Source: Nymphaea colorata (Eukaryota; Streptophyta; Magnoliopsida; Nymphaeales; Nymphaeaceae). Taken from it: a stretch of DNA of 64,000 bases. How positions within the stretch are numbered: the first letter of the stretch is position 1; each line of letters opens with the position of its first letter. Where the stretch lies: the NCBI RefSeq assembly GCF_008831285.2, contig NC_045138.2, positions 15,202,571-15,266,570 of the forward strand, in the 5' to 3' direction. Position numbers and translations under genes: made by a program. Of the stretch, positions 1-64,000 are shown piece after piece. Under the pieces are notes generated by a model that did not search any database, had not been told where the DNA came from, and was given only the letters and a program-made list of their open reading frames with translations.

Positions 1-1242
1 AGTGTTTCTTTGGCCCGATCCCAGTTTCCTCTCAAAGCCACTTAATTTAATTGGGGTTCGGACTCGGGTCAATTATCCGATTATATCGGAACCGTTGACG
101 TTAGAAGGGCCAACGTCGTTTTTCTGGGAAAGCAGGGGACCCAAAGTAAACGTGCGATAAAACGAGTCACGATGCCAATGAAAGCATGAAGACGAAGGTA
201 ACGAGAGAGAGAGAGAGACCAGCTGGAAGTGTCGGCGTGCGTGGCACGGCTCGGTCCATTAGAGGACGCCATTAAAGTGCACGAGCCAATGACATCAAGA
301 TCGATCTCTCTCTCTCTCTTAATGAGAGGTAAGGATCTGCCTTTCCTTCTCTGAAGAAGTCATCCTCTTGAGTCTCAGTGGCTAAGCAAAAGGGAAGGCA
401 GAACGTTCTGCTTCTCTCGCGCCGCCGTTTGGTAGGATCTCAAGGAAGAGAGGAAAAATTGTCTTTCAGCCAGAAGGTTAGAGGAGGGGCTCGACCGTCG
501 CTCTTAGAAAAAGGAAAGGATCGGAGGAATGCGAAGGAAATTAAATCGCTTTCCTTCTTCGTGTCTCTGAGGAAACGAGATTGCTTTTCGAGAGGGAATT
601 TGTCGATTCAAGCTGTTGTTGTCTAGTCTCTGTGTTTTTGCGGCGATAAGTTTGCGTTTGTGTCATGAATTGACTGGCTCCTACTGTCAACGATTGAGTT
701 TCTGGAAGGAGTTTTGAAGAGTTCTGGAGATTTTGAGGGAGCTTGTGGTTGTAGGCGAGGAGCTCACCGTCTGGGTGTTTTGTCTTTTTTTTTTCTGTTG
801 TAAGGATTCAGGCGACCAGGTCGTCCCGGGAATTTGAACTTTTGACGATGACAATGACGAACTCTTGAGAGTTTTTGAAAGATTAAATTGAGGTTTTCCC
901 ATCAAGGAATTGATTATTTAGGTCGTTTTTGTGAATCCAGTGAGTCTCGGAGGGAGGGGAGGGATTATTTTTCCCACAGTCCGGAGTGGGGTGGCTCTGG
1001 CGTATTTTATTGTTATTAGTGCTTGCGTCAAGATTTCGTTTAATTACTCCGTTTTTCGGCAAACGTTTCGGTTAGAAAGTGGTGTAATCATATTGAAGAT
1101 CCAGCATCTCATACAACGTGTAGCTTCAAGTATTTCCTATGGAAATCCTGCTTTCTCAACGACAACTTGAAGAAGTCCAGTCATAATCTCGGTAGGGAAT
1201 CGTCTTTTAGCTGATTTTTGGGTTTGCTGGCTTGCCGGCATT
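1..1242 (+). other. Upstream region and probable 5' UTR of the NEK kinase gene
   Basis: No convincing coding sequence. A (GA)n run lies at 203-218 and a (CT)n run near 306-320; such GA/CT tracts are common in plant core promoters and leaders. The region from about 330 onward is pyrimidine and G/T rich and may be leader sequence, possibly with a leader intron, but I cannot place the transcription start. Short open frames here show no family resemblance. Confidence 0.5.
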
Positions 1243-4200
1243 ATGGAATCACGAATGGATCAGTATGAGGTAATGGAACGGATAGGCAGGGGAGCATTTG
1301 GTGCAGCAATCCTTGTAAATCACAAGGCAGAGAAGCAGAAGTAAGTGCTCTCCGTTTCCTATTCTATTTTTTTCTGTCTTGGATTATAATTTTCGTCTTT
1401 ACTCTAACCGGTGCTTCTACCTTTAAAATTCAGGTATGTTCTTAAAAAGATACGACTGGCACGACAAACTGAACGTTGCAGGAGATCCGCTCACCAGGAG
1501 GTAAGGCATCATATTATTAGGTACTGGTGGCTATTTTGGTTGATCGTTGTCCTTGATTTCAACACCGCGCATGGTTGCCATTTACTTGCTGCAGATGGCA
1601 CTTATTGCACGGATTCAGCATCCTTACATTGTAGAATTCAAGGAGGCATGGGTGGAGAAGGTATAAATACATTTTGAACTCCAGGCGGCTCATAACTTAA
1701 TGAGTAGATTCTTCTTCTTATGTGCGTCTCGCTTCATAGATGGTTTGTCAGTTCGTTGATCGTTTATGCTCACATGGACCCTGGGGCTATAAAGTGATAA
1801 CTTTGAGCAATAGCGAAATCAACTTAGCTGACCTGTAGTTGGTAGACTATGCAATACGGGTGGCTGCTCTGCTTGGAGCCAAGCCCGAAGTGTCAGGCTC
1901 ATTAACTTCAGGTTCTAGTGTTCCTGTAGTTACCCTAATTATAGCAAAAAAAACTACAGAGTGCTGATTTTTCCGGCATAAACTGATCAATTGGTTTCAT
2001 CTTGTCTATTACCAGTTTGAGGATAAGCTATATATAGTAGTAGTGACGGCCTTTCAGTGGTTGGCACTGATTTCCTTCTGCAAACAGTTCAAGATAGTGA
2101 CTTATATCGGTATCCTTCTCCTGCAATCAATGGAAAAGTTCATCGTTTTGGCTTTTGGAAACATATTAATTTTTAGGTTGACATAGTCGTACTGCTTATA
2201 ATGTTTTGTCCTTTTCTTGTACATCAATTGAACTCTTTAGGAATAACTTATGTGAGCTTATATGTGACATAGGGTTGCTACGTGTGCATTATCACAGGCT
2301 ATTGTGAAGGTGGAGACATGTAAGTGCCACTTCTTACCAGAAATGGTTGCTCAATACTCATACCACTGAAATGACTTGCTACTTCATGAGAAGTCGTTCT
2401 TAGCATTATTATTTGCTTGTTTTTAGGGCGGAGTTAATGAAGAAATCAAATGGTGACTTATTCCCAGAGGAGGTATACCCTTCTTGATTTAGCCAGGGAT
2501 ATCAATGTTGATCAGATTGGCATTTAATTGTTTTATGCTTGGTTCTTGCATTTATCACTTCCTAGTTGCCATTCTCAATTTGTCATGCTAAGTGTTTTGT
2601 CAACACTGTCCAGAAACTGTGCAAATGGTTTACGCAACTCTTATTGGCGGTGGAGTACTTACATTCAAACTTTGTCCTGCATAGGGATCTCAAGGTTGGT
2701 TTCTGGTAATTAGATTCCTAAAATTTGATTTCTGCTAGAGTGCTTCTTCTTGTTTACCAACTTGCGTACTCACATGAATCTGATCACATTGCCTCTTGAT
2801 GTGATAGTGTCACCTCATTTTTGAAGGAGCATCAGAAGGTTTTAATAGGAAAGCTTTCTGTCGGCATAACCATAAATGGAAGGAATTGAAACTGCTCTAA
2901 ACTGTGTTTCGAACTTCAGAAATATCTTGGGGAAATCATGTGAGGATACACAAAGTTGTTGGGATTGGAACACAATCTTTCATTTGTTCAAATAACTTCC
3001 AACTGTCAATAACTCCAGGAAGTTGCTTTTGACTTTCTTATTCCTAAAAATTGGCTATATTGTGGGATCGCCTGGCATAAATACAAGCATGTTCCACCCT
3101 TAGATAATTATGAACACATTTTAAGCAAACTAACTAAAAGCTTTCATATGCTCTTTTTTTCGTATTAATTTAAGGAAACTGACTAAAAGCTTTTATGTGC
3201 TTTTTTTATTTATTTAAAATGTTTGGCTTTGGAATCGATTTAAGACTTTAAGTATGAAGATGTACAGAACGAATTTGGCAAGAATACATCAAAGCAAATT
3301 TCTCTCGGGTACATTTGCATGGTCCCACTCACTTGGAAACATCATCTCAAGTTATATGGTGCCTTATATGATATGCATCCACCTTGGTTGATTGCAGTTT
3401 GAAAACCATCATCATCATTAGCAACAATGATGTACCCAAATGTTTCAAGGTATGCATTTTCAAAGTTAGTCCTACACTCCTACATGAAAGGAGAAAAGTG
3501 CTTTTATCTTGCGCTCTTTACGGTTATCTGACCCATGTGAATGACATATAAGTGAATGAGATAAAAAAAGATTAGTTCACCACTTTCAATTTGTGTTTCA
3601 AAATGTTTGAACTTTTGATGTTCTAAAATTTTGATAGTCTGGCACAGCTCATGGTGCTGATTGCCAGTCTCAGTGGAAGCTCACATGCTCCTAGGATAAA
3701 TAAGGAAAGTGAATGTTCTAATGACATGGACTATAAGAATTTTATATCTACATTTGTTCCTATATCGGATACCTGAGCTGCTACTTGCATGAGCCTGTCT
3801 TTAGAAGCTGCATTACTAATTTATTCACTTATTTGTGCATTGAAAGTATAAAATCTGATTCCTTTTAACATTGCCTTGTAGTGCTCCAATATATTCCTCA
3901 CTAAGGAACATGATGTTCGTCTTGGTAAGTGCTTCTACAACAATGGCAAAGATTGCTTTCACATATCTGCAATTCTAAGTTGTCGGTGGAATTGGGTATT
4001 CTTTATCTTACCTTCTTCCCATTTGCAGGTGACTTTGGACTTGCTAAAACTTTAAAGGCAGACGATTTGGCATCTTCTGTATGTCATTTGCTCTTGATTT
4101 TGTTTTTTTAGTTGACCTCAATTCAGCAGACTGTTAATATGTATCTTTCTTCTGTTCATTATTTTTCTCTCACTGAATCAGTGGGACAGTATCCTTTAAT

Positions 4201-7200
4201 TTGTTCCTTAGTATACTCTATTTCAGATTTTTGTGTGTACGAACTTATGTAAATATGTTAGAGGTATTAGAGGTAAATATATGCCTGCGCCATAAGTCAA
4301 GTAACAAGCATTGAAAGATGTCACAGATACAGGCATCACCTTGAAATTATTGTTCTTCATATTCGGAAGTTTTATCTTTTATGTGTGCTATTGTCCGTGA
4401 TAAAGATGCATAGGTACATCCTTTTTCGATGAGTAGGACATCCCTTCATACGCATTAACTTATTTTTTCCTTCTTAGTTGCTTGGTCTCTGAGCCTTTTG
4501 AGTCTACAAAATTTCGCCTGTGTATGATGTCCTTGCATTTGCTATGATAAAATTATGCAATTCCGGTTCTCCAGTTGATCTTTGATTTCTCTGGTGGTTT
4601 GACCTATTTGACATGTGCTTATATGACTCTTTAAAGACAATACTTTATTATTGGTTTTTTCTCTGTGGCACTTATGATATTGATTCTCTAATGTAATATT
4701 AATCCTGGCTTTGTACCTTTAAGAAACATTTACCACATTACTAATTAATTCTTTTGTTTCAACTTTCAAGTTGGTAATAAATGGAAGGAAACGTTGGTAG
4801 CTGATGACACCTTTTTTCTTTCTTTTTTTTCTCTTTTAATAATTTCTGCAGGTAGTGGGAACTCCTAATTACATGTGTCCAGAGCTTTTGGCAGACATTC
4901 CATATGGTTTTAAATCTGATATTTGGTCTCTAGGTGCTCTCTCTCTCTCTCCATGTGCATGTGTATGTATGTGTGTTCCATTGTTATGAGCTTATCTTTT
5001 ACTATGGTATTTGAAATTGGATTTCATGTCGTCTCACAGGCTGCTGTATGTATGAGATTGCTGCACATCGTCCAGCATTTAAAGCTTTTGTAAGTCTTTC
5101 TATCATATACCTGTGCAACGGGCTATAACCAATAAATATGATATATTTCTAGGACACTCAATAGTTTTCTTTCCTGGAGAAATAAACTTCAAATGAAGTA
5201 GGCTGAAAATGAAATAAACTATCAAGAAAATGTTCTTGAAATTGTCTTGGGTTTAACAAAGAATAGCCTGCTTCAGGCATGTAAATACACAACTTGACTG
5301 CAAAATACACTTCAAAAATTTTCCTCAAATGCCAGACATGTAAGAAGATCTGCACATTGTGTTCACTATTCCTTGGTGAAACATAGTGCTGTATTTCTCG
5401 TCGGTGAACGATAACTGTCACTTAGAGAAACTTCAAGTTTCAATAGTGGTGATCTAGCTTCTTCCTAAATTTGATATTTTTGTCATATATGTCTCTAATT
5501 GTGTTCCTATTCATCTTTAGGATATGGCTGGGCTTATTAGCAAAATAAATCGTTCCTCAATTGGTCCACTGCCGCCATGTTATTCTTCTTCTTTGTAAGT
5601 ATGTAGAGCCTTATGTCTTTTGCTGCCCTCTTTGATTCTCAGGATTAGAGTATTGGTTTTAGTCATTAGCTTCAAACACGACCTAAAAAACACAAATAGT
5701 TTGAAAGAGGCCTTTCTTACTTGATGTGTTGACGTGAAATCATGTTCCCATTTTCTTTAAGTCATTTTTCTGGTGTCATTTGGTATTCATGATGCCAAAG
5801 TCCACAAAGTCATCCACATTTCAAGTGTAATCCCACTTATTCAAAAAGTTTGGGGCTTAAGCTTTTGTTTATTTTGTCCTCAAAAATTTTGCATTTCTGT
5901 GGACTGATTCAGTCCATGCAAGACTCTATCCATGCTAGAATGGATGACTTTGCACAAACTCTGGTAAGCACTCATCAAAGTCATGCATGTGCCTTTTCTG
6001 TATGTGCATGAAATTTCTGTGCCGGACGTGAATTTTATGGGGCTAAACATTATGTTGAAGTTATATTTGAAGACTAGGTGAGAGAAAAGAAAAACCTTCG
6101 GCCAACATAGTATTACATTAAAAGGGATTGACAATACTGCATTTAGCCCTTCAAATGAGTGTATTTACACTGCATTAACATGAACCAATGACCTCTAGTT
6201 TCACTATTTTTGTCCTTAAGGTAGCTCTATCTTGACTTAGCTGTTTTTACCACAGCCAAAAGTATCGTGATATTTTCGAAATATCACAGTATTAACGAGA
6301 AAAATGATAAAAATGCGTCTTTTTGAAAAAAAACGTGAAAAATGTATTTTATCAGATTCTTATAGCATTTCTTTTCTGTCCTTTTCCTATTCTTCCATTT
6401 TTCTGTTCTTTAACGTTAGTGACATCATGGATTCACCTTTAACTTGAACTGAATTATTTAGTATCATTCTTACAGTGGTCATTATATTATTTTCTTATTT
6501 GTCTTATAACTTTTAGGATTTTTTTTTTCATTTTTCAAAAATTTGCCAAGATTTTCCCGAAATGTTCTTGAGAAAAGCAACTTTGCCAAAAAAGACCTGA
6601 GAAAAACCTTGCTGCTACAAACCTGAGAATGATATTTGTGGCTATGGTTTTAGCCCTCAAATTACTTTAATCAAATAGTCTGATTTGGATTGGCAATTTT
6701 CAATTATTCTATGAACCACATGCCCCAAGGAAATGTAACTAGGCCAGTTTCTTGTCAGTCGTCTTCTTCTACATGGATGAGGTGCCAAAAAAAAAAATTA
6801 TACTTTCGTCCACAGCGATACTTTCCACTTTTTCATGTTCTTTCGGTACCTTTCACATTTTATCTTTCAAGAATGATAGAAAAAAGTGCTTTGAAACATC
6901 CCTTGACGGGTTTTTCTTCATCCTACTGCATCTTGTATGGCTGCAAAAACCTAACAAAAACTTTTTTTTTTCTCCTTATGCATTGCTCAATAGCCACCAC
7001 ATCGCTTGTTTGTATTGCCTGGATTCTGTTATATAGAGCAGATGAGAAGAATTACTGTGTGCTATAAAATGCAGGAAAACACTTATCAAGAGTATGCTGA
7101 GAAAAAATCCAGAGTATCGACCTAGTGTAAGTTCTAGCCTCCGAGTGTTTCACCGAAGCCATATTCATTTTCTTTTATTTTTGTAATAGGCAATTAATTT

Positions 7201-10200
7201 GACAGGCATCGGAAATTTTGAGGCATCCTTTTTTGCAACCATATGTTGATCAATGTCGCGCATCCATGGATACTATAGCATCCGCTGCACCCGAGAAGCC
7301 CATGCGCAGTATCCATCACAATCACAGCATGGCCAGAAGTGAAAATAGTAGCAAATGTAGCAGTGACAGGGAGAGTGTACTCTCTAGTGGAAAAGGCAGT
7401 AACGGTCTCGAGCTTGATGTCCAGAAGGCTAATGAAACAACAAGAAGCTCAAATAGTGATTTGGTGGACTGTGCTAACAGCTGCACTCATTCACCAGTCG
7501 AAACATCTCATTTATCAAATGATAAATCTGTTTCAAGCATCAAGTGTACAGAAGAAAAGCCACATGTGACCAGTGCTTGTCATGATGGTCACAAACGTAA
7601 ACTTGATGTAAAACCACCAACTGTAAAGAGCATATTAGTTGCTTTAAAAGAGGAAGCCAAGTCTAGGGAGAGCAGTTCACCTCTTAGAAGCAGTCGTTCC
7701 AAGATCAATCACTGTCTTGGGATTGATGGCCACAAGGCTAATGGGACAGCAAGAGATGTAATTGATGATCTAATGGACTCCGCTAGCAGCTGCACTAAAT
7801 CACCAGTCAGGTCATCTCGTTCGTCAAAAGAAAGTTCTGCCCCAAGCGTCAGAACTACAGAAGAAAGGCAATCCGGAACCAAGTCTCCTTGTGATGATAA
7901 CAAAACGAAAGCTGATGAAAAGCCAACAAAAAATGTGAAGACCATATTGGTTGCTTTGAAGGAGCAGGCCAGGGCTAGGGAAAATAGCTCACCTGTTAGA
8001 AGCAGTCGTCCCAAGAGCAGTGGAGTACCAAACCAAAAGGATAATGATGCACTATCTACTGCTTCCAAGACTTCTGCTTCAACGCCTTGCTCACCAATGC
8101 ATAGTAATGATAAGGCTGTTGCTGTATCTAAAGCTAATGCTGATCCAGCTAAAAAGACACCAACGGTGCACTCATTGAAGCATGCGGTGAGAGGATAAGT
8201 TTTTCTTATTTTGACTTCTCTGACTTTGACTTTTGTTTGTGTATCTTGGACAATATGCCGCTGTTGGGCTAGCATGTTAACCTTCAACGGGGAAGTCTCA
8301 TCATCCCATCATTATTGTTTTTTGGTTTCCTCTTCACAGTTGCCTGCATTGGATGGATCGCCTAGGAGTAAAGCAAGAGTTGAAGGAGCGCGATTTTCTG
8401 AACCCTCAAAGCATGTTACGGAAGATGCATTTTCTGGAAAGCCAAGTCAGCAGCATCCGTTTCCCAGGTTGGCAAAAAAACCATTTCCTGTACAGATGAA
8501 AGATGCCGAAGTTGGTGTAGAGGTGGTGGAACAACCAATAGGTGAGATTGACCAAAACATTGAGAGAGCTCCACTGAAATCTAGCAGTAAAGCAAGAGTT
8601 GAAGGAGTGCGATTGTCTGAACCCTCAAAGCATGTTACGGATGACGCACTTTCTGGAAACCCAAGTCAACAGCATCCGTTTCCCAGGTTGGCAAAAAAAC
8701 CATTTTCTGTACAGACGAAAGATGCCGAAGTTGGTGTAGAGGTGGTGGAACAGGCAATAGGTGAGATTGACCAAGACATTGAGAGAGCTCCACTGAAATC
8801 TAGCAGTAAAGCAAGAGTTGAAGGAGTGCGATTGTCTGAACCCTCAAAGCTTGTCAGGGAAGATGCACTTTCTGGAAACCCAAGTCAACAGCATCCGTTT
8901 CCCAGGTTGGCAAAAAAACCATTTCCTGTACAGATGAAAGATGCCGAAGTTGGTGTAGAGGTGGTGGAGCAACCAATAAGTGAGATTGACCAAGACGTTG
9001 AGAGGGCTCCACTGAAATCTAGTAGTAAAGCAAGAGTTGAAGGAGTGCGATTGTCTGAACCCTCAAAGCATGTTACGGATGACGCACTTTCTGGAAACCC
9101 AAGTCAACAGCATCCGTTTCCCAGGTTGGCAAAAAAACCATTTTCTGTACAGACGAAAGATGCCGAAGTTGGTGTAGAGGTGGTGGAACAGGCAATAGGT
9201 GAGATTGACCAAGACATTGAGAGAGCTCCACTGAAATCTAGCAGTAAAGCAAGAGTTGAAGGAGTGCGATTGTCTGAACCCTCACAGCATGTTACACAAG
9301 ATGCACTTTCTGGGAAGCCAAGTCAACAGCATCCGTTTCCGAGGTCGGCAAAAAAACCATTTCCTGTACAGATGAAAGATGCCGAAGCCGGTGTAGAGGT
9401 GGTGGAGCAACCAATAGGTGAGATCGACCAAGACGTTGAGAAAGGTTCAAGGAAATCTAGCAGACATACACGAACAGATGGCCTAAGTTCCAAATCGTCA
9501 TGTGGGAGCGAGCAGGATTTTGAATTTTCTGCAGTGGTTTCAAGCATTACAAGAGGAAAGGAGCAACGACAAGTACAGAAAATGTCAAGTTACAGCGATC
9601 ACCTCTTAAAAGAAAGTTCTCCTACGCTCCCGTGTCTTGAAGTACAAACTCTTAATAGTTGTTTGAAATTAACTTCTCAGCCAGTGATGCAAGATTTGGA
9701 GCTTGGCACAAAGAGTGACTGGAGCAACCCATGTTGTATGCCTCCTGTTCCTGATTATGAAGTTCACTTTCGAAGCAAAATTCCTGAACCAGATCCTTCT
9801 GCCTATTCTACCTCATCTACAGCATTTCCCGGGTCTCAATCAGTAGACAGAGCCGCGCACATGGATAAGTCTTTCTCGACAAGAACCAGCGAACCACGAA
9901 AAGATGGAGGCCTGCAAGATGGTGTCAGCATCAATAATGAAGTGAAGCCTTTCTTTACCCCTACTATCGAACAGCCTAACACTTCTCCTGGAATGGAACC
10001 CTCTGCAACCAAACTTAGTGAACAAGGCAAAAAAGCAGAGTCTGCATCTGGTAATCTTAATCTACCGACTGGGGATGACAAATTCACTGTAACAGAACTT
10101 CGCTCCTCTCTCCCCGATATGGCTTCTTGCTCCATGCCAACTACAACAACAATTCTACATCCTGAGAATGAAAGTAATATGCCTGAGAAGCCATTAACAC

Positions 10201-10640
10201 ATCCTGGTCCAGCCGTTGATGATGTCGTACATGTGATAAGGCACAGCAGTTTTCGAGTAGGAAATGAGCAACAAACGTTAGAACCAGTGGATCAGATTAT
10301 GGACGTAGGGAAACTAATTAATGTGGTGAGTGAGGACACGCAAGCCAAATCTGTGAAACCAAGTCTGGCTCACGACGCGGGAAACAAAGATGAGATTCCA
10401 GACAAGGACGAGAATCCAGAGAGGGAACCATTGGATGTTAATTCATACAGACAGAGAGCAGATGCACTTGAAGGGCTCCTGGAGCTCTCTGCAGACCTGC
10501 TACAGCAGAAGCGTCTTGACGAGCTTGCGGTGGTCCTAAGACCATTTGGGAAGGACAAGGTTTCCCCAAGAGAGACAGCTATATGGTTGGCAAAAAGCTT
10601 AAAGGGGATGAATGAGGGGACTCCTGGACGTCATGCTTGA
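1243..10640 (+). CDS. NEK6: NIMA-related serine/threonine kinase, plant NEK5/6 (IBO1-like) clade, with expanded repeat tail
   Basis: Fourteen coding exons with GT-AG borders: 1243-1340, 1434-1500, 1595-1660, 2273-2319, 2427-2472, 2614-2694, 3882-3924, 4029-4078, 4852-4933, 5040-5089, 5521-5594, 7075-7126, 7206-8186, 8340-10640. They sum to 4038 nt, giving 1345 aa in one frame. The start [15 protein letters not shown] is the hallmark plant NEK N-terminus. The kinase domain (about residues 8-262) has glycine loop GRGAFG (15-20), lysine K37, HRD (131-133), DFG (151-153) and CPE (175-177), so it looks active. The tail contains two repeat blocks, then a GDDKFTV motif and a conserved C-terminal block (about 1280-1335: [27 protein letters not shown]) typical of long NEK5/6 proteins. 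Arabidopsis At3g44200 (called NEK6/IBO1 or NEK5) is about 956 aa, so this one is unusually long. Known relatives phosphorylate tubulin and limit ectopic outgrowth; the role here is inferred. Large introns: 2695-3881, 4079-4851, 5595-7074. Confidence 0.93.
5595..7074 (+). other. NEK intron 11, with an A/T-rich repeat-like patch
   Basis: The intron separates the exons ending 5594 and starting 7075. A patch at about 6250-6600 contains a near-palindromic stretch around TATTTTCGAAATATCAC and poly-A/T runs, suggesting an old non-coding insertion. The overlapping short open frames at 6690-7067 lie wholly inside the intron, show no family resemblance, and are not called as genes. Confidence 0.5.
7413..8010 (+). 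repeat. Old in-frame tandem duplication in NEK exon 13 (two units of about 310 bp)
   Basis: Two diverged units, roughly 7413-7700 and 7722-8010, offset by 309-312 bp. Each runs from a KAN(E/G)T stretch through an SCT(H/K)SPV segment to a conserved end, VK(S/T)ILVALKE followed by RSSR. Related NEK5/6 proteins have, as I recall, a single such VLKEEKARE segment, so this looks like a lineage-specific duplication. The many differences make it older than the exon 14 repeats. Confidence 0.8.
8367..9461 (+). repeat. Five tandem 219-bp (73-codon) repeats in NEK exon 14
   Basis: Units start at 8367, 8586, 8805, 9024 and 9243, every one exactly 219 bp, and encode about residues 589-953. The unit carries [25 protein letters not shown] and GVEVVEQ segments and ends in KSS. 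Units 2 and 4 look identical at DNA level; units 3 and 5 resemble each other less well. Unit 1 continues from upstream [11 protein letters not shown], which resembles the conserved linker of NEK5/6 proteins, so the repeat probably grew from an ancestral single segment. Confidence 0.95.
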
Positions 10641-10778
10641 CTTAACGGTGGACTACAAGTCCATGATCGGGTTTCCATTCCAATAGAAGGTCTTCTTTCT
10701 TAGCCTGCCAAGTGTCAAGTGGTCTACACTTGACTCCACAGGTTTTCTTTTCACCCAAGCTTCCCAGTAATCGGCCAT

Positions 10779-11150
10779 TCCTGGATATTGAGTTTCTTAG
10801 GTTATGCTTTTCTTGGTTATTCGTTCGCTAGCTTGAGAAATTGAAGGCCTGGAAGTGTGGGTCACATGATATGGTCCACTGTCTTCTCAAGGCTTAGAGC
10901 TGGGTTGCTAACTTTGGGAAAGTCAAGCACCTGCGAACGTATTTCTGCCTTGTGAATTGAGTTAACGGTGGCTTCCAGGATACTGAGTTTCTTAGGTTAT
11001 GATTCTCTTGGTCGTTCGTCCTCTAACTTAAGAAATCGAAAGCCTGGAAGTGTGGTTCACATGATATGGTCCAATGTCTTTTCATGGCTTAGAGCTGGAC
11101 TGCCAACTTTGGGAAAGTTAAGCATCTGAGAACATCTTTCTGCCTTCTGA
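10779..11150 (+). repeat. Imperfect 195-bp tandem duplication downstream of NEK
   Basis: The segments starting near 10779 and 10975 share long matches (GAGTTTCTTAGGTTATG, GCCTGGAAGTGTGG, TCACATGATATGGTCCA, GGCTTAGAGCTGG) at a 195-bp offset. They lie just after the stop codon, so they are probably in the 3' UTR or close downstream. A TTAACGGTGG motif at 10642 recurs near 10961, so the duplicated unit may originally have begun at the stop codon. Confidence 0.85.
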
Positions 11151-12492
11151 AAGTCGGTAGCAGGTTTGGACCAGTTGCTGACTTTCATACGGTACTGTAT
11201 TTTTATTTTCTCAAGAGAGACTCTGAGACACGAGAAGCTTCTCATGTTTGCAAATAACTTGAACAAGTGCTGCAAACATGTGGAAGTGTACAGTTTGCGC
11301 TACACAACCAGAAGAACTTGAGCTCGAGTTACAGGGGTTGGGGAAAATCCCTTAATTTCCTCGTTATTTTCTGTTGCTTTCTTTTTTTCAGCTTGACCAG
11401 ATTTGCACAGTGGTTTCTGTCTTCGTACAATCTTTCAATTCTTTGATTTCAGCTGCAAGCTCAATTTCTGGTTTCCCATTTGTCAGTTCTTGACACAATG
11501 TAGAAAATGGTAGTTGTGCCCTGAACAACATGAATTAATGTATTGCCAGTTCATAACTTGGGCACCATTTTCTTCATCATATTGAACCTGAAAGCTTGCT
11601 CTTTTCTCACACAAAAAACTGAAGTTCCTCACCTCTAATGTTAAAAGGATCACTATTAAAATCACCGCTTTATTATGAATCAGTATTCTTCGGTGGTACA
11701 TTAAGTTGCGGGATGGTGTACATTTGTTAGAGCACACCTTGTTCGTTTCCTTTGTTTTCTTACTTGCGCCTTAACGTGTCTTGCTCTGTGCATTATGCCA
11801 TGGCGGACCAATTACCAGAAAAAAGAGGCAAACAGAAGTTATTAAATATTGTCACTTCACATTTCAAAAATTGCTCATCACTATTGTTGTCTCTGTAGCT
11901 ACTATATATACATATTGCCAAATAGATATGTTCGTAACTCAGTTACATCTTACTCTTTACAATCGGAGCACATCAAGAGTCCAGAAAATCCTGACAAAGC
12001 TACCTTGAGAAGTACAGAAATTTCACCATCTGCCAATTGCCTTATCAAAGGCCTTAACCTCAACCACAACAGGAGCAAGATAAAGAGAGTTGAATGAAGG
12101 GAGAAACTTGCCAATATCCTGACCGTGCCTTTGTGAAAGTTCAACAATTTTTCTGCAGACCTAACATGGAGCTTAAGGGATGTTGACCAAGATATATTGC
12201 GCAATTAATGATCAAGCATTGAATGGAAGATGAAGCAGAAAAGGTGAAAAGTGTTTCCAGGTCCATGAAGTGACGAAGATGCTTGAAAAAAAGTAGGGGT
12301 ATGGAATGACCAAAATACCATTTTTTAGAAAAGGAAAACCAGTTTTGTTGGGGCGTTTCACTCACACAACTATTCAATTCAACTGCACAACTATGATCCA
12401 GCTGATACCATTAACTCCGTGAGGCATTATTTAGTAAGACAAGGCTTGTAGCATGTATGATATGCAAAAAACCAAAGGCTCACAATGTAGAG

Positions 12493-12540
12493 ACTTCTCG
12501 AGTGAAAAAGCTATATACTTCTCGAGTGAAAAAGCTATAC
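12493..12540 (+). repeat. 24-bp direct repeat, two copies
   Basis: ACTTCTCGAGTGAAAAAGC occurs at 12493 and again at 12517, each copy followed by TATA. This is a short tandem duplication in non-coding DNA with no evident function. Confidence 0.9.
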
Positions 12541-13208
12541 TATTAGTTTCTGTCCGGAAAAATATGCTGAACACATCTAGAAAGTTTACCGAATAAAGAA
12601 AAAGACAATCTAAGCTTATAGTTTTCTATAGTAGGAAATAGGTGCATACAAGAGTGTGTGTGTGTGTGTGTGCATGAAATAGGAAACACGTACATGCCAA
12701 AAAATCTTGAATCTGCGATGAGAAACCCTGGTTCAAAAACATATGAACACAAAAATCTGGACGCCGCTGAAACTACAAAAGTAAATTTCAACACGAAGGC
12801 CCTTCCTCAAGAACAACGAAGAAAGAAACCCTTTGCTTGCAGATTGGACATGCCAGGAACTATAGAGACAGTCTACAAGCTTTAAGCCTCTAACCAGACT
12901 GGGGTCTTCTTCATCAGCCGATTATATCAGCTTGCAGCCTTGAAAATCTATGACTTCTTGCAAAGGGTTGTCAGTGGAGAAACTAAACTGCAAAATGGCG
13001 ATGGGACCGATCATTACAAAATGAGAAAATCACTAAATTAATTTTATAAATGACCAATGAATTGCACAATAGAGTTACACCATATTACACCTCTTTAAGA
13101 AGCTGAAACGTTTCAACAGCCAGGAGCCAAGATGCATGCAGGCAAGTCGCAGAAGACAATTTTTAAGCTAGATATGTTTCCGATTGATTTTAGGATGACC
13201 CTTTTGAG

Positions 13209-13457
13209 TCATTCGTCAGAAATTGCCCCTTTTTTCTTCGTCTCAGAAACTGTTTGACGCACAAACTGTCCTTTCAGCCGTGGCCGTTGCTCTGCTAATT
13301 TCTTCCTGCTGTAGTATCTGACCTGTGGAACATGATTATCGGGCTTCAGGTGTACTGGAAAACAAGGTACTATATTTTCCACCTATTAAAGTTGTACAAC
13401 TGGTGCAACCATTTTCTTTGTGAAAGGTCAAAAGAAAGTACGACGATCGAGATGCTC

Positions 13458-13504
<47 letters not shown>

Positions 13505-16500
13505 CGTGCAAACAAGAGAGAGAGAGTAAGAAAGAGAGAGAGCTTACCCTCTTCTCAAAGCATCTGTTTTTTCTTTTTAGGCGAAATTTAGTCAAGGCAG
13601 CTTCTCGATGTGTACTACGATCATGATCCATCATCGTACTGTTACTGGCTTCAAAGATATCAACATTATTAGTTCCAAAATTGGCACCATTGTCAGCAGC
13701 TGCACTTCCATCTTCAACATTATGATTACTTCCGTAGTCAGTGGGATCACTTCTGCTACTTGCATTTCGAGCAAGACCAGTGGCAGATGAAGGTATTCCG
13801 CCCACAACAATTGCAGAGTCTTGAGCAACCTCTTGTTCCACTAGCCCTTGGTTATGGTCATCTGAATGATGCTCATGTTCAGCGTGCAGCTCGCCATAAT
13901 AAGCATGCTTTACATCATATTTCTCCATTACCTTTTTATCTATAGGATGATGCCATGCCAAACCAGATTCTGAATAAAAAATCGGCTGCAACAGAGCACC
14001 ATAGCTGGTACACAAGCCGTTGAAAGGAATTGCTCCAACTGGAATAGGCAAGGGTACCACACCAACTTGAGCATGAGGGCATACTACTTCTTTGGTTATT
14101 CTGCAACTAGAATCAGAGTCATCAACTGAAGGTCCAACCACACAGAAGCCTAAATTTTCCCCTTTACCATGTTGACAAGATGCCACAGCTTCACATGCAC
14201 TTCCTTCAGGCGATTTGATGATTGCTTTACAAGCAAAATCAACAGGACCAACATTAGCATCAAATTGTCTGTCACTGTCACAATTCCGCATGTAACCATG
14301 ATGATTTCCTTTATCTCCATACCTTAGAAAAAAAAAGGTACTCAGAAATGAAATATAGATGTGATACCTCCAAGATAAAAACAGCAAGCAAGGAAGAAAT
14401 GGTAGCTTCATCGTGTTAAGCATTTCTGTTAAACCAAGAACAGTTCCTATTATCAGAAACTCATAAATAAGTTAGCAAACACTGAGAAGCCAGAAATGGA
14501 CACTATACAAGTTGAAAGCAGCAAGCAGGAGACAAGAAATGGTAGCTTGATCATGTTAAGCACTTCTCTTAACCAGAATAGTTCCTATTACAGGAAATTC
14601 ACAAATAATAAGTTAGCAAACAGTGAGAAGCCGTGATTGGGCTTTAGGTACTGATAACCCAAAAAAACGTTTATCAGTTTATACAATATTAAAGCAATAT
14701 TGTCTCACATTAATGTTGGCTCATACCTTTTCTTTTGAATATAACTGAATCTTGTTATAGATAAGTTGCTCACATGAAGTACACAGAATCACCACAGATA
14801 AAAAGCAAAATAGATGTGCAAAGTCTCTTATCAACCTTCGGATCAAGGATCATCAAATGACTAGTCCATGCCTTAAAATTGATGGGGCCTATAAAAATGA
14901 CTAGCCAACTGACTTGCTGGTAACAGTATGGTCATTGATCAACTAGTTTTTTACTAGGTTTAAGAATCTTTTGGGAACCTTTTCTTGCGAAGTTTCTGTT
15001 TAATATTTTTGCAACCTTTTAATAGGAAGGGAGGAACTCTGCTCTCTCTTTCTTTCTATCTCTCTCTTTTCTTTTAGGCTTTTAGCTTATTTTTTCTCTT
15101 TTCTGTTTAGATTTTTGTTCTGAATTTCTGCTGTGGCTCTCTTTCTTTTCGTTGAAAAATTACAGAAAGTGTTTAATACTTGCGAAAATAACAAACCACT
15201 ACTCAATGTTTAAGTTAAAAACGGGTGCTCAACTTTTGAAAGAAACTCTAAGAGCTGCCAACAAACAGAAAATTTAGTCTTTGATAAAATGACAAAAACT
15301 CTTACAAATCATTTGTTCCCTCGACCAACAAAAGATACCTTTTGTCTCTAGAATGGGTATCTTTATCATGTTATATCAAAAATAATGTTCCCTTTTCGTT
15401 AGCTCCCTGCTAACTGAAACTCACGCACTCAGAACAGAAGCCCAGCCTCTGCGAAGGAAGTATGATCGTATTTCCATATTAGGGTTAACTCCCTCATTAC
15501 AACTATAAGTATGGAATAACAGGGTCGGTATTGACCTAATCTACTGACCCAAGCTGATAAAAACCCGACTCACATAGTCAGTGTCTAACATCCACCCCCC
15601 CAACCCTTAAGAGACACCTTTGTCCACAAGGTGTGAGAGTGGGGAACCTAGCTTGAATATCTTCTGCTGCCTCCCACGTTGTTGGAATGTTGTCATGATC
15701 TGTCCATTATATTAGCCATTCTGTCACCCGTGTCCCTGCCTTCTTGAGCTTGCGACTGCCCAGACACCTGTAAGGTTGCCTGGGACCTGGTTCCTCAATT
15801 GTTGATGCAGAACTAGCTTCCTGCTCACTAGCAGTGGTGGGCAGGGTTTCAATTTGGACACATGGAAGACTGGGTGAATGGAACTTCCTGTTGGTAACTG
15901 CAAGTCATAAGCCACTTCTCCAATGCATAGGTTAATTCTGTAAGGGCCTACATAACGAGAAACCAGTTTATTGTACCCTTTTAGTAGGTAAATCTTTGAG
16001 AATTCCTTTCAAAAGTTAATTGCCTATTTGTCAAGTTTTAAGGGCATGTTTGGTGACACCCTTAAATGCTGATTTGGAGACAAAATAGTGTTTCGCCTGC
16101 AAAACATTGTTTAAGGTGTGTTTGGGTGACAGTCAAAACTAGGAAAACCAAGTTTTGACAAAATGAAAATTTCAAAAGGGAGTGAATGAAACGTTGTTTA
16201 GGTCTTGTCACCAAAGACATAAACCAGGTTTTAAAAATAAAAACTGGTTAGAAAACTTGGTTTTCCCAAAACCAGGTTTTTAGGGTGTTATCAAAACACA
16301 ACTTTAAGCAGTTATTTGTTATTTACCCAGACTGTATGTTCCTTTTTGTAAATTTTTTCTTCTTTCCTTTTCCGGGTTCTAACTTATTTTACTGCATCAT
16401 TTAGCGTGTTATTGTTGCAATTTTTTTTGCATGTTCAGCATTTTCTTGGCTCACCCTTTTTCAGTGCAGCAGTCAAGGATTCAAAGGAACTAACTATTGA

Positions 16501-19500
16501 ACACTGTAAATAACCAATGTATATTGTTGTTCATTAGTGTCTTTTACTTCTTCCGACATTTTAAGTATTGTGTTTCTATTTTTTGTTTTACTGATTTTCT
16601 TTTTGAAGACTGATTTCACCACCTCGGACTGACTAGTTCCAAGCAGTGTCTTAAGGAGCTTGACCAACTTGTATTAGACTTTGCATTTCAATTACTTGGA
16701 TGATAGTCCGTCTTCCTTTGAAGGAATCTAACCACCAACTATTAGATATAACTATTCAAATTTTTGTAACCTTGTTTGTCTATTTTTTACTAGGTTTGGT
16801 CATACTTAAATATAAAAAAGGATCATTTTCAATATTGTGAAGTGAAATGTTGAAAGTTCATGGAGGTAAAGACAGTTTAAAGACAAGTATGACATGTAGG
16901 ATGGTTAAGCAACTCACTAAGCATGATTCATATTTCATAACATCCTTTACTTTTGAAGATAAGATCTATGTAGATGAAAAGTGTAGGACCCATCATCATG
17001 GTTATCACCTATCAGTCTAAGCAATAGAGTGGTCATGTAATATCCTGCATCATATTGTTCCTCTGGTTAAATTTAGGAAAGTCCCAACAATTTAAAAAAA
17101 AAAAATTAAAAGAATGGAAAGAGTCAATAAAAAGAAAGAAATGAATTTACTTACCTAATAAAGGTACATTAACAAAAGTTGCTGATTGATGTGTACCAAA
17201 AGAGTCACACCTCCTATGTCAGGATTTTTTTTATTTAGTTTCTCCATGTAATTCTCTCCAGCCTATAAGCTGGATGAAAGTATGGTTCACCAGATAATAA
17301 TGCTGGGAACAGAATATGGTTTGTCAACATGAAAGAAATAAGTTCTCTACTAGATCGTTCTGCTCAAAAAGGAAAGCAAAGGCCAGGGAAGAGATCAAAT
17401 GAGTGATGCTTTCAAAATTGGAACTAGAGGTACCTAAGAAGAGAAATATCTCGAGCAGTAAGAACCATATCTGCTCATTGATGTGAAAATTATAATTAGC
17501 AATTTCAAAGACAGCTTTGTGTTGAATGGGTCATCTTAACTCACCCAGCTATTTTGGCATGCTCTAAACTAAGTGGCTAGAAAAACAGGAGATATATCCA
17601 CCACAAGTCTGGATAGACAGAAGGCAAACATGGAAGTGGCACCAATTTGAGCAGAACATACACACAAGAGCCCTTTAAAATGTTAGCATTAATTCGTAGA
17701 AGACATCCTGGCAGAAAGGGAAGCCTAAATGGAAAAGATATTCCATGATTTATCGTGTCTTACCAGAAAGAGGTAAGCTTTCCTTTGGTTGTTCCGCAGG
17801 GACAGGCATTTCATCTCAGGAGTCAGGATATCTTTGGAAACATGTATTGTGCATAACTGAGGATACAATTATTCCATTCACATTGCGCATCTAAAGAGAT
17901 ATGCACAAAGCAAGCTGGGGTTAGGTACGAGTCCTACCAGATTGTTACCACAAGACCAGCCCGACTTATTGATTTCTTGACTAGCTTCATCCTGAAAGTT
18001 TTCTCTGGCACAAACAAAATATGTATTTTCCTTTTTTTAACACATCATGTCCACTCTTAATCTTACTTAGATAATCCGCAAGCCGCACAACAAATAGACT
18101 GAAGTTTGATGTGAGAATGCTTCTTAAAGGCTGAAGTGCAATGCTTTTGTTTTCTATGTAAGTGACTCAAAACGAAAACAAAAAAGATTGAGACAAGAGA
18201 ACAGAACTGACCTAGAAAATGCAGAGGCATTGGAATGGTTTAGGACATGCTTGTGTTGAAACTCTTGCTCATCTAAGCTACCAAAAAGCGGCCTTCTGAG
18301 GGGAAGTTCCCAACATGGCTTGGCAACAACCTTAGGCGCATTTTCATTCTGACTCAAGAACTGTTCTTCTCCAACCAGAAGCCCAGCCACACGAGAAACA
18401 TTATCCGGGCCCTCGCACTCGTGTTTTTGTTGACCAGTAGTTCCAACAACAAAATCAATGACTTCCTTTGAGCATCCATCATTAAGATCATTGTCGAATT
18501 CAGGATCATTAGAACCCTCTTTACAGCTGGTGGAACCTGCATTCTCCAGTATAAATGCAGATTCATCACCAGATTTGCTTCCTTGGACCTGTTTAGAGGA
18601 TGAAGTTGCTTGACTCGGGAGTGACACTTTTTGTTCAAATGATTTCGACGTATCTGCAAGACAGGAACTGTTGATGTACAATAGTCTGCAAACCAGGAGA
18701 GCACTTTTTCCTTTCTACCAAACAAAATGAAGAATAAGAATATACCATCATCTACCAAATGAATTGTTGAAGCTGCATATTCCTTTTCCGATTTCAAATC
18801 AGGTTTACTTGCATGTAGCTGTGCTTCATCATGGAGAGACTTGTCCTCTGTCTCATGAGGCAAACCTTCAAGTCCTCTGCTTGGAGTGTCAGATTGCCCA
18901 CAAGAACTCTTGGAAAATCATGGGATGAATAAGTCAACGAAAAGAACATGGCACCTCCGGAAAAATCTTATACTACTTATGAAATACAATTAATCAAAAT
19001 TGAACAATGTTGAGCAAAAATAAGCAAGAGGCTGACCGCTGAAACTCGAGAATAGCTACTGAGATAGTTTCTCATAAACATATCATGTCTATCATGTTCA
19101 CACATTTTTTAAGGACAAAGTTGCACCGTATACAACTCATGTCCTCGGTCTTAACAAGCACAAAAGATAACTCAAACGATCTTGGGAAAACATATATTTT
19201 CAAACTGCTAGCACACAGAAAATAAAAGAATATTATCTATTTGATGACTTTAGGAATATCACCTGAGTATCACTCCCCTTCTCACAGCTTTGTCCGGTTT
19301 TCAGGCTGTTATCAGAATTTATACTCATACGGTTACTAGCTATGTTATTGTCCGAAATCGCACCGATCCTGCCCGGGCCAGGAATTTCATTGCCAAAGCA
19401 ATTTCCGCTACTACCAGACTGAGATGGATGCAATTTGCCACTAATCAATTCAAGGTGACATTTATTTGACAGTCGAGGTCATCAATAAGAAATTCAATAT

Positions 19501-20304
19501 GCATGAGTAAAGATCTTACACATCGTCTCCTCCACACGTGCTGCCACAAATTCCTTAGCTCATTCTTGCGCACGGGCTTCACGAGGAAATCGGCAGCACC
19601 TTTGAGCATACAGTTGAAGACTATGCCCATCGAGTCGTGCGAGGACATCACTACCGATTCCCCAAACAATCCAAGAGAAACGCACAAATTTTATCAAAAA
19701 TATTCTCGTGCAATCAATCATAGAATCTAACTCTGACAAAATCAAATGCTTACTGATAACGGGCAAATTCTTGCAGACATCGTTGCCCATAATTTTGGAT
19801 AGGAGGTCGATTCCGGATAGCGATGGCGTCATAACCTCAGTGAGCACAAGATCGACCTTGTAATGCCCCTCCTTCAAGATTGTCCACGCTCTGAGCCCGT
19901 CGGCCACTGCCACGACTGCTCCAAGATCCATAAAATCACTCAAATTCTGACGCGTTCGGGAAACCTTAAAGCCCATTACAATCTCATAGGCTCCACATAA
20001 CGACGCATAGACAGGATCCTAGATATGAGTGAGACAGAGAAAGAGATGGACAGAGAAAGAGACCTTGGTAGCTGCATTTTTTTAGGAGGACGGTGACGAT
20101 TTGGCGCGTGGAATCGTCATGCTCGACGAGCAGGACCCTGAGGAACCGCCATGGAAGGAAGCGATCCCACCGAATGATCCGCCCCCCCGCCCGCGGCGCG
20201 GCCCCGGTGCTCGGCGCCGCCACAGGCCGGGCGGCCTCCTCCGTCGCCGACGTTCCGGTGACATCCGGCGGCTCCGCCGTATCCTCCCCGGCCCTACGGT
20301 CCAT
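13209..20304 (-). CDS. PRR95: Pseudo-response regulator, PRR5/9 (PRR95/PRR59) clade, circadian clock repressor
   Basis: Eight coding exons on the minus strand: 20304-20064, 19918-19754, 19650-19520, 19418-19263, 18908-18746, 18653-18212, 14322-13548, 13322-13209. They total 2187 nt, giving 728 aa in one frame. The pseudo-receiver spans about residues 54-170 ([21 protein letters not shown] with Glu where a true receiver has the phospho-accepting Asp; MMSSHDSMG; the [17 protein letters not shown] end). The CCT domain spans 672-714 ([27 protein letters not shown]) and is split by the last intron. The middle has the KGSDTQSSC and SAFSRY motifs usual for PRRs. A PRR5/9 assignment fits [13 protein letters not shown] and the CCT better than PRR3/7 or TOC1. 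Relatives repress CCA1/LHY-class genes in the nucleus by time of day. Intron 7 (14323-18211) is 3.9 kb and full of insertions. The clade is fairly sure, the exact orthologue is not. Confidence 0.92.
13458..13504. repeat. (TA)n-(GA)n compound microsatellite in the last PRR intron
   Basis: A run of TA dinucleotides from about 13458 to 13482 passes directly into GA dinucleotides to about 13504. It lies in the 225-bp intron that splits the CCT domain, 44 bp from the donor site of the exon ending at 13548. Length is likely to vary between individuals. Confidence 0.95.
14383..14632. repeat. 137-bp imperfect tandem duplication in PRR intron 7
   Basis: Segments 14383-14491 and 14520-14632 share GAAATGGTAGCTT, CAGTTCCTATTA-like and GTTAGCAAAC...GAGAAGCC blocks at an offset of about 137 bp with scattered changes and small gaps. 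It is intronic, near the acceptor side of the exon starting at 14322. Confidence 0.85.
15480..15980 (-). mobile_element. Relic of a Ty3/gypsy LTR retrotransposon inside PRR intron 7
   Basis: Read on the minus strand, about 15730-15915 resembles the integrase C-terminal end of Ty3/gypsy polyproteins ([11 protein letters not shown]), followed by a degraded chromodomain-side region. A purine-rich tract ends near 15595, and a TG-initiated segment that could be the edge of an LTR follows. Only this end of the element is visible; it is broken, with several breaks, and looks old. It lies in the same orientation as the host gene. The outer limits are approximate. Confidence 0.7.
16110..16308. mobile_element. 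MITE-like element with terminal inverted repeats in PRR intron 7
   Basis: The left end (from 16116, GTGTGTTTGGGTGAC) and the reverse complement of the right end (to 16302, GTTGTGTTTTGATAAC) are similar. Subterminal GGAAAACCAAGTTTT is also inverted between the two sides (near 16142 and 16254). TTTAAG flanks both ends (16110-16115 and 16303-16308) as a possible target-site duplication. Length is about 190 bp with no coding capacity, as in plant MITEs. The superfamily is uncertain. Confidence 0.6.
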
Positions 20305-20762
20305 GCGCCGCCGGAATGCCCGAAAAGCCTAGCATGTGCGCCCGAGCCCAAAGCTTTTCCGGCGTCCTCCTGCAGAGAGAGAAAGATCATACCGGAAAAT
20401 TTTGCTTTCTTTAAATTTCCATTTTCGGTGGGATAGAAGACACTCTACTCCATCCAGCAGACACAACAAAAATTTCGGTTCTGCCATCCCCAAAATGACC
20501 CAACCGAATCGAGTTGAGATCCAAACATGTCGTCGTGCAAAACTGCCCATGCCTTGTTATTTGTTAAGCTAATTCTCAGGCGTTAAGAACCGTACCGTTT
20601 GGATTCGGGTTTTTGAGGGTCCGAAAACGGGTTGGAGAACGGAAGCCCTCGATGGCAGGTATGCAAGGTGTCCATGGAACGAGGACTCTTCAGTAAATTC
20701 CTAAATAAATTAGGGGACACTTCAGCTACGAAGGGCGGGGGAGCGACTCGACTAGGGAGAAG

Positions 20763-20771
20763 AAAATATCT
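20763..20771 (+). promoter_or_regulatory. Evening element upstream of PRR (plus-strand copy)
   Basis: A perfect AAAATATCT, the binding site of CCA1/LHY/RVE MYB proteins, lies about 460 bp upstream of the PRR start codon. It is paired with an opposite-strand copy 76 bp further out. Evening elements are known in promoters of clock genes, including PRR5 and PRR9, which supports function, though none is shown here. Confidence 0.7.
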
Positions 20772-20791
20772 CGCGAGGCGATCGAATATCA

Positions 20792-20800
20792 GCCACGTCA
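20792..20800 (-). promoter_or_regulatory. ACGT-core bZIP/bHLH site between the evening elements
   Basis: GCCACGTCA (TGACGTGGC on the gene strand) is a strong match to plant ACGT-core sites bound by bZIP factors, and partly to G-box sites. It lies between the two evening elements, about 490 bp upstream of the PRR start codon, so the three may act as one module. That is inference. Confidence 0.5.
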
Positions 20801-20847
20801 GCGATGGCCCTTCCACCACCTGGCGCCGTTTCCCCCACTCTTTCTTC

Positions 20848-20856
20848 AGATATTTT
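20848..20856 (-). promoter_or_regulatory. Evening element upstream of PRR (minus-strand copy)
   Basis: AGATATTTT on the plus strand is a perfect AAAATATCT on the PRR strand. It lies about 545 bp upstream of the start codon and opposes the copy at 20763. Two perfect 9-mers within 100 bp are unlikely by chance. Confidence 0.7.
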
Positions 20857-23003
20857 CCGCACGTTCCCATTTTTTTTATTTGGTCCACATTTTTAGGCCA
20901 TATTACAGAAACGTGATTGTTTCATTCATTCCTTTTTACTTCAGCAGTTTCGGCATACCCTTCGAAATTAGCAGCTTTTAACAAAAATCTGTTAGAGATC
21001 GGATCCAGATTGCAGTTTCTGTATGAAGCATATATGCACACTTACTTCAGTTCTCCACCTTAACGGTAGAAAAGGATTGATCAAATTCAATTCTATTGAT
21101 TCTAACTCGTAGTAATCATTTATCAAAAATGACTCTGGTTCTCAAATGATTAAACAACCGGCATTTCAAAGTATAGTTTCAAAATTATTCTCGAAAGGAA
21201 GAAATGTTTGTGAAAATATTTTTTAATAAAAAAAAGGCAGAATAGAAAGCTTCTTTGCAAAACCACTTAATGCAGAGACACTGTTAAGCAATATGCACCA
21301 CAGAATCCGGCATTGCTTTTCGAGACGAGGAAGAAATCCCGATCTGATCTCATCCCGAAAAATGAGGGGCAATAAATTAAAGTTGAAGTCAGGCAGCAGT
21401 TCCACGTTTGATGATGAGATCTCTTCAAGAACACATGGTGGAGCAAAGTCTTTGTCATCGCTATTTTCTTTTTTGCTCCTATGGCTTTTAAAATATCCTT
21501 TTAATTTTAGAGAAGCGAACCGCATTAAATACAATAAAACTTCTTCCGTTGTTTAAAAAGTTTATATAAAAAAAATAACTTATAAAGTGAGCTACTTGAA
21601 ATAAGTCAATTGTTTTAGCCGGATACAAACTGCCAATTTACGAGATGCTTAAGATGAGGCCCCTCTTTGGGTTTGTGGAAAAAATATATCTCTCCAAAGT
21701 AAATTCTTCCTTTTTCAAAAAGTCGGTGGAACGTGGTTTGGTCCCTGCCTCCGTTTTATGTTTCTTTTCGTTGCTTTGGAAATTAAGTAGAAAGCGAGAC
21801 ACGCATTTTAAAACAGAATAGGATTTTAATAAAAATTAAGTAATTTATCCGATTATGAAATAGAAGCCAAGACCCCTCTCTCTTTCTCTTGATTGTGTCA
21901 ATATGTGCAAGAGATTGATGATCACGGAACTAAACTAGGGATTGCCCTTCTGCCACTCGCTAATCTGACCAATTAAGTCTATTTTAATTTTAGCTGGTGT
22001 TTGATATATTCATAATCATGAAATTTTATAATCAAAATGTTCCATTTTTAAGAAATTGAAATTATTAAACAAACAAAAAGTATTTCGTTTCCAAAATTAA
22101 GAACCCAAAACCTGAAATTTTGATTATATGTTAGTTTGAGGGCGAATTATGATTCTGGAATTTTTATTCTTAAATCAAAATTCCAAACCATTAAACACAA
22201 GCAATATCCCAATACTTGGATATGGTAAACTAATCTAACCGAACTTAATTGATCAATCCATTGATCTCCCTACTTGTTGGCGTTACTTATTGTGGGTTTA
22301 AGCTGATACGAAGCGATGCACATCTGCCAATACATTCTCAGTGAGCAAAACTACATATGCGTGTACGTGAGAGAAAGAGATTGATGTAAAAATGAATACA
22401 ATTTTCTGTCCCCAGAAATTAGATGTAACTAAAAACTTATAAAATGATCATTGTGCTTGTCTTACACAATTGGTTGAACAAAATTAATGAGAAAAGAACA
22501 AAGAAAGTCCAGCGGAGGGATGCAGTTCAACTCTCGCCAATTTCCGAGTCCCGCAAGTCCCAAGACCTGTTCACCAGTTCCTAGGGAAGCAAAGCCACAT
22601 CAACCGTTAGGGGTTCAAATCATATCAACACATGTGCACGCACAGTAGTACTATTAATTAGTTTATTAATATTGTAAATTGTTTTTTTTAGAAAAACTTT
22701 TAGGTGGTAAAATTTAAATGTTCAGAAATTCAAGGGGACATGACGAGATGAGATTGCATCAAATCTAACTATCTCATGGCTTATCTCATAGTCTGATGGG
22801 GTTTATGTGATAGACCCATGAGGCCGATATATGCACTCGTGGCAGCGACACTGGGGAGCCGCGTTATAGAGCGATTGTCCGATGATGTAAGCCATGAGAT
22901 ATAAGATCACCACACTGGCAAGTGGCAACGTAGAATCATACGATAAAATTTGGCGGTTATTGATATGGACTAAGGACGCTAACCCTCTCAAGAGTAAAGA
23001 TGA

Positions 23004-23027
23004 GAACACGAACACGAACACGAACAC
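23004..23027. repeat. (GAACAC)4 hexanucleotide repeat abutting the NHL stop codon
   Basis: Four perfect GAACAC units end one base before the stop codon (23028-23030, minus strand) of the adjacent NHL gene. On the gene strand the repeat reads (GTGTTC)4, so in the gene's frame it would encode Val-Phe repeats after the stop. Confidence 0.95.
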
Positions 23028-23825
23028 TCACAGTGGTTCATTGTCACATTTGATAGGCCGGCTTGAGCTCCTCTTGCCCGCACCCTCTTGCCAATACACC
23101 CTTATAGAGTTGCACTGGAACCACAAGAACCGCCGGCGTTGCACGTCACGGAAGGTCTTGAACTGCACCACCGCCGATATCCAGACATCGAACTCAACCT
23201 CTCCGGCACTCTGATCGGCAACCACCAGTCCGGCCACCGGTTCGGTGGCGTATCCCGGCTCCATGGCCAAGTGGGTGCTGATGGTCGTGGTGTTGAGCTT
23301 CTGGTGGTAAAAGGGGAGTAGGTTAGTCTTCGCTTGAACCTCTCCATGGTAGACCATGTAAACTCCGACCTGCCTGTAATCGATGCCGTTATACCTGTTC
23401 GGGTTGCCAGCGACTATGTTCAAATCCCATCTCGCGGAGGGTCGAGAGCCGGAGAAGTTGAAACAGGCGATGGCGACGGAGAAGCTGGGGTTGCAGGGGC
23501 TGGAGGCCATGCAGAAGACAATGAAAATGACGAGGATGGAAGAGAGCACCACGACCAAACCAAGATAGAGGAAGGTGTTGCGGAGAGAGCCATTAGAGAT
23601 AGAGGTTCTCGGTCGGGAACAGTGTTTTGGGTCGTGAATTCGGGCGGAGGAGCAGCTGGTTCTGATAAGGAGATTCGGTTGCACCGCCATCGATTGCAAG
23701 AAGGAGAAGGCAATGAGTTCGCGATCGCGAGAGGGATCGAGTTTGGCAGGCGACCGGAAACCCAGTCTCATTATAAGTGGGTTGGCAACAGTGAACTGAG
23801 TCGTCTGGGCCGGGGCATCGACCAT
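23028..23825 (-). CDS. LEA_2 / NDR1-HIN1-like (NHL) membrane protein
   Basis: Single exon, 265 aa from the first ATG (23825), which has a favourable G at -3 and +4. In-frame ATGs at 23771 and 23690 would give shorter proteins, and the last (220 aa) is closest to the usual NHL length. From the 23690 start there is a basic N-terminus, one membrane span (about residues 38-60, LYLGLVVVLSSILVIFIVF), then the LEA_2 pattern (FNFSGSRPSARWDLNI, GNPNRYNGIDY, LLPFYHQKLNTTTI). These proteins are membrane anchored with a beta-rich LEA_2 domain outside the cytosol, and some members act in defence or stress. Ten or more Ser/Arg residues near the N-terminus are unusual. It is opposite in strand to the other NHL loci at 44-61 kb. 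The specific role is unknown. Confidence 0.8.
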   Translation of the reverse strand: MVDAPAQTTQFTVANPLIMRLGFRSPAKLDPSRDRELIAFSFLQSMAVQPNLLIRTSCSSARIHDPKHCSRPRTSISNGSLRNTFLYLGLVVVLSSILVIFIVFCMASSPCNPSFSVAIACFNFSGSRPSARWDLNIVAGNPNRYNGIDYRQVGVYMVYHGEVQAKTNLLPFYHQKLNTTTISTHLAMEPGYATEPVAGLVVADQSAGEVEFDVWISAVVQFKTFRDVQRRRFLWFQCNSIRVYWQEGAGKRSSSRPIKCDNEPL

Positions 23826-23869
23826 TACCAAACCAATACAACTGGGTTCGAGTCAAACCGGACCCTCTT

Positions 23870-23921
23870 CCTGTATGTAAACCAGGGCCTGTATGTAAAC
23901 CAGGCCTGTATGTAAACCAGG
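23870..23921. repeat. Three tandem 17-18 bp units upstream of the minus-strand NHL gene
   Basis: CCTGTATGTAAACCAGG is repeated three times, at 23870, 23888 and 23905, ending 45 bp upstream of the first ATG of the NHL gene. The units are essentially identical. They could be promoter or leader sequence. No known motif is assigned. Confidence 0.95.
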
Positions 23922-26900
23922 CAGGCTTTGTGCGCGCCCTAGGTTTTCGGGCTCAAACAATTTAAGTACTGGGCTCAAGGAAACCGCCGTCGTTCTGTGA
24001 TGTAATAAAGAGACGCTTACGTTCATCGTGAACCGTGATGTTTGTTTCCCTTCGTTGTGCCCAACATGCTATGTGCTTTCCTCTTACTGGTTTTGATGGT
24101 TAATATTTTCAAAAAACAATCAGATTTCTTTGGAAGACATTGGGCAGCATGCCAGCATCGGGACTCGGAGACAATTAAGATTTCATGTTTGATCAGTTAA
24201 ATGATTTTGGGAACGTGATCACGACTTGGTTTGGTAGTTGGTACCGACGCAGTTCTCATTTTTGGTACTAAGAGAAAAGAGGGAGGGAAGCTTTGGCTGG
24301 TGCAGATAATCTACTTACTCATCCGAAACATTGGAATTCTAACCACGATTTTTAATCCAAAGCTCTAAATTTTTTGACTGAGAAGTCACCGATTCAAGCT
24401 TAATATGGGCAGCACATGTAGTTGGACTCGGATCCAACTTCTATTTCTATCACAATATAATTTCAGATGAGCTGGTGTGGTCTGTGGGCACTAGCTCACA
24501 AGGAGCGCCGCTACAGGTTTTAACTTAAAACTGAGGTCGCCTACAGAACGCTGCGTTCTGAACCGCTGTTTTTGACCGTTCCATAACGACATTGCTCGCG
24601 TTCCAATCCTTGGAATGCTAGAGCGGAACGTGCGTCCATAGCATTCCCATAAAAAGAGGTCGGGTATGGGTTGTTCGATCCATCTGTATATCCAAACGAC
24701 AACTTGAGCAATGGGCTCCAAAATATCGGCGCCGTGTCAGTTTGGAATCGCTGATACGGCCTACGTGCCGATAAATATCGTTGGCTAATATCAGCACATA
24801 TCGCCTTATTTTTCAAATTTTACCTCAACCGCATAGCTCTACAATATAGAGTGAAAAAAAGAGATTGAGCGCAATAAAGAGTAAAAAAAAAAAAAAAGAA
24901 TAGACCAATGTCTAACGAAATAGTAGGGAAGACATCACCATGCACAAAGTGTGCCATAGTATCCGACTAAGAAGGAGAAAATATGTTTTTCATCCCAAAA
25001 CAATGATATTGTCTGAATCACTAGGTCCAACTTAAAATTTGAAAAATGATTTGGTATATCTGAAATCGATATGAAAGATTAAAAAAAAAAAAAAACTTCT
25101 ATTGGCCTTGTATTGCATCATTAAACAACCAATACAATAAGTATTGGCCGATACACCTCCATATGAAGCGATACTGACAATACTGGCAGGTTGCCAACGG
25201 AGCTAAGAAAGAAAAAAGTTTGCCATAAAAGTCTTTGGTCTGATTGTTTATATATTGTCATATATGTTCACAACTTCATGCGTTCAGATGTGTGTTGCCC
25301 AAGCTGCTGCGCCACATATTTAAGTAGTAATTCATTTAATATTTGTATAATGACAAGGAAATCACCATAGAGAGAAGGAAAAAAAAGGAGGAGGAGGTCG
25401 TGCATCTTTGTTAACGCTCCTAATTTATTTTTCTTTTTACGCCATTAATATAGATGTCATGAACCAAGTCGATCTAAGTTTTAGAGTTACAATTGATTAT
25501 ATCAACTTGTAAGGATGACATTAAATTGACATGTCACTATATGATCACGTATATGATAGAGATGAAGGACCTGCCTTGTATATTTTAGGGCAATTTTCAT
25601 TTATAGGCTAATTTTTTGCCTATAATTTGAGAAAGTTACTACTTACTATGATTTTCCTAAATGAGAGGTTATGACAACAATCCAATCAAAGCTTCAAGTA
25701 ATTTTTTTGTTAAACTTAAAAACAGAAAGGGTTAGCTATAATCTTCTTAAGCAAACTTTTGTGAACCTAAAAAACAGAAAAAATTAGCCGCATTTTTTGT
25801 TTCGATATTACATATTATTACAAAAGGTTACGTTCTTACTTTTCTAGCAAACATGTCCATTTCTCAGGCCAAAGAAGTTTTACTTTGAGACCTGACTTTA
25901 CAGATTTTATGAAAGGTATGTACACTTATTATGAAAATTGAAGAAAGCGTTTCATTTTTTGAATTTTAAGCAAAACATAGGCCTTAATTAAATGAAAATT
26001 TATTTTATTTTTTTCATCATTGTCAGACCTTATCTCTTTCCTTCGACTTCGGCGTGAAGAGTTATGTTTTTCTTCGTTAGTTAAAACAACAATTATCATT
26101 ACTTTAGAATGCACCATTTTTCCTTCTTTCAAGACACACACATATATGTATATATATGCACACCTAATTTCAAAGTTATATGCTTTTTTTTATAAATATA
26201 TCTGTTGAGCTATATATTGAAAATATAAACGCATAAATTAATTTATAGAAAATTCGATTTCGTGACAATTGACTTGCATCTATTTGTTTGTTGGACATAT
26301 ATAAAGAAAGGGAGTGAGAGAGAGCATTGTGACCGTCGAGTGCTAATATGGACATTGTCTAACTTGGTTGGTGCAGGGTCCATGATAATAAGAAGTTTAT
26401 ACATTTCCGGTTTTAGTGTAAATTCTAAAAAACAACAGAATCCAAACCAGGCATGAAATCGACGCACCAACAACACACTATATCTCGATATTAACTAAAA
26501 AATAATTAACTTTCTTTATTTTATATACTAATAAAAAATTAATGTCTTGGTAACATGCCAATAGCCTCCTCAAACGAGCTATTTTTTTTCAGAAACTAGA
26601 ATTATTTTAAAAGATTGTATATATTTCTTCCAATTTAAGTGAAATAGCTGTGAAATTGTCCTATTTAGTATTTGACCGAAGACGTTGGAGCCGAAGAGAA
26701 GAGGAAGCATCGCTTCCCACTCCCGCGCACGATCCCGCGCGCAGCACCAACACAACACGACTTCCCGGCAGTTGACAAGCCCGTTGGGCCACCTCGAAAG
26801 ACCGAAGTAGCCCTCACCTGCTCATGCGCAGGTCTTGTTCAGTCGCCCAAGAATACAGTTCTTGTTTGTACAATTTCGTAAAGAATTACCGACTTTGAAT

Positions 26901-27075
26901 CTTTCCATGATGGACCTCCACACCGCCACCGGCGCCATTTTTTTTTTCGTCTCCTGGTGTTTCTTTTTCCCTCTTGTTTCCTTGCGGGTTCGCCTGAGCC
27001 TGGAGGGGGATTGGTCGACGGAGGAGAGCGGCGGAGAAGGAGGAGAGCAGCGGGCTAGACGGCGGAGAAGAAGAG
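23922..27075. other. Intergenic region between NHL and EXO70 genes
   Basis: AT-rich, no supported gene. It contains a probable non-autonomous element at about 24715-25195, A-runs at 24886 and 25081, and a GC-rich EXO70 promoter/leader from about 26660. Open frames at 24491-24816 and 25929-26476 show no family resemblance and overlap repeat-like DNA. Confidence 0.6.
24715..25195. mobile_element. Possible non-autonomous element with GATACGGCC/GTATCGGCC-like ends
   Basis: The left part (near 24715-24785) carries CGCTGATACGGCC and CCGATAAATATCG. The right part (near 25145-25190), read in reverse, carries GTATCGCTTCATATGG and GTATCGGCCAATAC. The ends therefore look like imperfect inverted partners rich in CGATA/TATCG words, around A/T-rich DNA with no coding capacity. 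Limits and class are uncertain. Confidence 0.35.
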
Positions 27076-30000
27076 ATGAGCTCCCCCGTCGTCCTCGACA
27101 GCCTCAGGGAGCGGGCGGCCTTCATGAGGGAGAGCTTGCAGAAGAGCCAGGCCGTCACGGAAAGCATGGTTACCATTCTCGGCTCCTTCGATCATCGGCT
27201 CTCGGCCCTCGAGTCTGATATGCGGCCGATGCAGGTGCGTCGTGGCGTTCGTCTTGGATTTCGCTGGTTTATTGCAGGAACGTTCAGGATTTCATGTTCT
27301 TCTTTGTTTCATTGAATTCGATCGGTTCTTTGCTTTTCAGTTGAATACGTATCGGTGATAATTTTGTCGATTTTACCTCACGCGAACTATTGAACTATTC
27401 TTGTTATTTTTTGGCTCTGATTGTAGGTGAAGACGCACGCTATAAGGAGAGCGCACGAGAACATCGTTAAGTCCATGCAGTCCGCAGATGTTATTCTGGC
27501 TCAATTCGATGTCTGCAGGAAGGTCCTTGTTTCTTCCTTTGCCTTTTCTAATTCTGCGTTTTCCCTTACTCCGGTTTTTCTGTCTTGCGATTTCTGTTAT
27601 CCAATTTCGATGGTTGCGTCTACGTCAATGTTAAACGAGTTTCATGTCAGAGGAACTTCTGATGAAGAGCAAATGCTCTTCGTTGATCACTCTAATTTTT
27701 CATCAATTTCTGGACCAAACTGTGTGATCTGTAATGTGCTGGATTTTCTTTATAGTTGTCAGGAATTCAAAGTGCTTGGTCATCTCAAGTTACAGCAACT
27801 CTCGTTTTTCCCTAAAAATCATCGACGGGACTTTGAATCTTTCATCGAGAAGCATTACTTGTTTCAGCAAGTTGCTGGAGTTGAGACCTGGGAGTTGCTT
27901 CCTGTTTCCGTGCATTGTTATGTAAAACCTGTCAAGATATTTTAGAAGTAAAATTTCGTAGTCACTGTTGAAATTCCATTCCCGATCTTTGAATGAAACA
28001 TCTATTTGCCTCAGTTGCATCCTTCGTTACCGTGTCGCTGTAGGCCACACTGTTTTGACTTGCTTCTTTGTTGGACCATGTCGCATAATAAGTTTGTTTT
28101 GAAAAAACATACCTTGTTAGACTCTTCCAGAAGCAGGAAACTGATTATCTTTGAGCTCTAACGTGCTCTTGTTTTATGAAAATGGCAGGCAGAACTTAAA
28201 ATAATGAAGGGACTGAATGGGGATTATAGAGGATTCATGGAGGCAGTGAACCAGTTGAAAAATGTTCGCCAGTACTTCAGCTCTAACAGAAGCATGGGAA
28301 ATTGTGATGCTGTCCTTAATTATTTGGATGGTTTAATAGCTACAGCCATTCAGAAGCTTGGAGAGGATTTTAAACAGCTGCTGTTTTCTTATAGGTGTGT
28401 GTAATTACAAACACTGGATTTGGTTTGCCTAGCGTTTCTGTTCTGCTTCACTTTCGTTTCTATTTTTCTGAATAACCACATATCACTAGTTACCTCTATG
28501 TGATCTTCTTCTGCATGAGGTCCAAGGCTTGTGCGTTAGTTAATGACACTGAACACAAAGTGTCATTTACATACCAAAGGTTCTTTATTGTGGCCTACGG
28601 ACATCACTTTATTCTCCTACTTTTAATGTTTATCGAGCGTGATAGAGCCAACTACAATTCCACCAGGTCTTTCATCAGCAGAAATCTTTTAGAAACTGTT
28701 CCTCTATCCATTTATGCTTTCACTTTAGATTTTTTCTGCATATGCTACTTGAAAAGGTCATAATCATGCATGGCCATAAAATCTTCATAGTTCCTCTTTA
28801 CTTTTTTGCTTTAATGTTCAGTACTCATTTAAGTAACTCTTGATTGTATATATCTGTTTATTGTTTTTTTTACTTGTCTTTGCACAATATTTTTCTAGTT
28901 TGTAGAGCTTATAGTTGCATTCTGAAATTATGTTCCTTCTGTAATTTCAGCAAGGTTGTTGAGCCTGATCTTCTGTTTAAGTGCCTTCCGGACTCTATGC
29001 AGCCATCACCAGGATCACCAGGGCCACATGGTAAGAAAACACACAATGGTAACCATACAGAAGTGAAGGGTACAGAGGCGACAGTTCATGCACTCCCAAC
29101 ACTTGTCCCATCTAAAGCAGTGCTAGTACTGCATCAGTTGGCAGAAAAAATGGTACAAGAAGGCCACCAGCAGCAATGCATAAAAATCTTCAGGTAATCC
29201 AGTTTGCCTTGTCAGTCACTCAGCATTTCTAAATTGAATCTTATAATCAAGGGTCTTTAGCTATGCGATCCCTAATCAGGACTCAGCCAGGATGAAAATG
29301 ACTCCAACAGCTTTTAGCTTTTAATTTGTAAAATATCAAATTGGTTCCTTTAACTAAAGAAATTTGTGCTTAATGTATAAATGTCACAATATTCAACTTT
29401 GTAAATTGATAAAAGGAATCATTGCCTGATATCTAGGCATCAGAATCTCCCAGTTGCAAGATATGGATATGATAGGCTTTTGGTGTAATTTAACTGGTAC
29501 AGATGTATACAATCAACAGAAATTACTAACTTTAGAGTTTAGACTCTCTGTTTCAGTGCATGCACTCATGAAATGAGAACCTCATGAATGCTAATAAACT
29601 GATTAGTCTGAGGTGTCCGGTTACACTTACTAACTGAAGGATACTTGTGGAAATGACTACTTTCCCAACATTGCTACTATAGAAATCCAATCAAAGTGCA
29701 ACTAAAATTGCTGGCCTGTGAATACATGGACTGCAAGACATAAATGTAAATGCTGGTGGCTCTGCTGGGAGGGAAGTGAAGTGAAAGTTTGTGACTTTAA
29801 CTTGGTAAATATTGTTAAGGAAGGATAATGACGTGAATATCTAAAATAGTGAAGAACAAAAACTGGAACAGCTGGGATGCAAGTAGTGAAAATGAACAAG
29901 GTAGCACGTTGTTCATGCCCAAATAGAACGTGCTGCTTTCTGTAGGTTCTCCATACAACAAACAGCTAAAAAGTGAGGGGTAAATAGCATTCCTGGTTGG

Positions 30001-33000
30001 CTAATTGGCTTTGACAAGTAAAAGCAATCCAGTTGACCTGAATTCGACACATGATTGCAGTATAATCCCAGCTAGGGTAATCCAACTTATCTCCACAGCA
30101 GATCCAGTAATTGCATGGCCATGTTAGGTGCTATACACAACCAGACAAACATGTTTGGACATTCAGGATAACAAAGTGCACAAGCAGTAGGATCTTTAAC
30201 ATGTTTGGATCTGTGTCTTGACACCTTAAGTTATCAAAGAATGCCTTTTATTCTTAATTAGTTAACTAAGTAAAAACATGCTATGGTTTTGTTACTATTG
30301 GTGGCTAAATTTGGGACATTCTCGTCTTTAATTATAAACATCAGGGAAGAATCTGAGATGAATATTGTATATTAGTGTAGAGATTTTTATAGCTTTAGTA
30401 GCCTATGATCTTCTCATATTGTATCAGAGCATATGGCTGTGTGTGTGTGGCATGCAGGACATAAGCTGTGGAATACGTACACATGCACATCCATGCACAT
30501 AATTGTAGAGCATATGAGTGCGTGTTCTGTGTGTGTGAATGTGTGGCTGAGTGGAACAAGTAAGGGAAGAGGTATAATGGTGTGATGAGAAACAAGAATA
30601 AAGACTAAATTGCATCCACATGTTCAACTATCCCATATATTGTCTTACACTTATTGACCTTTTCCGTTGTCTTTGTGACAGCGTTTTTAAGTATTCCTTT
30701 TGTTTGTGTTATCCAACCACAGTAGATAGTACCATTTGCTGCTACCTTATTGCCTGAAGATGTTCAGCAGTACTCATACCTATGGTGAATTCTATTGGTC
30801 ATCTAGGGATTGCCGTGCTACAGCTCTAGAGCAAACCCTTCGGAAGCTAGGTGTAGAAAGACTAAGTAGAGATGAAGTTCATAGGTTGCAATGGGAAGTT
30901 TTGGAGGCTAAAATCGGAAACTGGATTCATTTCATGCGCATTGCTGTAAGTCACTTTGAACTCTTTCCTTTTGGAAAACTGTTTTCAGTACAACTTACTG
31001 AATCTTTTTGAAACAGGTCAAAATACTGTTTGCTGGGGAACGAAAAGTCTGCGATCAGATGTTTGAAGGCATGAATGATCTCAAGGATCAGTGCTTTGCA
31101 GCAGTGATTGCAAATAGTTTCTCTATGCTTCTTACTTTTGGAGATGCTATTGCAAAAATCAATAGGACACCTGAGAAGTTGTTTGTACTCATGGACATGT
31201 ATGAAGCAATGCGTGAACTTCGGCCAGATGTACGTTGATTTTAATGCTTTGCTAATCTTATTGTTAACCATTGGCTACTTGACATTTTTATTTATGACAC
31301 TATGTTTAGTTGTTTGTACTGGAGATACTTGAGTAAATTTTCTAGTGCTTCTTAGAATGGCTAGGGAGAAGTGTATTTGTGCAGGTAAAATCAGAGTATT
31401 TGTGTCATCTGAGGCTGAGCAGTATTCTCTTTTTTTCATTTATGGATTCTTATCTAGTTGTTATGATAATCTAGCCCGGAGTTTTCTCCAAATCATTTAT
31501 TTTTTGAAGAAAGTGAAATTTGATTTGCATGTTTAATCCAAACTGCATTGTTATCATCTTTGGAACAGTAAAAGGCAATCAAGTTCGATGGATGGCAGTC
31601 AATCATTTTACTTACTTTGACTTATGAACATTTAAAGGTTAGAATAACTTTTCATTTGATTGACAATAGTTGGTCAGTTTTAGCCAAACGTTTTGCCATT
31701 GTATATGCAAATAAAATATTATGAAAAATGAATCAAGCTAATACCACCTTGGCACTTGGCAGAAGCATAAAGCTTGACGTAAGTACAGGCAGTTTCCTCC
31801 ATCAGATGATGATTACATTTCAGATTGTCCTATGAAATACATTCTGTAGTAAGGTTCTCAATTTGTACAGATTATAATCATGCCACTTCTCTATTGTTTG
31901 TTCTTGAAAGCTTATTTTACATATTAAAACCTGCTTGCTCACCTAACTGCTTTAGAGGTTCTTGCCGGTCATTATTTACAAAGATTCCTCAAATCAGGTT
32001 ATGCATTTTCCTGAATGCATAATTGAAATGGCACGGTAGAGCTTAAATGATAAAGTAGTATCACACGAATAGATGAGCCTCTGGTCAATTTTGCAGGCTT
32101 ATGCAGAGACCACTTAACAAGCTAAACATGCTGTTGAGGTTTTCCACAAAAGTATGCTTAACAGTAGTTGATTTGTTATGTCATTGCTGTACACCAAAAC
32201 TTGATGTTCACCCATCTGCTTCAGCGGGTTACATGTATTTGTTGATTACAAGGATTTCTGTAATTTCATGGTCTTGTTGCCAGATTGAGGTGATGTTTGA
32301 AGGCAAAATATGTGCTGAGATGCATACTTTAGCATCAAGTTTATCCAAACGCTTGGCACAGACAGCCCATGGAATTTTTGGTGATTTTGTAGAAGCAGTT
32401 GAGAAAGATGCCACGAGAACAGTTGTTCCAGATGGTTCAGTTCATCCACTGACCAGTTACGTCATTAATTATGTGAAGTTTCTATTTGAGTAAGTTCACA
32501 CACTTTAATTTACTTTATTGTGTAAAATATCTCCCCATGTTTGTATTTTCCCTTTCATATTTTGCTGTTTCTGCTATTAGCTGTACCTGGTTTTGGGTTG
32601 ATTTGGGATGTTTCAACTGTTGCCTAGATAATTCGTGAAATTGATTCATCATACTTGATATTACATTCTGTAGTTCAAAACTGGGGAACCTAAGGCACAT
32701 CAGGTTATCTAATAAATTTTGAAAGAGTGGAATCGAGCAATACTTTCAAAATGTTTGAGTTGCTTGATAGTGAAAACATGATATTGGATCAGCCTTGCTT
32801 TTGCTTTTGGATGTAATAACTTCGTTGAATTAAAGAACATCAAAGGTCCAACTATTAAATCGTAAGAAATAAATAACCACCACAGCAAAGGCTTCCAGGC
32901 AATTAATCTATAATGCAAAGCCAAAACTAAATCAAACAAACATGAATGAAAAAGGATTTTGCAGAGCATGACAAAGTTGCCCAGGTGATGGAGTTGTAGC

Positions 33001-36000
33001 TTTAACTAAAAAGCTTACTGCTTTCTCTATTACTACAATAACCATATCATGAAGTTCAAAAAGGGAAATGAAACAAATAAATGAAAGTTGAGAGCCTGCA
33101 GCACATGAAGAACAATGAAGCTACCTTCTTTCTTCTATCCTTCTATTTTTTAAAGAAGAGCACTTACAGTTTTTTCATTATCTAAATACAACCGCCATTT
33201 CTAGCATGATTTGTCAGTATAGTTAACAATTCAACACTTACAACATCTTAGAATTGAACTTATATTTACCAAGAAAATAAATACAAAATTTATAACAAAG
33301 TATAAATGTCTTTGTTTGTATATGGTGCTGTACGTATGGCTTAGATTACTGTGATGATCATAGTAAGCAATTTTTTGCAGCTACCAGGCTACATTGAAGC
33401 AGCTTTTTGAAGAAATTAATAACAGTGACAAACCTAGATCCCAGTTGGCATCTGTGGCAATGCAGATAATGTCTTCTCTTCAAACAAATCTGGATGGAAA
33501 GTCTAAGCAATACAGGGATCCTGCATTAGCAGAAATCTTTCTTATGAATAATGTTCACTATATAGTCAGATCTGTTCGCAGGTACAATAGTTTTCTAAAT
33601 ATTAAAAGCAAAACAAATTGGGACGTTATCATCAATGAATATCAAACTTTTCAGGTCAGAAGCAAAGGACTTATTGGGTGATGATTGGGTACAAAGGCAT
33701 CGAAAGATAGTGCAACAACATGCAAACGTTTATAAAAGGATTACTTGGAAAAAGGTGTGGTTTTCATCTTTCATATATAGCTTCTCAGCCTTTGACAGTT
33801 TTATGTGCTTGAATTTCATTTATTATCAATTATTGATAAAATTATGATTCAGGTCCTGTATATATTCATACTTTGTCGGAGAAACTCTTCAGTAAACCTG
33901 GCACTTTTAGTTCATTTATTTTTCCAACTTTTGTTTTCCACAGCGAGGAACCTATGATTATACATGTTAGTTTTTCCATCCTGCGAAGGCTTGTTCAACA
34001 TTAATTTTTTCTTTCTTTAAGTGACTCCAAATGGCCATGTCCTGTAACATAGGTGTTACAATCTTGATTTTTACATTAGGCTTTTAAAATATGGATTTTC
34101 CACATGTATATTTTATAGTTTAGGTTCGGGAAGCATTATAACTCCACAAACTTTCCTTTCAAATTTCTATCCTGCAATATCTTTTGTAGTCTATGCCGAG
34201 GAGGGTGTCTCTCTCTGCAGCTAGTAGGGCAACGGGTCAAGCAAGACTTGTATAAGCTCGACCAGAGTTTGACTTGTTTCATAAACAAGCAAGCTTGAGA
34301 CTACACTCAAATTCAAGCCATTAATTGAGTCGAGTTCAAGTTGCATGATTATACTCGATTAAACTGATGTCTCGACACTGTAAAAGTAATGTATGTAAAG
34401 TTTTGAACCCCTTTAGTCAGAAGGTGAATAGTGGCTTAGTGGTGGTCTTTGCTTTCTTGCAATGGGTATAGGTTCTATTCCCAGTGTTGTCAACGTCTTT
34501 CGCATACTGTAAATGAGTTTTCATTCAAAATCAGCTTAAGCTTAGGTAGGCCAAGCTTGAGCTGTATTCGAGCTTGAGGAAGCCGAACCAAGTTGAGCTT
34601 GTCTACAATTTGAGCTCGGACCTAGCTTGAGTCAAATAGAATTTAGTCATGCAGAGTTTGAGCAGCCCCAGTTTAGCTTGGACATGGCTCCTCTGATCAC
34701 CTATTCACAGCAGATGTTCTGCTTAATGTTTGTGAAGTAAAACATTACTGCTGTTACTATCCCTTATATTATAGTGCTTAAGTGTACCTGAAGAAAGTGT
34801 AGGGGAAACCCAAAAGCTGAAGATCAACTAGACAACTTAGACCATGTTAGTGTTCATGAGCGGGAGTTAAGTCAACCTCCAGTGGTACCTTCTTTTCTTC
34901 TGTTTCTAGGTTTAGAAGTTAAAGATCAATAATGTTAGCTTCACTTAATGCCAAATAATTACCAAAATCAAAATCTATAGCATGGTGTTGAGGTTTACTA
35001 CACAATCAAATCAGGTAAATTACATAAACACCATTCACAAGATATCAAATCTGTCGGTGTGCATCTCTCTCTTTAATGCCTATGTGCTCCTATTTTTGGT
35101 TGACTTGTATTTGTAATTATCCACCTCCAGTTGTATAAAAGTTTCAATATTCATGGCCATGTAAATTAGATATTAAATAGAATGAATTACTATCCATGTT
35201 TCTGTTGCGGCAGAAAAATTGTGGTGATTCCATGGACATACAAAAATAAAAAAAGAGAGGAAAAAGACTGAATTGGATGAGTTATCTGGATCTCGTCACT
35301 ATGATAAACAGAATGAATTACTATCCATGTTTCTGTTGCGGCAGAAAAATTGTGGTGATTCCATGGACATACGAAAATAAAAAAAAAAAGAAGGAAAAAG
35401 ACTGAATTGGATGAGTTATCTGGATGTCGTCACTATGATAAACAAGGAGATCCAAGTTTGAGTCCCGTTGTTCGTTCCCAGGCTGCCTGTCAGGAAAAGA
35501 GAAAAAAGGATGGCAAAGGTAAAAGCTGATACCATGTAATGGGAAAAGCATATAGATGCAGTGTTATGAATTCTCCTTGCCGTTTTCTACATATTATGCT
35601 CTATTATGCATTATACATACGGTTTGGTTGGAATAGCTCTCCCATAACAGTACTAATTACATTTGATCTGGATACAATTTTGTTATTCTGGCAGTTATCT
35701 GCCTGTTTTAGGTCAGAAGGCGAGAAGTACAGCTACTAAACTGGCATCATATGTTTGCTTCAAAATACTGATGGCATTTTTATGGCATGCTAATAATTAA
35801 GTAAATGAACTAAGTGTCTGAAGTTCACTGCGCTTGAACAAGTTATAACTAGGTGGAGTTGTTTTAATTAACCATTACCTTGTTCCATATGTTCCAGATT
35901 ATACAGAGCTTGTCTGTTCAAGGTTTGGGTTCGTTAGGCAGCAGTAGTGGAGGGGGATCAGATGGTGCAAACAGTAGTGGAGTTACACGGACAATGGTGA

Positions 36001-36519
36001 AAGAGAGGTGAAATGAGCAGTTTATTGAATATGCCCTTGCTGCTGCTATGCTTCTCAAAGCTATCCTTTTCACTCGATTGACATGCCTGATTTTTGTTGA
36101 CACCAGGTTTAAGATCTTCAATTCAATGTTTGAAGAGCTCCATCAACGACAAACTCACTGGAGTGTGCCAGAGAGCGAGCTTCGTGAATCTCTCAGGCTT
36201 GCGGTCATAGAAATCCTGTTACCTGCGTACAGATCCTTCATCAAACGTCTTGCGTTAGTAATTGATGTCACAACCTTTATTTTTTTTGCGGTAGCTATTT
36301 TCTCGAATATAATTTTGCAACGGTCAGCAACATGAATCGGTTCAAATAGACTGTTGACGGCGGCGCATGTTTTTTTAATATTTCCTCCTGTTCACAGTGT
36401 TTTTTGCTTGCAGCCCGATCATTGAGAATGGAAAAGATGCTCAGAAGTGCATGAGGTATACGCCCGAAGACCTTGAGTCCATGCTCAATGATTTTTTTGA
36501 GGGTAAAGCATCGAGTTAA
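27076..36519 (+). CDS. EXO70A1: EXO70 exocyst subunit, EXO70A-type
   Basis: Twelve exons: 27076-27234, 27427-27522, 28189-28394, 28951-29193, 30807-30945, 31017-31229, 32284-32489, 33381-33581, 33655-33754, 35898-36007, 36107-36253, 36414-36519. They sum to 1926 nt, giving 641 aa, close to Arabidopsis EXO70A1 (638). The N-terminus has LRERAAFMRESLQKSQ and ILGSFDHRLSALE; later blocks include KTHAIRRAHENI, RDCRATALEQTLRKLGVE, LLTFGDAIA, a YQATLKQLF segment, NNVHYIVRSVRRSEAKDLLGDDW, ELRESLRLAV and YTPEDLESML. These run in the order of a complete EXO70, with the Exo70 C-terminal domain from about residue 270 onward. The multi-intron layout is typical of the EXO70A class, whereas most other plant EXO70 classes are intronless. 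The product tethers secretory vesicles at the plasma membrane within the exocyst. Two donors (GTCCTT at 27523 and GTTAGT at 36254) are weak but fix the frame. A1 versus another A-class paralogue is not certain. Confidence 0.93.
29194..30806 (+). other. EXO70 intron 4
   Basis: A 1.6-kb intron between the exons ending 29193 and starting 30807. It is AT-rich with a GT-rich, microsatellite-like stretch at about 30435-30545. No coding segment or recognisable element is visible. Open frames on the minus strand here are low-complexity shadows. Confidence 0.6.
34200..34710. mobile_element. Repeat rich in AAGCTTGAG/GAGCTCG words in EXO70 intron 9, with an inner SINE-like insert
   Basis: Flanking parts (34200-34370 and 34530-34690) are dense in GCTCGA, GCTTGAG and GAGCTTG words in both directions, as in widespread plant non-autonomous elements built from such words. 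Between them, 34413-34500 looks tRNA-like, with GGCTTAGTGGT and a box-B-like GGTTCTATTCC. The picture is one element inserted into another inside the intron. Boundaries are approximate. Confidence 0.4.
35180..35443. repeat. 131-bp near-perfect tandem duplication in EXO70 intron 9
   Basis: The unit beginning GAATGAATTACTATCCATG at 35180 recurs at 35311 and runs to ATGATAAACA at about 35443. Apart from A-run length and a few substitutions the copies match, so the duplication is recent. The second copy runs into the SINE-like sequence that follows. Confidence 0.95.
35400..35545 (+). mobile_element. SINE-like sequence, copy 1 (EXO70 intron 9)
   Basis: A tRNA-like head with a box-B-like AGTTTGAGTCCC near 35454 is followed by TGTCAGGAAAAGAG and, further on, ATACCATGTAATGG. 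A second copy with the same order of features (box B, TGTCCAGGAAAAGAGG, ATACCATCTG) lies at 38955-39100. Two copies in one window support a dispersed SINE-type family. Ends are not defined. Confidence 0.4.
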
Positions 36520-38384
36520 TCAATGAGATGGGAGTGGTGAGTGGGTTTTCTAACTGCAGCAAGGTATTTAGTATCCCTGCTCCGCGTTCTAGTGTCTTGT
36601 GTTCTTTAAATATTTGCTCATTCTTTTTGTGCTAAAATAACGTGAGTGCATAGATTCTCAGTAATATACCCCTCGTGCTCAGTTTTCTGCGACACACACT
36701 CTGTCTCTTCGTTTGCAGATCAATTCTAGTAGGATTTTACTCTTTCCAATCGTTGAAGTTGAGCTAGCCATTTCGAAATTGCTCTTGTATTCATGAATTG
36801 CGAACCATTGCCTTTGCTTAACTAACTCAAGTTTTGTAGGTCATAACGTATTGAAGTTGATTATGCTTGCTGGCATGCTACATAAATCGAAGTACAGTAG
36901 TTAGATTTAACACTTGATGCCTAAATAAATGCAACGAAAGATGGATTATGCTAGTAATTTTGCTTTATGTAGACTGATAAATATGCATCTTATGGCCTAA
37001 TCAGGAATAAGTAATTTTCCTACAAGTATACCTATTATTTATTTTTCAAGTACGACAGTGTTTTTTTTCAAGAGACAGTATGTTTTTTTTAAGATGTCAC
37101 AAGGCTCATATGGCACTGAATCTCACGGGCATAAGCTTCGTGCTTTTCTTTTAATATATTTCGACCAAAGTATTTTGGTTTAAATATTTCAGCTTTTTAT
37201 ATGGAAATGTTGCCAGATGGTTAAAAAAAAAAAATCTTTCGTTAAAAGAACTATGAATTATTGCTTAAAACACTATGAATCGTTGGCATGTCATAAATTA
37301 TGACTCTTTTTTAGCGATAGTTTTTATTTTTCAGTCATTTGGCAATATCTAGCACACAACAACATAAAACTAGCCCACGTGTGTGTAAAATTTCTCATAA
37401 TTATTGCCTGTTCACGACAGTTTGTTCAGCCAGTTTTAGGTGCATTTTGAAATCCAACCAAATAGATATGAGTCTCTGAGTCTCTGACATGTCTATACTT
37501 TTAAGAGAGCCACTAAAAAAAATGTGTAGACTGAAACCCATGGTTTTGTACATTGAAATTAGAACATAAAATTATTTTGACGATTTTTATTCAGGCATAT
37601 AAATTTATATTCTGACTTAATATATAAAGTCAGTCTTTTGAAAAATGGTTGGTACTGGATGACCAAACCCATGCAATATATATCTATGGAAAATATGAAA
37701 AATATAAAAATATAAAAGTTACAAAAATCTGATATTTGCATACTGTAATTCGAATTGCGAAAGTTAACACCGTTAATTCTGAAATCTATCTCATAGTTTA
37801 TTTTTCACAGCAGTATGAATTTTATGAATATAGATATTTTGTCTTCATCTATTCTGTTGGATTTATAAAAAAAAAAACCACTCTGAGTACTAACCGGCCG
37901 GTAAGGCTTAGGTATTAGTTGGATCTTATGTAATCAGATTCAGGGGTTCAAAATCTATTTTTTAAAACTGAATGTGGACGCAAATAGCGTAAGATCCAAC
38001 ATTCATATGTAGTTGGGTTTCAGATATTTATGGCACCGTACTTCATTATCCCCTACAGATTCGATTATAAAACTGCACAGGGACTTGCATCTGATATTCA
38101 GTAATCTGCTTCAGATTTCTTGGCTAGATCTGATTAAGCAGACCCAAAATTGAATAGGTAATTGGATATATTTAATTCATATACATGTCTAAGTAGTAGG
38201 AACATAAAAGCGAGAGACAATATGTAGAATCAGCCTCAAAATGGAATGGATTTTGAAGGCTTCTTCCCTTCCGTAGGATTCCCCAATCCTAGGGTGGAGA
38301 CAATGGTTGTGGAGTAGAAAATATAAAAAGAATAAAAAGAGAGAAAATAGGTGAGAAAGGGAAAAGAAGGGTTGTAAAAATTAT

Positions 38385-38386
<2 letters not shown>

Positions 38387-38441
<55 letters not shown>
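38387..38441. repeat. (TA)n microsatellite, about 27 units
   Basis: Uninterrupted alternating A and T over 55 bp in intergenic DNA. Confidence 0.97.
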
Positions 38442-38443
<2 letters not shown>

Positions 38444-38954
38444 TTTTAAATATGTTTTTTGGGAATAAAAAATTTACAGCTCTTATAATATTGTCAAAAA
38501 AATTGATATTTTTTTATAGAAAATGATTTTACTAAATCATGCTTTATATTAAGTGTTGATAGACATATTAGCATATTCATAGTCTATTAAAATATTTTTT
38601 TTAACGAACTTTGGTTTGTCTTTGATCTATGCTCTAGGATATACCATTTTATATGAGCAAATGCGTGGGCTATACAAGCCTTTCTAAAAATCTTTCCAAA
38701 ACTTAAACGACAAAGATTTGACTTAAAAGAGTCGTTTAAACAACAACAGTTGTCTTGTTGAGCGATGCCCTCCACCAAATCAGTTAATCTGTTTAAATCC
38801 CCAACAAAGATTTAAGCTCCAGCTTTCTTTCATAAACAGCGTCTTTCACGTGTGCCAGCAAGAATCCAACGTTTGAGACAAATTCTGCTCATTGTCTTTA
38901 TAATAAATGAACTATCTACTAACAGAAGAAATCCCTTTTCTCTTCTGTACCTTT

Positions 38955-39100
38955 TGACCATTACGGATGAAGGGCAGGCCATCTGAACATGATGATCTTG
39001 GCTCGAGTCCTAGCCTCTCCACGAGGCATTTTGAGCTTTCAATTGTGTCTGTCCAGGAAAAGAGGAAGAAGATACCATCTGTTGTGGAGTTTTTAGTTGA
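38955..39100 (+). mobile_element. SINE-like sequence, copy 2
   Basis: A strong box-B match GGCTCGAGTCC lies near 39000, with TGTCCAGGAAAAGAGGAAG near 39050 and ATACCATCTG near 39070. These appear in the same order as in the intronic copy at 35400-35545. It is too degenerate and lacks the cloverleaf pairing for a functional tRNA gene. Confidence 0.4.
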
Positions 39101-41158
39101 CTAAAGAGCAAAATCACCCAACCATTTGACAAACGAATGAAAATCCAATTTTATTCATTTTAGAGCAATACCTTCTCATCATCTGGAAATCAAGAAGAAG
39201 AAAGAAGGCAAACACTTAAGAAAACAATAGTTTATGTGGTCCTGAAAGATCAAGGTCTTTCCCCCGCTACACTGTCCATGCTGACCGCCCTGTTCAACGG
39301 ATGCCATTTGATGGCAAATTAAGAATGGAACGCACCTGTTCCGTTCTGAGGCGTTCCTGCACCATCAAACGACCTCCAATTTAAGAGATGCTGGTCATCT
39401 TTAAAATGTGAATTTAGAATTAGAGCAACACCATATAAGTAAAAAATTACAACAATACATACAAAAAGGTGAAAGCCTATAAAATTAGAATCAGGCTCCA
39501 CATTCCAACAATTGGTCGGTTTAGAATAAATACCAAAGATCTTAGCAAGAAGAATAGGTGATAATCAAACATTTGCCACATGTCTTCTGTCGCCAATTAC
39601 ATCTTGCTTTGTCCTGTTCTCCATCAAGATCTGGACTCGCTTTTTGGGGATGGAAACTACTCAAATTCTGCGAGGATGTTGGCCGTTGGGCCTAGTCCCA
39701 ACAGTAAAAGTCTGCAAAGCTAGAAGAACAAATTGGTAATTTAAACAACTCCCCACTAAATACTGATCCCATGAAGCGAGAAAGCCTCATTCATCTCACA
39801 CGTTTTTTTATGCCAAATGCCAAAATATGTCCACTGCCAGGACAAAAAGAGCTTTTCTCATCTGCGTAATGAACAACAATAAAAACAAGAAAACAGATGG
39901 GACTCAGGATTAGTGAATGCAGGGAATTTTCCTAGATCGTGACATTTGCATGTTGGATTCCACTTTCCAGACTTTGCCCATATGATATGCTTGCTTTTTC
40001 CCATCTCAATTCAATCCCCATGAATTTTTCTTCTCTGTATAAACTCTTGGTAAGGCAGTTTTCAAGAATACTGGCGCTTTTTTCGCCAATGAAGACGCAC
40101 GCTGTGCTGACGGCAGTGCTGACGGCAGTGCTTCCTTCCCGGCCTATAGCGAAGCGTGCCAGAGAAGGGGCGCTACCATAATTACTGGGGTTGATTTAGC
40201 GGCAGTAATTTTATTTATACGGAAAACTGCGAGCAATAATACGACAGTAATTTTCTCCTAGTTTTTTTTTTTTGAATTGAGTTCAGCGAAATAAGTACAG
40301 ATGTATCTAGACAGCCGTATTATGCAGCAATCAAAGGAGAAGTAGAGAAAAACAGAAAGAAGAAGAAAAAACAGAACAAAATCTTTTTTTCTCAAAACCG
40401 TAATTAGATAGACCATACTGTCTAAGGCCTTCAGAAACAATGGGCGCTGGGCGCCTATCAAATAGATGTCCGCTATGCTCCATCGAAGAAGAGGAAAAAT
40501 AGCACACTCGAAGAAAAAGAGGAACATTATTGAAAATCAGCAGCAACAGCTCTTGCAGCACTGGGAGTCAGTTGAACTAATAAACCTGTAGGAAAGGAAG
40601 AATTACATTAGACGTGATTCGGTTCAACAGCTTATTTTAAACTTCCTTTGGTTAAGCAGATGGGGATATATCCCCTCCTTAAACCTCTTTTTGTCGATCT
40701 CTGTCTAACACAAGGAAATCACACCCAGGACATGAGACTTCTGATATTCTCATCCTCAGGGCTTATGTCTGTTTAGGCTTGCGCACGGAATGATACTTGT
40801 GACATTTGAACTTTCATTATTTCTTTTCTGACCGCTGAAGCCCAAGCTGTTGCACCTCTCTCTTTCCTCCTGGTAAACAAGCTTTCAGATGAAATGAGTA
40901 GTTGATCAGTTTAACAAGATGAGAAGAAAAAACAGAAAATCAAGAATTTGAGAGGTTAATTAAGGGAGAAACAAACAGTTATATTGACACTAACGATAAC
41001 TATACACGTTCAATGCAAATAGGAAATTGAGTTCTAGATTGACCGTGTGACAAATTGAACGAAAGATGCACGTCCGTGTGCGTGTGTGTGCACGCTTGTA
41101 TGCACATGTATGTGTGCTTGCACGAACGTGTATCTTGGATTTTTCCCTGGTGTAGCTT

Positions 41159-41541
41159 TTGTCATGGTTTGATAAGGAAACCAAGGCCACACGTATTGTC
41201 GCTAGATTCATTGCTAGGTATGACGGTGAAGCAAAATCTTGGTTGTCATTTTGCATATCTAGATATTCATTTTTCCATTTCGGGCATTCAATTAGTATCT
41301 CAAGTGGGCTCGACCTTGCACATGCCTTGTATGCAGAAAAGAGGTGGGGCTGGTGATGGACTGTGACTTGGAAGTTACAGATTATCTTTCAGAACTTCTG
41401 ACATCCAAGGAAATGCAGTTCCTCTGGCCTTCGGAGTATTTTCTGAAGTTACCCTTTAATCTGGTGTGTCTTAAGGCAGTTAGCATTGTGGGACGAGTGA
41501 TGGCAGTCATGGTTGACATGCTTATGGGCATCTTTCCTTGA
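41159..41541 (+). other. Unassigned short open frames, possibly a decayed gene or element fragment
   Basis: Two adjacent frames, 41159-41356 (from SWFDKETKATRIVARF, starting at TTG) and 41344-41541, have protein-like composition but match no family I recognise. There is no clear splice site joining them. They are reported because the surrounding 1.4 kb is less AT-rich than its flanks, not because a function can be seen. Confidence 0.2.
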
Positions 41542-43905
41542 AGAAGCTAATTAAGACTGTATATTTTTGAAATCCAGGAAGGAAGCTAGCATTGAGATTC
41601 CACTTAAGACAGGAGTTTGTTCAATTTCGACCGAACATTACTGATATAATAAATCTTCAGGCCGCCTACTCAACAATTTTCATGGATCATGACACATATT
41701 TGTCCACCGTTTCTCTCTTAATGGCACTAGGTTTCTTTTTTGGTTCAACATCCAATGAAGGTAACTAGTATCATCATTTTCCTCCTTTCCGTTTACCTCT
41801 CTTCTTCATGTTCTGTTAAAGTTGTATAGGTGGCTGCTACACCCGCTGACCTAGCTAGAATATGTTGCGATTGTCAGCGCACTTAAATGGGGTGGCTAGT
41901 GGAGAAGGGTCCCCTCCTCTGAGTCACATATAAAGAGTTGCGCATCTTCATTTTAGAAAGTAAAAATTTATACTTAAATTGTACTATTAGTCAAACCCAT
42001 TCCTACTTAGAGAAACCATATAATAAAGGGGAAGGAGTCTCAATATACTTTTGAACATTAAACTCTGTATGGAATACAAGCCCCAAAGTGTAAACCAATA
42101 CTTAGAATATACCCAGCTTTACCTCACTCGGTTCACTGAAATGACATAATCGGTTGCGTCATCCTGACCCCAAACTTTCAAACAACAACCATTCTTTGGC
42201 TTGTTAGCAACCTTTAACTTCAACTTAGAATGGATCTACCTTTTGCGGCTTTTCTTCATTTGACAAGATGGAACCGACCTACAATAGGATCGTATCCTTC
42301 TTCTACTCATCTTGGTGATGAAAACCCTGCAGGCTTCCTGCGTATGATATATAAATTAACCACATGGGCGATGAGAAATTATCATGCCTGTGTAGTAGAT
42401 TCCATGGGAAGCCTCTGGCTATGTTGGTGATGGCCCAAGATTGGTTTCACTAGGTAAATCGGTGACGTTACAGAGAGTACTTGAGGATATGATAAGTGAA
42501 ACTGGCACGAACTTGTAGTATTTTCTTCCTCTCTCGATTGACAAAGGGTAGGGTGCCTTCTTCTTTATGTTTACCATATACAGAACCAACTGTAAGTACT
42601 AACTATGTTGAAAGAGAAATGGCTGACATTTGTAATGATCCAAGAACACTACTTAATGGACCAAATCTTTAGATTATACCCATTATAATGTCATATTATT
42701 AAATCCGCTTCCAAAATTTTCTCTTTCAACTATGGGGAAATTAAAGACACGCAGACCAGTTTTGAAATAATCTCTAATTTTTCTTTCTACATAGGGTTGA
42801 GTTCAAGGCTTATTATCCTTGAGATCATAAGCTTCACCTTCGTGTTCGTATTATCGTATATATACACTGCGCCCTATGGTTGCACCGTTGTCGACAATTA
42901 AGGCGATTCACGTAGGAGCTAAAAAGTGGGGCTTATTGTCATATGGCTTATGACTGGAATCAAAATGCACGCAAATATGGTTTTTAATTTTCAATCTATT
43001 CAATGCAGAGGCTGAATTCAAGCAGTTGATAAACTTGGGTTAAAGGATAAATCTTGCCAAACTCGCGTTTCATTGACTTCATCAGTTTGAAGGTAGGAGG
43101 AGAAGGAGGAGCTGCACTTTTTCTCCTTTGGCCTATTCGGCAGAAATTTTTTGGCTCTAGCAAAGATAAGATTGAACGTTTTAACCAAAAGCAGTGGACC
43201 TTTTTGGTATGATATGATAGAGGATTCATTGGAAGCAGCCTAACTGAGAAGAAATCTAGAAAAAGCATACCCAACTTTTTTTATAATACAGGTTCATACC
43301 AAGTAAATGTGGTATTTCAAAAGCCCTTGTCTGATTTTTCTTTCAAGGTAAAGCAAGAAGGAGTTTTTTATTTCAACAACGAAAAGAACAAGTGGCAGAA
43401 AAGGGTTGGCAGTATATGGTTCGGCGGGGTTGTTAAACGAGCACTCACGATTCGGTTTTCATCCATTAATTTGTGGTGGATACCGGTTCTTCTTCATGCT
43501 TATGGGTCTAAATGGGTCGGTAAGATCTGATTACTGACCTGAAAGGCTGAAACAATGAGATCTGCATATCAGATCTGAACAAAGTAGAAGTCCAAATCTA
43601 AATCTGGTTCCAATTTTGATTAAGGAAATTCATATTCCGGAGAACAGCTGCCAGGGGGTTAGGCCCCCAAACCTTTACTAATCAGAAATAGGAGATCCAT
43701 ATTAAATCCGGTATGATAAACCGCAAAACTGACTGAAATCGGACTCGTTTATCTACCTATTCAAGCTGCTGATGTGCTTAATGGCAAAAAACAACAGTAG
43801 GCACAATAATAAATTTAATAATTTTTTGGATGTGAATTTAATTTTGAAAAAGTCAGCCATATTTTTGCAAATAGCACAGTAAAGTTCTTCTTAATATTCA
43901 GTGCT

Positions 43906-43914
43906 TATTTATAG
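43906..43914 (+). promoter_or_regulatory. Putative TATA box of the NHL gene at 44007
   Basis: TATTTATAG lies about 93 bp upstream of the ATG, a plausible TATA position for a short leader. It is a motif match only. Confidence 0.45.
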
Positions 43915-44006
43915 TCCTCTGCCTATCTTGCTCTCATTCATAAGCTCTACCATACAATTGACTTCTACTCCCAGATCTCATTTCTGCATCTTCAAACCAA
44001 GCAAAG

Positions 44007-44699
44007 ATGCTGAAAGAGCTCCTTCCGGTCACAAGCATATCATCGAAAAAGGGCCGAAACCATGGCAAGGATGCTCCTCTTCCACAGCCCTTCCCCAGCC
44101 ACAGTTCATGTTGGTGGAACTGCATCATGCTCTTGGCATCAATGGCCATACTGGCAATGTTGGTGGCACTGACCAAGATCACTCTTCAACATAACCCACA
44201 TAAACTCCTCCCTAGCTTCTTGGTTACCTCTGCTCATGTTGATCCTTTCAAAATTACAGACAATTATCTAACAGCAAGATGGAATGTGTCGGTCTTTGTT
44301 GATAATGGATATGGAAGAACAGGCATCTGCTATGACATGCTGTCTGCTACCATGTTCTATGAAGAGAAGGCTCTAGCGGTGAGCTTGGTGGCTCCCTTCT
44401 ACCAGAGGAAGAACAGCGTTGCAAATTTGACAGTGAGTTTTGCAGCAGAGTCATGGCGTCTCGAAGAGGATTTGGCTGGTAAGATGCTGAATTGTTTGAT
44501 GGATGGGATGCTGGAGTTCAGTTTACAGTTCGTTGCTCGAGTTCGATTTGGTGATAATCGGGATGCAGAGCCTAGTGAAGTCACAGTCTCATGTGATGGC
44601 ATAAAGCTCGATCGGGGTCTGGGGAGTCTTTCAGAGCCATCGACATGCAAGGTGCAGGAAGGACTTACTCTTCTTCTTCCCTTCTGGTTGCACATCTAG
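44007..44699 (+). CDS. LEA_2 / NHL-like membrane protein, divergent
   Basis: Single exon, 230 aa. There is a hydrophilic N-terminus, a membrane span at about residues 39-58 (IMLLASMAILAMLVALTKI), then a recognisable LEA_2 frame: NYLTARWNVSVFV, GRTGICYDMLSATMFYEEKALAVS, APFYQRKNSVANLTVSF. The usual asparagine-rich NPN motif is replaced by VDNGYGR. It is the first plus-strand NHL locus but differs clearly from the three at 47-55 kb in both coding and upstream sequence, so it is an older relative. The start chosen is the first ATG after the TATA-like box. Function is not inferable beyond the family (plasma-membrane NHL proteins linked to defence or stress). Confidence 0.75.
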   Translation: MLKELLPVTSISSKKGRNHGKDAPLPQPFPSHSSCWWNCIMLLASMAILAMLVALTKITLQHNPHKLLPSFLVTSAHVDPFKITDNYLTARWNVSVFVDNGYGRTGICYDMLSATMFYEEKALAVSLVAPFYQRKNSVANLTVSFAAESWRLEEDLAGKMLNCLMDGMLEFSLQFVARVRFGDNRDAEPSEVTVSCDGIKLDRGLGSLSEPSTCKVQEGLTLLLPFWLHI

Positions 44700-45434
44700 G
44701 ATAGTCTTGATGCTGCCATTATCAAGATCATATAGAAAAGTAATTATCAGAGTATAACTACTAGTCAGTCGATCTGTGAGTTGATAGGAGCTTCAGCCGG
44801 AGACAAGGAAATGATTATTTTTGTTAGGAGGAGGTTCCTGTTATATATTGTGCCATCTCGCTCTTCTTCTCTCTGTTTGTTCTTTATAGTTCCTATCAAT
44901 AAGTTAGCCGATAATTGTGAAGGACACACTCACAAGTTTTGTCCTAGATAAGCTAAATGTCACAACATTCAGATAACGTGGGGTTTTAAACTAGCATTGG
45001 TCCAGAATAAAGGGGATTGATTCGCAGATTCAATCCAAGTAGTCAAAAGAAGCCCCCTACAATGACAAAAATGTAAAGAAAAAACGAAAAATACTTTTTT
45101 TTTTTCCGGAACTATCTTTGCGAAGATAGAAAAAAAAAATCCGCAAACTAAAAAGTAAACTAGTCGTGCCGAATTCGATCTTCGCACATTGAGTCGACTT
45201 TGCATCAGGTTCAAGATATAATTTGGCTTCTTTTAAATGTAAATGTATGGACCACATTTTGGCATATGGCGCATATACAGCTGTAACGCTCAGACAGCTT
45301 CACGCTTTTCTATAGACTAACTCTAGTAGATCCAAGCATATCTTTTCTTTTGTTGTAAAGAAAAACTGGCGATTCGAAAGAGGTCAAAACTGCTTTGTTT
45401 TTTCCTTATTACTTTCGTGTTGAGAGTATTTTGA

Positions 45435-45567
45435 GACTGGGTAGAAAGTATGACACTTGTCAATTAGAGTGCTACCATTTACAGTTTAAAAAAAAAGACT
45501 TGGGTAGAAAGCATGACACTTGTCAATTAGAGTGCAATGTATCTATCATTTACAGTTTAAAAAAAAT
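45435..45567. repeat. Tandem duplication of about 62 bp
   Basis: The segment with GGGTAGAAAG, ATGACACTTGTCAATTAGAG and ATTTACAGTTTAAAAAAAA at 45435-45496 recurs at 45497-45567 with a small insertion (ATGTATCT). Each copy ends in an A-run, so slippage or an A-tailed insertion is possible. Confidence 0.9.
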
Positions 45568-45718
45568 AGCACCCACAAAAAAAAAAAAAAAAAAAACTGA
45601 GCATCTCAAAATTTGAAAATAAGGCAAAAATACTATTTAAGGTTCCGATCCAAATGTACTTGACTCGAGCCAAACCCACCAAGATAATCTACTCGTGCAA
45701 AGGCTACCTGGCTACGTC

Positions 45719-45845
45719 ATCAGTGGTGGAGCTAGGTGCCTAACCGTGCAGGCAGCTGCCAACACAAATCCATATCCATTCAATTTCAACAGCGAGCAAA
45801 AATTTTATAGCTGCCTCTCTACTAAAAATTTCTGACTCCGTCTCC
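45719..45845. mobile_element. Short element-like segment with CAGTGGTGGAGCTAGG end
   Basis: CAGTGGTGGAGCTAGG near 45719 matches the well-known CAGTGGCGGAGC-type terminus of many plant non-autonomous elements. The far side (AATTTCTGACTCCGTC near 45825) looks like a decayed inverted partner. A second terminus-like sequence, AGTGGTGGAGTGAGAAC, occurs near 52640. Length about 130 bp, non-coding. Confidence 0.4.
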
Positions 45846-46689
45846 GATCGAGATGGCGCACCTACTTTCGTGTACGCCCATTACTTATTGATAACTATGA
45901 AATAACTGGCTTCATAAAGCTATGGAATCAATACTAGGACATTTGCTTTATGAGTGAGCATGTTCCGGGCTCATCTGGATCCAACCTCCATCGATCATGA
46001 TACGTTGGGAGAGAAGGCAGTGAAGGAGCCAGATTCATGACCCTGAGAAATGGTTGTAAGATTCATTGCTTCTGTTCGTTCCGGGTCAATTATTTCAAGG
46101 CCAAGGAAACGGGATGGTCCAATATGACCACTTGTGCATAATATCATAGCAAGGGGCTCTGTACCTTGCTAAAGCTTATCATTTAATTGTGAGTTGCTGG
46201 CTCATGTTATGGATATGCAACTCGCATTCCTACCATCATGCTTGTGTGCCTAAAAGGAAGTCGGACGTCTTAAGTTAGTACGTACAAATTCGATTCGAAA
46301 TAGGGAACTTAATCGATTGGATTTGAATCAGATGTATTCTTTAGCGCATTTGTTTTAGCATATATTCACATATTCAAATTCAAATATGATTGAAAAAGTA
46401 TATATGTATAGGTTTACAATATCTGAACACAAATTTTCAATCCAAATATTCTTAAATTCACATCCAAATCCAAATCTCACTTTTTTAACTGAATCCAAAC
46501 TGCAATAGAATATGTCAAGGACCAACTTTTAACTGGGTTGAAGTTAGGTATATGTTTTTTTTATATATTTTTTTTATTTAAAGCTAGTTAAATCTGAATC
46601 TGATCAGATGTTTACTTAAGCCTGAACAGTGGCAGTGGAATTGTGATGTGCATGCCTTCTTAAACCCAGGTTGCAACTAAACGCCTTGC

Positions 46690-47266
46690 GCTAGTTATAA
46701 TCTTTTTCATAAAAAAAAATGACGCAAATCCAATTGAAGATTTCCCGTTCCAACAACATGAACCTTATTTATTTGGCAAATGGTGATTTTGATTTATTTA
46801 CCATAAAAAGAAAGTACATTTTCCAGGTTAGCATCCGTCCATTTCAGTTCCTTTTTTCCCTTTAAACGTCATTTCATGATTTCAGCTATAATTTTGGGAG
46901 CAACTATTTCAAGATCTGGATATATAACTACGGTCTTGGAACCTTCCTCGTTTGATTGCGAACCGGTGGTTTTCTTTCTCCCTTTCTGACGAATCTAAAG
47001 TTTCCCCAATTTTTGGGAAAGAAGGATGTTCCGTCTCTCCCATTGTAGGATATCCCAAGTCCACCAATTTTCAGAAAATCGGACTGTTTGTCTCTCCCTT
47101 CTAGCGACCACAGTGGGAGAAGAAGAGCCAACGGCTTGCTCATAGCGGTCTAAATTTCCTTGCATCCCAGTTTCTGCTTCTTCTTCCTCTCAAATAAGGA
47201 GGCCATACAACTTTTCGCCGGAAAAGCGCTTCTCTCGCGCTTCCGACTGCCGGAGAAACCAAAAAG
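46690..47266 (+). promoter_or_regulatory. Upstream block shared with two other NHL genes (copy A)
   Basis: In order it contains an ATGAACCTTATTTATTTGGC-like block, CATTTTCCAGG, TCATTTCA, CAATTTTTGGGAAA and a TTCTTCCTCTCAA...CGCGCTTCC leader before the ATG at 47267. The same modules in the same order precede the genes at 49855 and 54429. A TATA-like TATATAACTA lies at 46921. Conservation of non-coding DNA between paralogues can be simple shared ancestry or retained regulation. Confidence 0.65.
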
Positions 47267-47950
47267 ATGGCAGAGTATGCACAGCCTGCCACGGGCTGTG
47301 CACAGCAGGAGTCATACGCCGCCACTGCGTATCAGCGGCTGTCGCATCATCATCATCCTCATACAATCACCTCCTGCGCATTCATATTCTCTACCTTGAT
47401 GGCCTTAATCGTGACCAGTATCTTTGTCGTACTATTCATCTTGTTGATCATCTTCCGTCTCCAACTCCCCGATTTCTCTGTCACTCACGCCACTATCTCC
47501 TTTTCCAACTCCTCTGGGAACCAATTGACGGCCAACTGGGATGTGAACGTCACCATCTTCAATGGGAACAAGCACTTGGGAGTCAACTATCAGTACGTCA
47601 CGGCCGCCATTGGCAATAAGGACGACCCTTTGGCCAACACATCCCTCCCTCCACTCTACCAGAGGAAGCAGAACACTACCACCATCTCTTTCCACATTGT
47701 CATCCACTTCGGCAGCAAATCGATGAAAGTCTCCGAATCGAAGGCAAGCCAGTTAAAAACTAAGTCCGCTCCAAGTGATGGTATGGCTTATTTCGACATG
47801 CAGTTGCAGTCGGCAATGCAGTAAAAATCCGGCCGGTGGCGTACCCTGAAGGTTTACTGTGAAGGATTGGAGATTGATTGGGCCTCCTCAGGAGACGATC
47901 TGGGTTTCGGAAGATTGAAGTCAGTTCACCAGTGTGCCACTCATCGTTGA
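47267..47950 (+). pseudogene. NHL (LEA_2) gene with an in-frame premature stop
   Basis: The frame opens with MAEYAQPATGC, has a membrane span at about residues 40-63 and a clear LEA_2 domain (LPDFSVTHATISFSNSSGN, NGNKHLGVNY, LPPLYQRKQNTTTI), then meets TAA at 47822-47824 after 185 aa. The frame stays open beyond it for 41 codons to TGA at 47948-47950. Those codons (GRWRTLKVYCEGLEIDW, then GRLKSVHQCATH) match the normal C-terminus of the neighbour at 49855, where the same position is Phe (QFKS). This is a single nonsense change with no further decay visible, so the lesion is young. It may encode a truncated protein lacking the last beta-strands, or be a new pseudogene. Confidence 0.8.
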
Positions 47951-49434
47951 GTTTGAGGCCCTTCAACTCCCCTGTTTCTAGCTCTCCATGTAAATTTTTT
48001 GAGTTAACCACAAACTTATCATGATTGTACGTTGAGGGGATTCAATTCATTTTTTTGATGCAGGAATTGAGATCAACCTGACGCAGGATGGTCAAATCAT
48101 TAACATCTTTTATGATAGATGAAAATTATGGTGCTTTTAGCTACAAATTTTAATCATTTGGCCATCTATCGAGTGACATCAGGCGGCTGCAATACTTGTC
48201 GTTGAATTAACCTGCTGAATATTCATATAGTGCCATGCAAAATTATGCAAACTTTACAGGTAGAAACTTTCCAGTTATCAAATTAAATTGATCGGAGATG
48301 CATAGGCCTCATTCACATAAAAAATGTGCGAGTGTAAAAATGCTTCAAAAAATGTCGGCAAATTTGGATCTAATATCTCTTCCGAGTAAGTTGGTAACCA
48401 CATTATGAATCATCAACCCCTGTATCTGCATTTTGGTTAAATGGGTGACACTGTAATGGAATAGTATGTAATGGAATAGTATATTAACACTGAGATTAGC
48501 AGCAGGCAATATAAAAAATCATGATCCTGACTGGCCCTGTATCTAGCAGCTATAAAAACATCAGCATTGCCACGCTTGACATGAGCAAGGTAAGGCGTTA
48601 TTTGTGTCAGTGTTCTGCCATGTGGAACATTCTGCCATACGGTAAGAACAACAAGAGAGTATTTGATAAAAATATTTAGGACTGTGTTCTTCAAACACGC
48701 GTTTCCAAAACACTTATTTCATGAGCACCATGTTCTTATTTTTGAAAATATGGCGTAATTATATCTTATACTTGATTATTGAATCTAAGAACAACATCCA
48801 TAATTAGACCTAAACTGCAGCGTTTTGGGAACATATGCTTTGAGAACATGTATTTTAAGTAGGCAATATTCTTCTCGTTGAACACTCTCTAAAGATTGGA
48901 ACACTAAAATGTGGGAGGCATGTGATGCGGCTGCGAGAATAAAGAATCAAAATTAACAACCAGTACATGCTTTGACCGATCAAGTGTTCCGGATTGTATA
49001 CATCAGCTCACATGACGCTTGGTCATGTCACCTTACCATCAAAACAAATCACTAATTTAGAGGTGGTTCGGTTGCTGAAACAAGTATCTGAAACTGAACA
49101 TCTTGTTCTGCACTTACAAGGTGGCTAGGTGAGAGGTGAAATGCACAAAAAGTAATGACTACTTTGGTGTCCATTGCTGGATACAGCACGCCGAAACAGG
49201 ACACCATGTTCATGACATCTTTGGTGGTCGTCGTCTTGCTTGCGCAGTTTTGGTGAAATGCGTTGGGAGGACAACCTGAGCCTGAAAGGATGCAGCTATC
49301 AGACCCTCCCCAGGTTGTAACTGTACAACTATAACTTCGCACTTCCAGCTCCGAGTTGAGTCAAAAGCGAGCAAATCCCGTTGGACATTTTCCCATTCCA
49401 GCCAAGTCAATCTTGATAATTAGGCAGAACGATG
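47951..49434. other. Intergenic region within the NHL array
   Basis: 3' flank of the interrupted NHL copy and AT-rich DNA with no recognised gene. A 16-bp direct repeat (GTAATGGAATAGTAT) sits near 48453 and 48467. The minus-strand open frames at 49052-49410 are not family-like. Confidence 0.55.
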
Positions 49435-49854
49435 ATCTTGAATCTTAACGCGCTTTCTGCCATAAAGATATAACATTTTCCAGGTTGGGATCGCCTCCTT
49501 TTTAGGCCTCCTTCCGACGCCTTCGCTACCAAGAGAAACATCATTTCAAGATATCAGTTATTAGGATTTTTGGAGAAACTACGATCTGTGGATCTCGATA
49601 ACTATGGTTTTAGGACCTTCTTTGTTTGATGGTTTTCTGTTTTTCTCCTTTTCTAGGAAATTTACTGTTACCTATTTTTGGGAAACGGAAACCGAGATAT
49701 AGTTCCCCTCCCTCTGCTCTCTGCTGTTCTTAAATTTCCTATATTCCTTGCCTCCTTGGGGCCCAGTTTCCGCTTGTTCTTCCTCTCAAAAAAAGAGGGG
49801 GACATACAGCTTTTGGCCGGGAAAGGGCTCCCCGGCGGGCGGAGAAGCAGAAAG
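49435..49854 (+). promoter_or_regulatory. Upstream block shared with two other NHL genes (copy B)
   Basis: It begins with CTTAACGCGCTTTCTGCCATAA, then ACATTTTCCAGGTTGGGATC, CATCATTTCAAGAT, CTCCTTTTCTAGGAAATT and a leader with GTTCTTCCTCTC before the ATG at 49855. The GCGCTTTCTG(C/T)CATAA start is closest to copy C (54193 onward), and the leader is closest to copy A. The three genes were therefore duplicated together with 400-550 bp of upstream DNA. Confidence 0.7.
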
Positions 49855-50583
49855 ATGGCGGGGTACGGAATGCCCGCCGCGGGCTATCCACCTCAGTGTT
49901 CGCACCCCTCCGCTGCGTGTTCTCCGCCTCCGTATTACCCTCCTTATCCACCTCCCCAGCCCGATCAGACATACTACTATGGCGCCGCCGCCGGTGGCAA
50001 CCGTCACCGCACCTTTTTCCAGTGCTTGATATTATGCGCGACCACCATCTTCGTCGTGCTGAGCATTATTAGCTTCATCTTCTGGATCGTCTTCCGCCCT
50101 CAACTCCCGGATTTCTCTGTCACCGACGTCACTGTCTCCGGCTTCAACTTCTCTGGGAACGAATTATCGGCCAATTGGGACGTGAATGTCACCGCCTTTA
50201 ATGGCAACAAGAAGTTGAGAGTCAACTATGACTTCAACAAGGCCGCCATCTACTACGAAGGCGAGGTTTTGGCCGTCACTTCCCTTCCCCCTTTCTACCA
50301 GGACACGCAGACGACTACCACCATCCCTGTCCACCTCGCCACCGCCTCGACGTTTCTATCCGACTTCACATCAAACCAGCTAAAGTCCTCCCGAAGCAAT
50401 GGGGAGGCTTCTTTCGATATCCAGCTGCGGTTCGGTTTGCAGTTCAAGTCCCGCAAGTGGACGACTCGGTGGCGTACTCTGAGGATTTTATGCGAGAATG
50501 TGGAGATCGATTGGACCACCTCAGGAAGCAACCCGGCCGTCGGAAGATTGAAATCAGCCGGCCGGTGTCTCGCGTATCATTGA
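49855..50583 (+). CDS. LEA_2 / NHL membrane protein, intact array member
   Basis: Single exon, 242 aa. The start MAGYGMPAAGYPPQC leads into a Pro/Tyr-rich cytosolic segment (residues 10-45, several PPYYPP/YPPPQP motifs), then a membrane span at about 54-79 (FFQCLILCATTIFVVLSII). The LEA_2 domain follows (LPDFSVTDVTVSGFNFSGN 84-102, WDVNVTAFNGNKK, YYEGEVLAVTSLPPFYQ, TTTTIPVHL), ending WRTLRILCENVEIDW and RLKSAGRC. Length and order are normal for NHL proteins. It is the best-preserved copy and a good reference for the array. Codon use is GC-rich at third positions. It is probably membrane located and stress or defence linked by family; the exact role is unknown. An ATG-independent upstream extension of the frame (to 49678) starts at a non-ATG codon and is not used. 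Confidence 0.85.
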   Translation: MAGYGMPAAGYPPQCSHPSAACSPPPYYPPYPPPQPDQTYYYGAAAGGNRHRTFFQCLILCATTIFVVLSIISFIFWIVFRPQLPDFSVTDVTVSGFNFSGNELSANWDVNVTAFNGNKKLRVNYDFNKAAIYYEGEVLAVTSLPPFYQDTQTTTTIPVHLATASTFLSDFTSNQLKSSRSNGEASFDIQLRFGLQFKSRKWTTRWRTLRILCENVEIDWTTSGSNPAVGRLKSAGRCLAYH

Positions 50584-50879
50584 GCGTGATGCCCTTCTCA
50601 TCCTCTGTTTCTTCTGATCTTTTGCTTAGTAACTGCTTCGGAAAATGTACAGAATCACGAATTAGCAGGGCTGTGCTGCAAATTCTTGTACCATTCGTTG
50701 GTTGTGTTGAGTTCCTTCGTTAAACCAGCGATGGCAATGAATAAGTTCGAGATAATGGGGAAAATGAATGAGAGAAGAGAAGATTCAGATATTCATCGTA
50801 TATATAGCAGCATTTGTGAATAGTACAAAAAGAACGATATCTGCGATTGTTTTATTCAAACTTAAAATTTAAATCTTTA

Positions 50880-50881
<2 letters not shown>

Positions 50882-50938
<57 letters not shown>
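50882..50938. repeat. (TA)n microsatellite, about 28 units
   Basis: Uninterrupted TA repeats, immediately followed by ATCAGGCTGAGTTGGACCCACCGAGCT. That flank resembles part of the element at 51810-52080 (ATCAGGCTAAATCGAACCCACCGGGCT), whose middle is also TA-rich, so the microsatellite may have grown inside a copy of that element. Confidence 0.9.
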
Positions 50939-50939
<1 letters not shown>

Positions 50940-50984
50940 CAATTATCAGGCTGAGTTGGACCCACCGAGCTTTGGGCAACTTCA

Positions 50985-51500
50985 GAGGAGTGGGGCTTCA
51001 CTACTTAGTTTTTCTAACTCTTAGGAATATAGACGCAAAGCTTAGGGAGGGCTATGACCTTATCGATCCACACTTATCATTTTCCTAATTCTTGAAGATG
51101 ATGGTTCTTGATGGATGTTTTATACTTCAGCTATCATATACAGTTGACTTAACCCGGCCCTATGATCATGTGTTTAGCTCCAATGGTATTTCCTTACTCT
51201 TTTCTGCAATTATATATATTGATGATTGAAAATCACATTCAATTGATTGTGTTAAAGAAGCTGATGAGTGATGAAGAAAGAAGACAGATCAATGATGATA
51301 CGCATTTGAATCAAATGGTATGCAATTTTATGAGATCCAACATCAATTTCTATTTGAAGGACCCAGTCTGTAAACATCAGGAAAAATATAATATTCGAAA
51401 GCACATTCTACGGACAAGCATGGCCTGCAGTTGGCTTTCTTGAATTTATTCGTTATCGAAGTCAACCATTGCTGGATATTATCTTTAAGGGGTTCAAATT
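50985..51500 (+). pseudogene. DUF247 family gene fragment, copy 1
   Basis: Conceptual frames show KLREGYDLIDPHL, then FLKMMVLDGCFILQL, then DHVFSSNGISLL and, in another frame, LMIENHIQLIVLKKLMSDEE. These correspond to the conserved DUF247 motifs (MMVLDGCFILEL; DMLLLENQIPLLVL). The piece lacks the N-terminal part and transmembrane C-terminus and changes frame, so it is a broken host gene copy. A related copy lies about 1.17 kb downstream. DUF247 genes are plant specific and often clustered; some act in grass self-incompatibility loci. Confidence 0.75.
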
Positions 51501-51809
51501 AATGGCCCCAGTTGTTCCTGTCTGGATGTTTAAACTTCTGGATGGAGGAATTTATAAGAAAATTGATTTATGATCTGCCCAAGCTTTTTTTATCAAGTAG
51601 GAACCCATTTTTAGAAGAAAGAACCATATAGTTAGTTGAAAATTAGTTTGGATGTAGATAATTCGTGCTTAGTCTTCCTTGCATTGATATTCACAAGATG
51701 GTTACTTATAACCACAAGATACCCATAGATGGTTACTTACTTGGAAGCACATCTTCATAAGAAAAATTTACTCTCTATGGAACATCACAAGGAGAGAGTT
51801 GTAAGCAGA

Positions 51810-52080
51810 ATTAGAGCTGGGCATCTGGCTGGGCCGCAACCTATAACTATGCCCGGGCCTGGCTTGACAACTCGAAACCCAAGCCTAGCCCGATTAACAT
51901 TAAAAATATATTTTTAATTTACAAATATAATTGACATAATAAAATAATATATAATATATATAAATAATATTTAAATATAAATCATCAGGCTAAATCGAAC
52001 CCACCGGGCTGGCGAATAACTTATCGGGCCAACTCGAGCCCGGCCCGAAGCACAAAATTTTCTAGCTCGGTCACTTACAG
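51810..52080. mobile_element. Non-autonomous element with GGGCCGGGC/GGCCCGG-like ends
   Basis: The left part (51810-51880) has GAGCTGGGCATCTGGCTGGGCC and CCCGGGCCTGGC; the right part (52000-52080) has GGGCCAACTCGAGCCCGGCCCG and ends near TAGCTCGGTC. The ends are imperfect inverted partners around a TA-rich centre (51900-51975). This style is typical of small plant DNA elements. It separates the two DUF247 fragments. Confidence 0.55.
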
Positions 52081-52134
52081 TCACTTGCAATGGTAATTAG
52101 AAATGAATTGGCTTGACAGTTTTGAGTCTTAGGT

Positions 52135-52575
52135 CATGGGTAGCTAGAGACGTTATTCATGTCCAAATTGAATATATTTAAAGACCATCTTCTCAAGGAA
52201 TGTTAAAACAAAACTTAGGGAGTGCTATGACGTTATTGATCCATACTTATCATTTTCCTAATTCTTCAAGATAATGGTTCTTGATGGATGTTTTATACTT
52301 GAGCTATTTTGTACAGCTGACCCATCCCAGCCATATGATCATGTTTTTAGCTCCGATTGTATTTCCTTACTCTCTTCTGCAACTAGATATGTTGGTGCTT
52401 GAAAATCAGATTCCACTGATTGTACTAAGGATGCTGATAAGTGTTTAAAGAAGGAAGAAAGATCAATGGTGATACACATTTGAATCAAATGAGACGCAAT
52501 TTTTATGAGATCAAACATCAATTTCTATTTGAAGGATCAAGTCTGCATGTTTTAGATTGTTACGTGTCAGATTGA
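52135..52575 (+). pseudogene. DUF247 family gene fragment, copy 2
   Basis: About 400 bp align with copy 1, including the block encoding MVLDGCFILEL, YDHVFSSD and, in a second frame, DMLVLENQIPLIVLRMLIS. Here the LENQIPL motif is kept, whereas copy 1 reads IENHIQL, so copy 2 is closer to a working DUF247 sequence at that point. It is frame-broken and truncated on both sides, hence a pseudogene. Confidence 0.75.
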
Positions 52576-54149
52576 GAGAGCTGACGGAGAGAGTTTACAT
52601 AGAGGACTGTTGCTCCTACCATGCATTATAATATAGCAGTGGTGGAGTGAGAACAAACTTCTGGAGGGGCACCCATTCACATATTTTTATTTTAAAAACA
52701 CCGTTATCTATATAACATAACAAATATTTGAAAATGTTATATCAAAAATAAAGAAACATTGAAGAGCCGGTGTATATGTTGGGTCAGCCTCTGTAACATA
52801 GCATTTTAGGCCACATGATCCAAAAGCTTGGTTTATATTGGTAAGATATTTTGTCCCATATACTCGTCTAATCAAATATAAGGTAGTTTTATAATGAACA
52901 TGACAAACTCAAAATACCGTTTTCATTCTCAACTTGTGATTAGAGTTCTATTATGTCGGCTATGTTTCAACATGTATGCGTCGCACACAGTTGTATTGAT
53001 GAGACTACTTCATGCTTTTCGATCTCTACACTTTTATAGAAATTAATACAAACTTTTTCTTGAAAAAAACAAAAAATCCAAATTGTACTTTCACCAAAAT
53101 TTTAATAATTAAGAAACCAGAGACAGCGGATGTATAGCTGGTCACAAGGAAGACAAGATTTCGGATCCGAACGCATCCTAAACGAAACCGATCGAACCAA
53201 CCAAGCTGACCGGCCGGCGGCCAACTCTAACCAGCTGGGTTGGGCCAGGCTGATGCCAAAGCATTTTCAGGTATGCACATTGGTTGTTTATATGAATCTA
53301 TAACCATTGCTACCTTACGGAGACTGCATGCCAATCAAAATGGATCCAAATAATAACCGGTGTGAACTAGACTTGAGATGCAAAAGCATCAAGTAGTTGA
53401 GAAACTAAAAGAGGTACACAATTTTTGGAATCCAGAGCGTGTTTTTATCCAGGAATATGAGCTTTTAGATTTGAGGGAGTCGAGATAGAAATTTTCAGAA
53501 AGGTGTTTACCCACTGTTTGATAAGGCAGGCAGAAGCATCACACCATGTTTTTGCTTTTAGAGAGCACATGACAAGAAATACATCGTTGTAAACACGTTA
53601 CAAAAATACTTCTTATTCTTGTTTAAAGAAAAATAATGTTATTATGTCCTGCATTTGATTGGATTTGAAAAGTATATTTATAATACCTTATCAGATATAA
53701 AGTCCGTGGAATGGTGCCCCTTGAATCAGTTGGAAGGCCTAAGCCTGAATGGTAAGTGTGAGAGCCAGATTTGGTTGAAAGGCACTGACCATTTACTTGA
53801 AGAACATTTTACATATAATTATGTAAAAATTTAGGGCATAGTTGGCTGATTTGCCAATTGGTTGGGGAACCACCCGAGTCAAGTCGGGTCGCTAAAAAAT
53901 CTGGGCACGAGTCAAGGCTGGCTCAGCTTGCTCCTAACTCCCTTCAACTCGGAATGACTCAGCCTGACTAGGCTTGATTCGCCTGATTGAAGTTATTTTA
54001 AAACTCAACCAAGTCAATAAATCAATTCGCTGACTCGAGTCACTAGTTTGCCAGATAGCTATGATTTAGGGTCAATCAATACATACATAAATGAGAAATT
54101 TTTTTTTGGACTATGTGGAATTGTGACCTTTATTCCACTTGACATTTCC
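52576..54149. other. Intergenic region between DUF247 fragments and the next NHL gene
   Basis: No gene recognised. It contains an element terminus-like AGTGGTGGAGTGAGAAC near 52640 and a probable non-autonomous element at 53834-54070. The rest is AT-rich. Confidence 0.55.
53834..54070. mobile_element. Possible small element rich in GACTCGAGTC/ACTCAGCC words
   Basis: Dense GAGTCAAGTCGGGTC, CACGAGTCAAGGC, GACTCAGCCTGACT and CTGACTCGAGTCAC words occur, with CATAGTTGGCTGATTTGCC on the left and an imperfect reverse-complement partner (CATAGCTATCTGGC) on the right. Non-coding, limits approximate. Confidence 0.4.
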
Positions 54150-54428
54150 TATTCAACAAAATGAATCTTATTGATTTTGCAAATGATGACATTGATTCTT
54201 AGCGCGCTTTCTGTCATAAAAATGTAACATTTTCAGGCAGGGATCCCCTCCATTTCAGGTAATCTTTCCCCATTAAACTTCATTTCAAGATTCCTTCCTT
54301 GTTTGATTATCTTCTGTTTTGTCACTCCTTTTCTAGGAAATTGAGTGCATCGATTTCTGGGAAACCCACCTCTTATTTTTTAGCACAAGAGAACCTCTCG
54401 CGCATCCGCTGACGGGAAAAGCAAAAGG
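54150..54428 (+). promoter_or_regulatory. Upstream block shared with two other NHL genes (copy C)
   Basis: AAAATGAATCTTATTGATTTTGC, TTAGCGCGCTTTCTGTCATAA, AACATTTTCAGGCAGGGATC, CTTCATTTCAAGATT, TTTTCTAGGAAATTGA and a CTCTCGCGC leader occur in the same order as in copies A and B, before the ATG at 54429. It is shorter than copy B because part of the middle is missing. Confidence 0.65.
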
Positions 54429-55094
54429 ATGGCGGAGGATGCAAAGGTCACAAAGGATTGTCCACCGCAGGAGTCGTGCTCCGCCGCTGCGCATCCTCCG
54501 GCGCCGCATTGTTCTTATCCAAACGCCCATTCCTTGACCATAATCGCGACCATCGGTTTCCTCTTGTTGGGCAGTGTCATCCTCAACTTGTTTATGGCCT
54601 TCCGTCCCCAGCACCCGGATTTCTTTGTCACAGGTGCCACTCTCTCCTTTCTCAACTCTTCCGGCGACCAACCGACGGCAGATTCCGATGTCAAAATCAC
54701 CGTCTTCAATGGAAACAAGAAGTTTGGAGTCAAGTATGAGAATGTACGGGCCGCCATCGGCTACGAGGACGAGCCTCTGGCCAGCACCTCGATCCCTTCT
54801 TTCTACCAGGAGAAGCAGAACACTACCACCGTCCCTGTGCATCTTGCCATCCACTTTGCCAACGCCTCGAATTCATGCGAGCTGAAGTCCGGCGCCAGAA
54901 GAGAGGGGAAGGTTTATTTGAACGTGCAGCTGTGGTCGTCGGTGCAGTTCAACGGCGGTCCTTGGCGGATCCGGTGGCAGGCTTTGAAGGTTGACTGTCA
55001 CAATGTGGTGATCGATTGGCCGCCTCCCTCAGGAGGCTATCCGCTGTTTGGAACATTGAACTCAGTCCGTCGGTGTGCAACTCATTGTTACTGA
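54429..55094 (+). CDS. LEA_2 / NHL membrane protein, array member
   Basis: Single exon, 221 aa. MAEDAKVTKDCPPQESC leads to a short Pro/Ala-rich cytosolic segment, a membrane span at about residues 35-57 (LTIIATIGFLLLGSVILNLF) and the LEA_2 domain (HPDFFVTGATLSFLNSSGD, ITVFNGNKKFGVKY, SIPSFYQEKQNTTTVPVHL, WRIRWQALKVDC, VVIDWPP), ending RRCATHC. It shares the CPPQES/CAQQES N-terminus and NSSG motif with the interrupted copy at 47267 and is closer to it than to 49855. WDVNV of the relatives reads SDVKI here, losing a conserved Trp. The frame is complete and it is probably functional. Confidence 0.83.
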   Translation: MAEDAKVTKDCPPQESCSAAAHPPAPHCSYPNAHSLTIIATIGFLLLGSVILNLFMAFRPQHPDFFVTGATLSFLNSSGDQPTADSDVKITVFNGNKKFGVKYENVRAAIGYEDEPLASTSIPSFYQEKQNTTTVPVHLAIHFANASNSCELKSGARREGKVYLNVQLWSSVQFNGGPWRIRWQALKVDCHNVVIDWPPPSGGYPLFGTLNSVRRCATHCY

Positions 55095-55608
55095 CTTTGA
55101 TAGAACTTCTCGTTCCCTGTTTCTTGTGTTTCGTTTCCGATTTCTCTGCACTTCATGTAAATTAATTATTTGAGTTGGTTCTTGAGAGTTCACAACCTTA
55201 TAATTTTTTTGCTAAAAGGTATTTTAGCGTACCAATATGTTTAACATAGCACGCTTTAATTCAAGTTGCTTAGCGAGAAAATATTGATTTTTCTATCCAA
55301 ATTTTCATATTAAAGAAGCCACTAGTTTTTTAACTATTAGAAAAAAACATTAGACTCGAAAGGATAATTAACTTATAATATGTTTCCCATCAAATCACTC
55401 TTAGCCTGAGGATCACACTTATAGGATTTAATTGTATAGAATAAAAGTTTTAAGAGGTCGTTTTTTTCAGATACGGCCCTGTATCAGGAATGCTATGAAT
55501 TTAGTTTTTCTAAAACATCAACGTACATCAAATATATGTCATCCAATCTACAATCGGATGGCTCAGATCTCCTATTTATTTGGCCCTCCCTCTTCTCATA
55601 AATCCCTC

Positions 55609-55610
<2 letters not shown>

Positions 55611-55640
<30 letters not shown>
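55611..55640. repeat. (TC)n microsatellite
   Basis: About fifteen uninterrupted TC units downstream of the NHL gene at 54429-55094. Confidence 0.95.
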
Positions 55641-55645
<5 letters not shown>

Positions 55646-56257
55646 CTTGCACCAGGAGACTTCGCAGCTTTGCCTACCCATGATGGGTAAGGGAAAGGGG
55701 AGCCACCCCTGCTGTCGCAGATAAAATTACGTTGTTAAAATCAAATGCAAGTTTTTATTCACCTTTATTTTAAAAATAACTTCATACATGACGTTCAATA
55801 AACGATCACTATCATTTAAATTGGTTCAACGACTTATAATTAGTTTACATAGTTCTTGTATTTGCTTAATTGGTACATATATAATACATAGATTGCCACA
55901 TACAAAAATTAGTGGACGCTCCAAGTATGGGCATGTATTTTTTCATCTACAAGTCTTTGTTGGGTTATTTTCCACCAACATTGCAAACACTCATCCAAGG
56001 TCAACTTTCATACTCAAAATCGGTCTCGATCGTTTTGGCACGACGACAATGCTTGGGGACAACCGGTAAATCAGCCTTCTTCATGTGATACAGCTCTGTA
56101 TCGGGTGAATATATATATATAGTAGACTTCTCCATTTGGATTTAAAAGGAAAAATCCTAAGTTGGACTCTTACAGCATACTGTCCAATGCAATGCATTAA
56201 GTGGTGTTGTCAGCTGTTGGATGGAGCTCTAAATGGTAGGAAGATTATTTCAGCTTT

Positions 56258-56289
<32 letters not shown>

Positions 56290-59200
56290 GTTATCAAAAG
56301 GCTCGAAGGAACAAGGGGACACCAACTACGCTAACAGTTTTAGAGTAATGGAAAAGGCTTTTTGCGTCTTCATTTACTAAGCATACTCAACCTCGACGAG
56401 CAGAATCTGCTTGGCTGGGATCAACTCTTTGAGGCTCAGTGGTAGCAGACGTAGATGCAGGCTGGTGGTAATTGTCCGCACCAGTCCCCACACAATTTGT
56501 CTATTTGTATATTAATATACGCCTCATACCTATCTTTTTATTTATTTACATATGGTCTATCTTTTAAGTGTTGGTACTCCTCCCTCATTCAGATATTTGT
56601 TACCCTGCCACTATAAGAAAAAATGAGTTGCTGTACCGTTTGAATCGACTTATTCAAGTCTTGCTGACGAGAAAAGTAAAATACGTGCCGACACGGACAC
56701 ACAAAATTTGTTTATTATATTGTTAGCTGTATCCTTCAGCCATTTCACTATGTATTTGTTAACTCCATGATAAGTTATTTTTTTAGTTACTATGTTTAGG
56801 AGTGATTGGTAGAGAAAAGACCAATAGGTCGGACAAAAACCAAACCCCTTTTAATATAATGTTTAAAGTGTTCTTTTTTTTTTTTTTGAAATCTAACCTT
56901 ATCAATATGATATTAAGGATAGGTTGATGCAAAAGATATATTAAATTGATCATGTTTTGGGTTTTAATATTGTTTTTATAATATGCAAAAACGAATAGCT
57001 CTCGTAGCATCAACGTTTTGATAATAAAAAAACCAACAGTTTTCATAAAAACAACGTGATTCCAAACATGTTTTATATCAAAATAGGTTTTATAAATATA
57101 TTAGGATGTTTATATTTTATTTAAAGTAAATTTTTTAGCAAAAAAATTAACGTTCTGTTTTTTATTCCTAACCTAACCTAAGTGTCTTCTTTTTATCAAT
57201 TTCTCATATATTAGCGTCCCTCAACCAAAAATTTACTTGTGCTGTCACCGTCAGCTTAGATAATATATTATATATGAGTTTCGAACTGCTCCGACTCAAT
57301 GTATATCCTAGTGTCAGTTGGGGAAGCAAATTTCAAAACCATATCTTATCATTTCGCATGTTCCTCTCAGAGTTGAGAAAATTCTTGTACTCCGGCGGAT
57401 TATTGTAGCTTGTCACTTGGGTTAGTGAAATGGGCAGGAGATGGGAAGTCTAAAGTTGGGTGGATCGTCCAATAATTGAGCTACAAAAGGCATCGCGCTT
57501 TTCAACACTACAAAATTATAAACTTTTTTTTTTTTTTCTCTTGTACTGTCTTTGAGATTTTCTTCGTTTTCCTAATCAGTTTTTCATTTTTTATAAGATA
57601 AGGAAAGAAAACAGAAAAAAGAGAGAGGAAAAGAGCAGACTGATGTTTTGTTCTAGCGCAATTAAATGTGCTTTTCTCGTCAATGATCTTCACATGCTTA
57701 TAAGATTAAGTGGTTTAACAGTAACTAGTAGTAGGTGGCAGGTCATTAGTTTAAGCGCTCTCTCTTTGATATATTATCTTAATGCATAACAACCAATTAA
57801 GACCCAATTTTCGTTATATTATCAAAATACATAAATATCATTAGGTTAACCCAAGTGCCTGAGCTTTTCCACAGTGTTCTCCTCACAAAAGTTGGTCAAA
57901 TTTTCCATTCCATAAAATGGGCTTCTTCCCCCAAGAATCATCTCCTAACTTCCTATATCTTCCTGATTACGCCTATTCGGGCTCTTCAACTTTGTTGTGA
58001 ATGATTTTCTAACGCCAATATCAACCGTCTATATCCATGTATACATACGCTAACACGCCTTTGGGAAACGACGCCTTTCGCCGGCCATGAGATTCGCGCC
58101 TACTTTTTGACCTGGACTGCTGCCGCCGTGCTTATTATCCTTTCCCTTGAATAAGTAGAAAGAAAACCAGAAAAATGGTGTCCGCTGCCCAGGGTGTGTG
58201 CGGACCTGTCACATGGGGTGGTGAAGTTTGGCCGAGGAACCGACCCTTATTTTAATCAGCCTCCGACTTTGGCGACAAAAAAGAACAACTAGCCCCACGT
58301 ACGGATTCCGATTGGTTATGTAAGGGTTTAATCAGGCATGAATCTTATTCTTTTTTTGCAACTTAAAGGCCTCTCAGATCACATTACGTAACGATTCAAA
58401 TGATATATATATATATATATATCCAGCCCAAGTTAGTTGGTATATGTTTCTTAGGTAGCATTTGGTTGCAAATTCAAAGGTCAGATTTAATAAATGGCCC
58501 ACCTGAATCCAACGTTCTAAGAAGCTATACATTCTAGAACCATCGACTTTAAAGTGCTTGTCATGCATAAAAGTTAAAATCTACGGATCTGAAATCAAAT
58601 CTTCTATGTAATGAAGGTGAGCCTTACCTTAAGTGGGACCTTTGGATGTGAGAGGCAACCAAGTGCGGCTTTTGGATTTTGAAGATATTGTAATAAGGTG
58701 TGGATCTCAAGTATGACCTCTGCTCCACATTTTCTTGTAGATGTGGCAAGTGTTCCTCGCTGAAACCGATGCTTTAACTAACTAAGCATCTCTAGACGAA
58801 TCTAAGATCCATAACTTTTGCTACTTTACAATCTCAAGCCTTCTAGCCTAATTAGACGGCGAAGCTTTGGTTTTTATATTAATGAACTTTCAAAGATCTC
58901 AAAAATGCAAATCAAACATGGGATATGCCATTCCATTCCAATTGTCCATTAACTTTTGCCTACTTGTACTCCTTAGTGAAACCCAATTCATTCAGTGTTA
59001 CAATTTATAACTACGCTGTTAAAACTAAAACTTTTGGACGGTAACTGCATTTTTACTCCCAGTAGTAAAATAAAAGATTAGTTTCACCGTGGTCCATGAA
59101 ATCGAAAACTGCAACAACTTAAATAAATAAATGTAAAAGAAGAGCGCGATTCATGGCTTTTAGTTTTGAAAGGAGAATACCCAAAATGAAAGCAAACAAG

Positions 59201-59772
59201 AAATTTGCGTGTTCTTCAAAATGTATTTCAAATCCCGCATCTTCCTGTGTGGTTGCTGTCAACAACAAGATGGTCGCTTTCTAAAAAGAAAAATGGAAAA
59301 AGCTTTCGAGTTTACACCCAAAGAAAATATGGGTCTCCAGTATAAAATTTTGCATACAGATGTAGTGAGAGAAACTATAAAAGCACCCCTGCTTTCACAT
59401 GGCTTGATATTTATGGAGATATCTGGAGGAAGTCTTTTTGTTGCCCATAGATTCCGGCAGCCAGCGACGTGCACGGCGATCCGTTCATCTATAAATGAAC
59501 GGCCATTGCAATTTCACCATTTTTTGTCTTTTATTTTGTAAAGTAAAAGCAAGCATACTAAATCACAAAAGAGCAAGCACTTTGAGAAGGTTGAAACTGC
59601 CTTGTCCGATTATACAGTGCTTCAAGATTTAGGTGAAAAGTGAAGCACCCATCAACTAAAATATAAAACATTAACTATTTACAGTCTAACTCACACAAAT
59701 CAAACTAACAACTAAACTTTCACAGACCTTCTATTCAAACTGGCTACGCTACTCATCTCAAAATCGTCGCCG

Positions 59773-60078
59773 TTGCAGGTACTTATAAGGTTAAAGGTCT
59801 ACATCAAGGAAAAAGAGAGCCAACATCAAAAGAAGCACATGCATAGCTTGGAATCCAAACGAGAGATATCAAATCGTAGGAAGCGTGAAAGTGTGATTTC
59901 AGATCTGCCTCGGATGGATGGATTTGAGGTTGGTGGCTATCAAACACGCCCCAAGCGGCTAAGATCAACACGGGACAGACAATCAATCACATCCGGTGTA
60001 ACTAATCTTCGTTCGTTTAGTGAGGAGCCACCTTGCCCACGGGGCCTGCACATGGCTGATGAAAGCATCTTCTCGTAA
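59773..60078 (+). other. Unassigned basic open frame
   Basis: It is open for about 100 codons, starting at TTG after a TTGCAG that could be a splice acceptor. The conceptual product is rich in Arg, Lys and Ser (LESKREISNRRKRES, TRPKRLRSTRDR). It matches no family I know and has no ATG at the start. It could be an internal exon, a gene or element fragment, or chance. Confidence 0.2.
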
Positions 60079-60823
60079 TAGGGCTAAAACTTGGCTTCTC
60101 TACGTGTCCAATATTAGAAAATTATTTACTAATATTTCATTATAGTAGACGAACCAAACGAATATGGGAAGCGATGGTAATAGATAAAATGTTTAAAAGT
60201 TACTTGAAAATGACATTGAAAGACACGAAGGGAAGGATCAAGAATGAAAAAGCAAAACGGAAGCGGGGAAGCGCGTTTCTCTGTGTCACTAGTTAAGTGG
60301 AGTAAACGACACGGAAGCGTTTTGAAACAACAATCGAGGCAACCCCCACCACTCACGATATTTATTCTTTACAAGAACGTCAAAATATCGCGAGATTTTC
60401 GTCTTTCCACCGTCCAGAGAGCCAAAGGCGTGACGAGACCTTCTAGCACCTTCGCACTTCACACCGTCCATCTTTTCCGAAGGCGCACTTTCTCGGTGCC
60501 TCCGGCTCGACCCTTGCCGCCTGTCTATATTACATCCTCCTGCATTAAAAGACGAAGTTACCCTTCCCCAACTCAGCCTGATAAAAGTATCATCGGGTCG
60601 GGTCACCCTTAACTAGACTACCCTAGAACCGATCTTATAAGACGTAAAGGTCCTGCATTTGGGGCCGCGTAGGCGTGTACTAGACAAGGACCCGATAAAG
60701 TAGCCGACCCGTTTACCCCCGGAGCGCCTCGCCAATCGCCATGTAGGAGTCAAAGACCATATCCGTCCACCGACGAGGAACAGGCTACCCCTGCACTGGA
60801 AACCCTTGCCTTCAGCTGGGAGC

Positions 60824-60831
60824 CATAAAAT
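60824..60831 (+). promoter_or_regulatory. Putative TATA box of the NHL12-like gene
   Basis: CATAAAAT lies about 110 bp upstream of the ATG at 60938 and is followed by a CT-rich leader (60885-60925), the usual arrangement for a short-leader plant gene. It is a motif match only. Confidence 0.4.
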
Positions 60832-60937
60832 CCCCCACTATCACCGCTCCCCACCAATCATCTAAAGACCCATCCCCTTCATTTCTCTGCTCACTTCTTC
60901 CTCTTCCTCCCTATCTGTCTCTCTGTGAGCATCCGCC

Positions 60938-61540
60938 ATGGCGAAGGACTGCGGCAAGCATGGAGACGGCAAGGAGAAGCTGTACCGGAAGCTCTTCGCG
61001 GCGCTTCTGGCCTTCATCATCGTCGTGCTGTTCGTGATCCTGGTGATATGGCTCGTGCTCCGGCCGACGAAGCCCTCGTTCGTGCTGCAGGACGCCGACA
61101 TCATGGAGTTCAACCTGACGGCCCCCAACCTGCTGACGTCGAGGATGCAGGTGACGGTCGCGTCGCACAACCCCAACGGCCGGGTCGGGATCTACTACGA
61201 CCGGCTGGAGGTGTACGCCACCTACATGGGCCAGCAGATCACCCTCCGCACCGTGCTCCCCTCGACCTACGAAGGCCACCACGACGTCAACGTCTGGTCG
61301 CCTTTCCTTCTGGGGCCAAGCGTCCCCATCGCTCCTTACCTCGCCGCCTCCCTCGACCACGCCCACGAGTACGGCGTCGGACCCTTCTCCATCCGCGTCG
61401 ACGGCCGCCTCCGGTGGAAGGTCGGCAGCTGGACGTCCGGCCACTACCATATCCACGTCGAGTGCGACGCCTACCTCTCCTTCTCCGGCCGCTCCACCCA
61501 CACGGTCTTCCCGACGTCCCAGTGCTACACCGACGTCTGA
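60938..61540 (+). CDS. LEA_2 / NHL12-like (NDR1/HIN1-like) membrane protein
   Basis: Single exon, 200 aa, very GC-rich. A short start MAKDCGKHGDGKEK is typical of the NHL1/NHL12 group. One membrane span lies at about residues 19-41 (LFAALLAFIIVVLFVILVIW), then the LEA_2 domain: RPTKPSFVLQDADI, NPNGRVGIYYDRLEVYATY (the canonical NPN..IGIYYD motif, 78-96), TYEGHHDVNVWSPF and GRLRWKVGSW, ending PTSQCYTDV. Length and motif order match characterised Arabidopsis relatives. It differs from the 47-55 kb array and is not part of that duplication. Strong open frames on both strands over the same bases are by-products of high GC. It is likely a plasma-membrane protein responsive to pathogens or stress, by family knowledge. 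Confidence 0.92.
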   Translation: MAKDCGKHGDGKEKLYRKLFAALLAFIIVVLFVILVIWLVLRPTKPSFVLQDADIMEFNLTAPNLLTSRMQVTVASHNPNGRVGIYYDRLEVYATYMGQQITLRTVLPSTYEGHHDVNVWSPFLLGPSVPIAPYLAASLDHAHEYGVGPFSIRVDGRLRWKVGSWTSGHYHIHVECDAYLSFSGRSTHTVFPTSQCYTDV

Positions 61541-63178
61541 GCGCCGTTCCCCTTCTTCTCCGCTGTAAGATCGCCCTGCCCTGCCGATCCCCTTTTCCTC
61601 CCTTCCTGTACACATCTTTTCTCCCTAAGGATATTTTAGTCAATTGAGGTCACTCCAAGGCGGTGCCAAGCCGGTAATAACATGAGGAAAGCGGTAAGAA
61701 ACCAAAACAAATAGCCTGTAAAGGAGCAGCCTTGTTTTCGTAATTTGTATAGCGTGCGGCTCCTTGTATGAATTTTCCAATTTTCTTTTGAATTTTATTT
61801 TTGTGGGTTTGGAGAAGCGAAGTGAGAAAAAGCGGTGTATAATGTATTGATTGTGCGCCTTTTGCACTCATTATATCGAGAGCCAAGGTCATAGTAGGGG
61901 TAAATATGTCATTTCATAAGTTATGGGTTTCCTTTTTTTTTTTTTTTAGTTCGTTAATGGACGAAAGCAGAGCGAGTGCAGGAGCCGATGGGCTTATCGA
62001 TACCTTTTTGCCTTTTCCTGGCGACGGCAATTTTTTAAAGGGTGTTGGTGGTGAGGTTTACTATTTTAAATATCTTGAAATTATTGCCAACCAGTGGGCT
62101 TCGCTTCGCTACGGTGGAGTCTGTCACTTTGAGTTTAAGCTTTGATAATTTTAAAAGAGAAAAAAAACAAAAGAAATCTGTCCTGTCTTTCTTTCTCTCT
62201 CTCATAAAGCTGGTACATTTGTTTTCATAAAGCAGTGAAGGTGGAACTAATAAAAGCGATAAATGCCACCGGCACGACGGTTCCGAGTGATAATTTGGAA
62301 CTAATACTAACTTTGTTATAAAAAATTTAAATCTTTAGGATGTACAAGTATATTCAAGAGTAACTGTTTAATTTGCTCCAACAAATTTGGCCGAACTTAA
62401 GTAGGTTTTGATTTACAATTGTGACTTTAAGTTTGGTAAGACGAGAGGGATGGATGAGCTGCGGGCATGGTGGCAATGCATATATAGAGGAAGCTGCAGT
62501 TCTCGTTTGATCTTAATACTTTTGGCTTTATGCCATGTGAAAGCGTACCTTTCTCACGTGGGTGGTTGCTCTATCTCTGTTTGCTTCCTAACAGGGCAAC
62601 CTCATCCCAATAAGGTTTGTTAAATCATATTAAGATCTTAAATCACATTAGGTCTAAGCTGGTTGGTAATCAAACACACAAGCGATATGGTGTATTCAAG
62701 GGTCGGTTTTATATTCGTTTGTGAATTTAAAAGTCGTGTTTGGATCAGATTTGGATTGAGAGTTTAAGAAAATAGACTCATATATGACATAAACTTTTCT
62801 TGATTCGTTTCAAGATTTGAATCCGATTACGTGAACATGTAACAAATCGGAGATGGTAAATGGCGCATTTGATCTGACTCCAACATGTTCCGTGTGACAC
62901 CCCTAACCATGCGTATGGGCTGACGCGAAGCGAAACACATCATCTGGAGTGTTGATCTGCAAGATATGGGGACCCATGCCATCTCCAGGATACTTGTTCG
63001 CTCCAATCGCGCTGCCAATCAATAACTGTATCTGTTGCAGAATATTACAGAAGGAAACGTTGAGAAATACTTTGAATCAAATGTTATAGCATGTAGGATG
63101 CGTGTTCTAAGTTTTCTTTCTTGTATTTGAAGATCTTATCAACTTATTCCAGGCACCTGTCGTAGTCAGCTGAGTATA

Positions 63179-63215
<37 letters not shown>

Positions 63216-64000
63216 TGTATATATAATTTTATTCTATGTTGTTATCCCTGCAAATAATCGTGTTTGAAACTGGGAATTTATACCTCTTTTTTCACCAAAA
63301 GGGTGTATTTTTCATGTTTTTACAAGAATTTATTTTCTCAAAATTCACTTTTGCCCTTATAGAAGTTTATCTGAAAGGGTGTTTTTGTCATTTCTTGCTC
63401 CAAACACCCAGTCTAACCTAACATATAACCTGCGCTGCCTGAGTTTGAGTTGCGTGCGCCGCTCGTTTCAGGCAACAACCTGTTGCTGCATGCCTCGTTA
63501 ACATTTTCCATCTACAAACATTGATGGGGCATCCTTTGTGAATAATTTTCTGAATTCAAGCCTGATTTATAGTTTTCTAACACTTGGCCGGTGATTCGGT
63601 ATTAGTCTACAGTGAGGAGGTTTATTATAATTAATGATATATTGTCATCCGACAAATTCGAGACCCGGTGGACCCAGCAATCCACGGCCGTCACCTTCTT
63701 CAAAGGATAGGTCTGAATCTCGACTATCTCTTTCGTGGGTTCATGATAGAGATGTTAATATTTCGAATATTATTTCAAGGTCCATACAAAATTATATTAT
63801 TTCAAGGCCCATACAAAATTTAAAGCTCTGTATCTTCCAATTTTGTCGGATGGCTTTGAGGAGGCGCCAAATTTAAAGTTCATTCACTACATTTGATCAG
63901 TAACTGTCTATCTAATGCGTCATAAAAGAACAAAAAGTGTCAATTGAGTGGGAAATTTGTTTTTATTACCCGAGCACAAGAATAGATTATATGTGAATCT
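61541..64000. other. 3' flank of the NHL12-like gene and intergenic DNA
   Basis: No further gene is supported. It contains a compound (TC)n-(AC)n microsatellite at 63179-63214 and a 27-bp duplicated segment (TATTTCAAGG(T/C)CCATACAAAATT) at about 63769-63821. A short minus-strand frame near 62900-63020 has protein-like composition but is too short to assign. Confidence 0.55.
63179..63214. repeat. (TC)n-(AC)n compound microsatellite
   Basis: TC units pass directly into AC units, then ATGTATATATA. Non-coding. Confidence 0.95.

Follow-up and report, generated by a model that had tools for sequence, protein, structure and literature searches.

How does the tail of a plant protein kinase come to hold five tandem copies of one 73-codon stretch, and does an array that has kept its reading frame mean that the repeated sequence is itself under selection? 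The question is raised by a stretch of 64,000 nucleotides from the Nymphaea colorata genome (C1:15202571-15266570, the window), in which one predicted kinase gene contains such an array. Positions below are those of the window unless they are given with the contig name.

The array-bearing gene encodes a NEK-type kinase

The gene was spliced by hand from sequence alone, giving a predicted model in which all 13 introns have GT-AG borders and the reading frame has no internal stops.

1243-10640, plus strand: NEK-type kinase gene, 14 exons, 1345 aa (hand splicing, Pkinase match, PDB chains)
1243-1340, 1434-1500, 1595-1660, 2273-2319, 2427-2472, 2614-2694, 3882-3924, plus strand: exons 1-7
4029-4078, 4852-4933, 5040-5089, 5521-5594, 7075-7126, 7206-8186, 8340-10640, plus strand: exons 8-14
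1264-7235, plus strand: kinase domain, aa 8-262, exons 1-13 (Pfam PF00069, Pkinase, E 2.5e-65)
10443-10637, plus strand: conserved C-terminal block, aa 1281-1345 (compared with the paralogue over 64 codons, dN/dS is 0.04)

The catalytic motifs HRD (HRDLK, aa 131) and DFG (aa 151) are both present. Among the best 60 of 1088 matches to PDB chains, NEK1 ranked first (1.9e-67), followed by NEK2 (1e-50), NEK7 (about 1e-42) and then STK10 (1.4e-39). The predicted product is a NEK-type kinase by its N-terminal domain, which is closest to NEK kinases, and we assume that the plant NEK5/6 label applies to the gene. The C-terminal block matched no Pfam family at E 0.01. With an N-terminal NEK-type kinase domain and a long C-terminal tail, the gene has the layout of Arabidopsis NEK6 (IBO1), which excerpts of PMC5552743 describe as a microtubule-associated plant NEK with tail-dependent microtubule localisation.

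Five units of equal length lie in frame in the last exon

Tandem Repeats Finder (TRF) reported a repeat at 8362-9463 with a period of 219, 5.0 copies, 92% matches, 0% indels and a score of 1896. TRF and comparison of the units gave the following layout.

8367-8585, plus strand: array unit 1
8586-8804, plus strand: array unit 2, same sequence as unit 4
8805-9023, plus strand: array unit 3, 93.6% identical to units 1, 2 and 4
9024-9242, plus strand: array unit 4, same sequence as unit 2
9243-9461, plus strand: array unit 5, the most divergent, 89.5-90.4% identical to the others

A five-copy array of this kind is far beyond chance. All five units are 219 bp (73 codons) long and follow, without a stop, the frame that is open over 8199-10640, so that with equal units, a period that is a multiple of three and an open frame the array is an in-frame protein tandem repeat. 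It sits wholly within the last exon (8340-10640), at aa 589-953, and the placement given in the preliminary description, in frame in a plant NEK kinase between the kinase domain (aa 8-262) and the C-terminal block, is borne out. The same description had called the five-fold 219-bp repeat exact, which holds for the equal unit length over 8367-9461 and the absence of indels but not for the sequence: pairwise identity ranges from 89.5 to 100%, and units 2 and 4 are the sole identical pair. Across the five units 34 of the 219 columns vary (10, 9 and 15 at codon positions 1, 2 and 3, respectively), and unit 3 differs from units 2 and 4 at 14 bases, unit 5 at 23. At lag 438 the exact match run is 261 bp, corresponding to units 2 and 4. 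No other strong match to the unit was found in the window, the next best having an E of 1.6. A viral-contig search gave three pattern matches, none of them confirmed.

A neighbouring paralogue holds a single unit

A protein search of the whole genome (407,766,735 bases in 783 contigs) with the last exon as query returned six matches with E of 10 or less: the array gene, a tandem paralogue, and four matches to the C-terminal block only, two of them weak (E 0.006 and 0.125). The paralogue was matched at C1:15196521-15197939 with 53% identity over query residues 301-765.

C1:15191530-15197942, same strand as the array gene, outside the window: tandem NEK paralogue (loci L015 and L016), with matches from kinase start to stop

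Its stop at 15197942 lies 5.9 kb before the ATG of the array gene at 15203813. The region 5' of the array gene (203-658) matches the 5' region of the paralogue at 67%, so the gene duplication seems to have included upstream sequence.

The last two exons of the paralogue were spliced by hand. The last of these aligns with the array gene on both flanks of the array and has a single unit between them, 71 residues long, whose alignment to the array units has one 1-residue and one 3-residue indel; TRF detected no tandem repeat in the 10 kb that hold most of the paralogue (L015). The two genes are alike in their kinase, matched piece by piece, in their C-terminal block and in the place of the unit, and differ in having one 71-aa unit against five of 73, and one copy against two of a repeat in exon 13. 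A decayed sixth unit was considered at 9462, where 13-15 of 27 bases resemble the unit starts, and was rejected because the paralogue has a matching flank beside its single unit. The single unit in this one close relative supports the single-unit ancestor postulated in the preliminary description; the four extra units amount to 292 residues, in agreement with its figure of about 290.

The array gene has further tandem duplications

Self-alignment revealed a second in-frame duplication in the tail, and a noncoding one follows the stop codon.

7407-7709, plus strand: older internal duplication, copy 1, aa 320-420
7716-8018, plus strand: older internal duplication, copy 2, aa 423-523, period 103 codons, single in the paralogue
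10778-11151, plus strand: 195-bp noncoding duplication after the stop codon, copies at 10778-10956 and 10973-11151

The exon-13 duplication had a self-alignment score of 226, against a mean of 46.4 (s.d. 8.3, maximum 83) for 200 shuffles, and the motif ILVALKE..R(E)xSSPxRSSR occurs twice in it. Judged from these alignments, the array gene seems to have lengthened its tail twice in frame. The copies of the noncoding duplication match at 154 of 179 positions (86%) with no gaps, and their K2P distance of 0.157 is about the dS of the older array unit pairs; no significant match to this duplication was found in the 1,960 bp after the stop of the paralogue. Three separate tandem duplications in or beside one gene are a curiosity for which we offer no explanation.

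The array looks younger than the gene pair, and its units have probably exchanged sequence

The dS between distinct units was 0.05-0.17 at kappa 2, and 0.05-0.19 over kappa 1 to 4. Between the array gene and the paralogue it was 0.51-0.54 for exon 13, 0.56 for the C-terminal block and 0.84 for the remaining tail, several times the divergence within the array. The exon-13 copies differ by a dS of 0.38 (dN/dS 0.94) and are therefore older than the array. On these distances the array looks much younger than the gene pair, although exchange between units may feign youth. The preliminary description had taken the lack of indels to indicate selection or great youth, and relative youth is the part that stands (dS 0.05-0.17 against 0.51-0.84).

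These distances also bear on the direction of change. Both genes could have carried an old array, which in the paralogue later shrank to one unit while concerted evolution homogenised the copies in the array gene. The polarity is drawn from one outgroup gene and there are signs of exchange between units, as such a history would have it. Against this, divergence among the distinct units is far below that of the genes, and since the paralogue is single for the exon-13 repeat too, two separate losses would be needed. We consider an old array most improbable, and infer that the change ran from one unit to five.

The identity of units 2 and 4 calls for a separate account. An exact run of 261 bp would be very rare (P < 1e-6) if this pair were as old as the others, so the identity reflects either a recent exchange or an assembly fault. 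A single recent duplication of 438 bp was rejected as the source, because the exact run is only 261 bp and the pairs 1 and 3 (14 differences) and 3 and 5 (21 differences) are no closer than other pairs. Conversion, or crossover between unlike alleles, fits the identity better. Recombination between units would also produce the four-gamete conflict observed between column 74 and columns 164 and 192, a conflict of one column with two that homoplasy could explain as well. A short CTAGnAG match is present at both edges of the array.

An assembly fault would mean that a misjoin or mixed haplotypes altered the number or order of units, leaving units 2 and 4 identical although their neighbours show 14-21 differences; tandem repeats are a recognised source of assembly errors, as noted in excerpts of PMC6868369. 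However, units 1, 2, 3 and 5 are mutually distinct, so that, barring a mixture of haplotypes, no fewer than four units are genuine, and the PacBio libraries of Nymphaea colorata, of about 20 kb according to part of PMC7015852, far exceed the 1.1-kb array. An artefact is accordingly very unlikely in our estimation, and recent exchange between units is the reading that we carry forward.

The repeated sequence probably evolves close to neutrality

Compared with the paralogue unit over 70 codons, each of the five units gave a dN/dS of 0.92-1.05, with bootstrap intervals of 0.54-1.82, 0.62-1.92 and 0.56-1.59 for units 1, 3 and 5, whereas the remaining tail gave 0.49 (0.36-0.64) and the C-terminal block the value of 0.04 listed above. 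The unit and the tail have equal dN (Fisher P 1.0) and the unit has lower dS (Fisher P 0.025), so the unit ratio near 1 is partly due to low dS. Within the array dN/dS was 0.46-1.07, mostly below 1, and every bootstrap interval included 1; the bootstrap covered six of the ten unit pairs, as the pairs with unit 4 duplicate those with unit 2. Tested at kappa 1 to 3, the 12 synonymous and 22 nonsynonymous changes in the array showed no departure from random mutation (P 0.06-0.18). A stop-free array is unsurprising by chance (P 0.23-0.28). Mild constraint within the array is allowed by these data, and no strong constraint was seen.

The probability of finding no indel in the array was 0.18, 0.03 and 0.006 at assumed indel-to-substitution ratios of 0.05, 0.1 and 0.15, and for the noncoding pair it was 0.29, 0.08 and 0.02 at the same assumed ratios. 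We rejected the argument that an indel-free array shows selection on the unit, because the noncoding duplication, with its 154 of 179 matches, is also free of indels; on this point the preliminary description is not upheld. Nor does the open frame require that the unit be of value, since any frameshift would cost the protein its strongly conserved C-terminal block. An in-frame repeat without indels need not mean selection on its own sequence.

The array probably forms a disordered spacer

The array matched no Pfam family at its cut-off, with eight families below E 1, and no PDB chain at E 1. An AlphaFold2 model from a single sequence, a kind of model that is often poor, had a mean pLDDT of 40.9, with 348 of the 365 residues below 50. 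Disorder-promoting residues make up 66% of the array compared with 49% of the kinase domain, and the charge-hydropathy score of -0.009 lies at the border between order and disorder. Taken as predictions, with the single-sequence fold counting as weak evidence, these results suggest that the array is probably a disordered spacer. Tandem repeats are common in coding sequence, and roughly half of protein repeat regions may be unfolded, as stated in part of PMC6868369.

The tail also contains short motifs. The tetrapeptide LKSS stands at four unit junctions, and we take it to fit the phosphorylation preference of NEK kinases. Across the whole protein there are 26 occurrences of the LxxS/T pattern and 15 S/TP sites, and the array contains no S/TP site. 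Outside the array, a SKIP tetrapeptide at 9774-9785 presumably fits the SxIP motif of EB1-binding proteins; it is absent from the aligned stretch of the paralogue.

An alternative is a selected gain, in which the unit would be a binding or phosphorylation module and five of them would give multivalent contact with microtubules or a partner protein. The tail of this gene was expanded in frame twice, LKSS recurs at the junctions, and dN/dS within the array is mostly below 1, all of which would agree with this idea. The unit ratio near 1 against the paralogue and the lack of a known domain in the Pfam and PDB searches argue the other way, as do the missing S/TP sites and the frequency of LxxS/T throughout the protein, and the paralogue manages with one unit. 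Multivalent binding by the array is possible, if unsupported, and a selected gain appears unlikely to us. We hold equally doubtful its bolder form, in which repeated selected lengthening of the tail (103 codons twice, 73 codons five times) would have built a multivalent or length-tuned microtubule-targeting arm whose unit number is still changing in populations.

A model for the lengthening of the tail

We think it likely that in-frame duplication and unequal recombination lengthened a near-neutral tail spacer in one of the two tandem NEK genes. In this model, a stretch of 73 codons in the tail of one tandem copy would have been copied in frame four more times, the first duplication possibly being seeded by the CTAGnAG match at the array edges. 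Unequal crossing over or gene conversion among the units would have followed, the latest event making units 2 and 4 identical. With a period divisible by three, and with all units in a single exon, the frame stayed open; changes that break it would be purged by selection acting on the C-terminal block. The extra residues would most likely serve as a longer flexible spacer between the kinase and the C-terminal block, with the unit sequence close to neutral.

In-frame tandem duplication of protein stretches, relaxed selection and homogenised recent copies are well described (PMC5120217, Persi, Wolf and Koonin 2016, as excerpted). The array resembles the recently duplicated long protein repeats of that work, so far as the excerpts go, in all three respects, and differs from them in its long 73-aa unit, its five copies, the lack of a recognised domain and the adjoining single-unit sister. 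Events of this kind are known, and here a useful outgroup gene lies next to the array gene. In line with the preliminary description, no plant NEK repeat of such kind was found in the open-access literature, which was covered mostly as listings. Adjacent sister kinase genes, of which one has five units and the other just one, offer a natural experiment on tail lengthening, and allow one to ask whether the length of a kinase tail alters the location of the protein in the cell or whether lengthening is merely tolerated.

Other features of the window

On the minus strand, at 13428-20018, are exons resembling a pseudo-response regulator, with a receiver-like similarity at 24.7 bits against a Pfam cut-off of 30.2 and a CCT-like one at 22.6 bits against 28.4, so that both fall below the cut-offs. 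On the plus strand, 43962-61540 contains five open stretches similar to LEA_2, of which three exceed the Pfam cut-off and two fall short of it; together they look like a tandem cluster.
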